DNA from: CAYFZR01 sp046760505 [NCBI: Candidatus Hydrothermarchaeota archaeon]
GTDB taxonomy: Archaea; CAYFZR01
NCBI GenBank assembly: GCA_046760505.1
Contig: JBHIEG010000001.1
Location: forward strand, 1 to 64,000
Direction of reading: 5' to 3'
Length of the DNA: 64,000 nt
Shown: positions 1 through 64,000 of the stretch, piece by piece
How positions within the stretch are numbered: position 1 is the stretch's first letter
How the letters are laid out: each line of letters opens with the position of its first letter
Made by a program: the position numbers and the translations under genes
The notes under the pieces: model-generated
The model's database searches: none
Told to the model about the DNA's origin: nothing
Seen by the model: the letters and a program-made list of their open reading frames with translations, nothing else

Positions 1-52
1 GTTCGATATTTTAAAAAGCTCTTTTAGGCTAGTAAAGCTTTTAGATGCAAAG

Positions 53-136
53 TGCAGGGGAGGGGATTTGAACCCCCGAAGGCACTAAGCCAATGGGTCC
101 TAAGCCCATCTCCTTTGGCCGCTCGGACACCCCTGC
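53..136 (-). tRNA. tRNA-Leu (anticodon TAG)
   Basis: Read on the minus strand, this 84-nt cloverleaf has a 7-bp acceptor stem (GCAGGGG at the 5' end pairing with CCCCTGC) and discriminator A. The anticodon stem ATGGG/CCCAT encloses the loop CTTAGGA, giving anticodon TAG, which reads CUA leucine codons. A long variable arm is followed by a T arm with GGTTCAAATCC, as expected for a class II tRNA. CCA is not encoded (the DNA continues CTT after the discriminator). No intron is seen. It lies downstream of the nifB-like gene on the same strand. Confidence 0.95.
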
Positions 137-177
137 ACTACATCTAGGAATATCTAAGTTCTTAAAAAATGTTCTGA

Positions 178-1005
178 TTATAAATAATCTGTACTCAGAT
201 AACCCTCTTTTAGGGTCCCTAACGCATCTGATCTGCATCGCCTGCAAGAATAAAATTGGGACAAGTATTTCTCGCATTCTTCCCTTATACGCACTATTTC
301 ATACATGGTTGGCTCCAAAAGATCATTAGAGACCAAGGGGATTATGTTCATTATGTCAGCGTATCTCGAGATTTTTTTTGCAAGTTTAGATATGGAGTTT
401 GAGTTGATTTCTGGAATTAATACCGTATTTATTTTTATCAACAACCCTTTTTCATGTACCAATTTTAACCCTTTCAGTTGTTTTTTAATCAGTAACTTAG
501 AACCTTCTCTTCCTTTGTAGATCTTGTTTTTATAGTTCACCCTTTTATAGATCCTAGATCCTTCTCTAGCGTTCAACGTGTTCATCGTGATTGTTATTAC
601 ATCAACGTACTCCTCTATGAACTCTAAATAGTCCTCTATTAACAATCCGTTGGTACAAATACACCTTATTAGGGAGGGAAAACTTTTTTTTATTTGAGAA
701 AGAGTTTCGAATGTCTCAAGATTTGCTAAAGGATCTCCTGGTCCAGATATCCCCGCCACTTTAACGTATTCGTGTCTCTTCACCGCCCTCTCTACTATAC
801 TCAAAGCCTCTTCCGGTGTTATAACCTTGGATGCTGTCCCTGGATAATTGCTGTTTGTTTTTCCTGAGAAACAATAGATACATTTAATATTACATTTTTT
901 AGCCACGGGTAGATGGATTCTCCCTTTACAACGAGCCTTGCTTCCCAAACAAGGGTGATTTCCCAGAATATACCTTTTTTTCTCTAAATTCAACAACCGC
1001 ACCAC
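178..1005 (-). CDS. NifB-like radical SAM protein
   Basis: This 275-residue protein has the radical SAM cluster motif CNIKCIYC (C38, C42, C45), preceded by HPCLGSKARCKGRIHLPVA, the N-terminal signature of the NifB family. GPGDPLAN and CTNGLLI follow, as in NifB, and a CRRC pair lies near the C terminus. NifB builds the NifB-co Fe-S-C precursor of nitrogenase cofactor, but short NifB homologues also occur in archaea without nitrogenase. No other nif gene is in the window. The gene starts 13 bp after fae-hps and is probably co-transcribed with it. The start is a GTG-GTG pair with no clear Shine-Dalgarno site, so the exact N terminus is uncertain. Confidence 0.85.
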   Translation of the reverse strand: MVRLLNLEKKRYILGNHPCLGSKARCKGRIHLPVAKKCNIKCIYCFSGKTNSNYPGTASKVITPEEALSIVERAVKRHEYVKVAGISGPGDPLANLETFETLSQIKKSFPSLIRCICTNGLLIEDYLEFIEEYVDVITITMNTLNAREGSRIYKRVNYKNKIYKGREGSKLLIKKQLKGLKLVHEKGLLIKINTVLIPEINSNSISKLAKKISRYADIMNIIPLVSNDLLEPTMYEIVRIREECEKYLSQFYSCRRCRSDALGTLKEGYLSTDYL

Positions 1006-1018
1006 ATTTTTGAGATAA

Positions 1019-2212
1019 CTACTCTATATGCTCTCTCATAAGATCTGTGTCTTCTCCCAAGAATTCTAGAAATTCTCTTGCAGATTTCTTTATGTCTTTA
1101 GACTGGGTAATGTATCTTCCAACTATGATTATGTCTGCACCACTCTCTAAGGCCTCTTTCGTGGTTTCAGGCCTCATTCCCCCGGCAACCGCAACTAAGA
1201 TTTTCTTATTTACCTTCTTTGCCTCCTTTTTAATCTCATTTATTAGTTCTAACTGGCCTTCTTCCTCACCTAAGGTTATTTCCCTGTCTATGGAGCGATG
1301 TAAGATTGCCACATCAGGCATTTCCTCCAGAGAATTGAGGAGTTTCACTGGATCTTTGACGTTCATCATGTCCACAATAGCATATATTCCAAGCCTGTGG
1401 GCCTCATAGATTACATTATCTATGGTTTCTTTAGATGCAAGACCGGATGCAACTACGGCGTCTGCTGTTTCCTCAAAAGCGAGATCAACTTCTACCTTTC
1501 CAACATCTAATGTCTTAAGATCTGCGATGATAAAGGCATCTTTCCAGATCTCTCTTATGTTCCTTATCACTCCAACTCCGTATCTCTTTATTAAGGGAGT
1601 GCCGGCTTCTAGCAAAATCATGTCTCGCTTTGGCAATTCTTCTACTATTCTCTTCGTTTCTGCAAGATTAGGTATATCTAAGGCTATTTGAAGGTACGGA
1701 GGTCTCCAAAGCCTTGGTCTTTTTATACCATACACCGGATGAACCGCCCTATCTTTTTCATACATTATTTTATCTAAGGGTGGGTAGTTAGTCATTGCTC
1801 TTTTTATCGCCAACTTTGTGGCTCCATAGTTGTAGTGGTATATCTTCTCGAGGTCTTTTGCGCTAGGATGCAAGAATACACTGCATATAATCACGAGATC
1901 TTCAACTTGATCCTCAGGAATAATGCCCTCTTCAACAGAATCTGCCACTGCCTTGGCTACCGCGACCTGAGCAGGTCCAAATATTTTGCTTGCCTGATCC
2001 AGATCCTTTATAGTAACCTTTGGCACGATAAGGGTAGCGGGCTTAGGTATAAGGTTAGGTCTTATTACCGCTAGTAATGGAGTGTGACCGGCTGATAAAT
2101 TTGCAAGACTATTTGTAAAGGCAATACCCACGGGGCCCTCTTTATCCCCTATGATCAAATCTATATGGGCTATCTCAGGTTCTTTACCAACAAGCGCCTC
2201 TCCGATTAGCAT
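1019..2212 (-). CDS. fae-hps: Bifunctional formaldehyde-activating enzyme / 3-hexulose-6-phosphate synthase (Fae-Hps)
   Basis: Residues ~1-160 are Fae, which condenses formaldehyde with tetrahydromethanopterin. They carry LIGEALVG, IGDKEGPVG, SAGHTPLLAVIRPN and FGPAQVAVAKAVADSVEEG. Residues ~165-395 are the orotidine-decarboxylase-like Hps domain, with LLEAGTPLIKRYG, ADLKTLDVG and AGGMRPE. In archaea the fusion is known to make ribulose 5-phosphate and handle formaldehyde. I chose the ATG at 2212 because GGTGAT (2219-2224) lies 6 nt upstream. The alternative GTG at 2224 overlaps that Shine-Dalgarno site and would add four residues (MILL). The gene is followed closely by the nifB-like gene. 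Confidence 0.95.
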   Translation of the reverse strand: MLIGEALVGKEPEIAHIDLIIGDKEGPVGIAFTNSLANLSAGHTPLLAVIRPNLIPKPATLIVPKVTIKDLDQASKIFGPAQVAVAKAVADSVEEGIIPEDQVEDLVIICSVFLHPSAKDLEKIYHYNYGATKLAIKRAMTNYPPLDKIMYEKDRAVHPVYGIKRPRLWRPPYLQIALDIPNLAETKRIVEELPKRDMILLEAGTPLIKRYGVGVIRNIREIWKDAFIIADLKTLDVGKVEVDLAFEETADAVVASGLASKETIDNVIYEAHRLGIYAIVDMMNVKDPVKLLNSLEEMPDVAILHRSIDREITLGEEEGQLELINEIKKEAKKVNKKILVAVAGGMRPETTKEALESGADIIIVGRYITQSKDIKKSAREFLEFLGEDTDLMREHIE

Positions 2213-2459
2213 CAACAGTATCACCCTATCGTTTAACCTAGTTTTTTAGGGTCAATCAAATTCTTAACTTCTTTATATATTACGCTTTGGCAGACAACAT
2301 TCTCGAGATCATATCCTTGTTTCATCGCAATAGTTTTAGTTTAAGAGATATGTTAGATCTAGGCTATCGAGGATAAATACAATATAGTGGCATGGATGTC
2401 GGAAGTTTTCCACATCGATAACCAAAAGAATTAAAAAGATAGGAGATTAAACCTGATTT

Positions 2460-3539
2460 ATGGTTAGGGTAGTCGGGATAGATCCAGGAACAAAAACCTT
2501 TGATTTTTTCGGATTAGAAGGCGATAGAATCATTCTCGACGAATCTATTTCCACTGATGATATATCTAAAAAACCCGAACTTGTTTCCAGTATAATAAAA
2601 TCCGTGAATCCTGATCTTGTCGTTGGCCCTTCTGGATACGGAATTCCAGTAACTAAGATAGAGGATATAGATGAAAGGGATCTTTTTCTGATGACCCTAA
2701 TTAAGAAGGAAGAAAAGAGAAGCATATTCGGAATGAGAAAATCCATAGAACAATTGAAAAAAGATGGATTGCCTGTTTATTTTATCCCGGGCGTTATACA
2801 TCTACCGACGGTTCCCGCATATCGAAAGATTAATAAAATCGATATGGGTACCGCGGATAAGCTCTGCGTTACTGCTTTAGCTATATGGGAACAGGCAAGG
2901 AAAAAACAAATCGCTTATGAAGAGACTTCATTCATTTTATTGGAGATGGGGTCCGGGTTTAAAGCAACCATAGGGGTTCAAGACGGGGAAATAGTAGACG
3001 GAATAGGTGGAACAGTAGGAGGTATTGGATTCCTTTCATTAGGAGGAATGGACAGCGAGTTGGCTTATCTTATCTCAGGTTTCAACAAAGAAACTCTTTT
3101 TCATGGAGGAATTAAGTACATGTTGAGCGAAGATATAACTCCCGAGCAGTTGAGCAGGTTGGTGGATAGAGATAGAAAATATGAAGATGCATGGAAGGCA
3201 CTTATGGAGAGCGCTATTAAGGATGCATTAAAGCTTACTGCATCAGTAAAACCAAAAGAAATTCTTCTTTCAGGAAGATTATCTAAAATAAAAAGAATTA
3301 AAGAAGATTTAACCAAACAACTTAAAAGTATAGCTCCAGTCAGAAATTTGGATGGATTTCCAAATGTGAAAAAAGTGAAGGAAGGAGCCCAAGGAGCAGC
3401 ATTAATTGCAAATGGCCTAGCCGGAGGCAAATATAAAGATTTAATTGATACTATGAAAATAAAAGAGGCTAAAGGAACGGTTTTGGATTATATAAAATTG
3501 GAAGCAATTGACGAATTAAAAAGAGAATATGGAATCTGA
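2460..3539 (+). CDS. DUF1464 family ASKHA-fold protein (predicted acyl kinase-like)
   Basis: The 359-residue protein opens with VVGIDPGTKTFDFFGL, an ASKHA phosphate-1-like loop. Later motifs are GPSGYGIPV, DMGTADKLCVTALAIWEQ, ILLEMGSGFKATIGV and a glycine-rich VDGIGGTVGGIGFLSLGG. LLSGRLSKI and the C-terminal EGAQGAALIANGL resemble the adenosine motif of acetate/butyrate-kinase-like proteins. This matches the archaeal DUF1464 family, for which no substrate is established. Only 5 bp separate it from the following HExxH gene, so the two are probably co-transcribed. The start is ATG; no strong Shine-Dalgarno site is visible. Confidence 0.8.
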   Translation: MVRVVGIDPGTKTFDFFGLEGDRIILDESISTDDISKKPELVSSIIKSVNPDLVVGPSGYGIPVTKIEDIDERDLFLMTLIKKEEKRSIFGMRKSIEQLKKDGLPVYFIPGVIHLPTVPAYRKINKIDMGTADKLCVTALAIWEQARKKQIAYEETSFILLEMGSGFKATIGVQDGEIVDGIGGTVGGIGFLSLGGMDSELAYLISGFNKETLFHGGIKYMLSEDITPEQLSRLVDRDRKYEDAWKALMESAIKDALKLTASVKPKEILLSGRLSKIKRIKEDLTKQLKSIAPVRNLDGFPNVKKVKEGAQGAALIANGLAGGKYKDLIDTMKIKEAKGTVLDYIKLEAIDELKREYGI

Positions 3540-3544
3540 ACAAA

Positions 3545-3976
3545 ATGAAAAATTCAATTAAAATTTCAATCCAAGATGAAAGAATAAAAGACCTTTTCAT
3601 AAGAACTTTGAATCGAATTCCTCGTCAATCCTTAAAAGAGATAAAGGAATTATTGAAAGGAATTAGAATTGAAGAAGAAGAGAATATCAAAGCAACAGGA
3701 CTGACTCTCTATACTTACGGAGCAGGTATTGAAAGGTCCTGCGAAATAATTTTTTACAGGGGCTTTCTCTCCAGATTATCCGACAAAGCAGTAATGGGTG
3801 TGATTGCACACGAACTTGCTCATGTATCTTTCTTTTACCATCATGGTGATTCTTTAGAGAATGCTAAAATGAGCGATAAGGAAAAAGAAAAAATGGTAAA
3901 TGAAACCGCGAGAGATTTTTGGGGTTTTATCGAAGAGATAGATAAGATGAAAGAAGAGTTACATCTAATCCATTAG
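3545..3976 (+). CDS. Small HExxH putative zinc metalloprotease
   Basis: A 143-residue soluble protein. Around residues 95-100 it has VIAHELAHVSFFYHHG, an HExxH zinc-binding helix. An acidic helix with NETARDFWGF follows and could supply a third ligand. The N-terminal half is charged and helical. No signal peptide or membrane segment is seen. It follows the DUF1464 gene by 5 bp and probably shares its mRNA. The specific family is not recognised; it resembles minimal gluzincin-like peptidase domains. The peptidase call rests on the HExxH context alone. Confidence 0.6.
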   Translation: MKNSIKISIQDERIKDLFIRTLNRIPRQSLKEIKELLKGIRIEEEENIKATGLTLYTYGAGIERSCEIIFYRGFLSRLSDKAVMGVIAHELAHVSFFYHHGDSLENAKMSDKEKEKMVNETARDFWGFIEEIDKMKEELHLIH

Positions 3977-4019
3977 AAATGCCAAGATTAATTTGTAAGA
4001 GAAAGATTACCAAAACTTA

Positions 4020-4027
4020 CTTATAAC
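4020..4027 (+). promoter_or_regulatory. Probable TATA box (cttataac)
   Basis: An archaeal-type TATA element lies in the 109-bp gap after the HExxH gene. With the usual ~25-nt offset, transcription would begin near 4050, leaving a short leader that contains the GGAGGTG site at 4072-4078 used by the next lipoprotein gene. Confidence 0.45.
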
Positions 4028-4085
4028 TGATTGAGCAAGATTTTTTGTCACCCATAAACAATAAAATTAAAGGAGGTGGAAGAAA

Positions 4086-4556
4086 ATTAAAAAATACGCC
4101 ATTATTCTAGGATTTACAATTATTGCTGCTCTAATCACAGGAGGATGTCAGGTTAAGACTTCTACTTCCGTTGGATTATCTATCGAAGATGCTTACCTTG
4201 CAAAAAATGTGGGCGGAGAACTTGTACGTAACGAAGATGCTGTTTTCGAAAGAGGAGAAGAAGTTACTTTAGTACTGGTAAATGTGGGCCCGTTTAAGAA
4301 AGGAGATGATGGATTAAACTGGGTTGAAATGGACATGGAAGTTAGCGATCCAAATGGAAATATTATCTTCTCAGAGAAAGGAATGCTGGGTGAAAACGGT
4401 CATGTAAATCTACCAAACAATATAGCATCTGCTCCATATGGGACCTTCTACACAACCACTGATCTAGTACCTGGGAAATACAAATTTACGTTGAGTATCT
4501 ATGACAAAATAGGTGGTGGCAGGGCCACTCAAAGCGCAGTTTTCACGCTTGAATAG
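4086..4556 (+). CDS. Small lipoprotein with apparent ATT start codon
   Basis: The frame encodes (M)KKYAIILGFTIIAALITGGCQ, a charged N terminus, a hydrophobic stretch and a lipobox-like TGGC. About 135 residues of beta-rich domain follow (FERGEEVTLVLVNVG, DLVPGKYKFTLSIYD), suggesting an Ig-like cell-surface domain. No ATG, GTG or TTG lies between the in-frame TAA at 4068 and the signal peptide. A strong Shine-Dalgarno GGAGGTG (4072-4078) sits 7 nt before ATT at 4086. Translation therefore probably starts at ATT, or an ATG has mutated or been misread. Starting at the downstream GTG at 4209 would remove the signal peptide. T-rich DNA after the stop (4579-4600) may terminate transcription. Confidence 0.7.
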   Translation: MKKYAIILGFTIIAALITGGCQVKTSTSVGLSIEDAYLAKNVGGELVRNEDAVFERGEEVTLVLVNVGPFKKGDDGLNWVEMDMEVSDPNGNIIFSEKGMLGENGHVNLPNNIASAPYGTFYTTTDLVPGKYKFTLSIYDKIGGGRATQSAVFTLE

Positions 4557-4696
4557 GGAATAAACGCTGTAATAAATCAACTCTTTTTCTATCTTTTTTG
4601 AATTTTATTTCTTCTCAGTCGCGTTAACTACTTTTTTCCATAATCAAAAGTTCTAAATATACGTTCAAATAGACACCAAAAGGGGGGTAATAAATT

Positions 4697-5089
4697 ATGG
4701 GAGAAAGAGAGCTCTCTTTAGATGAAAGGTTGTCTGCTTTGCTGGACGAATCAAAAGCCACAATAGAAGAGGTAATGGATGAGGTCGTTCTTACCCAAAA
4801 ACTACAAGAATTATCGACGAGTATTGAATCGCGAATGAGCAAATTCAGATTCCTGTATACATCTCAGATGTTGATGGTTTACTCTGCGGTTCAGTCTATC
4901 GTTCTCCTATTTTTGATGCTGCTAATCGTCCTTCCGGGTGTGAATGCATTTGTCATACTGTTGTTAACAGGTATGTTGATAATATTCCAGATGGGATTTA
5001 CCGTGGTTACCTACAATAACAAACTCCGCAGTATTGAGAGGGAGGAAAAAGAGCTGAAAAAATCCTATGAGGATTTATTGAAAAAATAA
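4697..5089 (+). CDS. Small membrane protein with two TM helices and coiled-coil flanks
   Basis: The 130-residue protein has an acidic helical N terminus (residues ~1-50). A hairpin of two membrane segments follows (roughly 55-77 and 80-103, with LLFLMLLIVLPG and FVILLLTGMLIIFQMG), then a charged C-terminal helix rich in Glu and Lys. The start ATG follows GGGGGG by about 10 nt. It stands alone between the lipoprotein and the ABC importer. No family is recognised. Both soluble ends are probably cytoplasmic and may form a coiled coil. Confidence 0.65.
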   Translation: MGERELSLDERLSALLDESKATIEEVMDEVVLTQKLQELSTSIESRMSKFRFLYTSQMLMVYSAVQSIVLLFLMLLIVLPGVNAFVILLLTGMLIIFQMGFTVVTYNNKLRSIEREEKELKKSYEDLLKK

Positions 5090-5277
5090 TTGACCCTCCT
5101 TATTTATTTCTTGCTTTTTAAAAGCCAAGTCCTAACAATTGTGTTTATAAAAATTGCTGATATGAGTAATTTTGACATAATTACAGAAAAAATTGCAGCA
5201 ATTGGAAGTAAATTTAAGTCATAAAGGGTAGAAAAGATTTTAAAATCATTCGATGATAGTAGATTGAGGTATCATCC

Positions 5278-6873
5278 ATGAAGAAGAAAACTTATGCTAC
5301 TTTCCTATTGATTGCTATACTTCTCAGTGGATGCTTGGCTCAGCCCAAAGAAGCAGAGGCGCCAACTAAGTACGGAGGAACCCTTGTATGGGGTTCTATA
5401 GGAGATGCAAAGATATTAAATGAAATCCTTGCCAGTGATAGTGCTTCAGTGGATATCTGCGGGTTAGTATACGACAGACTTATAGGTATTGATCCAAAGA
5501 CTCTAGAACCTTACCCAAGAATGGCAGAGAGTTGGAACATATCTGAGGATGGTCTAACCTACACATTCCACCTTAAAAAAGGAATAAAATTCCATGATGG
5601 TCATGAATTTACAGCCGAAGACGTCAAATTTACATACGATACCTTTAAAGACCCTAATACAAATGCTCCGAATCAGGCTGATGTCGCCAACTTAGAATCG
5701 GTTGAAATTATAGACAATTATACAGTTGCATTTCATCTCAAAAAACCTGATTGCGCATTTCTTATTGCTACAGGTTATGGAATTTTGCCAGCTCATTTGC
5801 TTAAAGGAGTAGATATCAATACTGCGGAATTCAATACCAGACCTATAGGGACAGGGCCCTTCAAGTTCAAAGAATGGATTCCAGATGATCATATAACGGT
5901 GGTAGCATTTGATGACTACTATGATGGGAGACCTTATTTAGACCAAATCATATACAAGGTCGTGCCAGACGCAATAGTTCTCCAAGAACAACTCTACACT
6001 GGAGAGGTCGATGTTACCACGATAGAGCCTGATCAGGTCCCGAGATTTTTGGAGAATCCCAACATAGATGTATACGTTTACGATACATTAGCCTATGGAT
6101 ACATAGGATTTAATCTAAAAAATGAATTTTTCAAGGATATTAGGGTAAGAGAGGCTATTGCACATGCTATTGATAAGAAAACTATCGTACAAGAGGTCTT
6201 TTTTGGTTACGGAGAAGAATGTAACGTTCCAATGGCAAAAATCTCTTGGGCTTTTAATCCAAATGTTAAGGCGCCAGAATATAATGTCGAACTGGCAAAA
6301 AAACTCTTAAAAGAAGCAGGCTTTGAAGATATAGATGGCGACGGAATATTAGAAAAGGATGGAAAGAAATTTAAATTCACTTTAATAACAAACAAGGGAA
6401 ACAAGCAGAGAGAAAAAATAGCCGTAATAGTACAGGATCAATTGAAAGACCTTGGAATTAAAGTGGAAGTCCAGTATCTAGAGTGGCCAACCTTTATCGA
6501 TAAAATTACAGGCAAAGACTTCGATGCATGTGTTTTAGGTTGGGGCCTAGGGATAGATCCAGATGCTTCGAGCATTTGGCATTCAGAAAAGGCTGGAACA
6601 TTTAACTTCATTTCTTATCACAACGAAAAAGTGAATAAAATTCTCGATGAAGCCATTTCCGTACCTGGATGTGATAAAGAAGAGAGAAAAGAATTATACT
6701 GGAGATTTCAGGAAGAAATAGCAAAAGATTATCCTTACATATTTCTCTATTACAGAAAAGCAGTAGTTGGAGTTAACAAGAAGTTCGACTCTGATACAGG
6801 GATATTCGGCACACCGATAGGAATTCTCTGGAACGTAGAAAAGTGGTACATAAAGCCGGAGTACCGGGACTGA
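5278..6873 (+). CDS. ABC transporter substrate-binding lipoprotein, peptide/nickel (DppA/OppA) family
   Basis: The 531-residue protein has a lipoprotein signal peptide (FLLIAILLSGCLAQ, lipidated at Cys19). It has the SBP_bac_5 fold throughout: GTLVWGS near the N terminus, AESWNISEDGLTYTFHLKKGIKFHDG, FTAEDVKFTYD, GTGPFKF and VREAIAHAID are family hallmarks. The length is typical. Such proteins bind oligopeptides, nickel chelates or sugars outside the membrane; the ligand cannot be read from the sequence. The cognate permeases and ATPases lie downstream (7635-12131) beyond a VapBC pair. Upstream, TTTATAAAAAT near 5142 and TTTTAAAAT near 5238 are possible promoter elements. Confidence 0.93.
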   Translation: MKKKTYATFLLIAILLSGCLAQPKEAEAPTKYGGTLVWGSIGDAKILNEILASDSASVDICGLVYDRLIGIDPKTLEPYPRMAESWNISEDGLTYTFHLKKGIKFHDGHEFTAEDVKFTYDTFKDPNTNAPNQADVANLESVEIIDNYTVAFHLKKPDCAFLIATGYGILPAHLLKGVDINTAEFNTRPIGTGPFKFKEWIPDDHITVVAFDDYYDGRPYLDQIIYKVVPDAIVLQEQLYTGEVDVTTIEPDQVPRFLENPNIDVYVYDTLAYGYIGFNLKNEFFKDIRVREAIAHAIDKKTIVQEVFFGYGEECNVPMAKISWAFNPNVKAPEYNVELAKKLLKEAGFEDIDGDGILEKDGKKFKFTLITNKGNKQREKIAVIVQDQLKDLGIKVEVQYLEWPTFIDKITGKDFDACVLGWGLGIDPDASSIWHSEKAGTFNFISYHNEKVNKILDEAISVPGCDKEERKELYWRFQEEIAKDYPYIFLYYRKAVVGVNKKFDSDTGIFGTPIGILWNVEKWYIKPEYRD

Positions 6874-6902
6874 TAAAGATTTCCTCTGGATTAAATCCAA
6901 GT

Positions 6903-6910
6903 GTTTATAT
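6903..6910 (+). promoter_or_regulatory. TATA box of the vapBC-like pair
   Basis: TTTATATA is centred about 25 nt upstream of the ATG at 6931, which suggests a leaderless or near-leaderless transcript for the antitoxin gene. The toxin-antitoxin pair therefore appears to have its own promoter inside the transporter locus. Confidence 0.6.
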
Positions 6911-6930
6911 ACATATTCATCCATAGTGGT

Positions 6931-7176
6931 ATGGGAGTAAGAATGGTATACAAATCCAAAATTACTGAGAAATTTCAGATCACCATACCAAAAGAGCTTA
7001 GAGAAGTTTACCATCTAAAGTCTGGCATGACGCTATCTCTTATACCCAAAGAAGATGGAATAGAGATAAAAGTCCCAAAGAAGATCGAAAACATAGCTGA
7101 GAAATTGTATGGGATCGCTAAATTTGAAAAAGACGCAGTAGAGGCAATCCACGAAGTGAGAGCCCGGTTAGAATGA
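6931..7176 (+). CDS. vapB: AbrB/SpoVT-type antitoxin (VapB-like)
   Basis: The residues VYKSKITEKFQITIPKELRE, followed by LKSGMTLSLIPKEDGIEI, form the swapped-hairpin AbrB DNA-binding fold. A C-terminal helix (EKLYGIAKFEKDAVEAIHEVR) probably wraps the toxin. The ATG at 6931 is preferred because a TATA box lies 25 nt upstream. The ATG at 6943 (MVYKSKI) is equally plausible, and the GTG at 6901 would overlap the TATA box. The stop overlaps the toxin start as ATGA, typical of translationally coupled toxin-antitoxin pairs. Such antitoxins usually autorepress their promoter. Confidence 0.85.
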   Translation: MGVRMVYKSKITEKFQITIPKELREVYHLKSGMTLSLIPKEDGIEIKVPKKIENIAEKLYGIAKFEKDAVEAIHEVRARLE

Positions 7177-7580
7177 GGGCATTCATTGATTCCAATATAT
7201 TTGTATATGCTGCACAGGCACATCCAGAATTCGGCCAAAAATGCAGGAAAATCATAGAGGACGTTGAAAAGGATAAGTTGCTAGGCGTTACAACATCACT
7301 AAATATTTCAGAAGTCGTAGAAGCTATAGACAGAGTTGCCGGAAGGAATAAATCTTTCGCAACCTTAGAATTACTCTTAGCTCTACCAATCCATATTGAG
7401 CCAGTTTACAAGGAGCATCTCATCATGGCTAAGGAATACTTCAATCAATATAAAATCAATTATTTCGACTGTGTTTATTTAGCGGTTATGGAAGAGAAAT
7501 TCATCAAAACCATAATTACTAACGACGCCCACTTCCAAGAAGTTGATAAAATTAACGTTATCAAACCGTTAGAATATTAA
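7173..7580 (+). CDS. vapC: PIN-domain toxin ribonuclease (VapC-like)
   Basis: The 135-residue PIN domain carries the acidic metal-binding residues in order: FIDSNIFVYA (Asp near residue 5), ISEVVEAIDR (Glu), YFDCVYLAVMEE (Asp) and TNDAHFQ (Asp). The length is normal for VapC. It overlaps the AbrB-type antitoxin by 4 bp. VapC proteins cleave tRNA or rRNA, and the antitoxin holds them inactive. The pair sits between the substrate-binding protein and permease genes of a peptide-type ABC importer, so it probably inserted into an older operon. Confidence 0.9.
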   Translation: MRAFIDSNIFVYAAQAHPEFGQKCRKIIEDVEKDKLLGVTTSLNISEVVEAIDRVAGRNKSFATLELLLALPIHIEPVYKEHLIMAKEYFNQYKINYFDCVYLAVMEEKFIKTIITNDAHFQEVDKINVIKPLEY

Positions 7581-7634
7581 TATCTCTTACTCACAACTTT
7601 TTTATCTGTTGTATCCTTATTTTTTTGGGTGTAT

Positions 7635-8603
7635 ATGTCTCTGGCAAGTTATATCATAAGACGCATCTTGGTAATGATTCCCCTACTTCTTGGAATCTCG
7701 ATTATCTCGTTCTCAATTATTCATCTCGCCCCTGGTTCTCCAGCCAGCGTCTTGCTGGGCGAAAAAGCCTTTGATCCAGTTGCATTGAAAAGAGTAAATG
7801 AAAACCTTGGATTAGACAAGCCGCTTTATGTTCAATATCCGAAATGGCTATGGAGAATAATTCAAGGAGATTTGGGTATATCGATAGGAATAATTCCAGG
7901 AATGCCTGTTAGCGAACTGATAAAGTTGAGAATAATACCAACGCTGGAACTTACCATTAGCGCAATGATCTTAGCTATAGTAGTGGCGATTCCTGTTGGA
8001 GTTCTCTCAGCAACGAGACAGTATTCTCTTTTCGATCACCTAGCCACGGTAGGAGCATTTATGGGTATTTCTCTACCAAATTTCTGGCTTGCACTTATGC
8101 TGATTTTGATTTTTTCGGTAAAATTAGGCTGGCTTCCATCCTCAGGAATGATCGATCCCCGAATCACTAATCCAACAATATTCGATTACTTGAAGCATCT
8201 TATAATTCCCGCGTTTGTATTGGGTACGGCAGGAATGGCTGGACTTGCCAGATATACAAGAGGGAGCATGTTAGATGTATTAAGAGAGGGGTACATAACA
8301 ACTGCAAGAGCCAAAGGTCTGAGCGAAAGGACTGTTATCTATAAACATGCTCTGAAAAATGCTCTATTGCCCTTAATAACCATATTTGGCATGTCGCTTC
8401 CTGGTCTTTTCAGCGGAGCAGTACTGGTAGAGACGGTTTGCGGCTGGCCTGGAATGGGAAGACTAGCGGTAAATGCGGTTTTCAGCAGAGATTACCCGGT
8501 AATGATGGCTCTTGTCCTAGTATTCGGCGTTTTGGTAGTTATCGGAAATTTAATAGCCGATGTAGTTTATGCGTGGGTGGATCCAAGAATAAGATATGAC
8601 TAG
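7635..8603 (+). CDS. ABC transporter permease, DppB/OppB family
   Basis: The 322-residue integral membrane protein begins MSLASYIIRRILVMIPLLLGIS, the family's first TM helix, followed by IIHLAPGSP. Several more membrane helices lead to the EAA loop region YITTARAKGLSERTVIYKHALKNALLP, which contacts the ATPase. The C terminus ends WVDPRIRYD, typical of DppB. GTG at 7629 would add two residues; the ATG at 7635 fits family starts better. It pairs with the DppC-like permease that begins 8 bp downstream. Confidence 0.93.
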   Translation: MSLASYIIRRILVMIPLLLGISIISFSIIHLAPGSPASVLLGEKAFDPVALKRVNENLGLDKPLYVQYPKWLWRIIQGDLGISIGIIPGMPVSELIKLRIIPTLELTISAMILAIVVAIPVGVLSATRQYSLFDHLATVGAFMGISLPNFWLALMLILIFSVKLGWLPSSGMIDPRITNPTIFDYLKHLIIPAFVLGTAGMAGLARYTRGSMLDVLREGYITTARAKGLSERTVIYKHALKNALLPLITIFGMSLPGLFSGAVLVETVCGWPGMGRLAVNAVFSRDYPVMMALVLVFGVLVVIGNLIADVVYAWVDPRIRYD

Positions 8604-8611
8604 GTGAAATC

Positions 8612-9757
8612 ATGGCGAGCAATGTAACTTTGAAGAAAGCGACCAAGGATATCGTATGGAGAAGATTTAAAAGAAATAAACTGGCTCTATTCGGCATTAC
8701 CGTGCTGTCTGTTTTTTACCTCCTAGCAGCATTTACCTTCGTGAATACTTGGATGGACTACAGATGGCTTCCGGATCCTACGGATGCAAGAGTAGGAGAA
8801 AAACTCTACAAGGTCCAGACAGTACACTCCTCTGAAAAGGCTGCTTCTTTAGATTCCTTAGAAAAATTTCCCCAATTAAAAAAGGCATTTTTAAACCTTG
8901 GGAAGAGCATGCTGATCGAAGATAAGAGTGAAATCGTAGAACTAGAAAATTTCCTGATAAAAAAAGGAATAAAAGATATTTACCCACTAAATCCGTATAA
9001 GAAGGCTTATTATGTTGAATATAAAGGAAAAGTATACAGAATCTCCATAATAAACATGGAAAACCAGCCTCCAAGTTTAGAGCATCCTTTGGGAACCGAT
9101 GATTATGGAAGAGATGTACTAAGCAGGGTACTTTACGCTTCCAGAATATCTTTGAGTGTTGGATTTGTGGCTATTTCAATAGCAATGTCCATTGGAGTGA
9201 TCTTAGGAGCTATATCAGGTTACTATGGCGGATTTATAGACCAGTTAATCATGAGAATAGTTGATATATGGCTTTCCATTCCAGGATTGATCCTTTTGAT
9301 TGCGATGGTTGCGGTTTTCGGTCCTGGTCTTTACAAGGCCATGATACTGATTGGAATTCTTAGCTGGGCTGGTATTGCGAGGATAGTAAGGGGACAGTTT
9401 TTGTCCTTAAGGGAACAGTTATTTACCGAGGCAGCCAAGGCAACTGGTTCAAGAGATAGAAAAATAATATTCAAACATCTCTTACCCAATGCAATGGCTC
9501 CAATAATCGTTTACGCTACCCTGTTCTTAGCAGATGCTATCTTGCTAGAGGCTGGACTGAGTTTCCTAGGATTGGGAGCACAACCTCCAACACCTTCTTG
9601 GGGGAACATGCTCACGGACGGACAAAAATATTTGACTACTGCACCATGGATTGCCGTGTTTCCAGGTATGGCAATCTTTCTCACCGTACTATCTTTTAAT
9701 TTTGTAGGAGATGGTCTCAGAGATGCGTTAGATCCAAGATTGAAGGGAATAAGGTGA
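8612..9757 (+). CDS. ABC transporter permease, DppC/OppC family, with extended periplasmic-side loop
   Basis: The 381-residue protein has the N-terminal OppC_N segment (IVWRRFKRNKLALFGI) and one TM helix. About 110 polar residues follow (roughly 45-150), much longer than in ordinary DppC proteins of ~300 residues. The canonical HPLGTDDYGRDVLSRVLYASRISLSVG then begins the permease core. The EAA-loop region is FTEAAKATGSRDRKIIFKHLLPNAM, and the C terminus is FVGDGLRDALDPRLKG. It uses an ATG start after GGTGA. Together with the DppB-like subunit it forms the membrane channel. Confidence 0.93.
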   Translation: MASNVTLKKATKDIVWRRFKRNKLALFGITVLSVFYLLAAFTFVNTWMDYRWLPDPTDARVGEKLYKVQTVHSSEKAASLDSLEKFPQLKKAFLNLGKSMLIEDKSEIVELENFLIKKGIKDIYPLNPYKKAYYVEYKGKVYRISIINMENQPPSLEHPLGTDDYGRDVLSRVLYASRISLSVGFVAISIAMSIGVILGAISGYYGGFIDQLIMRIVDIWLSIPGLILLIAMVAVFGPGLYKAMILIGILSWAGIARIVRGQFLSLREQLFTEAAKATGSRDRKIIFKHLLPNAMAPIIVYATLFLADAILLEAGLSFLGLGAQPPTPSWGNMLTDGQKYLTTAPWIAVFPGMAIFLTVLSFNFVGDGLRDALDPRLKGIR

Positions 9758-9761
9758 TATT

Positions 9762-10721
9762 TTGGCGTTATTAGAAGTAAAGGATCTTAAAACCTATTTC
9801 TATACAGAAGAAGGAATTGTAAGGGCAGTGGATGGAGTTAGTTTTACATTAGAAAAAGGAGAGGTTTTTGGCCTAGTCGGAGAGACAGGGTGCGGAAAAA
9901 CCGTTACTGCCCTATCAATAATGAGGTTGGTTCCTGAACCCGGTAGGATCGTGGGAGGAAACGTGATTTTCAAAGGAGAAGACCTACTAAAAAAGAAAGA
10001 GGAGGATATGAGGAGGATCAGAGGGAAAGATATAGCCATGATATTTCAAGATCCCCTCTCTTCATTGAATCCTGTGTGTACAATAGGAAATCAAATTTCT
10101 GAGGTTTTTAAAATCCATCAGGGTCTTAATAAAAAAGATTCTTTAAAAAAGACAATAGAAATGCTGAAAAGAGTAAACATACCCTTTCCAGAGAAGGTCG
10201 TTAATCAGTATCCTCATGAACTGAGCGGCGGAATGAGACAGAGATGTATGATTGCGATGGCTCTATCATGTAATCCTGAGTTACTAATCGCTGATGAGCC
10301 CACAACCGCTTTAGACGTCACAATTCAAGCACAGATTATAGAACTGTTGAAAAAACTCATTAAAGATTTTCACTCCTCTGTTCTTCTAATATCACACAAT
10401 CTCGGTCTGATCTCTGAGATCTGCGATAAAGTCGCGGTAATGTATGCTGGAACCATAGTAGAGTTCTCAAGCATCGAGACAATATTTCAAAATGCCAAGC
10501 ATCCGTATACAATGGCGTTGATTGAGGCTATTCCAAAAATGGATAAAAGGACTAAATGGCTAAAGGCGATTGACGGTGCTGTTCCGGATATGTTAAATCC
10601 TCCTGATGGATGTAAATTCCATCCGAGGTGCCCAAAGGCATTTTCTGTATGTTCGAAAGAAGTTCCTGAAGAAATTGAAGTAGAGAATGGACACAAAGTA
10701 ACATGTCATCTTTATATTTAA
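9762..10721 (+). CDS. ABC transporter ATP-binding protein, DppD/OppD family
   Basis: The 319-residue ATPase has Walker A GETGCGKT (near residue 44), a Q-loop (MIFQDPLSSLNP), signature LSGGMRQR, Walker B LLIADEPTTALD and switch His in ISHNLG. The C-terminal oligopeptide-transporter extension (PDGCKFHPRCPKAFSVC...CH) contains conserved cysteines that in this family can bind an Fe-S cluster. The start is TTG, preceded by AGGTGAT (9752-9758). It follows dppC by 4 bp. Its stop is separated by one base from the stop of a convergent gene, and that gene separates it from the partner ATPase. Confidence 0.93.
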   Translation: MALLEVKDLKTYFYTEEGIVRAVDGVSFTLEKGEVFGLVGETGCGKTVTALSIMRLVPEPGRIVGGNVIFKGEDLLKKKEEDMRRIRGKDIAMIFQDPLSSLNPVCTIGNQISEVFKIHQGLNKKDSLKKTIEMLKRVNIPFPEKVVNQYPHELSGGMRQRCMIAMALSCNPELLIADEPTTALDVTIQAQIIELLKKLIKDFHSSVLLISHNLGLISEICDKVAVMYAGTIVEFSSIETIFQNAKHPYTMALIEAIPKMDKRTKWLKAIDGAVPDMLNPPDGCKFHPRCPKAFSVCSKEVPEEIEVENGHKVTCHLYI

Positions 10722-10722
10722 T

Positions 10723-11055
10723 TTAATCTCCGCCTACTTTATGCCATTCTCCTTCTTTGTCTAACCAGTAACCTAATTCCTCCTTCAAAATATCGTTCAA
10801 TTTCTCGACAAATGGCGGCGAAAATCTGGTCTGCATGTCGGAAAGAATATCCTTTATTTCTTCGTCATTCAATTCATTTAAATGATTTATTACGTTTTCT
10901 ATAGAATCTGGCTTTTTTACACCTATGTAGTCTCGTTCCCACCTTTTTCCGGTGACTTTTTCGTAAGATTTTCCGAATAGTATTAGAGCATTTGTTGTGA
11001 ATACCAGAAATTGGCTCAATCTTGCTTTAAAGGATCTGTCAAATTCTATTTCCAT
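10723..11055 (-). CDS. Hypothetical protein in antisense orientation inside the ABC importer locus
   Basis: This 110-residue soluble protein is preceded by a strong Shine-Dalgarno GGAGG 7 nt before its ATG, supporting real translation. It is mostly helical, with LSQFLVFTTNALILFGKSYEK in the first part and an acidic middle (IENVINHLNELNDEEIKDIL). No motif is recognised. It lies between the two ATPase genes on the opposite strand and ends one base from the dppD-like stop. It interrupts what is normally a continuous operon, and forces the second ATPase to use a separate promoter. Confidence 0.6.
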   Translation of the reverse strand: MEIEFDRSFKARLSQFLVFTTNALILFGKSYEKVTGKRWERDYIGVKKPDSIENVINHLNELNDEEIKDILSDMQTRFSPPFVEKLNDILKEELGYWLDKEGEWHKVGGD

Positions 11056-11150
11056 ATTGAGAACCTCCTCCTGAGATTGATATTGAACATTTCGTTTATA
11101 TATATTCTACCGCTACGCGAACACTATAAATCTCAACAACTTAATTTTAC

Positions 11151-12131
11151 ATGGATAATATGAAACTTATAATTGTAAAAGATCTAAAGAAGTATTTCCC
11201 AATCAGATCTGGATTACTCTTAAAGATAACTGGATTTGCGAAGGCAGTGGATGGAGTATCGTTCCACATAGATAAGGGCGAAACTCTGGGCATAGTAGGC
11301 GAATCTGGATGTGGAAAAACAACATTGGGTAGAGTGGTTATAGGGCTAATTAAGCCAACTTCTGGAGAGGTTTGGTTTGAAGGAAAGAATATCTTTGAGT
11401 TGAATAAAAATGAGGAGAGAGAAATCAGAAGATATATGCAAATCGTTTTTCAAGATCCTTTTTCCTCCTTAAACCCAAGGATGACGGTTTTAGATATCGT
11501 TTCTGAGCCTCTCCTAAATTTTGATTTAATCGAAGAAGATGAAAAGGAAGAGGTAGTTTTCGAACTTTTAAGGAATGTTGGATTAAAAAGAGAAGATATG
11601 GGAAAGTATCCACATGAGTTCAGTGGAGGACAAATGCAAAGAGTGGGTATTGCAAGAGCATTAGCCTTAAATCCCAAGTTCATTGTACTGGACGAACCTA
11701 CATCTGCCTTGGATGTCTCTGTTCAGGCACAAATATTAAATTTGATAAGGAGGTTGCAGGAAGACTATAACTTAACGTATCTTTTTATTTCCCACGATCT
11801 CCTAACGATAGATCATATTTCGGATCGTGTAGCAGTTATGTATCTTGGAAAAATAGTAGAGGCAGGCGAAAAAGAAGAGATATTCAACTTTCCCCTCCAT
11901 CCTTACACAAAGGCTCTACTCTCATCAATACCGGTTCCTAGTATCGAAAAAAAGATGCAGAAAATCGTTCTCACGGGAGATGTTCCCTCTCCACTCAATC
12001 CTCCCTCCGGCTGTAGATTTCATACAAGGTGTCCTCATGCGAAAGATAAATGCAAGAAAGAAGAGCCTATCTTAACTCAAGATAGTAAGCACCATACTGT
12101 AGCATGTCATTTTTACAAAGAACTTACATAG
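11151..12131 (+). CDS. ABC transporter ATP-binding protein, DppF/OppF family
   Basis: The 326-residue ATPase has Walker A GESGCGKT (near residue 50), Q-loop VFQDPFSSLNPRMT, signature FSGGQMQR, Walker B FIVLDEPTSALD and switch His ISHDLL. The C-terminal Cys-rich extension reads PPSGCRFHTRCPHAKDKC...CHFY. It heterodimerises with the DppD-like ATPase. MDNMKLIIVKDLKKYF offers two ATGs, at 11151 and 11160; the longer is given. The gene is cut off from the upstream importer genes by a minus-strand gene, so transcription must start in 11056-11150. TTTATATATATTC at 11094-11106 fits a TATA box there. Confidence 0.93.
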   Translation: MDNMKLIIVKDLKKYFPIRSGLLLKITGFAKAVDGVSFHIDKGETLGIVGESGCGKTTLGRVVIGLIKPTSGEVWFEGKNIFELNKNEEREIRRYMQIVFQDPFSSLNPRMTVLDIVSEPLLNFDLIEEDEKEEVVFELLRNVGLKREDMGKYPHEFSGGQMQRVGIARALALNPKFIVLDEPTSALDVSVQAQILNLIRRLQEDYNLTYLFISHDLLTIDHISDRVAVMYLGKIVEAGEKEEIFNFPLHPYTKALLSSIPVPSIEKKMQKIVLTGDVPSPLNPPSGCRFHTRCPHAKDKCKKEEPILTQDSKHHTVACHFYKELT

Positions 12132-12134
12132 CAA

Positions 12135-12155
12135 CGAACTTTTAGGAAAAGTTCG
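12135..12155 (+). terminator. Perfect 9-bp hairpin directly after the dppF-like gene
   Basis: CGAACTTTT-AGG-AAAAGTTCG is a perfect inverted repeat with a 3-nt loop, placed 3 bases after the stop codon. There is no U-tract directly after it, so it is not a canonical intrinsic terminator. It could protect the mRNA 3' end or pause the polymerase. From here to 12491 I see no convincing gene. Confidence 0.4.
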
Positions 12156-12491
12156 ATCAAAAGAAAATTATTTTATGGTGATGGAATCCAATCCTAGATA
12201 TAATCTCGAAACATGCCTAATTCAACCCAATATTACAGGTATTTTGGAAAAAGAAGGCTATTTCATTGAAATAATATGATGAATATGAATTGTTAAAGTA
12301 CCCAAAATAGAAGAAAAGGTCTGAACCTAGGGGGTTAATGAGAGTAAATCATAACCTTAAAATTTGGAGCAATCTAAAGGATTTAAACTCGTCAAAAATC
12401 TCTTAAAATGTCTTAATTTTCAGGTTGATGGACATGTAACCATTTCTCTTCGCATTTTTAATCGATCTACTCCAAGAACAGAAAAAGTCTC

Positions 12492-12665
12492 TTAGTCTTG
12501 CTTTATCTCCTTAAATTTCTTGCTGAGATACTCCATTAAAGCATTCTCAACTATCTCTGACTTTGTAGGCGTGATCCCGATCTTATCTTTGATTATTTTT
12601 ATATACTCTTCTATTGAGTTCAGTATCTCTTCATCTATCGTTACTGTTAGTGACTTTTTTACCAC
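12492..12665 (-). CDS. Ribbon-helix-helix (CopG-type) transcription regulator, 57 aa
   Basis: The minus-strand frame from GTG at 12665 to TAA at 12492 encodes VKKSLTVTIDEEILNSIEEY followed by IKIIKDKIGITPTKSEIVEN and ALMEYLSKKFKEIKQD. The beta strand KKSLTVTIDEEIL and the helix-turn-helix with TKSEIVENAL are classic ribbon-helix-helix features. An in-frame TAG lies 33 nt upstream and only non-start codons intervene, fixing GTG as the start. TATATAT at 12700-12707 is a plausible TATA box. No toxin or other partner gene adjoins it, so it could be an orphan regulator or a toxin-antitoxin remnant. Confidence 0.75.
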   Translation of the reverse strand: MVKKSLTVTIDEEILNSIEEYIKIIKDKIGITPTKSEIVENALMEYLSKKFKEIKQD

Positions 12666-12808
12666 CTTCCCAGCCCTCGTTTCTCGTCTTGTCTTCCCCT
12701 ATATATATCACCTCGCATAATTCGACTTGTAAATAAGAGAAATAAGATAAATTTTATATATAAGAACGATCTTATACAAATATAGATCGAGAGTACAAAC
12801 TGAGAAGA

Positions 12809-12955
12809 GTGATTAAAATATCACCCATAGAGTCGATATATGCTAACAATACCGCCAGCGGGGTCTTCAACTCAGGAGATGCTTTTAGGGCTGGTTTTTT
12901 GTTTCCTACTAATTTCTTTAACCTTCTTTTTTGTATTCTTTATCTTTTTTCTTGA
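12809..12955 (+). pseudogene. Possible remnant of a PfkB-family sugar/nucleoside kinase
   Basis: A short frame (GTG at 12809 to TGA at 12953) encodes VIKISPIESIYANNTASGVF followed by NSGDAFRAGFLF. NSGDAFRAGFL resembles the PfkB signature DTTGAGDAFxAGFL around the catalytic Asp, but the preceding Thr-Gly-Ala positions are degenerate. The frame then dissolves into T-rich sequence. The match is one motif only and could be chance. Alternatively the segment may be a small RNA: TTTTATATATAAG at 12752-12764 is a strong TATA-like element, and CCAGC...GCTGG followed by T6 near 12855-12900 resembles a terminator. The rest of 12666-13062 holds nothing recognisable. Confidence 0.3.
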
Positions 12956-13062
12956 TCACAATATCTAATGCTCATCACAAGACGTGTAATCATAAAGTAA
13001 CCGTGCAGTTAGCAACCTTTTAAGATAGATAATTCCATAAAGTTAGAATTACGGTCACTTTC

Positions 13063-13638
13063 CTATTTGTCCCCACTGCTATTTCTCAACTCCAGTGTTC
13101 GGAGCCATACGTTTAAGTAATCACTCGGATCGAAACGACACATCCTTATAACTCTTATATCTCCTGGAAGATTGATTTTTAATTCTGAGTCAACAAAGAT
13201 TGCACCGGTTTCACCATCTTTCAACGTTTGATCTATTATCCTTGCGATATGCTCGCTACGCTCGCGCATACTTTCCTCGTAGAGTTCTAGAAGGAGTGGA
13301 TTGCTCTTAGATTGCTCGAACCATTCCTTGGTTTCTGCTATCAGCAAGCGATCCTCCGTTGTTTGAAGCTCTGCTCCGCTTTCAATCAACTTCTTAACAA
13401 TCGAATAATTTCTTTTGTCGAAGGAACTGAGAGTTTTTAGTCCTTCATCTCCGCTCTCGCACAACGACTCGTGATACACCTTATGAATGCGTCGAAGCTT
13501 CATTAATGGCCCAAGTTTTTCTTCTACATAGTCCCAGTACTCGTTCGATCTCTCCTCAAAATCCTCAGGTACTTTTGAGGCAAGCCTTTCGAACTCATTT
13601 CTGCTATACATCCTTGGAATGTATATCAAGGTTCTCAT
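13063..13638 (-). CDS. Hypothetical protein, 191 aa
   Basis: A soluble, charged and largely helical protein beginning MRTLIYIPRMYSRNEFERLA. The middle holds KLIESGAELQTTEDR. The C-terminal third, ERSEHIARIIDQTLKDGETG followed by AIFVDSELKINLPGDIRVIR, alternates helix and strand and faintly recalls TraB-like folds, but I do not recognise the family. It starts 32 bp downstream of the alanine dehydrogenase/cyclodeaminase gene on the same strand and is probably the last gene of that operon. ATG start; no strong Shine-Dalgarno site. Confidence 0.6.
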   Translation of the reverse strand: MRTLIYIPRMYSRNEFERLASKVPEDFEERSNEYWDYVEEKLGPLMKLRRIHKVYHESLCESGDEGLKTLSSFDKRNYSIVKKLIESGAELQTTEDRLLIAETKEWFEQSKSNPLLLELYEESMRERSEHIARIIDQTLKDGETGAIFVDSELKINLPGDIRVIRMCRFDPSDYLNVWLRTLELRNSSGDK

Positions 13639-13670
13639 ATGAGTACCTGAAAACTGGTTAAATCATAAAA

Positions 13671-14633
13671 CTAAACAAACTTTATCCACTGACCAATGTT
13701 TCTCTTTACAGCCTCTTTATAGATAAAGTACCCTGTTGAGACGTCTTGAATTGCTAGGCCAGTAGAGTCAAAAAGTGTTATCTCATCATCGTTTACTCTT
13801 CCTTCTTTAATGCCTGCGCATATCTCCCCTAAAGTTCCATAAATATCTTCTTTTTTCAATATACCTTTGGAGAGGGGAACGTTGATCTCACCGGAATGAC
13901 AAGCCTGTTCCCAGTCATCTATGACTATTTTTGCTCTTTTTATGATATCTGGATTTATCTCCTGCTTACCTGGAGCATCCGCGCCGATAGCATTTATATG
14001 AGTTCCCGGTGAAACTGAATTAACAATAGGTCTTCTGACAGGAGTTGCAGTAATCAACACATCACAGTTTTCGGTGACTTCACTTATTCCACTACAAACT
14101 CTGGTATTCAATCCTAGTTCCTGAGCGAACTTCTGAAATTCCAATGAAGCCTCCTTTCTTATATCATAGACAAAAACATTCTCCATTTCTCTAATCTTCA
14201 GTGCAGCTAGCAGTTGTGTTCTTGCTTGAACTCCGGCTCCAACCAAACCAATAGTCTTAGAATCGTCCCTTGAGAGATATTTAATCGCGATTCCTCCTGC
14301 TGCACCAGTTCTATATGCAGTTATTCGAGTTGCATCCATTATTGCAAGGGGAAAGCCAGTATTTGGATCGATTAATTCCAATATAGCCATTACAGTAGGC
14401 AAATCTACATTTCCCGTGTGAACGTTTACTATTTTAACCCCAGATGTCTCATTATATTTCAAATAGGCGGGCATCGTTCTGAGATCGCCCTTGGGATAAT
14501 ATATGTATGATTTCGGAGGCATTTCAGCCTCATTTTTTGCATAGGCTGAGAATGCTTCTTCTACAACCTCCATAACTCTTTCAATATCCAACAATCTCTC
14601 TACTTCCTCTCCGCTCAAGATTAAAGTCTCCAT
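13671..14633 (-). CDS. Ornithine cyclodeaminase/mu-crystallin family dehydrogenase (archaeal alanine dehydrogenase type)
   Basis: The 320-residue NAD-dependent enzyme has substrate-side motifs MPPKSYIYYPKGDLRTMPAY, GVKIVNVHTGN, ATRITAYRTGAA and the dinucleotide loop GLVGAGVQARTQL. ITATPVRRPIV, GADAPGKQEI and LFDSTGLAIQDVST complete the family pattern. Members include archaeal alanine dehydrogenase and ornithine cyclodeaminase; the substrate cannot be decided here. ATG at 14633 is chosen because GTGATC (14637-14642) matches the anti-Shine-Dalgarno region with suitable spacing; GTG at 14642 would add three residues and consume that site. It lies in a minus-strand run with the DUF123 gene upstream and the 191-residue gene downstream. 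Confidence 0.88.
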   Translation of the reverse strand: METLILSGEEVERLLDIERVMEVVEEAFSAYAKNEAEMPPKSYIYYPKGDLRTMPAYLKYNETSGVKIVNVHTGNVDLPTVMAILELIDPNTGFPLAIMDATRITAYRTGAAGGIAIKYLSRDDSKTIGLVGAGVQARTQLLAALKIREMENVFVYDIRKEASLEFQKFAQELGLNTRVCSGISEVTENCDVLITATPVRRPIVNSVSPGTHINAIGADAPGKQEINPDIIKRAKIVIDDWEQACHSGEINVPLSKGILKKEDIYGTLGEICAGIKEGRVNDDEITLFDSTGLAIQDVSTGYFIYKEAVKRNIGQWIKFV

Positions 14634-14667
14634 AATGATCACTCGACCTTGATTTTGTAATATATAC

Positions 14668-15087
14668 TTAATGTTTTCTTGGTATGTAAACTATGGGCTC
14701 TAAACGCAAGTAACGATATAATTCCTCCATATAAATGATAGAATCGATTTTATTTTTATCTAAGCGGTAGAGATGACTTTTGCATTTACAATCACTTGAT
14801 CCAAATCCTTTTATGGCAACTGCATCTTTTTCTATAACTCTAGATAACTTACATTCCATTTTATTTTTTGTATAGGCGTAAACAACTGCATATGGGATTT
14901 TTTTAGTTGTAATATGATCTATGTGCCAAAAAACTTTTTTTGGGTGGAATAAATGTCTCCTGATTCTTGAGTTCAAGAGGCCCTCTCTTAAAGCAGACCC
15001 AATATATGTATATACTCCCTTGTCAATCCTCCATCTATAAACTGAAACTTGGGGCAAATCAAATATTAGGGAATATATGCCTCTCAT
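14668..15087 (-). CDS. DUF123 GIY-YIG domain protein
   Basis: The 139-residue protein from ATG at 15087 starts MRGIYSLIFDLPQVSVYRWR, then GVYTYIGSALREGLLNSRIRRHL and VFWHIDHITT. GIY and YIG pairs mark the GIY-YIG nuclease-like fold in its short archaeal DUF123 form, whose substrate is not established. CKLSRVIEK and CKCKSHLY follow. An upstream ATG at 15177 would extend into the divergent UbiD gene and is rejected because the family begins at MRGIY. Its start codon is only 10 bp from that of the UbiD gene on the other strand. Confidence 0.8.
   Translation of the reverse strand: MRGIYSLIFDLPQVSVYRWRIDKGVYTYIGSALREGLLNSRIRRHLFHPKKVFWHIDHITTKKIPYAVVYAYTKNKMECKLSRVIEKDAVAIKGFGSSDCKCKSHLYRLDKNKIDSIIYMEELYRYLRLEPIVYIPRKH
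15071..15078 (+). promoter_or_regulatory. Probable TATA box for the UbiD-AcnX operon
   Basis: GAATATAT lies ~25 nt upstream of the GTG start at 15098, predicting a leaderless or nearly leaderless transcript. The element falls inside the first codons of the divergent DUF123 gene, so the two genes have overlapping control regions. Confidence 0.45.
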
Positions 15088-15097
15088 ATGATTCACG

Positions 15098-16402
15098 GTG
15101 GTGTCTGTGAGAAGTCTAATAGAATCTTTTCGTAAAGATGGGGAAGTTTTGGATGTAAAGAAAGAGGTATCCGTCACATATGAAATACCTTACTATCTAA
15201 AGAAGAACGAGGAAAAGATCGTGTTTTTTGAGAATGTAAAGAGTTATGGAATAAAGGTAGTAGGGAATATATGCTCTACAAGAGAGAGAATCACCAAAGC
15301 GTTAAATATAGAGAAAAATAGTTTGGTAGAGCATCTTTTAAATGCTTTTGACTCTCCAAAAAAGGTTAAAATCGTTAAAAAAGGGCCTATAAAAGATATA
15401 GTTAAAGAAGAAGTTGATATAGAAAATTTACCGATTTTAAGGCACTATGAAAAAGATGGTGGTCACTTCATCACCGCTGGTATCGTAGTTGCAAAGGATC
15501 CTGATACAGGCGTGAGAAATGCATCCATCCATAGGTTGATGAGGCTAGGTAAAGATAAGTTAGGTATTCGAATTGTCCCGAGGCATCTTTACAAAATATT
15601 CAACGAAAACAAGAAAGATGGCAGGTCTACTGAGATTGCGATAATCATAGGGGCTCATCCGGCTCTGCTTCTCGCTGCATCTTCATCCATACCTTATGAA
15701 ATAGATGAACTGGAAGTTGCTAATAGATTGCATGAGTTTAAATGTATTAAATGCAATACAGTTGACTTAGAGGTACCTGATCAGGCTGAAATTGTCTTAG
15801 AAGGAAGAATTTTAAATGACAAGAAACATGCAGAGGGCCCCTTGGTGGATATCACCGGTACATACGATATTGTAAGGGACGAGCCTGTTGTAGAATTAAC
15901 CTGTTTGATGCACAGAAAAGAACCTATTTATCAGGCAATCCTGCCTGGAGGCAGAGAACACCAACTATTGATGGGTCTACCTCAAGAACCCAGAATTTTA
16001 AAGGCAGTGCGGAATATTACCCCTAACGTTAAAGGGATCAGATTAACCGAGGGAGGTTGTCACTGGTTCCATGCAGTTATTTCAATTGAGAAGCAGAGCG
16101 AGGGCGACGGAAAAAACGTTATTCTAGCTGCTCTCTCTGCGCATCCAAGTCTAAAACATGTCGTTGTGGTGGATGAGGATATTGACATCTTTGACGATAA
16201 GATGATAGAATATGCGATGGCAACGAGGGTAAAGGGGGACGAAGACATATACATATTTCCGAAAATAAGAGGGTCGAGCCTCGATCCAACAGGAGATCAA
16301 GTGACCTCACTAGTAACTAAGGTTGGCATAGATGCCACGAAGAGTTTTTCAATTCCACCAGAGAGGTTTGAAATCGCTAGAATACCTTGGAGTGAAGATT
16401 GA
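15098..16402 (+). CDS. UbiD-family decarboxylase, probable anhydromevalonate phosphate decarboxylase
   Basis: The 434-residue protein has UbiD hallmarks: HFITAGIVVAKDPDTGVRNASIHR, IIIGAHPALLLAASSSIPY, EAEIVLEGRI-like QAEIVLEGRIL, EGPLVDITGTYD and LPGGREHQLLMGLPQEP. UbiD enzymes use prenylated FMN. Known biochemistry: in most archaea a UbiD homologue converts trans-anhydromevalonate 5-phosphate to isopentenyl phosphate, just after phosphomevalonate dehydratase. The next two genes encode that dehydratase's subunits, so this assignment is well supported by context. Tandem GTG codons (15098, 15101, 15107) leave the exact start open. The stop shares a base with the next start (TGATG). Confidence 0.88.
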   Translation: MVSVRSLIESFRKDGEVLDVKKEVSVTYEIPYYLKKNEEKIVFFENVKSYGIKVVGNICSTRERITKALNIEKNSLVEHLLNAFDSPKKVKIVKKGPIKDIVKEEVDIENLPILRHYEKDGGHFITAGIVVAKDPDTGVRNASIHRLMRLGKDKLGIRIVPRHLYKIFNENKKDGRSTEIAIIIGAHPALLLAASSSIPYEIDELEVANRLHEFKCIKCNTVDLEVPDQAEIVLEGRILNDKKHAEGPLVDITGTYDIVRDEPVVELTCLMHRKEPIYQAILPGGREHQLLMGLPQEPRILKAVRNITPNVKGIRLTEGGCHWFHAVISIEKQSEGDGKNVILAALSAHPSLKHVVVVDEDIDIFDDKMIEYAMATRVKGDEDIYIFPKIRGSSLDPTGDQVTSLVTKVGIDATKSFSIPPERFEIARIPWSED

Positions 16403-17580
16403 TGTACCTAACCAAAGAAGAAGAAAAGATACTAGAAGGGGAAGAAGGCTTTGCAAGACAAAAGGCAATGGAGATCCTCGTCGCCTTAGGAGACATATAT
16501 GGAGCGAGCAATCTAATAGATATAGAAGGTGCCCAGGTATCCGGTGTATCCTACAAAACTATAGGAGATGCTGGACTCGATTTCCTTGATGAATTCTCTA
16601 AGGATGCTAAAGTAAAAGTTCCTACGACTTTAAATCCAGCTGGAATGGATTTAGAGGAATGGAAAAGCATGAATGTGAATCCAGAATTTGCCTCAAAACA
16701 ATTGGAGATACTTAAATGTTTCGATAGAATGGGACTGCAGCTCACCTGTACGTGTACGCCCTACCTTATAGGAAACATACCTTCGTATAATTCTCATGTC
16801 TCTTGGGGTGAATCATCCGCCATAGTCTTTGCGAACTCTATACTGGGAGCAAGAACAAATAGAGAAGGAGGTATGAGTTCTCTGGCAAGCGCATTGATTG
16901 GAAAAACCCCAAACTACGGTCTTCACCTTGATGAATCTAGGGGTGCTGATTTTTTGATTCAGGTAGAAGAAGATCTGAACACGTATATGTACGGTGTACT
17001 AGGCTACCATGTGGGAAAAATAACGATGCAACCAGCTTTTATTTTTTCAAAGAGACCGTCTCTAGAGGGATTAAAGTTATTGTGTGCTTCATTGGGGGCA
17101 TCTGGCTCTGTAGCCCTTTTCCACGCGAAGGATATAACGCCAGAATGGAGGGGAGAGTTCGAAAAACTGGAAAAAATAGAAGTTACAAGAAAGGAGTTAG
17201 AAGAAGAGCAAACCAATTTCAGAAACGCTGACAAAATAGATTTAATTACATTTGGATGTCCTCACTGTACGATTAATGAAATAATCAATATAAAAAATTT
17301 ATTGGAAAAGGAAAAAGAAAAGCCAAATTGCGAAGTTTGGATATTTACAAACTATCAGACAAAGAAACTGGCAGAAAGAATGGGCCTGAAAGAATCGCTG
17401 AAAAAGAAGAATGCAAAAATAATATCAGATACATGCATGATTGTTTCTCCCATAGAAGAAATGGGAATAAAGTCCATAGCAACGAATTCAACGAAAGCAT
17501 GTTTATATGCGCCCACTATGTGTGGTTTTAATGTATACCTAGGAGATGAGAGGGAGTGCATAAGGCTGGGAATGAAATAG
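16402..17580 (+). CDS. Phosphomevalonate dehydratase large subunit (aconitase X type)
   Basis: The 392-residue aconitase-X catalytic subunit starts MYLTKEEEKILEGEEGFARQ. Cysteines suitable for an Fe-S cluster are in LTCTCTPYLIGN, FGCPHCTINE and SDTCMIV. Substrate-site motifs are SWGESSAIVFANSILGARTNREGG and LHLDESRGADFLIQVE. Known function: PMDh dehydrates mevalonate 5-phosphate to trans-anhydromevalonate 5-phosphate in the archaeal mevalonate pathway; some homologues instead act on hydroxyproline-derived compounds. The adjacent UbiD gene favours the mevalonate role. ATG at 16402 overlaps the UbiD stop as TGATG, indicating translational coupling. It overlaps the small-subunit gene by 25 bp. 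Confidence 0.9.
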   Translation: MYLTKEEEKILEGEEGFARQKAMEILVALGDIYGASNLIDIEGAQVSGVSYKTIGDAGLDFLDEFSKDAKVKVPTTLNPAGMDLEEWKSMNVNPEFASKQLEILKCFDRMGLQLTCTCTPYLIGNIPSYNSHVSWGESSAIVFANSILGARTNREGGMSSLASALIGKTPNYGLHLDESRGADFLIQVEEDLNTYMYGVLGYHVGKITMQPAFIFSKRPSLEGLKLLCASLGASGSVALFHAKDITPEWRGEFEKLEKIEVTRKELEEEQTNFRNADKIDLITFGCPHCTINEIINIKNLLEKEKEKPNCEVWIFTNYQTKKLAERMGLKESLKKKNAKIISDTCMIVSPIEEMGIKSIATNSTKACLYAPTMCGFNVYLGDERECIRLGMK

Positions 17581-17990
17581 TAAGGGGGCGAATAATTAGC
17601 AGAGGCACAGCAGAAGGGGATGTTTTATATTCAAGTACTCCCATATCATTCTTGGGAGACATCGATCCCAAGACCGGAAACATAATTAACAAAAATCATG
17701 AATTGTTTGGTACCAACATTTCGGGAAAAATACTCGTGTTTCCTCACGGAATAGGATCTACTGTGGGTTCATACGTAATGTATCAACTTAAAAAGAATGG
17801 ATTAGCCCCTTTGGGCATAATAAATCAATACGCCGAACCAATTGTGGCAGTAGGGGCTATAATATCACAAATTCCAATGCTAGATAAGTTAAATAAAGAA
17901 TTATCATATATTAAAGGAAAAAGAATAAAAATAGACGCCAATAAAGGCATTATTAAAATCGTGGGTGTAGCACGTGAAGACATTAGTTGA
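17556..17990 (+). CDS. Phosphomevalonate dehydratase small subunit (aconitase X swivel domain, DUF126)
   Basis: The 144-residue swivel-domain protein has VRGRIISRGTAEGDVLYSST, FLGDIDPKTGNI, GKILVFPHGIGSTVGSYVMY (Ser in GSTVG is the conserved catalytic-site residue of the family) and IGEPIV-like NQYAEPIVAVGAI. It completes the aconitase-X fold together with the large subunit. GTG at 17556 is the only start in frame, with AGGAG 9-13 nt upstream. It overlaps the large-subunit gene at its 5' end and the site-2 protease gene by 17 bp at its 3' end, so all belong to one transcript. Confidence 0.9.
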   Translation: MHKAGNEIVRGRIISRGTAEGDVLYSSTPISFLGDIDPKTGNIINKNHELFGTNISGKILVFPHGIGSTVGSYVMYQLKKNGLAPLGIINQYAEPIVAVGAIISQIPMLDKLNKELSYIKGKRIKIDANKGIIKIVGVAREDIS

Positions 17991-19215
17991 AATTCAATGT
18001 TTGTGCGGAAATGCCTTCATCCGTGAATTTAAACCCGGAGACTATATAGGAAAACCTGAAAAATGCTCTGAATGCAAAAAAGAAGAGGGTAGAGTATCAA
18101 AAATATACGAGGAAGATGTCGAAGAGGTATTGGATCCTGAAGATTTCAAAAAAATTCTTCAAATAGTAAAAAGTGAATTCAACGTTGAAGAATATTTCTT
18201 CAGATCAAATGGAGTAGTTTTTACCCTTAAAGAAGACAGAAATACGGAAAACCGTTTTCTAAATGTATACAAAAAACTTAGATTTTTGAACTATGTCCCA
18301 TGGCTGAAGGGTCAAAGTGATAGAGGTATTACGCTATCCGTTTTTCCCCACGAGATGAAATCGAATGGAAAAGGAATCATATGGAATATTGGCTTACTCA
18401 TTCTAACATTTGGAACGTGTACTCTTGCTGGATACCTCTGGTTTTCAAACGGGAAAATAGAAAACGCCATATTGTTTGCTGTCTCTTTACTCGCGGTCAT
18501 CGGCGCCCACGAGATGGCTCATGCATACATGTCTTGGAGGCATGGTGTTGCATCTAGCCTTCCTTACTTTATACCTGCACCTCCATTCATGCCTCTAGGG
18601 ACGTTTGGGGCCATCATAAGCACAAGATCTCCCATACCAAACAAGAAGGCTTTATTTGACATTGGAATAAGTGGGCCCTTGGCTGGTTTTCTAATTTCTC
18701 TTTTAGTCCTAGCCTTGGGATTGGCTCATTCAGAGATAACAACAAAATCTAACTTAGAAAATGCACTGATGTTTGAGTTACCTCCAGTTGAGTTTCCTCA
18801 ACTGGGTTCTGTCTCTTTACCCTTGGCATTGAATATTCTCGAGAAACTCATATTAGGAAAGCTTCCAGAAGATGCCATCATCCAAGCACACCCACTGTTT
18901 TGGTCTGGTTTATTCGGTCTCCTAATCACCATGCTCAACCTTGTTCCTGCCGGACAACTTGACGGCGGACACATATGGACTTCTATCCTCAACAAAAAAG
19001 AGGTCCAGTTATTCACCTTCCTCTTCGCCTTGATCATGCTTGCTATGGGCTGGTGGCTTTGGGTTCTCATAATTATCGTTATGAATCACGTCGGGCATCC
19101 TGGTCCTTTAGACGAGGTAAGCGACGTTGGTGGGTTTCGTAAGGTAGCCTCTATCCTAGTTTTCATCATGTTGCTACTCTCTATTTCTTCAATACCAATC
19201 ATGCATGCTGCATAA
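17974..19215 (+). CDS. Site-2 protease family (M50) membrane metalloprotease with N-terminal zinc ribbon
   Basis: The 413-residue protein starts with a probable zinc ribbon (CLCGNAF...CSEC, residues ~9-36) and a soluble domain to ~130. Membrane segments follow, with GAHEMAHAYMSWRHG (HExxH near residue 180) and NLVPAGQLDGGH (near 322, the second metal-site Asp). PYFIPAPPFMPLGTFGAIISTRSPIPNKKALFDIGISGPLAGF is the conserved M50 central region. Such proteases cut transmembrane substrates, often in signalling. GTG start at 17974; no ATG in the zinc-ribbon region. It is the last gene tightly overlapping the mevalonate cluster, which need not imply shared function. Confidence 0.88.
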   Translation: MKTLVEIQCLCGNAFIREFKPGDYIGKPEKCSECKKEEGRVSKIYEEDVEEVLDPEDFKKILQIVKSEFNVEEYFFRSNGVVFTLKEDRNTENRFLNVYKKLRFLNYVPWLKGQSDRGITLSVFPHEMKSNGKGIIWNIGLLILTFGTCTLAGYLWFSNGKIENAILFAVSLLAVIGAHEMAHAYMSWRHGVASSLPYFIPAPPFMPLGTFGAIISTRSPIPNKKALFDIGISGPLAGFLISLLVLALGLAHSEITTKSNLENALMFELPPVEFPQLGSVSLPLALNILEKLILGKLPEDAIIQAHPLFWSGLFGLLITMLNLVPAGQLDGGHIWTSILNKKEVQLFTFLFALIMLAMGWWLWVLIIIVMNHVGHPGPLDEVSDVGGFRKVASILVFIMLLLSISSIPIMHAA

Positions 19216-19265
19216 AAGAAAAATATATAAAAAACTGTTCTCTAGCAAGATACGGATGTGTAACT

Positions 19266-19739
19266 ATGGATACCGACAGAATTGAGGAATTGATGAACAG
19301 GCTCGAAAAAAGGTTCGCAAGCGAACTGTACAAAAAAGAATACCGGAGAATCATGCAACTTAATGGCAGAGAAACCACCCTACAAAACAAGTATTTAGAA
19401 CTCAGAAAAGAACGTTATAATTTCCATAGAGAAGGAGGTAGAAATCTTTTCGCCCTCGGTAAAGCATCCACAAACGTTCTATCAGGCTTAAGTAATCTAA
19501 AAAGGAATAAATATAAAGATGCGATCCTAGACTTTGAGAGAGCCTGTCCATATTTGAAAAGTGCTAAGGAAGATATGATTAAGGCATTAGAATTGGATAA
19601 TGATGTCATCGATATTTTAGAGCAACTTTTACTCATAAATAAAGGAATAAAGCACAACAGAGAGGATGTTTTATGGTTGATTGATAAAATAGTTTCATTG
19701 ATGGAAGAAGTAATGAAAGAAATTAAAACTGCTGAATAA
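19266..19739 (+). CDS. Helical hypothetical protein, 157 aa
   Basis: A charged, almost wholly helical cytoplasmic protein. RIEELMNRLEKRFASELYKKEYRR is coiled-coil-like; ALGKASTNVLSGLSNLKRNKYKDAILDFERACPYLKSAKEDMIKALE resembles a degenerate TPR pair. ATG at 19266 follows a probable short leader. It precedes an FKBP gene by 19 bp and is probably co-transcribed with it. No enzymatic motif and no recognised family. Confidence 0.6.
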   Translation: MDTDRIEELMNRLEKRFASELYKKEYRRIMQLNGRETTLQNKYLELRKERYNFHREGGRNLFALGKASTNVLSGLSNLKRNKYKDAILDFERACPYLKSAKEDMIKALELDNDVIDILEQLLLINKGIKHNREDVLWLIDKIVSLMEEVMKEIKTAE

Positions 19740-19758
19740 ATCTGGAAAGGTGGTTTGA

Positions 19759-20487
19759 TTGAGTATTAAAGAAGGAGACTTCATCAGAATCAAGTATGTG
19801 GGTAGAATTAAAGACACTAACGAGATATTTGACCTGAATGATGAGGATGTCGCAAAAAAAGAGGGTATTTATGAAGAGAACAGGGTTTATAGACCCACTC
19901 CCATCATAGTAGGAGCAAAGCATGTAATTGAAGGGTTGGATGAATCATTAGTAGGAATGGAAGTCGATGAGGAAAAAAAGATAGAAATAGAACCTGAGAA
20001 AGGATTCGGAAGGAGAAGAGAAGATTTAGTTAAAATAATGCCTCTAAGTTTCTTTAGAAAGCAAAAACTTAGACCATATCCGGGAATGAAATTAACAATT
20101 GATGGAAAAATTGCAAGGGTTCAAACAGTAAGTGGAGGCAGAGTAAGAGTTGACTTTAATCCTGAAATGGCAGGTAAAAGTCTAATATACGAAGTAAAAA
20201 TAACCGAGAAAATAGAAGACCCTGAAGAGAAGATAAAAGCAGTTTTAGAGCTGCATTTAGGTGATATAGAGGGTATATCTGATGTAAAAATAGAGAATGG
20301 AATCGCACACGTAGAGCTCACAGATAAAGTTAAATTACATCCAAGGGCTCTTCAGATAAAGTTGGCAACGGCAAGAGATGCATTTAACTATATAGATGGG
20401 CTAGATGGAATCAAATATATAGAGAGTTTTGAGAAAGATGAAGTAGAAAAATTAGAATCCAGATCTGAAAGCCTTACTCACGAATAG
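19759..20487 (+). CDS. FKBP-type peptidyl-prolyl cis-trans isomerase (SlyD-like, long archaeal form)
   Basis: The 242-residue protein has an N-terminal FKBP domain with an inserted chaperone flap: GDFIRIKYVGRIKDTNEIFD, PTPIIVGAKHVIEGLDESLVGMEVDEEKKIEIEPEKGFG. VRVDFNPEMAGKSLIYEVKI closes the FKBP fold near residue 155. About 85 further residues (LELHLGDIEGISDVKIENGIAHVEL) form a C-terminal domain seen in long archaeal FKBPs. It catalyses proline isomerisation and aids folding in the cytoplasm. TTG start, preceded by AGGTGGT (19747-19753). Confidence 0.92.
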   Translation: MSIKEGDFIRIKYVGRIKDTNEIFDLNDEDVAKKEGIYEENRVYRPTPIIVGAKHVIEGLDESLVGMEVDEEKKIEIEPEKGFGRRREDLVKIMPLSFFRKQKLRPYPGMKLTIDGKIARVQTVSGGRVRVDFNPEMAGKSLIYEVKITEKIEDPEEKIKAVLELHLGDIEGISDVKIENGIAHVELTDKVKLHPRALQIKLATARDAFNYIDGLDGIKYIESFEKDEVEKLESRSESLTHE

Positions 20488-20536
20488 TTTTTTCTTTTCA
20501 CTTTGATAAAAATAAAGAAATAAAGAAGTAAAAATG

Positions 20537-21253
20537 TCACCCTCCCTGTTGATACTTTCTGATCATTTCTTCCATGGTCATTGGCTGAGCAGGGGGAAGG
20601 AAAGCACTATCTGCTGGTGGAGTTAGATCTACAGATATGGCTACTATTCTGAATCCTTCTGATTCCATGAGAAGCGGTAAGAGTACATTAGGATGATAGC
20701 AAATTCTAGATGTTTCGCCTCCATACTCGTACCTGTAGCAATACGCGTCTAAGCCTGCAATTCTTTGGATTCCATCGAAGAATACGCTCTCCTTTGCCTC
20801 TTCAACTTCTCCTATCTTCGATTGCCACTGAGGTTCTTCTATCTCAGCGCTAAAGCACATCCATGGCTGTCCCGGCTCACTCGAACACATGTAAAATGCA
20901 CTTTCCGTTCTAATAAATCTCATTTCAGCATTTGTTTTAGGATCTCTATAGTCAAATCTTAGTTTTTTCCCTTTAACATAATGGGTTTGTGTTAGTGTTT
21001 CGCCCTCGCTTGTGATTCGGTATGTTACTTTGTATCCTGCTGGCCTAGTGAGTTTTGCAAATAGATCTGCCAGTGTCTTTTTCTCAGCAGGTTTCTCGGT
21101 TTCCTTTGGCTTTGGGACTTCGGCTTTTTCAGTAGGTACCTCTGCTTTTTCTACCACCTTAGGTTCCTCTTCCTTTGCTCCCATGCACCCAGACAAGAAG
21201 ACCAATCCAACCAAAGTAATGAACAAGGTAAGACTGACTGTTTTTCTGTTCAT
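20537..21253 (-). CDS. Lipoprotein with LolA/DUF4412-like domain
   Basis: ATG at 21253 with GGAGG 8 nt upstream gives a 238-residue lipoprotein: MNRKTVSLTLFITLVGLVFL then SGC lipobox. A Pro-Glu-Lys-rich linker follows (two KAEVP repeats, residues ~30-60). The C-terminal domain is beta-rich (YKVTYRITSEGETLTQTHYV, RFDYRDPKTNAEMRF, YCYRYEYGGETSRICY), similar to LolA-like or DUF4412 beta-sheet domains. Four Cys in the domain could form disulfides (YMCSS, WMCFS, AYCYR, RICYH). It is anchored outside the membrane. A longer ORF start upstream (21391) is rejected because it would bury the signal peptide. Confidence 0.75.
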   Translation of the reverse strand: MNRKTVSLTLFITLVGLVFLSGCMGAKEEEPKVVEKAEVPTEKAEVPKPKETEKPAEKKTLADLFAKLTRPAGYKVTYRITSEGETLTQTHYVKGKKLRFDYRDPKTNAEMRFIRTESAFYMCSSEPGQPWMCFSAEIEEPQWQSKIGEVEEAKESVFFDGIQRIAGLDAYCYRYEYGGETSRICYHPNVLLPLLMESEGFRIVAISVDLTPPADSAFLPPAQPMTMEEMIRKYQQGG

Positions 21254-21276
21254 CAAAAAACCTCCTTCAGATTGGT

Positions 21277-21292
21277 GTCGAATATTTTCGAC
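21277..21292. promoter_or_regulatory. Perfect palindromic element upstream of the minus-strand lipoprotein gene
   Basis: GTCGAA-TATT-TTCGAC has perfect 6-bp arms and lies 24-39 nt upstream of the lipoprotein start at 21253. It sits between a possible TATA stretch (CAATATAAG, 21299-21307) and the start codon, where a dimeric repressor could act. The rest of 21293-21513 is AT-rich with no gene visible. Confidence 0.35.
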
Positions 21293-21513
21293 CCATCCAA
21301 TATAAGAATTTCGTCTATATCTTCTCGGGACGGATAAACTTTTCAGTAGATCAACCTTTACCCCAAATGAATTAGAAAAATAGCTTCTCATAAAAATTTA
21401 TAAAGAAAAATAAAATGAAATAAACGATAAAAAAAATAAATTTACGCCAAAAAGCTTTTTTATGCCAAAAACAAAAATCTTACCAAAGAAAATTAAAAAA
21501 GGGGTGAGAAAAA

Positions 21514-22485
21514 ATGAGATGGAAAGTCTTCATTGTGCTAACGATATATATCGTAGGAATGATGCCAGCAGTTCTCGCGGAAGAGCAACCTCCGAGCATA
21601 TTGAATGTCAGGTACCTCATGCTAAAGGTAGGCATTGAGAAGAGGCTAATTGCAATGGATACCACTATTAATTTCGCTCTGGACAAGGGAATCGATACAA
21701 AAAAATTGGAAAAGCAGAGAGATAATTTTCTAGAAGAGTATGAGAAACTAGGAGATGCAGCTAAAGAAGGAGACAGCAAAGAATTTCAAAAAGCTCTTGA
21801 AAGAATGAAAGATGCAGATAAAAAGTTCATAGAAGAAGTGAAAAGTAACGGGGAGTTAATGAGTCATGTTAATGAGTTGAGGAACGAGATTGAGAGAGCA
21901 CTGGAAGAAAATAGAGAGTACTTTGAAGAACTAAAGAAAGAAGCTTTCGAGGCCTTAGAGGACCTTTTAATGGAAAAAATTGACAAAATGATATCAAAAG
22001 CTCAAGATTTCATAGATAAAGCAAAAGAACAAGGATTAAATACCGAAGAACTGGAAAAAATCGTCAGTGAGGTGGATGAAAAGAAGAGTGAATTGAAAGA
22101 TGCAATAGATGAAAGGGACTTAAAAAAGATAAGAGTAATCTCTAATGAGGTCAATGAACTATTTAAAGAATTTAGAGACAAAGCAAAGGATCTTAGAAAG
22201 AATATGCTTGAAGAAAGACTGGGAAAAATCATTAACAGATCAAAGAAAATAATAGAGAGGGCAGAAGATGTCCTTGACAGACTTGATGAGAGCGGGACCA
22301 ATGTTCAGGATCTGAGGAAAAGTTTAGACAAGGTAAAGGACCATGTAGATTCTGCGGAGAACTACTATGAGCAAGGTAACTATGAAGATACAGTAAAAGA
22401 ACTTAAAGATGCAAGGGAAGATTTTAAAAAATTTATAGAAAAACTCAGAAACGTTTTAATTAAACGCGGAGGGGCAGGAAGATGA
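21514..22485 (+). CDS. Exported helical (coiled-coil) protein
   Basis: The 323-residue protein starts with a signal peptide (RWKVFIVLTIYIVGMMPAVLAEEQ, cleavage near residue 22). About 300 residues of highly charged helix follow. A roughly 90-residue unit recurs: EKRLIAMDTTINFALDKGID, DKMISKAQDFIDKAKEQGLN and NRSKKIIERAEDVLDRLDES each introduce similar helix pairs, so the protein looks built from about three repeats. GGGGTG precedes the ATG. Its stop overlaps the start of a small lipoprotein gene (ATGA), suggesting the two act together at the cell surface. Confidence 0.7.
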   Translation: MRWKVFIVLTIYIVGMMPAVLAEEQPPSILNVRYLMLKVGIEKRLIAMDTTINFALDKGIDTKKLEKQRDNFLEEYEKLGDAAKEGDSKEFQKALERMKDADKKFIEEVKSNGELMSHVNELRNEIERALEENREYFEELKKEAFEALEDLLMEKIDKMISKAQDFIDKAKEQGLNTEELEKIVSEVDEKKSELKDAIDERDLKKIRVISNEVNELFKEFRDKAKDLRKNMLEERLGKIINRSKKIIERAEDVLDRLDESGTNVQDLRKSLDKVKDHVDSAENYYEQGNYEDTVKELKDAREDFKKFIEKLRNVLIKRGGAGR

Positions 22486-22703
22486 GATCTTTGAGAATAG
22501 GAGAAATAGCAATCACATTAATGGTTATAACAGCGCTATTCTCGGGTTGCGTAAAATCAGCCAGAGAAAAAAGTTTCTCTGAAGAAGGAATTCAAGAAGA
22601 CTTTGAGGATCTGGAGAAGGACTTAGATTTGTTAGAGGAATTTGATTCTGCACTTAAAGATCTCGAATCTCTTGAGGTTCCAGAAGTAGAAGGAACCTAT
22701 TAA
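22482..22703 (+). CDS. Small acidic lipoprotein, 73 aa
   Basis: A signal peptide (RIGEIAITLMVITALFSGC, lipidated Cys near residue 23) is followed by a very acidic helix (EDFEDLEKDLDLLEEFDSAL) ending PEVEGTY. It overlaps the exported coiled-coil gene by 4 bp. A reasonable inference is that it anchors or partners that protein at the membrane. No known family. Confidence 0.7.
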   Translation: MRSLRIGEIAITLMVITALFSGCVKSAREKSFSEEGIQEDFEDLEKDLDLLEEFDSALKDLESLEVPEVEGTY

Positions 22704-22741
22704 TTTTTTATTTTTAAATTCTTCGTATCAATTACATTTTT

Positions 22742-23065
22742 CTACAAGTATATATTCTCCCTGCAGGAAAATTCGCTCTCATAGGGGGTGTATATCTCCT
22801 TTAATGCTATGTCTCTATATTTTTTTGCTTCTTCAAATTCTGGATCTATTTCTAACGCTTTTCGAAAATAGATCAGCGCATCCCTATATTTTTCTAATTT
22901 TAGAAGTGTCTTCCCCTTTGATACTAATGCAAGGATGTGATTCGGATCTATCTCCAATACTTTCTCGAAAAAACCCATTGCATCCAAGAATTTTTCAGAA
23001 TTGTACATAATGGTTCCTTTATCTAAAAGATCTTTCACCATATTACTCCTTTCTTCTTCATTCAT
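22742..23065 (-). CDS. TPR-repeat protein, 107 aa
   Basis: Two clear TPR units are visible: NSEKFLDAMGFFEKVLEIDPNH and KLEKYRDALIYFRKALEIDPEF, followed by a capping helix AKKYRDIALKEIYTPYESEF. It is a probable protein-interaction adaptor. The C-terminal tail (LALKEIY/LALKELYKIY) closely resembles the TPR protein at 38117-38506, so the two are paralogues. It lies 273 bp downstream of the first MBL-TPR gene. That gap (23066-23338) is AT-rich with a short tandem CTACTATTTTATA and no gene. Confidence 0.8.
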   Translation of the reverse strand: MNEEERSNMVKDLLDKGTIMYNSEKFLDAMGFFEKVLEIDPNHILALVSKGKTLLKLEKYRDALIYFRKALEIDPEFEEAKKYRDIALKEIYTPYESEFSCRENIYL

Positions 23066-23338
23066 TTTAAATGCCCCGAATTTTCAAATTATCTACTATT
23101 TTATAATTTTCTACTATTTTATACCTGTTACTATCTTTTGTTATCATCTTTTATACTTTCCTCGATTATCCTCTTTACGTGAATATTGCACATTTCCTAT
23201 TTCAATGATATTGGACTATGACATTAGACTATTAAACTATACCACCATGATAAATTCCACTTAGATTGGCTTAGAGAACTATAAAGGGGTTATAAGGGGT
23301 AATAAAAAGATATAAAGCAAAATTAAGTATGTTTAGTT

Positions 23339-24442
23339 TTACCTAAACTTCATGTTTTCGAATCTTCTTTTAAATTCCTCAATTTTCATGGCTTCTTCAT
23401 GTCTGCCAAGCTTTGACAATACCAAACCCTTTCCGAAAGCAGCTTCCCTGAAGTCCGGGTTGATCTTCAAAGCCTCATCAAAGCAATTTAAGGCCTCTTC
23501 AAATTTCCCAAGGCGCATTAGAGCCATTCCTTTGCCATGAAAGGCAGCCTCATCTTCTCTAATCTCTAAAATTTTGTCGAAGCATTCTATTGCCTCTTCG
23601 TTTCTTCCAATGTCTGTGAGGCATGATCCCTTCAATCCTAGAGCCTCTTGGCTTCTCGGATCTTCTTCCAGTGCTTTGTCTAGGCAATAAATAGCCTCCT
23701 CGAACAATCCTGAATCCGCTAGCGCAATTCCAGCATCTATCCATCTTCCGCCCTTTGGTATCTGGGATCTTAAAGCTCCTTCGTAAGTGCTCTCGATAAT
23801 TTCGCCACCTTCACCGAATGAGGGCATAAAATGACCCGGTAAGAGGTTTCTTACTTCCATTTTCAACAAATTTCTTATAGAGAAGAAATAACTTCTTAAA
23901 TCTCCGCCTAGGAGAGAATCCGGTTCTGGGAGATATATGGGTAATACTGTGTCTCCGGAAAAAAGGGTTTGAGTTTTTTCGTGATAGAGACAGATACAAT
24001 CTACCGTATGTCCAGGGGTATAGATCACCTTGAAATCATGTCCTCCTAGGTTAACCTCTTCTCCACCTCTTACTCCAATTACACTGCCTCTTCCCTCTGT
24101 AAACTTCTCAACTGCCTTGCTTAGCATTGTAGTTGATATATCATGAACTACTACCTCGATGTCTCTAAACCCTCCATATCTCATGAGAAGTTCTTTGAGG
24201 CCTAAAGTATGATCATTATGAGCATGAGTTAAAAAAATCTTTTTTATATCCTCTACCTTGAAACCCAATTCAAACAACTCAAAGAAAGCAGTTATGTCGT
24301 TCCCTGTGTCGACGAAAGCTAAATAATCGCCCTCTATAACGTATATGTTTGATGATTCTCCGTATCCCTCTAAAAACCAGATCGATGAGAGAAAGGGATC
24401 TTCAAAACCCGGGAAGATATCAATCAATTTAATCCAAGTCAT
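23339..24442 (-). CDS. Metallo-beta-lactamase-fold hydrolase fused to TPR repeats (copy A)
   Basis: Residues ~1-235 are an MBL domain with YVIEGDYLAFVDTGND, the metal motif THAHNDHTLG, YTPGHTVDCICLYH, FSGDTVLP and LLPGH. Residues ~240-360 contain about three TPR units (LFEEAIYCLDKALEEDPRS, RNEEAIECFDKILEIRED, KFEEALNCFDEALKINPDF). Full metal ligands suggest an active hydrolase, glyoxalase-II-like in the broad sense; the substrate is unknown. It is closely similar along its whole length to the protein at 30182-31411. The two copies flank the CoA-transferase operon on opposite strands. Confidence 0.85.
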   Translation of the reverse strand: MTWIKLIDIFPGFEDPFLSSIWFLEGYGESSNIYVIEGDYLAFVDTGNDITAFFELFELGFKVEDIKKIFLTHAHNDHTLGLKELLMRYGGFRDIEVVVHDISTTMLSKAVEKFTEGRGSVIGVRGGEEVNLGGHDFKVIYTPGHTVDCICLYHEKTQTLFSGDTVLPIYLPEPDSLLGGDLRSYFFSIRNLLKMEVRNLLPGHFMPSFGEGGEIIESTYEGALRSQIPKGGRWIDAGIALADSGLFEEAIYCLDKALEEDPRSQEALGLKGSCLTDIGRNEEAIECFDKILEIREDEAAFHGKGMALMRLGKFEEALNCFDEALKINPDFREAAFGKGLVLSKLGRHEEAMKIEEFKRRFENMKFR

Positions 24443-24861
24443 TTTGTATCAAACAGTTGATTTTCATCCCTCCATATAAACTTGTGCCATTCTTATGCAA
24501 TTTATATGGCACTCATTAAACCAACTATTGTAGTCCTAAGTTGGACATAAAACATTCGAGATTAAACCTTCTTTTAGAATTTAAAAACATATTATTCTTT
24601 TAAAAAATATATTTTTGAGAAATACTTTTTTTAAACTGATTTAATGCTTAAGGAATTTTAAATTTTTATGCTTTTACTATATAATATATATATTCAAAAA
24701 AAATAAGACTATTATAGTAGTGCTTCTAGTACAAGTATTCTTAATCATCGATCATAAAGGTTTTATATTAGAAGTGCTCAACATTAAGATACCCCGAGGG
24801 AGTATACATGTATTCAAGATCACCTCCACAAGGGGTATAGGTATTTTTCGGAGGTGAATGG
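24443..24861. promoter_or_regulatory. Intergenic control region of the CoA-transferase operon
   Basis: A 419-bp gene-free, very AT-rich stretch between two divergent genes. TTTTATATTA at 24761-24770, preceded by AAAGG, is a good TATA/BRE candidate. It implies a leader of about 70 nt before the start at 24862, where CGGAGGTG gives a strong Shine-Dalgarno site. ATATAATATATATATT near 24678 is another AT-rich possibility. No stable RNA structure or gene was recognised. Confidence 0.5.
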
Positions 24862-26334
24862 ATGGCGGAAAGAAAAATAGAGAAGTTTGAAGACACCCTT
24901 AGACCGAGACCATGGCCTATCAGGAAAATGCCGACTTTTGAAGAGTTATACGGAAAAGAAACAGGACCAGACAGGGCATACTCCGAATTCATGGAAGAAA
25001 ACCTACATGTGAGACATGCATACCGCAAGCCCTATCAATTGGGAGACATCAGGGTTCTAGACTGCTCAATATGGCGTAAAGCCCCGGCTGCATGTAGCTC
25101 TATGCTAGCAGAGCTGGGAGCCGAAGTCATCAAGATAGAACCTCCGGGCGGCGATCCATGGAGAAGGTTAACACCTTTCGGAAGAGAAGAGTACATGGTG
25201 GAGGACCAGTATACAGGCGAGAAAGTAGGTCTGGACTTCCTAAATGAGTGCAGAAACAAGTACTGTGTCACCTTAAACCTCGAGATGGAAGAGGGAAGAG
25301 AGATTCTTAAGAAAATGGTCAAGCAATCAGATGTATTGATAGAGAACTATCCTCCGGGTCAATTTGATGAGTGGGGCATTGGCTATAGACAGTTGTCCAA
25401 GATAAATCCAAGGCTTGTATATTGTTACATTGGACAACTCGGTCAATGGGGTCCAAGTAAAGATAGGGTAAGCAAATACGGACAGTGGATGCTAGATCCA
25501 TTCGCAGCGGCTGCATGTGAATTCATACACAGCACGGGATTCCCACCAGATCAGTTGCCAAGAGAGAGAGGAGGAAATCCCACTCGCTCAGGAGAATGGA
25601 ACAGCGAATGGCCTGGTGCAGAGCATGCATTCGTAGCGATTATGATGGCTCTATACGTAAGAGACGGTGTGGCAGGAACTCACATTGGTAAGGGACAATT
25701 CGTAGAGGTCGCAAGCGCTGAAGCATACCTAGAACTAAATGACTTTAACATTTGCTGGTACGGCTTTGACGGAAGTATAAAGGCAAGAACAGGAGGATGG
25801 GATCCAAATCTAAATCAGTATGCATGGAATCCGTGCGCGGATGGCTTCATGATGATTGGAGGACAGTCAGATAGGCTGTGGTACAGAATTGTACAGTGTA
25901 TAGAAAGGGACTACCCAGATTATGGACGTTTAGTAGGAGAAGATCCCATATTGAAGGAAATGGGAGCAAGAAATCAACTGGAGATGTTATGTAAGACCTA
26001 TACATTAACATCTTACTGGCTCGCGAGAAATCCAAGGGCAATGGCTGAGAAGAAACTCCTAGAATATGGTATTGCCGCGGGTCCATTGTTATACATAGAT
26101 GAGGTAGCAGAGTATCCGGACTTCATATACAGAGGTCACGTGCAAATGGTTGAGGACGAGCACTACGGCAATATCCTCGTTGCGAGACCACCTCTGGGAC
26201 ACCAGCACAGAGCTCCTGCGAGAATAAGATGGCTTGGAAGACCAGTAGGCTGGGATAACAACGAAATATACGCCAAACTCCTTGGAGTCGGTCCAGAAAC
26301 AATAAAAGAATGGAAGGAGAAGGGAATCATCTAA
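24862..26334 (+). CDS. Class III (CaiB/BaiF) CoA-transferase, subunit A
   Basis: The 490-residue CoA-transferase has a ~55-residue N-terminal extension, then [81 protein letters not shown] and [13 protein letters not shown]. In [18 protein letters not shown] the Asp aligns with the catalytic Asp of class III enzymes (14 residues before Gly in both subunits). Such enzymes move CoA between carboxylic acids. Together with the next gene it probably makes a heteromer, as in benzylsuccinate CoA-transferase BbsEF. The substrate is unknown. The coding DNA looks more GC-rich and evenly spaced in codon use than its neighbours, suggesting high expression. Confidence 0.88.
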
Positions 26335-26346
26335 GGGGTGAAAGAA

Positions 26347-27741
26347 ATGGAGGAAGAACTCGAAAAAATTCCGTTTGAGGAATATTGTAGAAAGGTATTC
26401 GATCCAAAGAAGGATTGGGAAAAACCTGAGGCACTAAAAGGCTGGAGACATCTTAGCCAAACGATGTACATCTTATCACCCCACGTAGGCGCTACACTAG
26501 GAGAATGGGGAGCAGAGGTCATAAAGATCGAGATGCCTAGGCTGGCAGACCCCATGAGGCATACATCTCCATTCAACGAAGCATATCTTTATCCTCTAAC
26601 CGATGAACGACCTATGACCGGAACAGGCTATGGATTCCTTCACGCCAACAGGAACAAGATAATGATGACCTTGGATTACCACCATCCCGAGGCGAAGGAA
26701 ATAATGCGGGACCTCTGGAGAATGTCGGACAGTCTAGCGGAGTGTTACCGTCCGGGTACATTTAACAGATGGGGCATAGGCTATCCTCAAGTATTAGAAG
26801 TTAATCCAGCCCTGATATACTGCTGGTTAGGAGGATTCGGAAGCCTCGGTCCCGGCAGAAGAAAAGGTTCATACGATATCCTAGGACAGAGTATAGGAGG
26901 ATTAGCAAGCATAACCGGACAGCACGAAGACGTTGTTAAGGTCGAAGACGAGTACCAGATCAAGTATGCGGGTGGCGGTTTCCCAGCAAAGCACACAAAC
27001 TGGATTATCGACTGGGTAGCAGGATTGATGTGCGCTTGCGGATTGGTAGCAGCAGGCTATTGGAGAAGAAAGACCGGCCTAGGAACTATGATCGACTTCT
27101 CTCAGGTTTCGGTATCGAACAGGTTTACGGGATATGGATTACCGCTCTATGGAAGATTTGGAGTTGTAAGACAGAGATGGGGTAACTGGGAGCCCCAGCT
27201 ATGTGTACATGGAATAATCATAGCGGGTAAATCTGATTTTCCAGACAGTGACAATCCTCAGGAAGCAGACGAAGCAAGATACCTGCTTGTAAGTGCCTTC
27301 CAAGACGAGGACTTCAAAGAACTCTGCGATTTAATAGGAAGAAAAGACCTGGCAGAAAAGTATGGAGAGGAGAAAGAAAGACTAAAGCCTCTGGCACAGA
27401 TGGAGATTTACGGGGCAGTGGAAAAATGGGCAAAAGATAAATCAAGAGCTGAGTGTGTAGAGGCTATTCAGGACAAAGGCCTGCTTGCATTTCCGGTAAT
27501 GAGTGCCGGAGATATATACAGATGGCCTCACATGTGGGAGAGAGGTAAGTTAAGATTCCTCGACGATCCAATATACGGTGACGTGTTGCAATCATGGGCC
27601 CCCGCATTGATGTCGGAGACCCCTCCAAGGGTCAAATGGGAATGCAGACCTCTGGGAGCAGATAATATAAAGATCTTGCATGACTTGCTCGGCATGCCCA
27701 TGGAAAAGATCAAAGAACTCTACGAGAAGGCGGTGATATAA
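26347..27741 (+). CDS. Class III (CaiB/BaiF) CoA-transferase, subunit B
   Basis: The 464-residue paralogue of the upstream subunit has [59 protein letters not shown] and LIYCWLGGFGSLGPG. GSYDILGQSIGGLASITGQ contains the expected catalytic Asp. PVMSAGDIYRWPHM and the C-terminal PPRVKWECRPLGADN are also typical. ATG at 26347 is preferred, with GGGGTG (26335-26340) 6 nt upstream; GTG at 26338 overlaps that site. It follows subunit A by 12 bp and the zinc-ribbon gene follows after one base. Both subunits keep the catalytic Asp, so both active sites may work. Confidence 0.88.
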   Translation: MEEELEKIPFEEYCRKVFDPKKDWEKPEALKGWRHLSQTMYILSPHVGATLGEWGAEVIKIEMPRLADPMRHTSPFNEAYLYPLTDERPMTGTGYGFLHANRNKIMMTLDYHHPEAKEIMRDLWRMSDSLAECYRPGTFNRWGIGYPQVLEVNPALIYCWLGGFGSLGPGRRKGSYDILGQSIGGLASITGQHEDVVKVEDEYQIKYAGGGFPAKHTNWIIDWVAGLMCACGLVAAGYWRRKTGLGTMIDFSQVSVSNRFTGYGLPLYGRFGVVRQRWGNWEPQLCVHGIIIAGKSDFPDSDNPQEADEARYLLVSAFQDEDFKELCDLIGRKDLAEKYGEEKERLKPLAQMEIYGAVEKWAKDKSRAECVEAIQDKGLLAFPVMSAGDIYRWPHMWERGKLRFLDDPIYGDVLQSWAPALMSETPPRVKWECRPLGADNIKILHDLLGMPMEKIKELYEKAVI

Positions 27742-27742
27742 G

Positions 27743-28240
27743 ATGTGTGATATCATCGATTGTCCGAAGTGCAGAACTGTCAACTACATAGATCCCTACT
27801 GTTTCTGGAACTGGGGTCCGGGAGTAATTGCGTGCGCTGGCTGCGGCCAAGCCTACGAAGTCTACTATGTAAATGGCTTAATGCAAGAAGGATACCCAAA
27901 GGAAACGGATAAGGAACCTGACGAACTAGTACTGTATGCAGACAAGCCGCTGGAAGGCTACGAATTTATTCCTCCTGGTACGCCAGGAAAAACAAAGGCT
28001 TTCAGATGCTTGATGAGAAATCCAGAAACTTACACAGGAAAGGCAAGAAAGATAAGCCACAGCATAAGGGGAAAGCCCCTCAGGGGATGGGCTGGACAGA
28101 AACCCTCTGCTAAAGTAGCGGGATCTCACCACTACGATGACTCTGAGTACTGGAAACCAGAGGCAGGAGAACTCAAGTACTATCCGGAGTTACTAAAGAA
28201 CAAAGGACCACAAGAACCAGGTAAAGGGAGGGCTTGGTGA
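27743..28240 (+). CDS. Cys-rich zinc-ribbon-like protein of the CoA-transferase operon
   Basis: The 165-residue protein opens MCDIIDCPKCRTVNYIDPYC, then VIACAGCGQAYEVYYVNG: two CxxC knuckles suited to a zinc ribbon or Fe-S site. The remainder is Pro-, Lys- and Tyr-rich, basic and apparently of low regular structure (KISHSIRGKPLRGWAGQKPS). No family recognised. It starts one base after CoA-transferase subunit B and overlaps the next gene's start as TGATG. Strict coupling suggests it is a subunit or assembly factor of the CoA-transferase or of a partner enzyme encoded elsewhere. Confidence 0.7.
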   Translation: MCDIIDCPKCRTVNYIDPYCFWNWGPGVIACAGCGQAYEVYYVNGLMQEGYPKETDKEPDELVLYADKPLEGYEFIPPGTPGKTKAFRCLMRNPETYTGKARKISHSIRGKPLRGWAGQKPSAKVAGSHHYDDSEYWKPEAGELKYYPELLKNKGPQEPGKGRAW

Positions 28241-28434
28241 TGGTTACTCAGGAAGAATTTGATGCAGCAAAGCATGTGTGTAAAACTTGCATGCACTTCA
28301 AGCCGATTATACCAGACACATTCCTGCCACCAGAGGACTTAATAGGCTACTGCAAAAAGATCCACTGGCCCTTCTTCTGGTGCATATCCAAGGATGACGT
28401 CATAACGGAGTGCTACGCGTACGAAAAGAAATAA
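28240..28434 (+). CDS. Small Cys-rich protein resembling HiPIP-like small subunits of glycyl radical enzymes
   Basis: The 64-residue protein has CKTCMHF, then GYCKK, WCIS and ECYAY: a C-x2-C...C...C...C pattern. The spacing and aromatic context recall the small [4Fe-4S] subunits of benzylsuccinate synthase and 4-hydroxyphenylacetate decarboxylase. This is a pattern-level resemblance only. No glycyl-radical catalytic subunit is in the window. ATG at 28240 shares a base with the upstream TGA stop. It is the last gene of the four-gene operon; T-rich DNA follows. Confidence 0.6.
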   Translation: MVTQEEFDAAKHVCKTCMHFKPIIPDTFLPPEDLIGYCKKIHWPFFWCISKDDVITECYAYEKK

Positions 28435-28591
28435 CTCTTTTCCTCCTAATTTTTTAAATATTAAAGCCTACTTTTAAGATAGTCGATAATCATGCCAAAA
28501 TTATTATATCAAAAACTAAATTACTATGCTAAACCTACATTTAGCCTAATTACACAAAAAACAATTGTATCAACAATTCGTGGTGAAGAAG

Positions 28592-29272
28592 ATGAATGAA
28601 GAAGAAAACGAGATAGAAATCGAGCGCAAAAAGGTAGCGAAAGAAGAAATTTCCGCGGTAAGAGAGATGGTAACCACTTGGAAGAAATGTTACATTGATA
28701 GATGGGAATTAGACGGTGAAGCAGTAGCAAACTTTGATTTTGAGATAGAGGAGTATATATACCCCTACGTAAGAAGATTATTTGATATGGGAATTTTAAC
28801 TCAATTCGAGGCTCAGGATCTATTAAATTATGCGGAAAGAGAACTAGCAGACTTAAGCAGAATAGTTGAGGCTAGAAAATCAATAGGCATTTCGAAGTTG
28901 GAATTCTACTATAATTCTAACGTAAAGCCAAGAGATGAGTACTACGTTGACATAGAAAATTGTCTAAGAATCATAAATGAGTTACGTGAATTAGGTATTG
29001 ATGCCAAAGGGATAGACACGGATTCAATAACTCCGAAAGAATTAGATGAAGTGTATAGATCAGTCATCTCGGCAACAAACGTAGATAAATCGATATTTAA
29101 CTCAGAAATAGATAAAGCATTCTTTGGTAACGAAGTGGCTGCAATTTTACTCTATGAGAAAAAAATGGATAAGAATCCCTGCGATGTGTTCCCCAAGAAG
29201 GATGAATCTGGAAAAACCATTGGATGTGAGGAGATCCTTAGACAAACCATAGAGCGATTGAAGAATTTATGA
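28592..29272 (+). CDS. Hypothetical helical protein, 226 aa
   Basis: A charged, helical cytoplasmic protein. VREMVTTWKKCYIDRWELDG-like N terminus, FDMGILTQFEAQDLLNYAERELADL in the middle and a predicted amphipathic C terminus. No enzymatic motif, signal peptide or membrane segment. ATG at 28592 is preferred, preceded by GTGGTG; TTG at 28565 would add nine residues. Family not recognised. It lies 157 bp beyond the CoA-transferase operon on the same strand. Confidence 0.55.
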   Translation: MNEEENEIEIERKKVAKEEISAVREMVTTWKKCYIDRWELDGEAVANFDFEIEEYIYPYVRRLFDMGILTQFEAQDLLNYAERELADLSRIVEARKSIGISKLEFYYNSNVKPRDEYYVDIENCLRIINELRELGIDAKGIDTDSITPKELDEVYRSVISATNVDKSIFNSEIDKAFFGNEVAAILLYEKKMDKNPCDVFPKKDESGKTIGCEEILRQTIERLKNL

Positions 29273-29356
29273 TTTTTTGTTGGAAGATTATTTCCCTCGA
29301 ATTTCTCTATAATTTTTTAAGTAAAATATGTCAACTTCACGAAACAGATAAATAAG

Positions 29357-29374
29357 ATTGTTACAAGAGTTTGT
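29357..29374. promoter_or_regulatory. Inverted repeat near the start of the 90-aa gene
   Basis: GTTACA-AGAGTT-TGTAAC is a 6-bp-arm inverted repeat between an AT-rich TATA candidate (GATAAATAAG, 29347 region) and the ATG at 29388. It is positioned where a repressor could block transcription start. Confidence 0.25.
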
Positions 29375-29387
29375 AACGGTGGATTTG

Positions 29388-29660
29388 ATGCCAATACTAT
29401 CCCATCGAGAATACAGATTTTTAAGGGGCGAAGTATGGGATAACCGGAAAAAGAAGTGGATTCCAATTCATGAATCCAAAATGACAAAGAATTATCAAAG
29501 AGTAATGAAACACCGTATCAACAAGAAGGTAGCCTTAGCGATTAGTGATTTAATTATGTTGCTTCAGGATCCACTGATCGACATAGAAGAAATAAAGGTA
29601 GAGTTGGGAGAACTTATCTACGTAATAAACGAAATTTTACCATACATAAAAGGTTATTAA
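29388..29660 (+). CDS. Hypothetical protein, 90 aa
   Basis: A small basic-to-neutral protein, PILSHREYRFLRGEVWDNRK then helices LAISDLIMLLQDPLIDIEEI and ELGELIYVINEILPYI. ATG at 29388 follows GGTGGAT; a TTG at 29358 falls in the inverted repeat and is less likely. No recognised domain. It may belong with the preceding helical gene, but a 115-bp gap with promoter-like sequence separates them. Confidence 0.5.
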   Translation: MPILSHREYRFLRGEVWDNRKKKWIPIHESKMTKNYQRVMKHRINKKVALAISDLIMLLQDPLIDIEEIKVELGELIYVINEILPYIKGY

Positions 29661-29700
29661 AATCTATTTTTAATTATCGATAATGCTATTAACCGAAAAC

Positions 29701-29708
29701 CTTATATA
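29701..29708 (+). promoter_or_regulatory. TATA box of the 140-aa beta-rich protein gene
   Basis: CTTATATA lies ~40 nt before the ATG at 29742, giving a predicted leader of about 10-15 nt that contains GGAGAGGTGAT (29727-29737). Confidence 0.55.
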
Positions 29709-29741
29709 ACCAAACTGTAATACTCAGGAGAGGTGATACGT

Positions 29742-30164
29742 ATGCCACAAAAACTGCGTACTATTTGTTGCGGATATGACCCCATCCTGGTGAGGGGTTA
29801 TGTAAGAACTGGAGAGCAAGCTCTGTGGATTTACATGCCGAAGGAGCTCTACCAGGAGATGAACGTACCAACAAACACACCAGTTGAGCTGACCCTCCAT
29901 AAAGTCTATGATTACGAAGGTAATGTGGTAGCGGAGCCAGAAAAGAAGTATACATGGAATACCTCTAACAACAGTGGAATGAGTATCGTAATCCCTGGTG
30001 AAGTAATCACCGAGTTCAAGTTAACAGCCTGGCACTATCTAGAGCTAACCATTGAGAAAATAGGCGGAAAAGATGTATACCCCGGGGAGACAAAGGAACA
30101 GATGTGGCCAATGGAAAAAATCAAGAATCCCACCTGGCCTTACAGACTAACCTACGTAGAATAA
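29742..30164 (+). CDS. Hypothetical beta-rich protein, 140 aa
   Basis: MPQKLRTICCGYDPILVRGY is followed by alternating strands (ALWIYMPKELYQEM, TPVELTLHKVYDYEGNVVAE, GMSIVIPGEVITEFKLTAWHYLELTIEKI) and ends RLTYVE. It looks like a compact beta-barrel or sandwich without metal motifs, apart from an adjacent Cys pair (ICCG). No family recognised. The start follows a strong Shine-Dalgarno and an own TATA box. GC-richer codon use resembles the CoA-transferase operon upstream, so it may be highly expressed. The MBL-TPR copy B starts 18 bp after it. Confidence 0.6.
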   Translation: MPQKLRTICCGYDPILVRGYVRTGEQALWIYMPKELYQEMNVPTNTPVELTLHKVYDYEGNVVAEPEKKYTWNTSNNSGMSIVIPGEVITEFKLTAWHYLELTIEKIGGKDVYPGETKEQMWPMEKIKNPTWPYRLTYVE

Positions 30165-30181
30165 AAAACAGGTAGTATCAA

Positions 30182-31411
30182 GTGACAAGAAGGAGAGAGC
30201 CAGACAGGGGAGAAGGAATATTCTCCTGGATGAGGATGGACGAACCCCCAGAGGAAAAGTGGAAAAGAATAGAGGAAGAGATCGCGGAGGAAGAAGGTAA
30301 AACCTGGGTAAAATTAACAGATCTTGACGCCAACCTGGCGGACCCTTTTTTTTCTTATATTTGGTTCTTGGAGGGTTATGAAGAATCATCCAATATGTAT
30401 CTTATAGAGGGTGATTATCTAACTCTCGTTGACACAGGAAACGACATCTATGCTTTCTTTGAGTTGTTTGAACTGGGTTTTAAAGCAGAGGATATAAAAA
30501 AGATTTTTTTAACCCATGCTCACAACGATCATACCTTAGGCTTGATGGAACTCATGACCCGCTACGGCACATTTAAAGATTTCGAAGTAATTGTACACAA
30601 CTCGATGTCTACGGGTCTTCTTCCAAGAGCCATAGAACAAATGGCTAGAGGGGGAAAGGTAACTGGAGTAGATACTGGAGATACGGTAAATCTGAGCGGT
30701 CTTGATTTCAAAGTAATCTATACCCCCGGACATACCCAAGATTGCATTTGTCTTTATCACGAAAAAACTCAAACCCTTTTTTCTGGGGACACAGTGCTTT
30801 CGTTTGGTCTACCAACCCCTGATGAACGGATTGGGGGCAACTTACAAGACTATCTATTTTCCCTCAGGATCCTGTTGGAAGTGGACGTGAAACATCTTCT
30901 ACCGGGTCATGGCTTTCCTGAGTTCTTTACGGGAAAAAATGATGTTATGGGTACCTACCATGGCGTGATTCTTTCTCTCATACCGGAAGGGAGCACATGG
31001 ACCGAGGGGGCCATGGAACTAATGAAAAAAAACCTGCCTCATGAAGCAATCTTCTGCCTAAATAAAGCATTAGAAAAAGACGCTAATAATATACAAGCTC
31101 TGGGGTTGAAGGGATCATGCCTCACAGAGATTGGAAGAAACGAAGAGGCAATAGAATGCTTCGACAAAATTTTAGAGATTAGGAAAGATGAGGGAGCATT
31201 TTATAGTAAGGGAATGGCTCTAATAAAACTCAAGAGGCATGAGGAGGCTTTGGAATCTTTTGATGAGGCTTTGAAGATAAATCCAAGCTTTGAAGAGGCA
31301 AATGTGGGCAAAGGAATTGCCTTAATGGAACTTGGAAGGGAAGAGGAAGCGATGAAAATAGAGGCTTTCAAAAAGGCATTTGAATTATCTAAAGATTTTA
31401 CGAGTAAATAG
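30182..31411 (+). CDS. Metallo-beta-lactamase-fold hydrolase fused to TPR repeats (copy B)
   Basis: The MBL domain (residues ~42-280) has YLIEGDYLTLVDTGND, THAHNDHTLG, YTPGHTQDCICLYH, FSGDTVLS and LLPGHG. Three TPR units follow (LPHEAIFCLNKALEKDANN, RNEEAIECFDKILEIRKD, RHEEALESFDEALKINPSF). It is closely similar to copy A at 23339-24442 but carries a charged ~41-residue N-terminal extension. That extension depends on the GTG start at 30182; ATG at 30230 or 30236 would shorten it. Substrate unknown. Operon position after the 140-aa gene suggests joint expression. Confidence 0.85.
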   Translation: MTRRREPDRGEGIFSWMRMDEPPEEKWKRIEEEIAEEEGKTWVKLTDLDANLADPFFSYIWFLEGYEESSNMYLIEGDYLTLVDTGNDIYAFFELFELGFKAEDIKKIFLTHAHNDHTLGLMELMTRYGTFKDFEVIVHNSMSTGLLPRAIEQMARGGKVTGVDTGDTVNLSGLDFKVIYTPGHTQDCICLYHEKTQTLFSGDTVLSFGLPTPDERIGGNLQDYLFSLRILLEVDVKHLLPGHGFPEFFTGKNDVMGTYHGVILSLIPEGSTWTEGAMELMKKNLPHEAIFCLNKALEKDANNIQALGLKGSCLTEIGRNEEAIECFDKILEIRKDEGAFYSKGMALIKLKRHEEALESFDEALKINPSFEEANVGKGIALMELGREEEAMKIEAFKKAFELSKDFTSK

Positions 31412-31433
31412 GTTTAGATAAGGTATTCAGCCA

Positions 31434-32462
31434 TCATTTCTTATGAAACCTTGAAACTCTAATCATTTCCGATATGCTCTCGACAGGAGTTTCTGCAGGA
31501 ACAACACAGCTCGAACTCAAGATGAAATTCCTGTCGGCTATTCCTATTAGCCTTTCCGACTCTTCTCTCACTTTCTCTTTTCCTTTCATCAAAACGTTTG
31601 TCACATCCAAGTTACCCCAGAAAACAATGTCTTCCCTAATATCTCTTGGAGATATTGAAGACTCTACGCTAAGACAATCAGCACCGATCTTTTCCACCAT
31701 TTCTAGTATATTTCTGGCATCTCCACATATGTGCAATATGGTGGGGACATCTATATCGGCGATCAACTTTTTCAGATAAGGAAGACAGAATTCTTTAAAA
31801 TGTGTCGGTGATATCAACGTTGAACTCGGCTCTTTAATTAAAATGCCATGTGCTCCCTTCTCTTCTTGTGCTTTTGAATAACTAAGAGAATACTGATAGG
31901 AAAAATCAAGGATTTCCTTTGCAAAATCTGGATTCAGAATCAGGTCCTCCAAGAAAAGCTCTAATCCACGAATCCATGTTCCTGCTAACGTAAAAGGTCC
32001 CAGTACATCTCCGCAGACAAAAACGTCTTTTTTCTCAAGCATTAAAGTTAGGGGTTCAGCCCTCTCTTCATTGTAAGGATCTGGAACATCCAGATCTCCA
32101 AGCATTTTATTTTCTAAAGCAGGTTTCTCGATTGAAATAGATCCTCTCTCTGGAACTCTTAGTATCGTGCCCAATTCAGTTTCTAGTAGCAGATAGTTAG
32201 GGAATTTTTTAATGGAATTCTTTTCTTTTTCTGTAATGCCCTGGATGGTCTGATGATTCCATATCCAGTCGTATCCGAGACTTTCTTGGCAATAGATCTG
32301 GGCTCGAGCGTACATCTCGTTATTAAGTACGTATTCAAATGTGGATATGCCTGAATACTTGGATGCAAAGGCTATGTTAATCATTGGGGCAACAGGAATG
32401 AAATCTGGCTCTTCTTTGTTTAAAACGCTCATCATCCTCTCATGGGAGTTCAACTCTTTCAC
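31434..32462 (-). CDS. UroD/MtaA-family corrinoid-dependent methyltransferase (copy A)
   Basis: The 342-residue UroD-fold protein begins with NSHERMMSVLNKEEPDFIPV. It has CGDVLGPFTLAGTWIRGLE, ILIKEPSSTLISP, and the zinc-binding sequence ILHICGDARNIL (His and Cys), with the third ligand Cys in SSSCVVPAETP. That His-x-Cys...Cys set is characteristic of MtaA/MtbA-type methyltransferases, which move methyl groups between a corrinoid protein and a thiol, commonly coenzyme M. It is divergent from the SAM methyltransferase gene with only 46 bp between. GTG start; no clear Shine-Dalgarno site, possibly leaderless. Confidence 0.85.
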   Translation of the reverse strand: MKELNSHERMMSVLNKEEPDFIPVAPMINIAFASKYSGISTFEYVLNNEMYARAQIYCQESLGYDWIWNHQTIQGITEKEKNSIKKFPNYLLLETELGTILRVPERGSISIEKPALENKMLGDLDVPDPYNEERAEPLTLMLEKKDVFVCGDVLGPFTLAGTWIRGLELFLEDLILNPDFAKEILDFSYQYSLSYSKAQEEKGAHGILIKEPSSTLISPTHFKEFCLPYLKKLIADIDVPTILHICGDARNILEMVEKIGADCLSVESSISPRDIREDIVFWGNLDVTNVLMKGKEKVREESERLIGIADRNFILSSSCVVPAETPVESISEMIRVSRFHKK

Positions 32463-32508
32463 GATCTAAGTTTTAAATCTCAGGAGTTATATTAAGTTTG
32501 GGAATAAC

Positions 32509-33591
32509 ATGCGGAAAATCGGTATGAGAAAAGGCAAGCGTAGGGCAATAAACACGGTGGGTGAGATAAGTAAAGTTTTCGAAAAATCAGCTCATGAAAA
32601 ACGGTACGAAATAGAGATTAAAAAAATCCATGACAAAAATCCCCTTTGTAGATTAGTATGCGATCACGAAATAGGAGATAAAATGGAAAGAATTATTTAC
32701 CTGGTTCTTTTTCCATGGAGGGCAGAATTAGAGAGAGAAAATTTTGAGAAAGATGTTTACACATTGCTGAGATTAGAGAATGAGGAGTTAGAAGGGGCTC
32801 AAAGACACATGTACTTCCAATCCATCCAAGGTAAGTATCCTATTAGGAGCATGGAACTCTGGCTAGATAACAGAGGCCGGGCAAGACAAATTTCGAGAGA
32901 AGAAATATATTATTTCACCCTTATAGATAAGAAAAAGGAATTTTTCGAGAGATATGAAAGAGGAGCAATACCACCTAGGTTAAGTAAAGGTAAAAGAAGT
33001 GAGCCTGATATGGTGAGCGAGAAAAGAATCAGAAGTTTTATTGATATGTCTGAGAAATGGAGCGCAGACATAGTTTTAGACGTTGCAGCGGGTGTTAAAG
33101 ATTACATAAAAAAACTAATTGAAAGAAATTTTTTCGTAATTTGTGCTAACATTTCTTTTTCCTCACTAAAGAGCGTAAGAGACTCTTTTTCCGAAAAAAA
33201 TCTTGCCTTCTTAGTTTATGATGCCGATAAACGCTTGCCCTTCAAAGAGAACTCGTTTAACTACGTAATCTGCGATGCAGTCCTTGAGTATCTTCTCGAC
33301 CCAGTCTCATTCATCCGGCAAATTTCTGACTTACTACCATACGGCGGAGAGATGCTTCTCCTTGAGCCCATTAGATCAAAAGTAAAAGATGATTTCTATC
33401 CTCAGGATATGTGGGAGCTTGCCTTGTGGAGACCTTTGTACGATCCTCATTTCAACTTCGAAATTGTTCAGGAAAACCTTAAAAAATCTGGTTTTGAAGT
33501 AATAGAGAGAAGAGAGCTGGAATTTAGTTATTCTATATATGATGAGGAATTTTTCAGACAATCCATTTCCAGATGCCTTAAGATGGATTAA
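32509..33591 (+). CDS. SAM-dependent methyltransferase (class I) with unknown N-terminal domain
   Basis: Residues ~1-165 are an uncharacterised region containing IIYLVLFPWRAELERENFEK. Residues ~170-350 are a Rossmann methyltransferase domain: DIVLDVAAGVKDYIKKLI (degenerate motif I), FLVYDADKRLPFKENSFNYVICDAVLEYLLDP and LLPYGGEMLLLEPIRS. The substrate is not predictable. The gene lies between the divergent UroD copy A and the HgdB-like gene and could belong to the corrinoid cluster. A TATA-like GTTATATTAAG sits at 32486-32496. ATG at 32509; an alternative ATG lies at 32524. Confidence 0.7.
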   Translation: MRKIGMRKGKRRAINTVGEISKVFEKSAHEKRYEIEIKKIHDKNPLCRLVCDHEIGDKMERIIYLVLFPWRAELERENFEKDVYTLLRLENEELEGAQRHMYFQSIQGKYPIRSMELWLDNRGRARQISREEIYYFTLIDKKKEFFERYERGAIPPRLSKGKRSEPDMVSEKRIRSFIDMSEKWSADIVLDVAAGVKDYIKKLIERNFFVICANISFSSLKSVRDSFSEKNLAFLVYDADKRLPFKENSFNYVICDAVLEYLLDPVSFIRQISDLLPYGGEMLLLEPIRSKVKDDFYPQDMWELALWRPLYDPHFNFEIVQENLKKSGFEVIERRELEFSYSIYDEEFFRQSISRCLKMD

Positions 33592-33684
33592 TTGGGTTAG
33601 CAACTAAATCATAGTTATATTTTAGAAATCATACCGTTAACATTATATTCTCAAAACAAAGAAAAGTTATCAAGCGTGATAACA

Positions 33685-34857
33685 ATGCTTGGGGTCGTTG
33701 ATGTTTCTTATTATAGTGAGGTTAAAGAATTAGAGAGTATTCGTCTCTTATACCAATATAATGCCAGTTTATGGGACAGATGGGCCAAGCATGTTAGAAA
33801 AGGAGGAAAAGTTGTTGGAACCTTAGCATGTCCTCCAACAGAATTACTGAATGCTTATGATGTATTTACCATAGTCTACAAGAGGCGTGAAGACCTGAAT
33901 AGAGCGATCATAAAGGGAGACTACGAATTGAAGAAGTGGATCAGTCACTTTGGCGTGGGAGAATGTATCTGTCGCAACATAAGTGGGGGAGCAGGATCTC
34001 CAATTCTTGGCGCTTCTCCTGGTTATAATCTTGTAGTTACAGATTTCGTTGAAAAAGTACCGGAATGGTACTATTTTTTAAAAAAAATTGGCAACGAATG
34101 GAATTTTGAATTTTTAGAAATTGAAAGAGGTCTGAGCAGGAGAGAGAGGGAAGAGATTATCTACGATAGGTTGCTCTATTTGAATGATTTGTTAATTCAA
34201 TTAACAGGTGAGAAGGTCTCCGAAGACAGGATAGTCGAGAGTTGCGAAATGACAAACGAGATTAGTTTAGTATTCCAAGAAATCGATACGCTTATAAGAA
34301 AATCTCATCCTCTGAGGAGTTTTGATGTCTACAACCTCAAGGTCATATGCACGGATTATGTTGGCGGCGAAGTTGATGCAATCTTGGACTTGTGCTATCG
34401 TTTGATAGAGGAACTGAAAACCAAGTTAAAAGAGGCAGAAAGAAGAGAGGCAAAAAGACTTCTTCTTGTAGGGGGATTCAGAAACGAATTTTTGGAGCCA
34501 ATAGAGCGTAATGGCGGTATTGTTACAGCGGCATGGCCATATCAACGGTTTACATCTCATAGAACCCCAATTAAAATAAGATCTGACGTATTCAGGTCAC
34601 TCGCCAGATGGATATCCAATCACTCTGGAATAGGAACACCTAGAGAAGACGCTTTGGATATGAAGGATATGATAAAAACCTACGAAATCGATGGAGTTAT
34701 ATACCACAAGCAGTGTCCCTTCGGGATTAAAGCGGTATACGAATCCTACAAGGATATAAGGGATTCAATAAAAATTCCATTCCTCACCATAAACCCTGAA
34801 GAGTGCAACGTTGAGAACAAAATTCGAGAATTTCTGCTTGCTCTACATGAAACCTGA
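33685..34857 (+). CDS. 2-hydroxyacyl-CoA dehydratase subunit D (HgdB/BcrC-like) family protein
   Basis: The 390-residue protein has GTLACPPTELLNAYDVF, the N-terminal Cys signature of the family. It then has ECICRNISGGAGSPILGASPGYNLVVTDFVEKVPEWYYFL, RLLLVGGFRNEFLEPIERNGG and the C-terminal VIYHKQCPFGIKAVYESYKDIRDSIKIPFLTI. HgdB-fold proteins bind a [4Fe-4S] cluster that receives high-energy electrons from an ASKHA activator. Here the neighbour is a corrinoid reductive activator, not a HgdC-type activator. ATG at 33685 follows GTGATA (33676-33681). TTATATTTTAG at 33615-33625 is a promoter candidate. It overlaps nothing but is 10 bp from the activator start. Confidence 0.8.
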   Translation: MLGVVDVSYYSEVKELESIRLLYQYNASLWDRWAKHVRKGGKVVGTLACPPTELLNAYDVFTIVYKRREDLNRAIIKGDYELKKWISHFGVGECICRNISGGAGSPILGASPGYNLVVTDFVEKVPEWYYFLKKIGNEWNFEFLEIERGLSRREREEIIYDRLLYLNDLLIQLTGEKVSEDRIVESCEMTNEISLVFQEIDTLIRKSHPLRSFDVYNLKVICTDYVGGEVDAILDLCYRLIEELKTKLKEAERREAKRLLLVGGFRNEFLEPIERNGGIVTAAWPYQRFTSHRTPIKIRSDVFRSLARWISNHSGIGTPREDALDMKDMIKTYEIDGVIYHKQCPFGIKAVYESYKDIRDSIKIPFLTINPEECNVENKIREFLLALHET

Positions 34858-34867
34858 AGGGCTCTTG

Positions 34868-36373
34868 ATGGAAAAAATCAAGGTCAAATTCATTGGAGAC
34901 TCCCTGAGAAATCCAGTATCTGTCAAGGTAAAACGAGGGACCTCAGTTCTAGATGCAGCAATCAAAGGAGGAGTAGAAATTGATGCTCCGTGTGGTGGAA
35001 AAAATAGGTGCGGAAAATGCATCGTTAAGGTAAACTCTCAGCGTGTTCTGGCTTGCTCCACCAAGATCTTTCATGATATCATTGTAGAAGTAGAGAGCCA
35101 AACTGCTAGAATTTTAAAAGATCTCGCTATATCGAATTTTGAGGTAAACCATTCTTTTCGCATTAAAAATTTGGATGGTTCATCTGTTTTGATGAGAGAT
35201 GGAGAGATATTGGGATATACCAACGATTTATACGGAGTTTCACTTGATATAGGAACTACAACTCTCTCGGGATATCTTGTAGACCTTAAAAATGGAGTTC
35301 TAATGGATAAAAAATCCATTACCAATCCTCAAGTATCCTTTGGTGCTGATGTGATATCAAGAATTTCCTACGCAATAAAAAACGGAAGGCATGAGCTCAC
35401 TAATTTTCTTCTAAAAGGTATCAATCAACTCATAAGAGAACTCTGCAAGAATGATGTTGACCCCAGTAGTATTTACTACTCTACCGTTGTGGGGAATTCA
35501 GTTATGCATCATTTTTTACTTGGTCTAGACACCAAGAATCTTGGTTTTTATCCGTACAAACCCCTCATTAAAAAAGGCACAGAAAAAAAAGCAAAGGACA
35601 TTGGAATAAGTATAAACCCCTCAGGATACGTATATTTCTTGCCCCTAGTCAACGGCCACGTGGGTAGCGATGCCCTGGGCATGATCATCGCTCTTGAGAT
35701 TCATAAATCAAATGAAACCTGTTTGGCGATAGATCTCGGAACCAATGGCGAGATCATTATAGGCAATAAGAAGAAAATACTCGCTTGTTCTTCCGCGGCA
35801 GGTCCTGCTTTCGAGGGCACCAATATTTCAAGCGGCATGAGGGCTACTGACGGTGCAATAGAACGTGTATGGAAAAATTTTGGATACAAAACCATAGGTA
35901 ATAAACCAGCAAGGGGAATATGCGGCTCTGGCTTAATAGATGCGATTGCTGAAATGCTAAAATCTGGCATAATAAATAGAAATGGAAAGTTGCTTAAGGA
36001 ATTCAGCATTGGAGGGATCAGAATAACCCAGAGAGATATAAGGGAATTCCAACTTGCAAAGGCAGCTATTAGAACAGGAATAGACATCCTTGTAAACATG
36101 CTTGAACCTCCAAAAAAAATTTACATTTCCGGGGCTTTTGGTAACTATATAGATAGAGAAAACGCAATTTACTTGGGCTTGCTCCCTCAATCCAAGCATA
36201 TATTCTATGCAGGAAATGCAGCTGGTCTTGGGGCGATTAAATCTATGTTGTCCGATTCGATAAAAAAAGAGGCTGAAGAAATTGCGGAAAAAATTGAATA
36301 CATAGAGTTATCTACTCAACCGGAGTTTGAATCGATATTCATGAAGAACATAAGGTTCGGAGAATATGCTTAG
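34868..36373 (+). CDS. Reductive activator of corrinoid proteins (RACE/RamA-type, ASKHA with N-terminal [2Fe-2S])
   Basis: The 501-residue protein has a plant-type [2Fe-2S] domain at residues ~1-85, with PCGGKNRCGKC (near 40-50) and a distal Cys in VLACST. The ASKHA/DUF4445 activator domain follows: GVSLDIGTTTLSGYLVDL, GNSVMHHFLLGL, CLAIDLGTNGEIIIG, CSSAAGPAFEGTNISSGMRA, GICGSGLIDAIAEML and ISGAFGNYIDRENA. Known role: ATP-driven reduction of Co(II) to Co(I) in corrinoid proteins. N-terminal [2Fe-2S] is typical of bacterial RACE proteins; methanogen RamA instead has C-terminal [4Fe-4S] clusters. ATG at 34868 gives a start 10 bp after the HgdB-like stop; ATG at 34847 would overlap it. It overlaps the corrinoid gene by 8 bp. 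Confidence 0.92.
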   Translation: MEKIKVKFIGDSLRNPVSVKVKRGTSVLDAAIKGGVEIDAPCGGKNRCGKCIVKVNSQRVLACSTKIFHDIIVEVESQTARILKDLAISNFEVNHSFRIKNLDGSSVLMRDGEILGYTNDLYGVSLDIGTTTLSGYLVDLKNGVLMDKKSITNPQVSFGADVISRISYAIKNGRHELTNFLLKGINQLIRELCKNDVDPSSIYYSTVVGNSVMHHFLLGLDTKNLGFYPYKPLIKKGTEKKAKDIGISINPSGYVYFLPLVNGHVGSDALGMIIALEIHKSNETCLAIDLGTNGEIIIGNKKKILACSSAAGPAFEGTNISSGMRATDGAIERVWKNFGYKTIGNKPARGICGSGLIDAIAEMLKSGIINRNGKLLKEFSIGGIRITQRDIREFQLAKAAIRTGIDILVNMLEPPKKIYISGAFGNYIDRENAIYLGLLPQSKHIFYAGNAAGLGAIKSMLSDSIKKEAEEIAEKIEYIELSTQPEFESIFMKNIRFGEYA

Positions 36374-36980
36374 GGAGGCAATTGTAGAAGGGAAAATCAA
36401 TGAGATAGAGGAAATAATAAGAGATCTTTTAAAAAGTGAGAATCCAAACTCAATACTAAAAGAAATGATCAAAGCGATGGAAATAGTAGGAGATTTGTTT
36501 GAAAAAAAAGAGTATTACGTTCCAGAAGTCCTTCTTTCTGCCCATACAATGCAGAAAGGTCTAAACATCTTAAAACCCCATTTAGTTGTAGAAGAAGTTA
36601 ATGTCCCGGGAAAGGTGCTCATAGGATCTGTCGAGGGAGACGTCCATGATATAGGAAAAAATCTTGTAGCGATGTTTTTAGAGGGATCAGGCTTTGAAGT
36701 CCATGATTTAGGTAGGGATGTGCCCATATCGAAGTTCATCGAGAAAACAAAGGAAATTGAGCCTGATATTTTGGCCCTTTCAGCCCTCATGACAACCACA
36801 ATGGAAAAGATGAGGGAGACAATAGAGAGACTCAGAAAAGAGGGATTGAGAGAAAAGGTTAAGGTAATAGTGGGTGGAGCATCTGTTACAGAAGAGTTCG
36901 CTAAAGAAATAGGGGCTGATGGATATGCTGAAGATGCAGTCAAGGCAGTTAGCCTTTGCGAGAAGTTAATGAAAGGTTGA
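36366..36980 (+). CDS. Corrinoid (cobalamin-binding) methyltransferase protein, MtaC/MtbC/MttC type
   Basis: The 204-residue protein has a helical B12-binding cap (residues ~1-85, with YYVPEVLLSAHTMQKGLNIL). The Rossmann-like cobalamin domain begins GSVEGDVHDIGKNLVAMFLEG; DVHDIG near 93-98 supplies the lower-axial His. LSALMTTTMEKMRETIE and VIVGGASVTEEFAKEIGADGYAEDA are canonical. It shuttles methyl groups between a donor-specific methyltransferase and the UroD-type methyltransferases encoded nearby. Overlap with the activator gene by 8 bp implies co-translation. Confidence 0.95.
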   Translation: MLREAIVEGKINEIEEIIRDLLKSENPNSILKEMIKAMEIVGDLFEKKEYYVPEVLLSAHTMQKGLNILKPHLVVEEVNVPGKVLIGSVEGDVHDIGKNLVAMFLEGSGFEVHDLGRDVPISKFIEKTKEIEPDILALSALMTTTMEKMRETIERLRKEGLREKVKVIVGGASVTEEFAKEIGADGYAEDAVKAVSLCEKLMKG

Positions 36981-36991
36981 ATTTTTAAGTA

Positions 36992-37966
36992 TCACCCAGA
37001 AGAGTCAGCGAGCCTTCCAGCCTCTACGAAGATTTTGAGTCTTTCTGGAGGAGTATCCATCCTTATATGAGACCCTGTGCTCAGAATAAACCCTTTTTTA
37101 CCGATTTTGTGGACTAGATCCGATACCTCATTTACAATACCGTTTTTTTCCTGTCTAATTAATCTTTCAGGGCTATAATTTCCCATTATCGGTCTTTTTT
37201 TTATCTTTGAAATATCGGTATGCTCAGAAAAACTGGGTACTGACCTTAGAGATAAGAATTCTCTCATTATCGGGCTAGGGTCTCCACAAATGTGCAATAT
37301 CGCGTCTCCCTTAATTTTCTTTAGGATTTTTTTTTGAAAAGGATAGGAATACCTCTTATATACCTGAGAAGAGATGATATCGGGATTCGATGCTGAGTCT
37401 AAAATGAATATAGCGTCTGCGTAGTCTAATTGGACGTTAGCACAGTTTGATACAAATTCAGCAGATATTTTCAACCACTCTTTTACCATATCTGGCTCTG
37501 AGAGTATTTTTATCAAAAAATCCTCCAGTTCAAACATCCATGTCGCGCAGAATGTAAATGGTCCCAGTACTGTGCCGCATATAAACCCTGAGGTTCTTTT
37601 CCTTAAATCTTCTAGCACTTTGTTTCTTAAATCATAAAATTCAAAACTAGAGTTATGTTTAGAGACCCACGGATACCCTTTCTTTGGTACGGTTATTTGA
37701 ATTCCCAATTCAGTTTCAAATATCATATTGTCTCCAGCTATTTTTCCTTCAAAAGCAAACTCGTAGAACCAGTCTTTCCATAGCCAGTCGTAGCCGAAGT
37801 AATTTTTGGATTCGATCAAAATGTCCGCGTATACTTTAGGGTTGTTTAGGACTTTTCTTAGATCAATTCCCATTGCTGAAGCCAGATAACCAACATCCAC
37901 CAATGGCGCTACCGGTAACTTTTCGTTCCTGTTATTTATAGCATCCTTCAGACTCATGCTTTTCAA
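36992..37966 (-). CDS. UroD/MtaA-family methyltransferase (copy B), altered zinc site
   Basis: The protein has LPVAPLVDVGYLASAMG, YFGYDWLWKDW, CGTVLGPFTFCATWMFELEDFLI, FILDSASNPDIIS and ILHICGDPSPIMREF, which retain the His-x-Cys pair. STGSHIRMDTPPE aligns with SSSCVVPAETP of copy A, so the third zinc ligand Cys is replaced by Ser (a His follows). It starts at TTG 37966 with AGAGG upstream, or ATG 37957, and lacks ~15 N-terminal residues seen in copy A. The longer ORF to 38209 is rejected because its hydrophobic N terminus overlaps the divergent TPR gene. Its zinc chemistry or acceptor thiol may differ from copy A. Confidence 0.78.
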   Translation of the reverse strand: MKSMSLKDAINNRNEKLPVAPLVDVGYLASAMGIDLRKVLNNPKVYADILIESKNYFGYDWLWKDWFYEFAFEGKIAGDNMIFETELGIQITVPKKGYPWVSKHNSSFEFYDLRNKVLEDLRKRTSGFICGTVLGPFTFCATWMFELEDFLIKILSEPDMVKEWLKISAEFVSNCANVQLDYADAIFILDSASNPDIISSQVYKRYSYPFQKKILKKIKGDAILHICGDPSPIMREFLSLRSVPSFSEHTDISKIKKRPIMGNYSPERLIRQEKNGIVNEVSDLVHKIGKKGFILSTGSHIRMDTPPERLKIFVEAGRLADSSG

Positions 37967-38116
37967 TGATATGCCTCTTTTTATTTTTTGGTTTATTATA
38001 TTTACTGAAGGGAAGTTTTTTATAATCTTAGATGAAAACCCTTCGTGCCCCTTAAAAAAGAAAGATATGTGGAGCACGAAAAACAAAATAAGTAAAAACA
38101 CACAAGTATAAGTAGA

Positions 38117-38506
38117 ATGGAGAATAAGATAAAAAGCAATGAGACAAGAAGTAATAAAACAGACGAAAGCGATATGAAGAAGAATATGATAAATAAAGAT
38201 AGAATACAAGACCGAACAGCTATTGAATGGTATGAAATAGGATCTTCACTCTACAACTCCGGTAAATATGAGGAGGCGATAATCTGTTTTGATATTGCAC
38301 TTAAAATAAATCCTGAACACTATCCTTCTTTAAACGGTAAGGGAAAGGCCTTGGTTCAACTTGGAAAATTCAGAGAATCACTGGTTTTTTTCGGTAAAGC
38401 GCTTGAAATCTTTCCCGAACTCGAAGATGCAAAGCTATATAAAAAACTAGCCTTGAAAGAACTGTACAAAATCTACCAAAAAGGCTCTTGCAGGTCTGTA
38501 GAATGA
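38117..38506 (+). CDS. TPR-repeat protein, 129 aa
   Basis: After a Lys/Asn-rich N terminus (residues 1-35) come TPR units: YEIGSSLYNSGKYEEAIICFDIALKINPEH and LVQLGKFRESLVFFGKALEIFPEL. It ends LALKELYKIYQKGSCRSVE, matching the tail of the TPR protein at 22742-23065. It is a probable adaptor. No Shine-Dalgarno site precedes the ATG at 38117; in-frame ATGs at 38174 and 38186 are alternatives. It is divergent from UroD copy B. Confidence 0.7.
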   Translation: MENKIKSNETRSNKTDESDMKKNMINKDRIQDRTAIEWYEIGSSLYNSGKYEEAIICFDIALKINPEHYPSLNGKGKALVQLGKFRESLVFFGKALEIFPELEDAKLYKKLALKELYKIYQKGSCRSVE

Positions 38507-38670
38507 GATGGATTGATTGGGAGAATTAATTTCTCCAATTAAAGAGTTATGTTGAGTAAAATGAGTTCTCACCACCCCTTACAGAATTAAGTTAGTTTAT
38601 CAAAACCGTTATATATTTACTTGCAAAAATATACAAATCTCAAAAAATAGCCTATGGGAGGGTTCACTGA

Positions 38671-39213
38671 TTGGACTATGTAATAGATAAAAGAACCGGT
38701 AAACCCATTGAAGTAAAGGTCAAATGGGCATCGTGGGAAGATAAGAGGTATTTAATCAACAGTGAGAGATGGAAAAAATCTGTTTTTGGCGGATGGCGAG
38801 GTATAGTGAATGACGGATACAACATTCGCGTATTAACTCACAAAGAGACCGGCGAAGTTCTAGGAGCTTACGCCTTTTCGATCCACAAGGAAAAAGGCTA
38901 TCTGTTCATAGACTACATCGAATCGATCGTTAAAGATGAAATAAAGTACATAGGTACAACACTGATGAAAGACGCCGTAAAACAAGCATTTCAATGCGGT
39001 TTTAAAGGTCGTGTGAGACTTATATCAAGGTGGACGAAAGAAGAGACTCAGGCTCCAGAGAAGTTTTTCCTGAAGATCGGAATGGAAAAAGAAGTGGGAA
39101 ATATACACTGCCTTGATGCAAACATACATTACTGGAACTTTTCTTTTGATGAAGAAAGTGCAAAAAAGTTTTTAGAAAAATGCGATGAGCTTCTATCGAA
39201 TAAAAATAATTAG
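38671..39213 (+). CDS. GNAT-like N-acetyltransferase
   Basis: The 180-residue protein has strands and helices in GNAT order: YNIRVLTHKETGEVLGAYAF, KGYLFIDYIESIVKDEIKYI, GTTLMKDAVKQAFQCGFKG, RVRLISRWTKEETQAPEKFF and LKIGMEKEV. The acetyl-CoA loop (normally QxxGxG/A) is degenerate here (IKYIGTTLM), so the assignment is moderate. TTG start follows GGGAGGG. TTATATATTTAC at 38611-38622 is a good TATA box, giving a ~30-nt leader. Acts in the cytoplasm; substrate unknown. Confidence 0.55.
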   Translation: MDYVIDKRTGKPIEVKVKWASWEDKRYLINSERWKKSVFGGWRGIVNDGYNIRVLTHKETGEVLGAYAFSIHKEKGYLFIDYIESIVKDEIKYIGTTLMKDAVKQAFQCGFKGRVRLISRWTKEETQAPEKFFLKIGMEKEVGNIHCLDANIHYWNFSFDEESAKKFLEKCDELLSNKNN

Positions 39214-39232
39214 CACATATACCCTTAAACCA

Positions 39233-40192
39233 TCATCTTTTTAATTTCTGAAAAATCTTTTGAACTCTTTCTATCAAATCCTCTCTTATTTCTTTTTTCT
39301 CAATTTTTCCAGGATCTTCTTCTTGTTTGTACTCAATTTCTGCTAGTTCACAAATAACACCATAGATTGCTTGCTCCGCAACCTTAATAACCGATCCACC
39401 ACTCAGAATATAAAGTAATTTACCGTTACATACACTTTTAGCGTTTAATTTCAAGATCCTTGTGAATTTAGGATAAAATTCCCAACTCAACTTAAATGAG
39501 CCGTAATCGAGGTAATGGGAATCGTGTCCGAAAATAACCATTATCATCTCAGGATTAAACTTTTTTGTGAGTACAGGCACGATGGAATCTACCACGTAAA
39601 GGAATTCATTGTCCACTATATCTCGAGGTAGGGGAAAATCTATATTTTTGTTATGTAAATCAACCCTTTCCTCTGTTCCTCCATGAAAATTCAGGTGAAA
39701 AACCTCTTTATCCTGTTCAAAAAAATCCCTAGTTCCGTCACCAAAATGGGGATCGATGTCAACTATGAAGAATTTATTAACTCCATAATTTTTTCTTAGA
39801 TATTCAACCAATATTGCTACGTCATTGAAAAAACAAAAGCCCCAGGCACTCTCTTTACTTGCATGGTGTCCTGCTGTGCCGACGTATGCGAAGGCATTTT
39901 CAAATTCTCCTCTAATCAGAGATTCTCCACACACCAAGACGCTACCAGCGGATAGCAAGGCGATGTCGAAGTAATCTGTAGCCATTACGCTTGAGATGTG
40001 CTTTCCACTATGAACTTTCTTCAAGAGATCAAGAGAGACAGGTGAGGGTTTTCTAACATGAATATTATTTTTATCAGTAAGTGATTTAGCCTTTAAGTAA
40101 TCAAACGAGGGATTCACTCTATATTTGGTTGTCCAGTATCCGTGTTTTCCAAAATCTTCATGGTACGATATCAAGGTCTTTTTAATCGCCAT
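39233..40192 (-). CDS. Histone deacetylase/AcuC-fold protein
   Basis: The 319-residue protein has GHHASKESAWGFCFFNDVAI (catalytic His pair), VDIDPHFGDGTRDFF (metal Asp and His; the usual HH is HF) and GHDSHYLDYGSFKLSW (metal Asp). The usual catalytic-Tyr motif EGGY is LSGGSV, so the transition-state Tyr seems replaced by Ser. Arginase/deacetylase-fold enzymes remove acyl groups from lysines or polyamines; here activity may be altered. The ATG is preceded by TTTAT with no Shine-Dalgarno site. It lies downstream of, and on the same strand as, the MoxR-VWA-GXGXG operon, 83 bp from it. Confidence 0.85.
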   Translation of the reverse strand: MAIKKTLISYHEDFGKHGYWTTKYRVNPSFDYLKAKSLTDKNNIHVRKPSPVSLDLLKKVHSGKHISSVMATDYFDIALLSAGSVLVCGESLIRGEFENAFAYVGTAGHHASKESAWGFCFFNDVAILVEYLRKNYGVNKFFIVDIDPHFGDGTRDFFEQDKEVFHLNFHGGTEERVDLHNKNIDFPLPRDIVDNEFLYVVDSIVPVLTKKFNPEMIMVIFGHDSHYLDYGSFKLSWEFYPKFTRILKLNAKSVCNGKLLYILSGGSVIKVAEQAIYGVICELAEIEYKQEEDPGKIEKKEIREDLIERVQKIFQKLKR

Positions 40193-40275
40193 ATAAACGG
40201 GCCTTGATAGTTTTCTAAAAGAAATGTGAGTAGTTTTAATCTTGCCCTCCTCTCCAAGCTTAGTTATTTAAAATT

Positions 40276-41157
40276 TCATGTTCTGAAAGGTATCATGTCA
40301 AACCTAACCGGTATGCCTATTTTTTGCTCGATCAACCTGCCTTTGTGGTATATTTTTCCTCCCTTTCTTCTTTCAGTTACGGAAGTATATTCTCCATCTA
40401 AGTGGATTTCTCCTCCGATCATAAAAAGTCCAACGTGTTCTCCTGCCCTGCCCTTTATTCTGATTGAGCCTTTTGTCATCCAGTTCCCCACCATGTCTTG
40501 AGTATCTCCATGGATGATGATTTCCCCTCCAAGCATATTGTATCCAAGCATGTATCCTGTGTTTCCTTTTATCTCCATTTTACCGCCCCACATGTAGTGA
40601 CCTGCCTTATGACCTGCATCTCCATGAATTATTATCTCTCCCCCGTACATGTCTGATCCGGCTTTCTCTCCTGCATTTCCCTTAATCTCTATCCGTCCTG
40701 ACCTCATCATGTGCCCGAGACGATCTCCAACATTTCCTTCAATTATTATTCTTCCTCCTTGGAGAAATACGCCAACATAATCGAGGGGATCTCTTAGCTT
40801 CCTTAAATCAAGGCACATATCTTCTTCTCTCCTGACATTAATTAAGGCGGAGAGAAAAACCCCTGCTTTGGATTTAAAATCCTCTATATCTGTGTAAAGA
40901 TCTTGAAGTTTCCACAAGTCCTTGGAGAATTCCTCTACTGTCTTTATGCTATAATTTAAGTTTTTTAGGCTATTGTATGCGATTTTATAATCGTTCTGGA
41001 TGATTGTTGATTTCTTTTCCATGAAGGAACCAAATAACTCCCTAATGGTTTCCATTTCAAGAACTTTCTCGCTCTTCTCTACCTTACTTTCTTTCTTGAT
41101 TTCAACTTCGCTTGAGATTTCTGAATATGTCTTCCCGAATAATCTCTTCCTTAACAT
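40276..41157 (-). CDS. GXGXG-motif beta-helix protein
   Basis: Residues ~1-120 are charged and helical. Residues ~125-275 form about six to seven 19-residue beta-helix turns: GRIIIEGNVGDRLGHMMRS, GRIEIKGNAGEKAGSDMYG, GEIIIHGDAGHKAGHYMWG and so on. This is the GXGXG fold of glutamate synthase alpha C-terminal domains and formylmethanofuran dehydrogenase subunit C. Here it stands alone with a helical domain, so it is probably structural rather than FwdC. It starts one base after the HExxH/VWA gene and is co-transcribed with it. Confidence 0.8.
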   Translation of the reverse strand: MLRKRLFGKTYSEISSEVEIKKESKVEKSEKVLEMETIRELFGSFMEKKSTIIQNDYKIAYNSLKNLNYSIKTVEEFSKDLWKLQDLYTDIEDFKSKAGVFLSALINVRREEDMCLDLRKLRDPLDYVGVFLQGGRIIIEGNVGDRLGHMMRSGRIEIKGNAGEKAGSDMYGGEIIIHGDAGHKAGHYMWGGKMEIKGNTGYMLGYNMLGGEIIIHGDTQDMVGNWMTKGSIRIKGRAGEHVGLFMIGGEIHLDGEYTSVTERRKGGKIYHKGRLIEQKIGIPVRFDMIPFRT

Positions 41158-41158
41158 A

Positions 41159-42949
41159 CTAGAATTTCCTAATTCCTTGTTTTGTCAGGTCAATCATCAA
41201 CTTCAGTAGATCCTTCCTGTTTCTTACATGATTGACATCGAAACCTGCTTCTTTAAGATCATATCCAGTTTTACTTTCCGTTTCCACCTCTATAAATGAT
41301 AGATAGTTCTTTTTTGCAACATCGATGAATTCGCTTTTTATTTTCTGCCAGTTATGGATCTGTCCGTCTGAGAGCATGATGATAATATTCCCGCCTCCAC
41401 CAAGTTCGGTTTTAACGATATCAATATCGATAATGGTATTTCCAAACTGAGGAGTTAATGCTAGCTTTTTTATCTCAGATATCCTCGAATACGTTTTCCA
41501 CCCGGTTTTCAGTGTTTTATCTGAGAAGTTTATAAGGTTGTATCTCACGTAAGGGGCTATTCCATAAGACTGAATGTACTTAATTATTCCATAAAGACCC
41601 AGAAGCGCATGATGGTACTTGCTATCATCACCCCACTCAACGATACTTTCCCTCTTAAGGATAAGCTCTTGGTATTTGCTTTCATCTCCAACTTGAACTA
41701 TGCTTACGCCTTCAACATCCTCTTGCATGCTCCCAGATGTGTCTATTATGAAACAAAAGTCAGGCATCCTCCCAAAGCCAGACTTTGCAGGTATCGTTAG
41801 GGAATAATCAAATCTTGGAACCTGAAAGTTTATGGGTCTTTTTATCATTTGCCTGAACGGGCTATCTGGATCAGGTACAAGCCTTCTAAAAACAATCCTT
41901 TCTGGATCGTCTTTATCCTTTTCAAATTTCTTGAAGCAATACTTCATTACCGGATATCCAAATCCTTCCCCTGTTCCTTCTGCCTTTATGAATATTCTGG
42001 AGGAAAGAGCATCGTATAACAAGTCTAAAAACTCAAATTTATCCATGTGTTCCGGAATTTCTCTTACATCATCAGATGGTTTTTTTGATCTCATGTATAC
42101 CTTCAATACTAGATCCTTCTTTACCCTTGGAATATCCATCATCTTCTCGAAACTGCTCTCAGGACCCATCGTAATTTGTTCAAATTTTTCATCTATCAAA
42201 GTTGCCATGTGGTAGGCGAAGGTATAACTCTTGTATGGCCAGTCCTTCTTATAGGAAAGGGCGCGTGCATTATCCTCTATGCTTTCAGTAATTCCCAATT
42301 CTCTGGTAATTTTATCTATAACATCGTCTATTATTTTATCATTGGAGAAGAATTCTTTTAATAGAAGACGGTCCCGCTCCACACCCCAAGATCTAATATT
42401 TAACTTAACTAGAGCCTCAGAGAATGGATCAAAACCTTTGTTAATCAATGCCCTGTCGTAGTAGAATATAACCTGCCCAGCATATGGGGGATATAGAAGC
42501 TTCGCAAGTGTATTTGCCACGAGATCTTCAAAGGCACTTGCGATGTAACCCTGAGCCCCCTCCATTCCTCTCAGCTTAAGGGCCTTGGTAACCGATCCGA
42601 GGATATCACTGTGGTAGATTATGTCTGTTGGACAGCCATTTAATTTTCTTCCGTTGTATTCTAAGTTGTATTTCCAATGAAAGCTCTCGTGTATTAGTAG
42701 ATCTCGGGATACGATAAAGAATATGTCACCGGGATCTAGTCCCTGAGTTAAGAGATATTCTTTTACTGCGGGGTTAATCCTCCACTCTGGATTTATATCT
42801 ATTTTGATGTTCCATCTATAGTCGATGTCTGAATTTATGTTTCCCCTTTCTGTGTTGAGGTAATTTACTCTTACTCCGCCACCTATCATTCCCAATTCTT
42901 TATTCTTAAAGTCCCTCAATCTTTGTATTAGATCCATTTGTCTCTCCAT
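41159..42949 (-). CDS. HExxH metallopeptidase-like protein with C-terminal VWA domain (DUF2201 type)
   Basis: The 596-residue protein has an N-terminal domain with LLIHESFHWKYN (HExxH near residue 86), matching the metallopeptidase-like N-terminal region of DUF2201 proteins. A long middle region follows. From ~395 the VWA domain begins DFCFIIDTSGSMQEDVEG (MIDAS DxSxS) and includes IIIMLSDGQIHNW. Such proteins pair with MoxR AAA ATPases, as here: its start overlaps the ATPase stop by one base (TAATG). The pair may remodel or insert metals into target complexes; the target is unknown. Confidence 0.82.
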   Translation of the reverse strand: MERQMDLIQRLRDFKNKELGMIGGGVRVNYLNTERGNINSDIDYRWNIKIDINPEWRINPAVKEYLLTQGLDPGDIFFIVSRDLLIHESFHWKYNLEYNGRKLNGCPTDIIYHSDILGSVTKALKLRGMEGAQGYIASAFEDLVANTLAKLLYPPYAGQVIFYYDRALINKGFDPFSEALVKLNIRSWGVERDRLLLKEFFSNDKIIDDVIDKITRELGITESIEDNARALSYKKDWPYKSYTFAYHMATLIDEKFEQITMGPESSFEKMMDIPRVKKDLVLKVYMRSKKPSDDVREIPEHMDKFEFLDLLYDALSSRIFIKAEGTGEGFGYPVMKYCFKKFEKDKDDPERIVFRRLVPDPDSPFRQMIKRPINFQVPRFDYSLTIPAKSGFGRMPDFCFIIDTSGSMQEDVEGVSIVQVGDESKYQELILKRESIVEWGDDSKYHHALLGLYGIIKYIQSYGIAPYVRYNLINFSDKTLKTGWKTYSRISEIKKLALTPQFGNTIIDIDIVKTELGGGGNIIIMLSDGQIHNWQKIKSEFIDVAKKNYLSFIEVETESKTGYDLKEAGFDVNHVRNRKDLLKLMIDLTKQGIRKF

Positions 42950-44274
42950 TACTCAACAAATACTTTCAGTATGGGATATCTTTTGACGAGTGTTTTATAC
43001 TCTTCCTCTGATTTCTTGCTGAGATCTCCTTGTTCTTGAGCAATATTGTTTATTTCTCGAAAGATCTCTCCGCAAAATTCCCATTCATGATTAAGTTTAT
43101 CCAGGGTGCTCGTACCTAACTTTCCCTTAACAGAGTCTAAAAAAGCCTCTTCTATCAGTTCTCTTTTTTCATCAAAGCCTTCTTGGAATCTTCTAGTAAG
43201 GTCTAATATGGCTAAACTCGGGTTGGAGCAGTACTCCCTCCTGACCCAGTAATCGTCTATTATATTCGAGTACGGTGCCATTATTTTGAATGCCTCAAAT
43301 ACATCTCTATAAGAGACGATCTCGTCTGTATTGCCCTTTGCTCCTGCAACAACTTTTATTCCGCAAACGAATTTCTTCAGTGCTTTTTCTCCTCTTACAG
43401 ATAGTGGTCTAATGTAGCCGCAGCCATCCCCCAGCCTTGAGCAGCCCTCGCATATCTCAGGGATTGCATTTGGTATCATCCTTTTGCTCTTAGTGCCATA
43501 TGATTTTTCAGGAAGGCAATAATCCAGACCATCTCTGAGAAAACTTAAGGCTAAATAAGCAGAGATGTCCATTTCAACATTGTTTAGAAGATTTTTTACA
43601 TATATGATGTCCTCAATATGGTCTTCTCTTTTGGAATCCAATATTATTGGATCTGTATCCGAGAGAATTATCTCTAAATTGTCCTTTGTATCAGGGGGAT
43701 GGTTATCCATATCTAGCACGATATGAAATCTGTCTGTCAGACCCGGATCGACATCAAAAGTTCCGTAGTACCTTCCATCTCCTATGTTGGCAGAGGCTAT
43801 CACAACATGATAACCCTTGTATCCCAGAGGGATCCTAGTACCCTTTCCGGTCTCTATGTAGCCATCAAACATGTTGAAAAACTGGTTCTGCGTAATGCTT
43901 GGAGCCCTATTGATTTCATCTATCAAAACTAAAGGGATCTTGATCGCTGGGGTCAACTCTTTTTCAAGCTTATCGATGTTGAATTTTTCATAGATTTCCT
44001 TCGGATCAGAGTCTGGCCTTGCTCTTAGATATACTGAATTTCCTCCGAACCAATTGTTGGCAACATCATTCATTAATTGGGTCTTTCCCTCTCCTCGCTC
44101 GCTGCAGAGTAAGAGATTTAGCCTGCTTATCATGGCTGCTTTCACTATGTCTTCGATTATTAGAGGAAAACCGTCTATTTCCGCTACTGTATTATTGTTT
44201 CTGTAGACTTGAAGTCTTGGGAGCCTCTTCACTCTTTCGACCATATCCCAATAAACATTATTCTCCATTTCCAC
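42949..44274 (-). CDS. MoxR-type AAA+ ATPase
   Basis: The 441-residue ATPase has Walker A SERGEGKTQLMNDV (near residue 60), Walker B PLVLIDEINRAP (near 118) and sensor-type SANIGDGRYYG. FDVDPGLTDRFHIVLDM corresponds to the Arg-finger region of MoxR ATPases. EICEGCSRLGDGCGY is a Cys-rich insert that might bind zinc. The C-terminal third is helical. MoxR ATPases act with VWA proteins as chaperones or in metal insertion. It is the first gene of the operon that continues with the VWA and GXGXG genes. Confidence 0.88.
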   Translation of the reverse strand: MEMENNVYWDMVERVKRLPRLQVYRNNNTVAEIDGFPLIIEDIVKAAMISRLNLLLCSERGEGKTQLMNDVANNWFGGNSVYLRARPDSDPKEIYEKFNIDKLEKELTPAIKIPLVLIDEINRAPSITQNQFFNMFDGYIETGKGTRIPLGYKGYHVVIASANIGDGRYYGTFDVDPGLTDRFHIVLDMDNHPPDTKDNLEIILSDTDPIILDSKREDHIEDIIYVKNLLNNVEMDISAYLALSFLRDGLDYCLPEKSYGTKSKRMIPNAIPEICEGCSRLGDGCGYIRPLSVRGEKALKKFVCGIKVVAGAKGNTDEIVSYRDVFEAFKIMAPYSNIIDDYWVRREYCSNPSLAILDLTRRFQEGFDEKRELIEEAFLDSVKGKLGTSTLDKLNHEWEFCGEIFREINNIAQEQGDLSKKSEEEYKTLVKRYPILKVFVE

Positions 44275-44431
44275 ACCAGTTACATGGTATTAATATTATT
44301 TAACCCAATGATTTAAAAAAGCTGACGGATCTTATTCAACACCTACATTAATTGAGTGATCAATTTTTTAATTAAGAAATGTGGAGAAAATCACCCCAAG
44401 ATTTTTTTACCATTAATATCGAAATAGAGCC

Positions 44432-44590
44432 ATGACGTACTGGATCTGTATTGAATGCAGACACACATACAAGGCTGAGACTCGAGTGGAAAAGTGTCCT
44501 GAATGCGGTGCATCAAAGGATATGCAGGGAAAACTACCTGAAACAACGCTGTTCGAGATGATAGCAGAATGGAAAATGGATGAACATTAA
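44432..44590 (+). CDS. Rubredoxin-like zinc-ribbon protein, 52 aa
   Basis: ATG at 44432 to TAA at 44588 encodes MTYWICIECRHTYKAETRVE then KCPECGASKDMQGK and a C-terminal helix (ETTLFEMIAEWKM). Two CxxC knuckles 18 residues apart make a rubredoxin-like or zinc-ribbon fold, though the full rubredoxin signature is not present. No Shine-Dalgarno site; ATTAATAT just upstream suggests a leaderless transcript. It stands alone between divergent and convergent neighbours. Confidence 0.75.
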   Translation: MTYWICIECRHTYKAETRVEKCPECGASKDMQGKLPETTLFEMIAEWKMDEH

Positions 44591-44640
44591 AAAAATATTG
44601 AAAATAACAATGCTCACTTTTATTAAGGACTCACAGGTTA

Positions 44641-44907
44641 TTATGCTTGGGGTTCTTCCTCGCAGTTCGGGCAATAGTAGGCTGGAACTCTGTATCCCGG
44701 TCTAACTGGATGCGGCAGGCTTTTTTCCACGATTTCTGCACCGCATTCAGGACACTTATACTTGGCTTCGCCAGATTCTTTTATGTAACATGACATGCCC
44801 TTTCTCAGATACATTTTTCCGCATTTTTTACATTTTGCTTCGTATAGATCTGAAATAATAGTCTCCCACCATAACCTTTCCTCACAACAAGTAGTTGGTG
44901 CTTCCAT
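44641..44907 (-). CDS. Zinc-ribbon protein, 88 aa
   Basis: Three CxxC pairs (AKCKKCGKMYL, KCPECGAEIV, YYCPNCEEE) plus an N-terminal CC and SCYIK suggest two zinc ribbons. A strong GGAGG lies 6 nt before the ATG. The order resembles nucleic-acid or protein-binding zinc ribbons; no catalytic domain. It is on the same strand as, and just downstream of, the B12-binding radical SAM gene (79 bp away). Confidence 0.7.
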   Translation of the reverse strand: MEAPTTCCEERLWWETIISDLYEAKCKKCGKMYLRKGMSCYIKESGEAKYKCPECGAEIVEKSLPHPVRPGYRVPAYYCPNCEEEPQA

Positions 44908-44986
44908 AATATTCCTCCTGTTTTCCTGACAATTTGGAATCTTATACTACTATAAAAGTTTTTTTAGACATCGATTTCGGATGAGG

Positions 44987-46726
44987 CTAGATGCCGTTCA
45001 TGAGACCGAGAGACTGATGATATAAATCCTCGAGGGATTTATTGTAGCCGAAAGGATCTGATTTGGTTACCTTGAATCTCTCAGGATTCAAATATTCCTC
45101 AAAAGTTTCTTTTAAGACCATTAATCGCTTATTCCTTTCTTCTAAATTGCTTAAATTCATTATTGCTTCAACTTCCCTCCCTATCCAGTGCCAAGCCTTG
45201 ATTTTAAATAGTTCAAAACTTAACATTGCGGTATCAGATGGATTTTCGCATAGAAAGCGATATCTCGCCTCTAAATCTACCATTATCTCTAGAGATTTTG
45301 TTATTAAATCTGTTAAAGTTCTTCTATCCAGAAATCGTGGTTCGTAGCTCAGCCATAGGTTCCAAGATGGCATCATCATACCGTTGTAGTAATCTTCGAA
45401 ATTCTTGAAAATCAATCTGTAACCATATTTTTCTGGAAAATCAAAGGCCAGAGATCCTGGATCTAAAAGAAGCATGAAACCAAACTCAGGTTTGACGATG
45501 GATGCCTTCTCGCCATTTTTAATGTATCCCTCAAGGTTTAATGAGTAGAGCCTTTCCCATAGGTTCCATGTTTCCCTTATCGTGTGGATTGTTTCTTCGC
45601 CTAGACTCAGCATGAAAAAGACTCCAATGTCTAAACTGTATTTCTGGCAAAGTTTAGCTGTTTTAATGAGATCGTCCGTAGAGTAATTCCTTCCGTGAGC
45701 TCTGCGAACGCTTTCGGAGCCGGATTCTGGTGAGATTGTAAGAGCTATGGGAACGCCGATCTTTGCTATGGCCTTCAAATACTCTTCATTTGCCGGAACG
45801 AAAAGCTCCATATCCAAGCCATTTACATCGACCTTTTCTTTGCTGAGAAGTGAAAAAAGATTTTCCCAGTACTTTCTACCCCCTATACGAGGGTCCTGAA
45901 ATAGAGAAACTTGATCTATGCCTTGTTCCCTTAGCCTATTTATGTCTTCTATGATTTTTTGGGGACTTCTCAGTGCAGGTGCATCCCTGTTAAACATTTT
46001 CCGGTAAGCATAAGAGGAGGCTCCACAGCATACACAATCGTATATGCAGCCCCTCGCAATAGGTATACACCACCACCTAAGAACTGATCCATCTGTAATC
46101 CTTTCTAGAAGTAGCTTTTTTGGCTCTACCAAGTCCAATCTTGTAAAGTCATAGTTGTCTAGAGTATCAACAGGCTTCATGGTAGGATTTATACTGATTC
46201 TACCGTTTTTGTTGATGTATGTAAGGTTTGGAACATTTTCTACATTTTTTTGTCTTTCAAGCCTTTCGGTTAGCATCAAAAAAGGTATTTCCGCTTCTCC
46301 CCTCACGATAAAATCTATAAATTTGAATTTCTGAACTATTTCTCTGTGAAAGCACGTTGCAGTAAGTCCACCAAGAACTAGGGAAGAAGATGGTCTTATT
46401 TTTTTGCATATTCTTGCAATCTCTATGGCGCCATGAGAATGGACGCACCAGTGTAAATCTATCGCGTAGATATTTGCCTTGGTTCTTTTGATGAATTCAT
46501 CCACTTCAAAGTTTCTATCTGCTATCATAAACTCTCCTAAGTTGAATATCTTAGCCGAATATCCATTTCTCTCAAGATATTCAGCCATGCTTAAAAGACC
46601 CACAGGTATCGTTATAAACTGTGAGGAACTGAAGGGTACGGTTCTCGCAATTGCGCCCGGAAAAAATACCCTTTTTCTGAAGTCATGAATAGCTGGAGGG
46701 TGCAAAAAAACGACATCATACTTCAT
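44987..46726 (-). CDS. B12-binding-domain radical SAM protein
   Basis: The N-terminal ~170 residues form a Rossmann-like cobalamin-binding domain: VVFLHPPAIHDF, GLLSMAEYLERNGYSAKIFN, SSSLVLGGLTATCF and DFIVRGEAEIPF. The axial-His motif is degenerate (DLHWCV). The radical SAM domain has ARGCIYDCVCCG (CxxxCxxC near residue 230) and LTISPESGSESVRRAHG. Members methylate unactivated carbons or rearrange lipids and cofactors. About 130 helical residues follow. The substrate cannot be inferred. The nearby corrinoid cluster shows the cell handles cobamides. Confidence 0.88.
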   Translation of the reverse strand: MKYDVVFLHPPAIHDFRKRVFFPGAIARTVPFSSSQFITIPVGLLSMAEYLERNGYSAKIFNLGEFMIADRNFEVDEFIKRTKANIYAIDLHWCVHSHGAIEIARICKKIRPSSSLVLGGLTATCFHREIVQKFKFIDFIVRGEAEIPFLMLTERLERQKNVENVPNLTYINKNGRISINPTMKPVDTLDNYDFTRLDLVEPKKLLLERITDGSVLRWWCIPIARGCIYDCVCCGASSYAYRKMFNRDAPALRSPQKIIEDINRLREQGIDQVSLFQDPRIGGRKYWENLFSLLSKEKVDVNGLDMELFVPANEEYLKAIAKIGVPIALTISPESGSESVRRAHGRNYSTDDLIKTAKLCQKYSLDIGVFFMLSLGEETIHTIRETWNLWERLYSLNLEGYIKNGEKASIVKPEFGFMLLLDPGSLAFDFPEKYGYRLIFKNFEDYYNGMMMPSWNLWLSYEPRFLDRRTLTDLITKSLEIMVDLEARYRFLCENPSDTAMLSFELFKIKAWHWIGREVEAIMNLSNLEERNKRLMVLKETFEEYLNPERFKVTKSDPFGYNKSLEDLYHQSLGLMNGI

Positions 46727-46776
46727 GAGAAAAGATATTTAATGCTGATTATTTAAGTTTGGTGCAAGGTTTAGAA

Positions 46777-47376
46777 ATGAGTGAAAAAATCCAAAATTTC
46801 ATTAAAAACGAAAAAGGAAATCTTTTGGTAAACTTAGCAAAAGAAGCATTCATATACTACCTAAAAGAGCAAAAAAGAATTGATAAAATATACATTTATG
46901 ATGAATTGAAGGAGAAAAGAGGTGTTTTTATTACTCTAAAGAAAATTGAAAGAGATAGAGAAAAGAGTATCGTTTCAATGGGTTATCCATTGCCTGAAAA
47001 GCCTCTTTTTCATTCAGTCATCGACTCGGCTATTGCTTGTGCAAATAAAGCAAGAATTTTAAATCTTTTGGGCGAAATTGAAAGTATAATTCTAGAGGTT
47101 AGCGTTTTGGGCAATATAGAAGAAATTCAAACAGAAAGGCGTGTTGATTATCCCAAGCAAATTAAACTTGGGCAGGATGGAATTATGATAGAAAGAGGTT
47201 TTCAAAGAGCGCTTATTCTTCCACAAGTGCCGCTGGAAAATGAATGGAATGAGATAGATCTTCTCAGCGAATGCTGTCTGAAAGCAGGACTTTCCCCTGA
47301 CGCTTGGCTTGATGAAGATACGAGAATATATAAGTTTAAAACCAGAGTCTTCAGATGTATCTTCAGATGTAAATAG
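46777..47376 (+). CDS. AMMECR1-domain protein
   Basis: The 199-residue protein from ATG at 46777 has KRGVFITLKKIERDREKSIVSMGYPLPEKPLF, an AMMECR1-like beginning. LEVSVLGNIEEI, KQIKLGQDGIMIERGFQRALILPQVPLENEWNEIDLLSECCLKAGLSPDAW is the characteristic core. The family is found in archaea and eukaryotes; its role is not established. The C terminus (FRCIFRCK) is Cys-rich. TTG at 46759 would add six residues. Confidence 0.85.
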   Translation: MSEKIQNFIKNEKGNLLVNLAKEAFIYYLKEQKRIDKIYIYDELKEKRGVFITLKKIERDREKSIVSMGYPLPEKPLFHSVIDSAIACANKARILNLLGEIESIILEVSVLGNIEEIQTERRVDYPKQIKLGQDGIMIERGFQRALILPQVPLENEWNEIDLLSECCLKAGLSPDAWLDEDTRIYKFKTRVFRCIFRCK

Positions 47377-47398
47377 GATTTTAGGCTGATAAATTGAA

Positions 47399-47722
47399 TT
47401 AAGGTCTGGATTTTTTACCCTCAAAAACTATTTCTCCAAACTTTAAACCGATTATATATCCGATTACTAGAACTAATAGCAAGATAATCGTAAGTATGAT
47501 CAAAAAACCGGTAATTCGTGTCGATAAATCTATCGATGAAGCATTAACAAAAAAGAAAAGGATGAGAAGCCAAAATAGGTAAAGCGGACTCATAGCCATA
47601 ATTGCCCCGATTATATCATTTTTCATGATTTTATCTTTTATCACTCTTGTAATCGAGAATATTATCAAAAATGAGATGGCAAAAAACATAAAGAGTAGAA
47701 ATAATTTTGGATTTTCCAACAT
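47399..47722 (-). CDS. Small membrane protein, three TM helices
   Basis: The 107-residue protein has TM segments near residues 5-25 (FLLFMFFAISFLIIF), 42-62 (IMAMSPLYLFWLLILFFF) and 70-95 (ITGFLIILTIILLLVLVIGYIIGL). A basic loop (RVIKDKIMK) lies between the first two. No family recognised. It lies between two radical SAM/AMMECR1 neighbours with convergent AMMECR1 gene 22 bp away. Confidence 0.6.
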   Translation of the reverse strand: MLENPKLFLLFMFFAISFLIIFSITRVIKDKIMKNDIIGAIMAMSPLYLFWLLILFFFVNASSIDLSTRITGFLIILTIILLLVLVIGYIIGLKFGEIVFEGKKSRP

Positions 47723-47809
47723 AAAGGATATTTACCTTTATTTCTATATATCCTCTTCTTCTTAAGCTACCTATGGAGAAATACATTTGGAAAATGATTT
47801 TAAGGGAAA

Positions 47810-48745
47810 CTAATTTAGATTTAACTCGCGTATTATGCAAATATCATGGGCCAGACAACCGCATTTACAGATATTTATGTGTTTACAGCCATAACACTTC
47901 TTTATTTTTATTTTTCTGATTTTCTCTGATATTTCCATTGTTCTGGTTATAATGGTGTCTATGTCGTCTTTGGTTATGTTCCCTGCCTTTATTGGGATGT
48001 AAGGACATGGGTTGACATTGCCTAATGGATCTATAGACAATCTAAATCTTCCAGCAGGACAGTATCCGAATTTTTTGAATCTTTTTTTTCTTTTTTCAAA
48101 TCTTTCCTTATTTTTGAGGAAGAAATAGAAATCTCTCACAACAATTTTTGAGTAAAAATTGCTCTTTTCCAGTGCGTATTCGTAGACTTCCTTTAGCATT
48201 TTTGCATCCGGTACCCTATCAGATATAGAGGCACCGTGTCCTAGGGGTACAAATATAAATCCAGCAAACCCCCATTCATTTTCGCAGACCATATCAATAA
48301 TTCTCTTCAAATCTTCTACATTGTCGTTGAATACCGTGGATCTTACCCAAGGATTCTTGAGATAATTCAAAGCCTGTATAGCCTTTTCAAATGTTTTTTC
48401 TTTGCCTCTAAGGTTATCGTGTTTTTTACCGAGATAATCTAAACTGACAAAAACTAAAGCCTCTTCTAAGTTATTCGCTACTTCTCTTGTGATGGTTGTG
48501 CCGTTTGTCTGTAAATATATTCGGAAATCTTTTTTTATCGCATAGTCAAAGATCTTGGGCCAATCATTTCTCAGTAAAAATTCTCCTCCTGAGAAATTTA
48601 GTTTTTCTATCCCATTATCCCAGAGAACATCAATCAACTCAATGGCTTTATCGGTTTTGAGTTCATCCCCTTTGGCGTTTGAGAAACAGTGTTTGCATTT
48701 AAGATTGCATCTCCACGTTAAATGGAGTATAGCGAGTTTTATCAT
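47810..48745 (-). CDS. Radical SAM/SPASM-type protein
   Basis: MIKLAILHLTWRCNLKCKHC contains the CxxxCxxC cluster motif, followed by LNFSGGEFLLRNDW (GGE motif) and FVSLDYLGKKHD. C-terminal cysteines for auxiliary clusters are in FGYCPAGRFR, NPCPYIP and KKCYGCKHINICKCGC. SPASM proteins include heme-synthesis AhbC/AhbD and peptide maturases; the target is undetermined. ATG at 48745 follows TTGGAGAG; TTG at 48757 overlaps that Shine-Dalgarno site. It follows the 202-aa membrane-anchored gene by 16 bp. Confidence 0.85.
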   Translation of the reverse strand: MIKLAILHLTWRCNLKCKHCFSNAKGDELKTDKAIELIDVLWDNGIEKLNFSGGEFLLRNDWPKIFDYAIKKDFRIYLQTNGTTITREVANNLEEALVFVSLDYLGKKHDNLRGKEKTFEKAIQALNYLKNPWVRSTVFNDNVEDLKRIIDMVCENEWGFAGFIFVPLGHGASISDRVPDAKMLKEVYEYALEKSNFYSKIVVRDFYFFLKNKERFEKRKKRFKKFGYCPAGRFRLSIDPLGNVNPCPYIPIKAGNITKDDIDTIITRTMEISEKIRKIKIKKCYGCKHINICKCGCLAHDICIIRELNLN

Positions 48746-48761
48746 CGCTCTCTCCAAGATC

Positions 48762-49370
48762 TCATAATTTACTTCTCTCTATCTTTTCTGCAAGATCGAC
48801 GCAGAAGTTGAGGGTATCTGTTATCCATCCCTGATCAAAATTCCATGCCTTTGTTTCAAGACTTATTTCCGAGGACGATACTTCTAACTTTACCAAATCT
48901 AATTCCAAGAGTTTTTGAATAGTTGATGAATCTAAGATTCTCTTTATTTCTTCCTTTAAGAAGGACTCCCTATCTAAGGAAATAAATCGAACAGTAAAGT
49001 TTTCATCGAAATATGGGTCTCCGATCTCGAATGAGCCCTTCAATCTCAAAAAATATCTTTTTTTGTTTATGGTGAATCCATTTGATATATTCCTGCTTAA
49101 CTTTACTGTGAAATTATTGTATTGCTCTACTATTCCTCTAAAACTGTACTGCGCATAACTTAATCTTACATCATGGTTCCTGTAATTTCCCCAAAGCCTT
49201 GGTTTTCCTCTAAGGATGCCGCTCTTGTAATTTAAATTCAATTTTGATGCTAAATCCATCAATATTTTTTCATATTTTTCTCCGAACTTATATACTGCGA
49301 GAAAAATCAACGAGAGAGTTATTCCACTTACTAAAATTATCTCCTTTGCTGTAGGTGCTCCTAACATCAA
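48762..49370 (-). CDS. Membrane-anchored hypothetical protein, 202 aa
   Basis: A single N-terminal TM segment (EIILVSGITLSLIFLAVY, residues ~10-28) precedes a soluble alpha/beta domain with repeated basic strands (GKPRLWGNYRNHDVRLSYAQ, NGFTINKKRYFLRLKGSFEIGD). It is likely anchored with the bulk on one side of the membrane. No family recognised. It is upstream of, and probably co-transcribed with, the SPASM radical SAM gene. Confidence 0.6.
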   Translation of the reverse strand: MMLGAPTAKEIILVSGITLSLIFLAVYKFGEKYEKILMDLASKLNLNYKSGILRGKPRLWGNYRNHDVRLSYAQYSFRGIVEQYNNFTVKLSRNISNGFTINKKRYFLRLKGSFEIGDPYFDENFTVRFISLDRESFLKEEIKRILDSSTIQKLLELDLVKLEVSSSEISLETKAWNFDQGWITDTLNFCVDLAEKIERSKL

Positions 49371-49432
49371 ACATCCCTACTCATATTATTTACTCATGTT
49401 ATATTACTCTGTAAACCATAACTCTCCTGAAG

Positions 49433-49464
49433 ATATTATATCATTCTGTGAATATTGTATCATT
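49433..49464. repeat. Short direct repeat in the promoter region of the 202-aa gene
   Basis: ATATTATATCATT (49433-49445) and ATATTGTATCATT (49452-49464) differ at one base and are 19 bp apart. They lie 60-95 bp upstream of the start at 49370 and could be tandem regulator sites or chance AT-rich similarity. Confidence 0.3.
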
Positions 49465-49519
49465 TCATAGAGATTGGAAAATTAGAAAGAAATGGTTATC
49501 CCTATGATCTGCGAAAAAT

Positions 49520-50563
49520 TCACTGGTAATACAGTTTCCAGTAATCGTCGTTTCCAACTCTTTCTTCAATATTTACGTCGTAGAAATTTTCCAATGGCTC
49601 TAGAATTTCAGGATTTTTTTCTAAAACAGTTTTTACCGCATTTCTGACTATTTCCACGCCTTTTTTGGTCATTTTACCCAGCGGTCTTCTACAAACACCT
49701 GAGTCAATTCCCAGTCCAGCCATTAGAGTCTTGCATGGTAGAGGATTTCTAAATTTTTGAGGTACCTTCTCTCTTTTCCCTCTAACTGTAAATGTTTCTT
49801 CCGTTTTCACGGTAACTACGCCAAACAGAGGAGTTAGAGCCTCCTTTAATGATCTGGCTTTATCAAGATCTCCCTCAAGGATCGCTTCGCACATTTCCTG
49901 CATTGCTCTTGGCGCCACATTTGACATCACGCTAATTACTCCTGCTCCCTTGATCTCAGGATCTGTCATTATGGTATACGTTATATCATCGTCACCTGAC
50001 AGTATAGCAAAATCTTCCGGGACAAGGGTTCTGGTCCTTTTCATCCTATCTATATTTAAAGTTGCTTCCTTTACAGCGTTAACATTGTCGTATTCATCTG
50101 CCAAGATTGCAAGATCCTCGGGTAACAATTCGCATCCGGTGCGTCCAGGAATCACGTACGGAATGACCTCTAGGTCTGGAAACTTTTCCGCTACCAGTCC
50201 ATGATATTCTTTTCTCAATTCCATTGAGGATGGTCCATTGTAATAACAATCTACCAATAAGACAGCATCTGAGCCGACGTGTTGCGCATGTTTAGTACCT
50301 TCTAACGTTTCATTTGTATTATTACTCCCTGTTCCTGAAATATTCGTTGTTCTCTCCTTTGAAAATTCTATTGCCTTTTCAATCACCTCATTATGTTCAT
50401 CCCAGCTCATCGTGGGACTTTCTCCGGTCGTTCCCATAGCCAATATTCCAGATACATTATTTTCAATCTGGTATTCTATATTTTGTTGGAATCTTTCCCA
50501 ATCTATCGAAAAATCTGTTTTCAGGGGCGTTATAAGCGCCGTATAACATCCAGAAAACCCCAT
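49520..50563 (-). CDS. Dihydrodipicolinate synthase (DapA) family lyase
   Basis: The 347-residue TIM-barrel enzyme has GILAMGTTGESPTMSWDEH, ISGTGSNNTNETL, IPYVIPGRTGCELL (family Tyr and Arg) and NAVKEATLN with the Schiff-base Lys. It is about 50 residues longer than ordinary DapA, with an extra C-terminal region (MTKKGVEIVRNAVKTVLEKN). It could make dihydrodipicolinate for lysine, or act on another 2-keto acid as many paralogues do. No other lysine genes adjoin it. ATG follows GGTGG by 4 nt. Confidence 0.88.
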   Translation of the reverse strand: MGFSGCYTALITPLKTDFSIDWERFQQNIEYQIENNVSGILAMGTTGESPTMSWDEHNEVIEKAIEFSKERTTNISGTGSNNTNETLEGTKHAQHVGSDAVLLVDCYYNGPSSMELRKEYHGLVAEKFPDLEVIPYVIPGRTGCELLPEDLAILADEYDNVNAVKEATLNIDRMKRTRTLVPEDFAILSGDDDITYTIMTDPEIKGAGVISVMSNVAPRAMQEMCEAILEGDLDKARSLKEALTPLFGVVTVKTEETFTVRGKREKVPQKFRNPLPCKTLMAGLGIDSGVCRRPLGKMTKKGVEIVRNAVKTVLEKNPEILEPLENFYDVNIEERVGNDDYWKLYYQ

Positions 50564-50658
50564 AAAACCACCTCGGATTTTAATCCAGCATTCTTTATTA
50601 TTAAACTTTTTGAGGGATTGGATGGTTTTTTAAAGGGAACAAGGTATCTCGGATAATC

Positions 50659-51621
50659 TTAAGCACCGATCAATTTCATTATCTCAGCGGCAATTCTCTT
50701 CGAATCATGCCTTATCAAGATTTTTTTGCTCATAACATCCGCTTCTACAACTTCTTTTATTCCTAGATCATGTATTTCTTGGACATTGTATTTTACCGGG
50801 TAGGCTTTTTCCTTGGCGTATTCTTTTAATACTTCATCTGGGGCTTTTCCTGAGTTGACTATGACTGAATCAATTACTCCTTTTCCTAAATATCTTTCAA
50901 TCGTTTTTATATGATCTGTAGCTGTATAATCGTTTGTTTCTCCGTATTTTGTCATGAGATTGCATACATAAATTTTCTTTGCCTTAGAAAGTCTTATTGC
51001 ATCTGAAACGCCTTCTACCAAAAGGTTTGGGACAATGCTTGTGTATAAATCTCCAGGTCCTATAACAATGGAATCCGCATTTTTTATGGCTTCCAAGGTG
51101 TCTTTGTATGCTCTTGCTTTAGGATCCAAGTAAACTTCTACGATTTTTAAATCTGGATTGTGTTTCGGTATATCTATATTTGCTTCGCCCCTGATTATAC
51201 TTCCATCTTCCAGTACGGCGCATAAATCAACTTTATCTAGGGTAACAGGAAGTACTCTCCCTCTAATCTTTAAGATTTTGCTTGTTTCTTTAATGGATTG
51301 TTCATCGCTCCCCGTGATATCGGTCAATGCTGTTAAGAATAAGTTGCCAAAGCTTCGACCTTCCAAAGACCCCTTCGAAAATCTGTACTGGAATAGCTTT
51401 TTCATAAGTTCTGTTTCCTCTGACAATGCCACCAAGCATCTTCTCAAATCTCCTGGAGGCAAAACTCCATATTCATCCCTTAATCTTCCTGTATCTCCTC
51501 CACTATCCATTGTCGTTACAACAGCGGTAATGCTACATAAACCCTCTTTTGCATACTCTTTTAATCCTTTTAGCACCGTATAACTTCCTGTTCCACCACC
51601 AATCACTACTATGTTTTTCAT
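50659..51621 (-). CDS. YvcK/CofD-family protein (gluconeogenesis factor-like)
   Basis: MKNIVVIGGGTGSYTVLKGL and TTMDSGGDTGRLRDEYGVLPPGDLRRCLVAL are the YvcK nucleotide-binding motifs; VIGPGDLYTSIVPNLLVEGV and KIYVCNLMTKYGETNDYTATDHI continue it. Bacterial YvcK binds UDP-GlcNAc and affects cell-wall and carbon metabolism; the related CofD makes coenzyme F420-0. The sequence is closer to the YvcK branch. ATG at 51621 follows AGAGG; GTG at 51636 would add five residues. It is divergent from mre11. Confidence 0.85.
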   Translation of the reverse strand: MKNIVVIGGGTGSYTVLKGLKEYAKEGLCSITAVVTTMDSGGDTGRLRDEYGVLPPGDLRRCLVALSEETELMKKLFQYRFSKGSLEGRSFGNLFLTALTDITGSDEQSIKETSKILKIRGRVLPVTLDKVDLCAVLEDGSIIRGEANIDIPKHNPDLKIVEVYLDPKARAYKDTLEAIKNADSIVIGPGDLYTSIVPNLLVEGVSDAIRLSKAKKIYVCNLMTKYGETNDYTATDHIKTIERYLGKGVIDSVIVNSGKAPDEVLKEYAKEKAYPVKYNVQEIHDLGIKEVVEADVMSKKILIRHDSKRIAAEIMKLIGA

Positions 51622-51752
51622 TTTTCCTCTATTCACTATTCATTTTCAGATTAATCAGATTTACGGTGAAAAATTCGTGTCCAAAAAATAGATATGTCAT
51701 TCACCACATTCAACTTGCGGGTGAACAATATCTAAAGATTGGGGGGTCAAAA

Positions 51753-53090
51753 ATGATCAAGCTCGCTGTTTTTTCAGATTCACATCTCGGAGCAGGTCTG
51801 ACTGACTTTAGTGAAAGAAGAAATGATATAGTAAAGGGTTTCAGAGTTTTTTCAGAAAAAATAGGAGAATCAAACCCAGATGGATTAATATTCACAGGTG
51901 ATCTATTCCATGAGGTTTATCCGAGAAAACCTTCTCACTTCAACTTCGCAATTCGGGAGTTTACATGGCTGGGGGAAAAACTCTCAGATAAATGCACGGT
52001 AACATCTGTACATGAGAATAAAAAAGTTCCCCCTCTTTTCATGATTCATGGAAATCACGATGGAACAAGAGATCCAGATAGCCCGGCAAAATACTCAAGT
52101 ATTCTCGAACTATTTGAGATTTTTCAAATTGCTAACTACACAGATCTTTATGTAACAGAAGAAATTACCGAACCCAAGATTTTTTTGATGGAAGATAAGG
52201 ATGTAAAATTAGGCATTCAGGGATTTGGATACAGACATCCCAATGTGGCCAGGAATCTGTTGAAAGAATTTACTCCAATGGATGATGTGGACTATAATTT
52301 ACTTCTGATGCATCAAACCATAGAGGGATTGCAAACACCTACAACGCCTATTCAAGGACTACTTCAAGAAGAAATCGTCGAACTAGGATTTGACGTAATA
52401 ATAGATGGACACATCCATAGGCCACTAGATCCTGTTCCTAAGATTCGAGATACCTTAATAATCCTCCCAGGTAGCACGGAAAGAATTGATTCAGGAGAAA
52501 TAGGTGAGAAGAAGGGTTATTTCATTTTAGAATTTGGTAAAAATGGAATAAACACGATATTCAAAGAAATAGATCTAGACTCTGAAGTTCGAAGACTACA
52601 TAGGATAAGGGTGAATATAGCAGATTTTGTTGGTAGAGAGATACTTGATGAAGCCATAAAAGAGGTCAAATCAAAGTTAAAAGATCCATTAAATGCGTAT
52701 GTAGTGATAGATTTACTGGGAAAAGTGAGAGAATCTGTTTCTCCAGAAATAAGATCCAGCATTGCTAATGCAGTAGAAAAGATGGGTGTTGCTCATGTGG
52801 TAATACGGGATAAGACTAAGGCGAAAACTTTGCCTTTGCTTAGTGTTGGGGAGTCTAAAACAATAGAGATAGGGGAAGACTTATTCAAAAAACTATTAGA
52901 AGAAAAACCACTTAAAACCAAGGATAAAAAGCCAATAAGAGATGAAGAAATCATAAAAAAACTAGCAGGCTTAACTTACAAAGTCTTTGAAGCCTCCAAA
53001 AGCGATAATGAGGAAGAAACGAAGAAACTCTTTACTGAAGATCTCAGAAAAATCGTGAAGGACCTAAAAGAAAGGGAGGAGCATTCATGA
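51753..53090 (+). CDS. mre11: DNA double-strand-break repair nuclease Mre11
   Basis: MIKLAVFSDSHLGAGLTDFS begins the calcineurin-like phosphoesterase domain, followed by GLIFTGDLFHEVYPR, FMIHGNHDGTRD, LLLMHQTIEG and VIIDGHIHRPL, the metal-binding motifs of Mre11. A capping domain and helical Rad50-binding tail follow (445 residues). ATG at 51753 has a GGGGGG Shine-Dalgarno-like run 7 nt upstream; a longer ORF start at 51549 is rejected. It overlaps rad50 by 4 bp, the standard archaeal operon. It processes DNA ends with Rad50. Confidence 0.95.
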   Translation: MIKLAVFSDSHLGAGLTDFSERRNDIVKGFRVFSEKIGESNPDGLIFTGDLFHEVYPRKPSHFNFAIREFTWLGEKLSDKCTVTSVHENKKVPPLFMIHGNHDGTRDPDSPAKYSSILELFEIFQIANYTDLYVTEEITEPKIFLMEDKDVKLGIQGFGYRHPNVARNLLKEFTPMDDVDYNLLLMHQTIEGLQTPTTPIQGLLQEEIVELGFDVIIDGHIHRPLDPVPKIRDTLIILPGSTERIDSGEIGEKKGYFILEFGKNGINTIFKEIDLDSEVRRLHRIRVNIADFVGREILDEAIKEVKSKLKDPLNAYVVIDLLGKVRESVSPEIRSSIANAVEKMGVAHVVIRDKTKAKTLPLLSVGESKTIEIGEDLFKKLLEEKPLKTKDKKPIRDEEIIKKLAGLTYKVFEASKSDNEEETKKLFTEDLRKIVKDLKEREEHS

Positions 53091-55321
53091 TCATCAAGGA
53101 GGTAAACGCAATAAATATAAAGACTCATACTGCAAACACTCCTCCTATAAAATTTCAAAGAGGGTTAAACGTTCTTTTAGGAAGAGTTGGCTCTGGGAAG
53201 AGTACCATCCTCGATTCCATCATGTTTGGATTGTACGGATGGAGGGGGATTAAATTTAAGAATCTAATTACGAAGGGTAAGTCTGATTTTAGAATAGAAA
53301 TAATATTTGAGCATGAGGGAAAAGATTACAGGGTTGTTAGAGGGGAAGAAGACTATCTCGAGCTTTTGGATAACGGTTATCGGATTGCAAGCGGACACAG
53401 GAAAGTTACCGAGGAAATAGAGAGAATCGTTGGTATTTCCAGAGATCAGTTCCAAAATCTTTTTTACGCGACTCAGGGGGAGATAGCAAGACTGATAACA
53501 GGCTCTCCTGAAGAGAGACAGAAGATAATAGACCGTTTGTTGGGATTGGAGTCTTTGAGAGAAGCATATGATTGGTTAAAAGAGCCAGCGAAAGCCAATC
53601 AGGATGATTTAAATAAATTAAAGGAGGAAATTGCCAGACTTGATGGAAGGCTCCAAGGTAGATCGCTTGAACAACTAGAAGAGGAGAAAAGAGAAAAAGA
53701 GAAATTGGTAGAAGATTTTGCCTCCCAAATCGAGGAACTGGAGGATAAAATAAAGAAAATAGAAGAATCTTTATCGAGTATCAAAGAGAAGGTAAAAGAA
53801 TGCGAAGAGTTTAAAGAGGAAATAGAAAAACTAAACAAGAAAATAGAGCAAATAAACATAGAAATTAACGTTTTAAGAGAAGAACTATCAAGATTGGATC
53901 CTGCTAGCATTAAGAAAGAAATTGAACACCTAAAAAATGATTTGGAAAAACTAGAAGGTAAGATAGAAAGGTTAAGCGATGAGGAAAAATTTTTGATCCG
54001 TGAGAGAGATCACAGTATAGTGGTTCTTGAGGGTTCTTTTTCCCAAATAAAAGAAGAACTAGATACCGAAATTAAAAATATTCGGGAAGAATATGAATAT
54101 ATGAAGGGTCAAATGGATGAAAAGAGAGGTGAGGCAAAAAAAATAGTAAAGCAGAAAAAAGAGCTAGAAAAATTAGAGGCTGGTCCAGATGCTCTTTGTC
54201 CTTTGTGCAGAAGGCCCCTCACCGAAGAACACAAGAAAAAAGTCATAGAAGAACTAGAACTAGAATTGGACAAACTAAAAGCAAAGATCAATGTTTTTGA
54301 GGAAGAAGTTAAGGAAAAAAGCAATATTTTAAAAGAAAAAGAGAATACAAAGAAAGAAAGGGAAGAATCGATTAGGAAAGAGATTAAGGAGAAATACGAT
54401 GAATATGAAGCTAAACTAAATTCTGTGAGAGAGGATTTGAGAAAACTCAGAGATCTGTATTCCAGCAAAAAGACGAGAAAAGATGAGCTAGAAAAAAAGT
54501 TAGAAGAGACTACAGCACGCAAACAAGAATATGTTAGTAAAATAAAGGAATATGAACTTGAAAAAAATCATATCTCACTAGAACTTAATGGAGTGATAAG
54601 AGATTCAATAAGTAGACTTGGAATTGAAGGACTCAGTCCCATCGAAGAGTTGACTCAACTAAAACAGAATTTTGAAGAGGAAAGATCTAAACTAACCTCC
54701 GATAAAGAAAACTTGAGTGTACTCAAAACAAAAATAGAAAGCGATCTCAAGGTATTGAACAGGGAGATCGAAGAACTAAAGAGTTTAATCGAGGATGCAA
54801 AGGCAAAAGAAGAGAAGAAAAAAGATTTAGATGTAGTTGAAGAAGCCAACCATTTAGCAGGGGATATAAGAGAAAAATTTAAGGAAGCAAGAGAACTCAT
54901 CCGTGTAGAAAGCCTTAAAGTCCTTCAAGCACAACTTGAAGACCTTTTCTTGGGAGACAACAGACTATACGTTCATGGAGATTTTCATAAGGTAAATCTC
55001 AAAGAAAACTATGAAATAACTGTAGAGAATCCCTACGGGGAGATTTCCATAGATACTTTATCAGGAGGTCAAAAAGCCATTGTCAGTCTAGCATTTAGAT
55101 TTGCGGTCGCGAAAGCTCTTGCAAAAAACTTCGAGACTTGGCTGGTGGACGAGCCTACAGAAAGTCTGGGAGACGAAGACGTAGACCAATTGGCTAACGT
55201 TTTGGCTTATATACAAGAGATTCCTCAGATCATAGTGGCTACACATCATCCTGAACTGGCAAGAAACGCTCACGCAATAAGAGTTTATATCGAAAATGGC
55301 GAGACTAAGATCGAGTATTGA
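53087..55321 (+). CDS. rad50: DNA double-strand-break repair ATPase Rad50
   Basis: The N-terminal lobe has Walker A GRVGSGKSTILDSIMFGLYG and Q-loop region FYATQGEIARLI. Long antiparallel coiled coils (residues ~175-360 and ~385-600) flank the zinc hook CPLCRRPL (Cys 371 and 374). The C-terminal lobe has the signature LSGGQKAIVSLAFRFA, Walker B TWLVDEPTESLG and ATHHPELA. The length of 744 residues is on the short side for archaeal Rad50. ATGA overlap with mre11. Its last 17 bp overlap a convergent nuclease-helicase gene. Confidence 0.96.
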   Translation: MIIKEVNAINIKTHTANTPPIKFQRGLNVLLGRVGSGKSTILDSIMFGLYGWRGIKFKNLITKGKSDFRIEIIFEHEGKDYRVVRGEEDYLELLDNGYRIASGHRKVTEEIERIVGISRDQFQNLFYATQGEIARLITGSPEERQKIIDRLLGLESLREAYDWLKEPAKANQDDLNKLKEEIARLDGRLQGRSLEQLEEEKREKEKLVEDFASQIEELEDKIKKIEESLSSIKEKVKECEEFKEEIEKLNKKIEQINIEINVLREELSRLDPASIKKEIEHLKNDLEKLEGKIERLSDEEKFLIRERDHSIVVLEGSFSQIKEELDTEIKNIREEYEYMKGQMDEKRGEAKKIVKQKKELEKLEAGPDALCPLCRRPLTEEHKKKVIEELELELDKLKAKINVFEEEVKEKSNILKEKENTKKEREESIRKEIKEKYDEYEAKLNSVREDLRKLRDLYSSKKTRKDELEKKLEETTARKQEYVSKIKEYELEKNHISLELNGVIRDSISRLGIEGLSPIEELTQLKQNFEEERSKLTSDKENLSVLKTKIESDLKVLNREIEELKSLIEDAKAKEEKKKDLDVVEEANHLAGDIREKFKEARELIRVESLKVLQAQLEDLFLGDNRLYVHGDFHKVNLKENYEITVENPYGEISIDTLSGGQKAIVSLAFRFAVAKALAKNFETWLVDEPTESLGDEDVDQLANVLAYIQEIPQIIVATHHPELARNAHAIRVYIENGETKIEY

Positions 55322-58300
55322 ATTTGATTTTTTTAGATACGTCTCTAGGTTTAATAACTTCCCCCCTTTGCTTCGATACTGTTTTCACACTTATGTAGGT
55401 CCCCAGTCTCTTAGCCTCATTTATGTATCCCAAAAGCGCGTTTTTGGCGCCTATTTGATCTCCTACTTTTTCCAGGGTAGTGGAGTCCCCTATAACAATT
55501 AATTTCTTCTTGCACCTAGACATTGCCACATTCAATCTTCTTAAATCTCCTAAGAAACCTATTTCACCCTCGTCGTTACTACGAACAAGAGAGAGAAGCA
55601 CTATATCGTGTTCTCTTCCTTGGTAAGAATCTATGGTTCCTGATCTTATTTCCCTCTTTAAGTAGGTTTTTATCCAGTTATTCTGCCTTTGATACGGTGT
55701 TAAGAGCAATATATCATCGGTTGCATGTCTTAATAAATCTATGATAGAGGCTGCGATTACAGCCTCTAGAGGGTTGGATTTGCTATAATCACCTGATTCT
55801 CGACAAGAACCTAAAGTATCGATGAAAATTAAGGTATTTTTAGGATCAGAACATAATTTCAAGATTTTTGGTGTTATTTCAGCCTTTAAATCCATTTCTT
55901 TCAGGATTTCGTTGTACTTGCTTGCTATTCCTTCAAGATCTATGTTCAAAATCTCTTTGTGATGGTGGTTTTCTTTTGGTCCTGGATCGTTTTTTAACTT
56001 CGAATCGTAAAAATATTTTGAGAGATATTCTCCAACTTCATGGGGACATCTGTACTGAACGTCTAACATTCTGTAGGGGTGGTATGATTTTTTCTTTTCC
56101 AAGTGTTCAATTACCTGATCAAACCAAGATCTCATAAGCCTCTTAGCATCTTTATCCTCCAAAACAGGCTCCAATTGTTTATGATCTCCAATTAAAATCC
56201 ACTTTTTAGCAAAAATTCCAGGTATTATGGCTGTTGGTAAAATACATTGGGTGGCTTCATCTAAGAAGAGAACATCAAAAGGTTGTTGAGAGAAGTGAGG
56301 ATAATCTTTTTCATGAGGGAACTCTGCAAAGGCAGAGTAAAATGCGTCGCTGAAGGCTGATACAATTGTGACTCCCACAAGATCTGCTTCTTTCAGTTTT
56401 TTTATTTCTTCCAGATTTTCTTCTAAGGTGTCTATTATTTCTACTCCTTTTAGGTGTCTTACTGCTTCCGGTTTTCCAACCCTGACTATTCTAGCACTGA
56501 TTTTTTTCTCATTCATCAGTTCAACTATCTTCTCTAGCGCATTATCAACCGCATTGTTGGTAAAAGAGGCAATTAAGACTTTTTTACCTTTTTTTAAAAG
56601 TTCTAGTGAGGCATAGGCGATTACAGTTGTTTTTCCTGAGCCAAAAGGACCATGAACGACTCCGTACTCTGATTCCATCATAAATCCCACTGCCTGCTCT
56701 TGACTTGGATTTAAACCAATTTTTGTATCTTTTTTTATGGAAATAGCCTTTGAAGGGTTTTTCAATAACTCTTTAAACCTCAAAAAGTGATTTCTTGTTT
56801 CTTCGTTGATCGAAAACAATTCTGGTGCCTCGAGGATGGAGAGCGCAAACTTAGATCTCCTTGAAAGATCTATGAATGAGCCATCGATTCTAAGATTTTT
56901 CCTGTTGGTAATAACAGGAGATGGCTTTTCTAGGAAGCGAACTCTAATCGAATAGGGTTTTATATCCTCGATTAGAGCACTGCACCAACCATGACGTGGA
57001 TTGAATCCTGAAATACGAATGTAAGCTCCATTGAAGAAATAAGGTGTTCTTTTCGTGGGTTTGTCTGATTTTAAAATACCTAGATCATGATGTACTGACT
57101 CTAAATATAAATTCGAGAGGGTAGTACCCTGAAATTCTAGCTCAGCTAAGGGTAATTCGCCCAGATTAATCAACCTTTTGAGCTGAGTCTCTTGTTCGAA
57201 ATCGATTCCGTTGCGCATTTTAGAAAATTCTTTTTCAAGAGTAAGACGGTTCATGTTGGAGCAAATAACCTCTTTCTGACATTCTTCGCATTTTTTGCTC
57301 TCTGGTTCATAAACGTTTATCGGAGGATTGTTAGCGGTTGACCAGTAAATGTATTCATCCCTGTTCCACAATAATTTCTTTAAGAAAATCTCTTTTTCTT
57401 CTTCTTTTACGGTATATTTCTCTATAAGGCTTCCATCTCTCAAATCAAATGCAAACAAATGAGCTTGGGACTCAGTTAAACCTATAGCATCTTCCATCAA
57501 AACTCTGTAGGCGTTCGCCTGTGTACTTCCCCTGAATACAGCTGGGCTTAGAAAATCCTTGTAATTTTCAACATTTTCCGTAAACTTCTGTTCTACGACT
57601 CTCCCTGTTTTTTTCTTACCTTTGTACTTTACGGCTATTGCATCCGCCCTTCCTATGAACCCAAATCTTGGGCTCATCAACGAATACTCTGACCAGGTAT
57701 AGGATTCCGGATCTCCTTCTGATATCCAGCAAAAAAGATCGTATGCTGTATCTGCATAACTATTTAATCGTGTTAGTGCATTTTTTATTAATTCTTTCGT
57801 TTTGATCCTTTGAGAATGCCTTTCTATCTCTGCATTGGCTTTCTTTAATCCTACATCTATGGCTTCTTCGATATTTTTTCCAGATTTAAATTCTTCCCAT
57901 GTAGCATTCCAGAATTCTTGAAAAATCATGTGGTTAATTCTACCAAGAATCTGCTTTTCTGTAGGCTTAAATTGGATTCCAAATCTTTGGGTTAAAAATA
58001 TTTCCATTGGACAAAAAAACAGAGCAGAATCAACGTTAACCAATCTGTCTAGGGCAATGGTAATCGGAGGACCGTTTCTCCAGAATCCATATCTGTCTTT
58101 GCGAGGTATTTGCCATTTGAACCATTCGTTAGGCTCTGGGGTCCTATGAAACAATAATCTCGTTCCGATGCGTAGTATCTTTCGATCATAGAATTCAATG
58201 AGACTCGGATAGGTTCCATCATAATCATCTGGTTGTGAAAAAAATACGGGAATTTTATCCTTGTTCTCAAGTTCAAGAAGAACTCTGATGTAAGGGTTTC

Positions 58301-58358
58301 CGTTTCTATCTACTTCTCTAACGGCTTGTAGGATAGTTCCTATGATGCCAAAAACCAT
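55305..58358 (-). CDS. Dna2-like Fe-S nuclease and superfamily 1 helicase, 1017 aa
   Basis: Residues ~105-365 are a Cas4/RecB-type nuclease: FFCPMEIFLTQRFG supplies one Cys, GRADAIAVK the Asp, VVEQKF the E-x-K, and CEECQKEVIC (near 355) the remaining cysteines of a [4Fe-4S] site. Residues ~530-1000 are an SF1 helicase with Walker A HGPFGSGKTTVIAYA (near 570), DVLFLDEATQCILPTA, IGDHKQLEPV, VQYRCPHEVGEYL and SYQGREHDIVLLSLVRS. This order matches Dna2. It probably acts in DNA end resection or replication, plausibly with Mre11-Rad50, whose operon converges on it. No HerA or NurA gene adjoins. Confidence 0.9.
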   Translation of the reverse strand: MVFGIIGTILQAVREVDRNGNPYIRVLLELENKDKIPVFFSQPDDYDGTYPSLIEFYDRKILRIGTRLLFHRTPEPNEWFKWQIPRKDRYGFWRNGPPITIALDRLVNVDSALFFCPMEIFLTQRFGIQFKPTEKQILGRINHMIFQEFWNATWEEFKSGKNIEEAIDVGLKKANAEIERHSQRIKTKELIKNALTRLNSYADTAYDLFCWISEGDPESYTWSEYSLMSPRFGFIGRADAIAVKYKGKKKTGRVVEQKFTENVENYKDFLSPAVFRGSTQANAYRVLMEDAIGLTESQAHLFAFDLRDGSLIEKYTVKEEEKEIFLKKLLWNRDEYIYWSTANNPPINVYEPESKKCEECQKEVICSNMNRLTLEKEFSKMRNGIDFEQETQLKRLINLGELPLAELEFQGTTLSNLYLESVHHDLGILKSDKPTKRTPYFFNGAYIRISGFNPRHGWCSALIEDIKPYSIRVRFLEKPSPVITNRKNLRIDGSFIDLSRRSKFALSILEAPELFSINEETRNHFLRFKELLKNPSKAISIKKDTKIGLNPSQEQAVGFMMESEYGVVHGPFGSGKTTVIAYASLELLKKGKKVLIASFTNNAVDNALEKIVELMNEKKISARIVRVGKPEAVRHLKGVEIIDTLEENLEEIKKLKEADLVGVTIVSAFSDAFYSAFAEFPHEKDYPHFSQQPFDVLFLDEATQCILPTAIIPGIFAKKWILIGDHKQLEPVLEDKDAKRLMRSWFDQVIEHLEKKKSYHPYRMLDVQYRCPHEVGEYLSKYFYDSKLKNDPGPKENHHHKEILNIDLEGIASKYNEILKEMDLKAEITPKILKLCSDPKNTLIFIDTLGSCRESGDYSKSNPLEAVIAASIIDLLRHATDDILLLTPYQRQNNWIKTYLKREIRSGTIDSYQGREHDIVLLSLVRSNDEGEIGFLGDLRRLNVAMSRCKKKLIVIGDSTTLEKVGDQIGAKNALLGYINEAKRLGTYISVKTVSKQRGEVIKPRDVSKKIKFNTRS

Positions 58359-58475
58359 GAAAAGCCCCTAACCTTTTTTAGAAAAATGCCTTATTAATGT
58401 TGGGATCGTATCTTTCAATACCTACCTTATACCAATATTATACAATATTTGTGCTATAAAATGCCCATCTTGACT

Positions 58476-58736
58476 TTATTTTATAATTTTTCCGGTTCTC
58501 GGATCGATCCAGAAATAATGATATTTAATTGGTTCTCTTGGCGGTGGTAGGTCGGAATTCCATTTATCAGATTTTGCCTTGAAAACGCGATCTAGGGTGA
58601 AAAATTCGTGTTCCCATATTCTTAACTTACTTCGCTCCTCCTCGCTTAAACAAAAGACCCTTATTTTCTTACCCTTGGGTAACCTTGATAAGTCGATATC
58701 GTGTTTATACCCGCACTCAGGGCATTCTATAATCAT
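58476..58736 (-). CDS. Small zinc-ribbon-type protein, 86 aa
   Basis: MIIECPECGYKHDIDLSRLP provides one CxxC knuckle; a further Cys (VFCLSEEE) is present, so the metal site may be incomplete. The remainder is charged (FFTLDRVFKAKSDKWNSDLP) and ends HYFWIDPRTGKIIK. ATG start with no clear Shine-Dalgarno site beyond AAGGTGATACC (58735-58745), which is good. Family not recognised. It follows the 90-aa membrane gene on the same strand by 32 bp. Confidence 0.6.
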   Translation of the reverse strand: MIIECPECGYKHDIDLSRLPKGKKIRVFCLSEEERSKLRIWEHEFFTLDRVFKAKSDKWNSDLPPPREPIKYHYFWIDPRTGKIIK

Positions 58737-58768
58737 GGTATCACCTTCTCTTAGATTTTAAAAACGCT

Positions 58769-59041
58769 TTAGTAAATCAGAGCGTATTTGTGAGTTAAAA
58801 ACGTCGAAATTATCGTTATCATGGTGGTTAGGGCAAAGGATACATGAATCCTTCTGATTATCCTTTCATTTGATATCAGGAGAGAAAAACCTGAAATCGA
58901 AAGCACGGAAAATCCAACCAGACTAAGATAGGCAAAGAGATGATGCCAGTCTACTGGCCTAGGCTTTTGATAGTAGAGTGCCCAGATGAAGAGAATACTT
59001 ATTAAATAAGTTAGAACAGTAATTGCAAGGGTTTTCTTCAT
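58769..59041 (-). CDS. Small membrane protein, three TM helices, beside SagB-type gene
   Basis: The 90-residue protein has TM segments at ~5-23 (AITVLTYLISILFIWALYY), ~36-56 (FAYLSLVGFSVLSISGFSLLI) and ~66-88 (VSFALTTMITIISTFLTHKY). It begins 4 bp after the SagB-type nitroreductase and is co-transcribed with it. No family recognised; it may help anchor or supply electrons to the nitroreductase, which is an inference from position only. Confidence 0.6.
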   Translation of the reverse strand: MKKTLAITVLTYLISILFIWALYYQKPRPVDWHHLFAYLSLVGFSVLSISGFSLLISNERIIRRIHVSFALTTMITIISTFLTHKYALIY

Positions 59042-59045
59042 ATCA

Positions 59046-59723
59046 TCACCTCTTATGCCCTACAGGCATTATATAGATGGGTTTATGATCTGATGGAAGT
59101 TTGAGGACTTCTTGGACTTCATCATCGTAAAAAGCTCCAACTACCGTTGTTCCTAAGTTTAAAGAAACGCATTGAAGGTATATATTCTGGGCAACATGTC
59201 CTGCTTCCATGTAAACATATCTTTCTCCTCTCTCACCATATTTCCTCTTCGTCCTTTCGAATACAGCTGTGATTATAATGTCGACGGGGGCCTCTCTAAC
59301 CCATTCCTGATCTAAAGCTGCTTTTGAAAGGTTTTTTCTAACATCTCCAGCGTATTTTTGCTCCAACGAATGAGTCCAAGGATCGTAGTGATATATTCCT
59401 TCTTTCGTTACTACGTATATTTCCATAGGGTAAAGAGCTCCAGCCGAGGGTGCAGTTCTGAATCCTTTTGGTCTGTACGTTATTCCTTGAGCCGCCCAGA
59501 GAATCTGTGAAATTTCCTCTAAACTGAGATTCTTCTCACTGTATTCTCTTATGGATCTTCTCTCAAGGATTGCTTCCTCTACAGATTTATTGCTTGTATA
59601 ACGAGGCTCAGGAAGCATGATTATCTTGTCTACTTCTTTTAATTCTCTCTTTTCAGTTATGCAGAGGCTTGTGGGCAGAATTAAGATGATTGAAAGGCAT
59701 ATTGCATTTATATTTCGATACAT
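59046..59723 (-). CDS. SagB-type nitroreductase-family oxidoreductase with signal peptide
   Basis: A hydrophobic N terminus (INAICLSIILILPTSLC) marks export or membrane anchoring. The FMN-dependent domain has ILERRSIREYSEKNLSLEEISQILWAAQG, RTAPSAGALYPMEIYVV, EAGHVAQNIYLQCVSLNLGTT and YIMPVGHKR, the SagB/ThcOx pattern. SagB-like oxidases usually aromatise azolines in peptides inside the cell; an exported form without cyclodehydratase partners implies a different redox role. It precedes the 90-aa membrane gene. Confidence 0.88.
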   Translation of the reverse strand: MYRNINAICLSIILILPTSLCITEKRELKEVDKIIMLPEPRYTSNKSVEEAILERRSIREYSEKNLSLEEISQILWAAQGITYRPKGFRTAPSAGALYPMEIYVVTKEGIYHYDPWTHSLEQKYAGDVRKNLSKAALDQEWVREAPVDIIITAVFERTKRKYGERGERYVYMEAGHVAQNIYLQCVSLNLGTTVVGAFYDDEVQEVLKLPSDHKPIYIMPVGHKR

Positions 59724-59815
59724 TTTCCAATCTAATGAAGTTATTCGGTTTATCGATAAAAGTGTTTCTTTGTTAGGAAATTTGAATCTTTAAGATCACT
59801 CCTTGGAAAAGATCT

Positions 59816-60019
59816 CTACTGCTTTTTCAACGGAAGACACTCTCTCAGTACATTCGTATCATGAACCCTCTCGAAGTATTCTTTCAGCCCTTCAGGCGTC
59901 TTCAGGTTCAGGCCAGTAAGTTGCCTACAGTTCACGTAACCAAACCTATCCTTGAATGCAGTTAAAAATTCATCGACCATATCGGTTGAGGATCTTCTTC
60001 TATGCTTGTTCTCCCACTC
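59816..60019 (-). pseudogene. Remnant of a C_GCAxxG_C_C family redox protein
   Basis: The minus-strand frame encodes EWENKHRRRSSTDMVDEFLT, then AFKDRFGYVNCRQLTGLNLK and TPEGLKEYFERVHDTNVLRE. The FGxVNCRxLTGLxLxTPEG segment is the C-terminal portion of the C_GCAxxG_C_C family. The preceding GCAxxG redox half is missing, and an in-frame TAG lies at 60020-60022. The final Cys motif is also altered (RECLPLKKQ). It is therefore a truncated, decayed gene. The remainder of 59724-60113 holds nothing recognisable. Confidence 0.6.
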
Positions 60020-60113
60020 CTACTTTTGCACTAAACACACAACCAGAAATCTAAACGGTCTTTGCTTTAATTTGTTCACAGGACCGATCTAGAGAAAAAG
60101 TATATTGAGAGAT

Positions 60114-60347
60114 CTATTTTACTTTCTTGGAGAATATTGTTCTCGTCTCAACGATTCCTTTGATTTGTAAGATCTTATCTGTTACTAGGTCTATAACCTT
60201 CTCGGGATCATCGATACCTATCTTCGCAAGAACGTCATATTGGCCTGTGATAAGATAAACTTCCAAAATCTGATCAATTTCTGCCATTTCTTCGGCAATG
60301 GTCTTTTCTTTTCCGGCCTCGGCTCTAACAACTATAAAAGCACTCAT
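60114..60347 (-). CDS. Stand-alone Lrp/AsnC ligand-binding (RAM) domain protein
   Basis: The 77-residue protein MSAFIVVRAEAGKEKTIAEE, then EVYLITGQYDVLAKIGIDD and VTDKILQIKGIVETRTIF is a complete RAM domain without a DNA-binding helix-turn-helix. Such short proteins bind amino acids and can modulate full-length Lrp-family regulators. ATG start after GGTGAAAGG. Its partner regulator is not in the window. Confidence 0.9.
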   Translation of the reverse strand: MSAFIVVRAEAGKEKTIAEEMAEIDQILEVYLITGQYDVLAKIGIDDPEKVIDLVTDKILQIKGIVETRTIFSKKVK

Positions 60348-60489
60348 CCTTTCACCCTATTATAATTGGAGAAGAAATTACTTAAGATTTATTCATGTAT
60401 CCCATCAATCGTGTATATTATCTCGTAGGTGTGTATCAAATAATGAGTAACCCAAAGTTAGAAATGGTAGTATTACTTAAGATAAAACC

Positions 60490-61212
60490 ATGTCCGAAAA
60501 AATGGAAACTTCTCGGAAGAATAAGTTTGCCAGATTTGACAAGGATTTTCTCAGGCAAATAGGGATGTTTAGCAAGCCGAGAAAATATAAGGCTCCAATC
60601 TCCAATGAAGAGTTAATGGAAGATTTAGAGAGATACAGAGAATTTGCTTTTAAGCTTGGATGTGAGGATGCGAAAATAATTCCAGGCTCGATGGTTAATG
60701 TGGATGAGAGGCTGAGATTAAAGTGCAGAATTTCCGCATGCCATCACTACAATAACTGCATAAACTGTCCGCCCTATTCCCCAACAGCCGAGGAGATGGC
60801 GAGAATCATTCCAAAATACAAGTATGCTTTGTTCATAAAAAGGGACGTTGATCCCAAAGAAGATTTCATAGATCCAAAGGAAGAAGATGACATAGCAAGA
60901 CATTACAGAAAAAATATGGAGATAGTAGGTCTCCTAGAGGCTCAAGCATTTAGTGATGGTTACTACTTCGCAATGGGCTTTGCAGGAGGTTCCTGCCAGC
61001 ATGCACTCTGCATGATGCAGCCCTGCAATGTTTTAAAGGGGGAAAGATGCAGGTTTATATTAAAAGCCCGACCTGCAATGGAGGCAGTGGGAATAGATGT
61101 CATAGACATTGCAATAAAGGTTGGATGGGAACTCTATCCGGTTCGAGCCAGACCAATTCCACCAGAAGAATTTCCATGTGCTAAAACTTTCGGTATTATC
61201 TTCGTTCACTGA
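60490..61212 (+). CDS. DUF2284 Cys-rich metal-binding protein
   Basis: The 240-residue protein has Cys clusters typical of DUF2284: LKCRISACHHYNNCINCPPYSPT and GGSCQHALCMMQPCNVLKGERC, then CAKTFG near the C terminus. AMEAVGIDVIDIAIKVGWEL is also conserved. These suggest one or two Fe-S or zinc sites. The function is not established. TAGTATTACTTAAG at 60467 provides a possible promoter; ATG at 60490. Confidence 0.85.
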   Translation: MSEKMETSRKNKFARFDKDFLRQIGMFSKPRKYKAPISNEELMEDLERYREFAFKLGCEDAKIIPGSMVNVDERLRLKCRISACHHYNNCINCPPYSPTAEEMARIIPKYKYALFIKRDVDPKEDFIDPKEEDDIARHYRKNMEIVGLLEAQAFSDGYYFAMGFAGGSCQHALCMMQPCNVLKGERCRFILKARPAMEAVGIDVIDIAIKVGWELYPVRARPIPPEEFPCAKTFGIIFVH

Positions 61213-61295
61213 GACTTCTAAGCATTCCTTTTTATTTTTTTATACCTGATAGATGCCGCTAAGGTTTAAATCATTTGATAACTTTTATAGCTCCT

Positions 61296-62540
61296 ATGAG
61301 AGTGTACGTTGAGAGCTACGGCTGTACCATGAACAAGGGAGATGCGGATTTAATCAGAGGTATTCTATCAATGAATGGTTTCTCCTTGGTAGATTCCCTG
61401 AGCGAGGCAGATCTTGTTGTAATAAATACATGTACGGTAAAAGGACCCACAGAAAGAAAGATGATAAAAAGAATTAAAGAAATCAAAGAAACGAACAAAA
61501 AACTTGTTGTAAGCGGTTGCATGAGCATGGCTCAGCCCGAACTTGTAAAGAGGATTCATCCCAAGGCTATTCTTTTAGGACCTAAAAGCGTGGACAAGAT
61601 CATACCTGCAATAGAAAGGGATTCCGACTTTTTGGATGAAAAAACTCCAAACAAAACCGATTTACCAACAGCAGAGAATTCCAAAATAATACAGATCTCA
61701 GAGGGTTGCTTGGGGAACTGCTCATATTGTATAGTCAAAATGGCGAGAGGTCAATTAAAAAGCTTTCCTTTGAGGAACATAATTAAGAGGCTAAGAGAAT
61801 TCGTTGAAAAGGGAAGAAAGGAGATACTTCTAACCGCTTTGGACACCGCTGCCTACGGTCAGGACTTGGGTCTGAATTTGGCAGATCTTTTGTACGAGAT
61901 AGATAAAATTGATGGTGAATTTTGGGTTAGAGTAGGAATGATGAATCCATCTCATGCCTTAGATTTTACAGACGAATTAGTAAACGCTTTTAAATCAGAA
62001 AAAATTTATAAATTCCTGCATTTACCGGTTCAGAGCGGGGACGATGATATCTTGGAGAAGATGAACAGGAATTATACCGTCGATGATTTTAAGTATATCG
62101 TAAATAGATTTAGGAAGGAGATACCCTATTTAACTCTTTCAACAGATGTGATTGTGGGATTTCCTACTGAAACAGAAGAGCAATTTCAAAATACATATAA
62201 ACTAATTGAGAAAATAGAGCCGGACGTGCTTAACATAACAAGATTTTCCCCTAGACCTTTTACTGAGGCAAGCAGGATGAAACAAATACCTGACTGGATA
62301 AAAAAGAACAGATCTAGGAAAATAAATGAGTTGAGATCCCGAATCTCATTAGAGAAGAATAAAAGATGGATAGGAAAAAGATTAAAGGTTCTTATATCCG
62401 AAAAAGGTAAAAAAGATGATTTTATCGCTAGAACCTTCTCATACAAGCCTGTTATTGTCTCGAAGGATGGGAAGATGCTCAACGAGTTCATAGAGGTAGA
62501 TATCACCGGTGCCAAGGAAAATTACCTGTTAGGCTCTTAA
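61296..62540 (+). CDS. MiaB-family tRNA methylthiotransferase (archaeal e-MtaB type)
   Basis: The 414-residue protein has an N-terminal UPF0004 domain: MRVYVESYGCTMNKGDADLI, VVINTCTVKGPTERKM and KLVVSGCMSMAQPEL (three cluster Cys). The radical SAM domain has ISEGCLGNCSYCIVKMARG, LLTALDTAAYGQDLG, LHLPVQSGDDDILEKMNR and STDVIVGFPTETEEQF. A C-terminal TRAM-like domain follows. Archaeal members add the methylthio group to t6A37 of tRNA. ATG at 61296 is chosen because MRVYVESYGC is the family start; an upstream TTG at 61275 is not needed. No Shine-Dalgarno site, so the mRNA may be leaderless. Confidence 0.93.
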   Translation: MRVYVESYGCTMNKGDADLIRGILSMNGFSLVDSLSEADLVVINTCTVKGPTERKMIKRIKEIKETNKKLVVSGCMSMAQPELVKRIHPKAILLGPKSVDKIIPAIERDSDFLDEKTPNKTDLPTAENSKIIQISEGCLGNCSYCIVKMARGQLKSFPLRNIIKRLREFVEKGRKEILLTALDTAAYGQDLGLNLADLLYEIDKIDGEFWVRVGMMNPSHALDFTDELVNAFKSEKIYKFLHLPVQSGDDDILEKMNRNYTVDDFKYIVNRFRKEIPYLTLSTDVIVGFPTETEEQFQNTYKLIEKIEPDVLNITRFSPRPFTEASRMKQIPDWIKKNRSRKINELRSRISLEKNKRWIGKRLKVLISEKGKKDDFIARTFSYKPVIVSKDGKMLNEFIEVDITGAKENYLLGS

Positions 62541-62555
62541 ATAAATCAAATTAAA

Positions 62556-62873
62556 TCAACATCCCGTGGGCTCTATAGCCTGCTCTTCAGACCAGAGCAT
62601 TATCAGATTTTTGTTTTCTAGCCTCTTCAGCACTCCATATAACAACTCGGGATCTAAATCTGTTCTTATCGAAAGTTCCAGAAGGGATATCGCTTCTTCG
62701 TTAGAACTGGGGATATGGGTGAATACCATACCTTCAAGCCCATCTAATTTAACCTTCTTCTTAATAAATGAAGCAATCTTTAACTTTCTGGGTATTAATA
62801 CGACTTTAACAGGATCGCCTTCCCTTTCTGTCCCTTCAAACTTTTCAACACAGTATATTTTTCCTATGTCCAT
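62556..62873 (-). CDS. Hypothetical protein, 105 aa
   Basis: MDIGKIYCVEKFEGTEREGD starts a small domain, and SNEEAISLLELSIRTDLDPELLYGVLKRLENKNLIML resembles a winged-helix turn. Two Cys only (near the N terminus and the last residue). It overlaps the end of the nicotinamidase-like gene by 10 bp and is translated after it. Function unknown; it could be a small regulator. Confidence 0.5.
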   Translation of the reverse strand: MDIGKIYCVEKFEGTEREGDPVKVVLIPRKLKIASFIKKKVKLDGLEGMVFTHIPSSNEEAISLLELSIRTDLDPELLYGVLKRLENKNLIMLWSEEQAIEPTGC

Positions 62874-63400
62874 TCAATATCACTTGAATCTAAAATTTTT
62901 CCGTTCAAGACTTCTTCTATTTGTTTAAGAGCCCACTCATGGTCTTCTTCGTTCAACCCTGCTACGCAATCTCTCGGTACTGTTATCCTGTAACCTAGAT
63001 TGACTGCATCACTCGAAGTATAGAGCACGCATATATTCGTAACGATTCCGGTGATTATTAATTCCTCCACCTTAAATTCTCTGAGAATTGAATCTAAATC
63101 AGTGCCAAAAAATCCACTATACTTCCTTTTACGAACGATATAATCATTTTTTTCAGGTTTTAGTTCATCTATAACTTCTGATCCTTCTGTGCCGCTCACA
63201 CAGTGTCTGGGCCATATATCGAATTCAGGATCATCTTCTCTATGACTATCACATATATATATTACCATAGTTTTTGTTTTTCTAGCCTTTTCAATCAAAT
63301 TTTTTATTGGATTAATGATATTTCTAGATTCTGGAACTTCCAGTGGTGCATTTTCTTTAACAAAATCTTTTAACATGTCTATGATTAGCAATGCCTTCAT
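62864..63400 (-). CDS. Nicotinamidase/isochorismatase family cysteine hydrolase
   Basis: The 178-residue protein has KALLIIDMLKDFV (catalytic Asp), YICDSHREDDPEFDIWPRHCV (metal-site Asp/His as in nicotinamidase), VRKRKYSGFFGTDLDSIL (catalytic Lys) and ITGIVTNICVLYTSSDAVN (nucleophilic Cys). The DSHxxDDPEFxxWPxHC segment favours nicotinamidase, which recycles nicotinamide for NAD. ATG at 63400 fits the family start; ATG at 63406 would add two residues. Confidence 0.9.
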   Translation of the reverse strand: MKALLIIDMLKDFVKENAPLEVPESRNIINPIKNLIEKARKTKTMVIYICDSHREDDPEFDIWPRHCVSGTEGSEVIDELKPEKNDYIVRKRKYSGFFGTDLDSILREFKVEELIITGIVTNICVLYTSSDAVNLGYRITVPRDCVAGLNEEDHEWALKQIEEVLNGKILDSSDIEWT

Positions 63401-63454
63401 AACCATCCCAAATTTAATTAAACAAATGTGCTTAAGTATTTGTCGCGCCCAGAA

Positions 63455-63754
63455 TTAGGTGAATTTAAAGAGCAAAAATTCTAGTAGTAGAGCAGAGAGT
63501 AAAATGATCCAGAATACAGGGTGGGTGAATATGAGGTTAAATCTCATCTTCCATGTAACGTGAGGAGTTAGATACTTGTTTAGTTCGAGTTCAACCTCTC
63601 TTATGAGATCGAGATTATCGAATTGAGGGTTGTTCTTGATGAGTTCTAGGTTTCTGCTAATTTCCATTCTTCTTCGAACTGGAATATTTCTCTGAACTTT
63701 CCTGAACTTATTCTCCAGATCCGTCACTACGTCAATACCAGCTTCCATAGCCAT
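63455..63754 (-). CDS. C-terminally membrane-anchored hypothetical protein, 99 aa
   Basis: A charged helical N terminus (DLENKFRKVQRNIPVRRRME) leads to a basic stretch and a single C-terminal hydrophobic helix (FTHPVFWIILLSALLLEFLLF). This resembles a tail-anchored protein facing the cytoplasm. No family recognised. It is divergent from the gene at 63885, sharing a 130-bp control region. Confidence 0.55.
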   Translation of the reverse strand: MAMEAGIDVVTDLENKFRKVQRNIPVRRRMEISRNLELIKNNPQFDNLDLIREVELELNKYLTPHVTWKMRFNLIFTHPVFWIILLSALLLEFLLFKFT

Positions 63755-63884
63755 CTTCTCTAATCTAAATCGTTGTGATTTAGATGATAAACAACTTTTT
63801 AATTTGTAAAACCTATTTAATATACTTTTTCGTTTTGAAATTTTGGATATGATTTTTGTATAAGTTTTTAGTAACTAAAAAATA

Positions 63885-64000
63885 ATGGAAGTTCATTTGT
63901 TGCGGATCGGTGAAGTTGAGGATAAAATATTGAGCGAGATAAAGAATGATGTAGAAGAGGCTTTCAAGGGAATTGTTACGATAAAACTATCGGATACTTT
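63885..64000 (+). CDS. Probable archaemetzincin, N-terminal fragment (cut by window end)
   Basis: MEVHLLRIGEVEDKILSEIK then NDVEEAFKGIVTIKLSDT resembles the N terminus of archaemetzincins, putative zinc proteases of the metzincin clan. The catalytic HExxHxxGxxHxxxCxM region lies outside the window, so the call is provisional. GTAACTAAAAAATA precedes the ATG with no Shine-Dalgarno site. Confidence 0.5.
   Translation, partial: MEVHLLRIGEVEDKILSEIKNDVEEAFKGIVTIKLSDT

What the first reader, a model, noticed from the sequence alone, without database searches (positions are those of the whole stretch)
31434..37966. Corrinoid methyl-transfer locus without a recognisable methyl-donor methyltransferase
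Seen: two MtaA/UroD-like proteins, a corrinoid protein, a RACE-type activator, a SAM methyltransferase and an HgdB-like protein are clustered. Established: such systems normally include a substrate-specific MtaB, MtmB, MttB or MtbB protein. None is visible here and no long frame with an internal stop suggests a pyrrolysine-containing one. Inference: one UroD-type protein, or the HgdB-like protein, may accept the methyl donor directly, as UroD-fold O-demethylases do.
Basis: partly seen in the sequence, partly recalled or inferred. Interest (0 to 1): 0.78.

Follow-up and report, generated by a model that had tools for sequence, protein, structure and literature searches.

The report
Two-UroD corrinoid methyl-transfer gene cluster
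An archaeal gene cluster that moves methyl groups using vitamin B12 pairs two related UroD-fold enzymes, one of which probably takes the methyl group from its still unknown donor; it resembles published sulfur/selenium methyl-transfer clusters but belongs to a separate archaeal branch.

Summary
The locus is real: two UroD-fold proteins (A 31434-32462, B 36992-37957), a SAM methyltransferase, a very divergent HgdB-like protein, a [2Fe-2S]-type RACo activator and a corrinoid protein. None of 53 window proteins scanned (of 61 ORFs of 120 aa or more) matches a MttB, MtaB, MtmB, MtbB or MtrH family, and no long frame is opened by reading TAG through.

This is less odd than it looked. Clusters of two or three UroDs, a corrinoid protein and a RACE, without a pterin methyltransferase, are published as mlp gene clusters (Kountz & Balskus) and linked to methyl-selenium/sulfur transfer; many also carry a dicubane protein, a relative of HgdB.

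The window is not a type 1 mlp cluster. UroD A and B fall in a separate 100/100 clade with UroDs of one archaeal phylum that includes a record titled Hydrothermarchaeota: 6 of 23 genomes there have relatives, and two show UroD-corrinoid-UroD-AAA in a row. Their corrinoid proteins are 53-65% identical to the window's.

Best reading: one UroD takes the methyl from the donor, the other passes it on, probably to a thiol. UroD A keeps the His-Cys-Cys zinc set; UroD B lost one Cys. Donor, acceptor and the role of the HgdB-like protein are unknown.

The parts
31434..32462 (-). UroD A: UroD-fold corrinoid methyltransferase, zinc set His244/Cys246/Cys319 intact
   Evidence: PF01208 4e-49; motif; closest relatives 35-43% identical
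31506..31733 (-). Zinc-ligand motif of UroD A (HxC ... C)
   Evidence: alignment to 4ay7 and within 115 UroD rows
32509..33591 (+). SAM-dependent methyltransferase with about 180 residues of unassigned N-terminal part; link to the module only by position
   Evidence: PF08241 1.5e-10, residues 190-283
33676..34857 (+). Divergent HgdB/dicubane-like protein; probable Fe-S protein, role unknown
   Evidence: PF06050 2.1e-18; best NCBIfam NF040772 double_cubane 33.5 bits against a cut-off of 350; 2 of 3 family Cys aligned
34868..36373 (+). RACo/RACE reductive activator of the corrinoid protein, N-terminal [2Fe-2S]-type domain
   Evidence: PF14574/PF17651/PF00111; 3zyy 6e-77; Cys43/49/52/64 counted from the TTG at 34865; start
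36366..36980 (+). Corrinoid protein, methyl carrier
   Evidence: PF02310 3e-31, PF02607 6e-19; DxHxxG; 53-65% to corrinoid proteins beside the related archaeal UroDs
36992..37957 (-). UroD B: UroD-fold paralogue, His222/Cys224 kept, third zinc ligand replaced by Ser296; long branch
   Evidence: PF01208 6e-31; AlphaFold2 model pLDDT 92.2, best match 4ay7 Z 33.6

Best explanation
This is a self-contained corrinoid methyl-transfer module built on two UroD-fold methyltransferases. One UroD takes a methyl group from a small methylated compound onto Co(I) of the corrinoid protein. The other moves it from methyl-Co(III) to an acceptor, most likely a thiol (or selenol). RACo rescues Co(II) with ATP. 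The likelier split is UroD A as the thiol-side enzyme (intact His-Cys-Cys) and UroD B as the donor-side enzyme (changed site). Shown: gene content, kinship of the two UroDs, partnership of such UroDs with a matching corrinoid protein in relatives, ligand residues. Inferred: the reaction, which UroD does what, S/Se chemistry, and the HgdB-like protein as an Fe-S helper.
For: Both UroDs and their archaeal relatives form a 100/100 clade, and the corrinoid proteins form a matching clade (FastTree support 0.98). The relatives sit with a corrinoid protein: UroD-CorP-UroD-AAA in G256 and G261; CorP-UroD-AAA-AAA with the other UroD on another contig in G252, G253 and G257. MttB was found in 1 of the 6 genomes with UroD relatives, about 735 kb from the operon and beside its own corrinoid protein. 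Two UroDs + CorP + RACo without MtrH also occur in L004, L022, L026 and L064 and are the core of published mlp clusters (PMC10418091: abstract, Results, Discussion, legends read). A UroD-type donor enzyme is proven elsewhere: CdmB, without zinc (PMC13222342, passages). UroD B models as a complete UroD barrel, closest to 4ay7.
Against: No substrate or acceptor evidence comes from the neighbourhood. In the related genomes both kinds of UroD are His-Cys-Cys where readable, so the A/B division is not conserved as a residue difference. No pterin (MtrH-type) acceptor enzyme is in the window, but the genome is unknown and one could lie elsewhere. UroD A and B are not on the strand of the four-gene run. 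UroD B is a long branch and could be regulatory. In G252, G253 and G257 the two UroDs are on separate contigs, and in G255 only one kind was seen. RACo was seen next to a relative in only one related genome (G257, 1.5 kb from the first UroD).
Confidence: 0.62

Rival explanations
1. Both UroDs are acceptor-side (MtaA-like) enzymes, or one is inactive, and the donor methyltransferase is encoded elsewhere in the genome.
For: Both score best against MtaA/CmuA-type models. One related genome, G256, has a TAG-containing MttB elsewhere. No whole genome is held.
Against: That MttB has its own corrinoid protein alongside. PF06253 was not found in the other 5 of 6 genomes with UroD relatives, completeness not told. 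MtaB, MtmB and MtbB were not searched there.
Confidence: 0.17
2. It is an O-demethylase or haloalkane dehalogenase system of the Mto/Mtv/Cdm kind that uses a distant methyl-H4MPT transferase as acceptor enzyme.
For: The next UroD outside the clade, in an Archaeoglobi genome (87/74, not a firm branch), sits with a corrinoid protein, an MtrH-family gene and an MFS transporter. UroD B lost a Cys ligand, as O-methyl enzymes do (PMC10418091), and CdmB works without zinc (PMC13222342).
Against: No MtrH-type gene in the 53 window proteins scanned, and no separate MtrH ORF in the stretches around the related UroDs. His-Cys-Cys is kept in UroD A and in 9 of 9 readable relatives.
Confidence: 0.15
3. The HgdB-like protein is the catalyst: a 2-hydroxyacyl-CoA dehydratase or benzoyl-CoA-reductase-like enzyme activated by RACo, and the UroDs are incidental.
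For: HgdB, RACo and the corrinoid gene are packed head to tail (10 bp gap to the ATG of RACo, 8 bp overlap). Corrinoid activators and HgdB activators both couple ATP to electron transfer (PMC6739815, passages).
Against: Very divergent: 33.5 bits against a cut-off of 350 for its best NCBIfam model, one of three family Cys not aligned, no second HgdB-type subunit or BcrA-type activator among the neighbours scanned. RACo with a corrinoid protein needs no such substrate.
Confidence: 0.06

Closest known systems
[quoted passage not shown] Kountz & Balskus, PMC10418091)
   Same: Several UroD methyltransferases with one corrinoid protein and a bacterial-type RACE, no pterin methyltransferase; His-Cys-Cys in UroD A; many MGCs also hold a dicubane cluster protein
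   Different: UroD A/B lie outside the clade of MtaA/MtbA-type and MGC-like UroDs; UroD B lacks the third ligand; genes on both strands; HgdB-like protein far below the dicubane cut-off
   Same: UroDs in one 100/100 clade; corrinoid proteins 53-65% identical; two kinds of UroD in the genome (one kind seen in G255)
   Different: One or two AAA ATPases follow the second UroD; no HgdB-like or SAM methyltransferase homologue of the window's in the fetched stretches; RACo seen only in G257; 9 of 9 readable UroDs keep His-Cys-Cys
MtaA/MtbA/MtsA (methylcobamide:CoM methyltransferases)
   Same: UroD fold, HxC...C zinc set in UroD A; 4ay7 is the best structure match of UroD B
   Different: 105.4 and 104 bits for UroD A against cut-offs of 400 and 600; separate clade
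Mto/Mtv/Odm O-demethylases and CdmB
   Same: UroD-fold donor enzyme with corrinoid protein and activator
   Different: Those systems have a pterin acceptor enzyme; none in the window; no member of these was available by name for the trees

Membership tests
Type 1 mlp gene cluster | At least two UroD Mlps + corrinoid protein + RACE in one cluster | tested here: met
Type 1 mlp gene cluster | No pterin (MtrH/H4folate) methyltransferase in the cluster | tested here: met
   53 of 61 window ORFs of 120 aa or more scanned
Type 1 mlp gene cluster | The UroDs are Mlp2 and Mlp3 by sequence | tested here: not met
   Stand-ins: UroDs of A. noterae L219, Syntrophomonas L064 and Oscillospiraceae L022, judged MGC by gene content (L022 also has three nitrogenase-like genes); the authors' own sequences were not at hand. 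UroD A+B joined to that group is rejected, lnL 92 lower, p-AU 8e-95; the whole archaeal clade as its sister is not rejected, p-AU 0.17
Type 1 mlp gene cluster | His-Cys-Cys zinc ligands in the Mlps | tested here: inconclusive
   UroD A yes, UroD B His-Cys-Ser; the paper itself allows exceptions among Mlps1
MtaA/MtbA (CoM methyltransferase) | NCBIfam equivalog cut-off | tested here: not met
   UroD A 105.4 and 104 bits against 400 and 600; UroD B 70.1 and 56.6
O-demethylase system (Mto/Mtv/Odm) | Pterin methyltransferase (MtrH/MtvA-type) in the cluster | tested here: not met
   none in the 53 window proteins scanned
O-demethylase system (Mto/Mtv/Odm) | Demethylates methoxyaromatics | not testable with these tools
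   needs enzyme assay
HgdB / double-cubane protein (PF06050) | Pfam gathering score | tested here: met
   67.4 bits against 28.4
HgdB / double-cubane protein (PF06050) | NCBIfam double_cubane cut-off | tested here: not met
   33.5 bits against 350
HgdB / double-cubane protein (PF06050) | Three cysteines conserved in the family | tested here: inconclusive
   2 of 3 aligned, the third column is a gap, in a remote alignment to 19 sequences
RACo/RACE activator | N-terminal ferredoxin domain, RACo middle and C-terminal ASKHA domains | tested here: met

The most novel reading that the evidence does not exclude
The window and one deep archaeal phylum share an undescribed class of corrinoid methyl-transfer system built on a paired UroD duplication. 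In this lineage UroD B has lost a zinc cysteine and become the enzyme for a non-thiol methyl donor, while UroD A keeps the thiol acceptor. A dedicated HgdB-like Fe-S protein feeds RACo with low-potential electrons; the related operons use an AAA ATPase pair for corrinoid reactivation instead.
Probability: 0.2. Interest if true: 0.72.

Novelty: new variant of a known kind. Interest (0 to 1): 0.5.

Why it matters
A corrinoid cluster without MtaB, MttB, MtmB or MtbB is easily taken for incomplete. This case suggests that a UroD pair can be the whole methyl-transfer machine, in an archaeal branch outside the published mlp clusters. It gives a defined clade, a recurring gene set in relatives and one residue change (Cys to Ser in UroD B) on which donor-side and acceptor-side roles can be tested. 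It also points to possible methyl-sulfur or methyl-selenium turnover in uncultured archaea.

Tried and rejected
Relatives of the HgdB-like protein: a pattern scan of the 84,980-genome collection gave 14 pattern matches, none a relative; 16 archaeal genomes, none (the tool warns that an empty answer shows nothing without a positive control); plasmids, none. An HMM of 19 HGD-D proteins finds the window protein (34 bits) but no ORF in L001-L153 at E<=1e-3, nor at E<=1e-4 in the other loci fetched by then outside the HGD seed loci L154-L183. AlphaFold2 on the HgdB-like protein alone failed (pLDDT 33.9), so no fold search was made with it.

Placing the organism failed: the methylthiotransferase at 61275 is at most 52% identical to its best match in the 8, 120 and 81 genomes searched.

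Pairing UroD A and B with the two kinds of UroD in the relatives is unresolved: A+B as a pair is as good as the free tree (p-AU 0.52); a last test (UroD A with the second-UroD group) did not finish. In the first tree, without those relatives, A and B paired at 90/95.

CdmB, MtoB, MtvB and the C. ljungdahlii Mlps could not be put in the trees: their sequences were not at hand. CdmB is not among the rows. Literature: searches for Hydrothermarchaeota with corrinoid methyltransferases (3 papers, 20 of 124 listed), UroD with 2-hydroxyacyl-CoA dehydratase (12 of 15), dicubane with selenium (12 of 19), UroD superfamily with thiol (15 of 48) and AAA ATPases with corrinoid methyltransferases (10 of 50) listed no paper that I recognised as describing this archaeal module; of the papers on that phylum I saw only passages (PMC6946796, PMC9635834). 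The library lacks most subscription papers.

My MtrH profile was built from hits that included a UroD-MtrH fusion, so it also marks many UroDs; I counted only MtrH hits without a UroD hit. A Walker A regex found nothing; the AAA assignments rest on Pfam.
Full report
WHAT IS THERE. The window looks archaeal (a fused Fae-HPS protein, CofD, an aconitase-X pair and an archaeal-type methylthiotransferase; the taxonomic weight of these genes is recalled), but its species is not held and no near relative was found: the methylthiotransferase reaches at most 52% in 8, 120 and 81 genomes. The six genes of the finding are confirmed. On the + strand run a SAM methyltransferase, an HgdB-like protein, RACo and a corrinoid protein; the HgdB stop and the RACo ATG (34868) are 10 bp apart and RACo overlaps the corrinoid gene by 8 bp. 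UroD A lies divergently before this run and UroD B convergently after it. UroD B starts best at the ATG at 37957.

ABSENCE OF A DONOR ENZYME. In 53 window proteins scanned with Pfam, of 61 ORFs of 120 aa or more, none matches MttB, MtaB, MtmB, MtbB or MtrH at E<=0.001. Reading TAG through gives no stop-to-stop frame of 250 codons or more with two open pieces of at least 70 codons.

THE TWO UROD PROTEINS. A and B are 28% identical over 328 alignment positions. Both hit MtaA/CmuA models but far below the curated cut-offs. Aligned with 113 UroD proteins from the fetched loci, UroD A has the His-Cys-Cys zinc set of MtaA (His244, Cys246, Cys319); UroD B keeps His and the first Cys but has Ser296 at the third position. 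Of the 115 rows 79 are His-Cys-Cys; 13 keep His-Cys but not the last Cys (8 with His there, 2 with a gap), and UroD B is the only one with Ser. UroD B does not look like a wreck: a 25-row alignment gives an AlphaFold2 model with pLDDT 92.2 and pTM 0.91, whose best solved match is the M. mazei methylcobalamin:CoM methyltransferase 4ay7 (Foldseek 1.2e-17; VIA Z 33.6, rmsd 2.4, 302 aligned). UroD decarboxylases follow closely at Z 32.4, so the match shows the fold, not the function.

CLOSE RELATIVES ELSEWHERE. UroD A was searched in five archaeal phyla (names inferred from the record titles of the centre genomes). In the phylum of G008, which includes G005, a record titled Hydrothermarchaeota, 6 of 23 genomes have a match at E<=1e-28, the best 4e-77. 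Elsewhere the best are 3e-40 in 148 genomes around an Archaeoglobi record, 7e-36 in 227 around a Lokiarchaeota record, 1.5e-33 in 115 around Methanofastidiosum and nothing at E<=1e-35 in 292 around a Methanomassiliicoccales record (the tool warns that an empty answer has no positive control). Thermoproteota (with Bathyarchaeia) were not searched.

THE RECURRING GENE SET. In G256 the order is UroD, corrinoid protein, UroD, AAA ATPase, AAA ATPase, on one strand; G261 has UroD, corrinoid protein, UroD, AAA before the contig ends; G252, G253 and G257 have corrinoid protein, UroD, AAA, AAA with the other UroD on another contig; G255 shows only the first kind of UroD. Pfam confirms AAA for the 9 of these genes in the five genomes and for one more beside the first UroD of G252. 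The corrinoid proteins are 53-65% identical to the window's; the next best by score of 83 compared is 49% (one shorter match of 50%). RACo lies 1.5 kb from the first UroD in G257 and was not seen in the other stretches. No homologue of the window's HgdB-like protein or SAM methyltransferase shows up in these stretches at E<=1e-6.

TREES. With these relatives, UroD A and B and the archaeal UroDs form one clade at 100/100 (13 rows, 12 rows), apart from Methanosarcina-type MtaA/MtbA rows and from the UroDs of the mlp-like clusters. Joining A and B to the latter group costs 92 log-likelihood units (p-AU 8e-95); the whole archaeal clade as sister to that group is not rejected (p-AU 0.17). Which kind of UroD corresponds to A and which to B is open. 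Of the 11 related UroDs 9 can be read at the third ligand and all 9 have Cys (some pairs are near-identical), so among these the loss is specific to UroD B.

MTTB IN THE RELATED PHYLUM. PF06253 was found in 1 of 23 genomes, G256. That gene holds one in-frame TAG at codon 333, lies about 735 kb from the UroD operon on the same contig, and has its own corrinoid gene directly upstream. It therefore does not look like the missing partner. The other five genomes with UroD relatives have no match, but their completeness is not told.

COMPARISON WITH KNOWN SYSTEMS. Kountz & Balskus (PMC10418091; abstract, Results, Discussion and legends read) describe type 1 mlp gene clusters: two or three UroD proteins, a corrinoid protein and a bacterial-type RACE, without a folate methyltransferase. 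They assay one Mlp2 as a methylcobalamin:selenide methyltransferase, note dicubane proteins in many clusters and nitrogenase-like genes in the non-selenium ones, and state that S-methyl enzymes of this superfamily have His-Cys-Cys while O-methyl enzymes lose one or both Cys. The window shares this layout, including an HgdB-like neighbour, but not the Mlp2/Mlp3 kinship. My stand-ins for that family are loci judged by gene content: Acetoanaerobium noterae L219, Syntrophomonas L064 and Oscillospiraceae L022, the last with three nitrogenase-like genes. Of 21 further ORFs of 240 aa or more in those four loci, 11 were scanned: none is MttB or MtaB. CdmB (PMC13222342, passages) is a proven zinc-free UroD donor enzyme. 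Mto (PMC8630106, passages) and Bathyarchaeia MtgB (PMC10989822, passages) are other archaeal solutions with a separate acceptor enzyme.

THE HGDB-LIKE PROTEIN. It passes the PF06050 cut-off (67.4 against 28.4 bits) but scores 33.5 against 350 for its best NCBIfam model, double_cubane. Cys99 and Cys347 align with two of three family cysteines; the third column is a gap (remote alignment). No relative was found by the methods used. Its place directly before RACo suggests an electron-transfer role, in line with the biochemistry of such activators (PMC6739815, passages), but this is inference.

VERDICT. A real, unusual but not isolated locus: a two-UroD corrinoid methyl-transfer module, most likely for sulfur or selenium methyl compounds, in an archaeal branch outside the published mlp clusters. 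Substrate, acceptor and the roles of A and B need experiments.

Noticed in passing
L218:10856-12310 (G256:C9, PF06253 match 1898904-1900310): A trimethylamine methyltransferase (MttB) gene with one in-frame TAG at codon 333 and a corrinoid gene just upstream, in the phylum that includes a Hydrothermarchaeota record: probable pyrrolysine use there. pylBCDS and tRNA-Pyl were not found or excluded; an ARAGORN run on L218 printed nothing.
   Followed up: partly
L207:7766-9527, L212:3258-4160, L213:2021-3796, L208:6975-8783, L210:4779-6617: One or two small AAA ATPases of about 290-310 residues directly follow the second UroD in five related genomes: a possible alternative corrinoid reactivase or chaperone.
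   Followed up: partly
L207:1262-2215, L022:11363-12508, L064:545-1606: NMT1/THI5-type substrate-binding proteins near UroD clusters in G256 and in two mlp-like loci: a possible hint at a shared imported substrate.
   Followed up: partly
window 24862-28240: Two family III CoA-transferases and a 165-residue Cys-rich protein without a Pfam match in a tight run, in the 4 kb block with the highest G+C of the window (44% against 37-40%).
   Followed up: no
window 23339-24442 and 30182-31411: Two related metallo-beta-lactamase + TPR proteins in opposite orientation, flanking the CoA-transferase stretch.
   Followed up: no
window 39233-44274: Histone-deacetylase-like protein, GXGXG-domain protein, a 596-residue protein with a VWA-like DxSxS motif but no Pfam match, and a weakly MoxR-like AAA protein in a run beyond UroD B.
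   Followed up: no
window 44987-46726: B12-binding radical SAM protein 7 kb from the corrinoid cluster.
   Followed up: no
window 6578-6671: ARAGORN tRNA-Ile (tat) call lies inside the solute-binding protein gene 5278-6873 and is not matched by Rfam: probably false.
   Followed up: partly
L034:11540-13531: A Chloroflexi locus with a UroD fused to an MtrH-type domain in one 664-residue frame.
   Followed up: no
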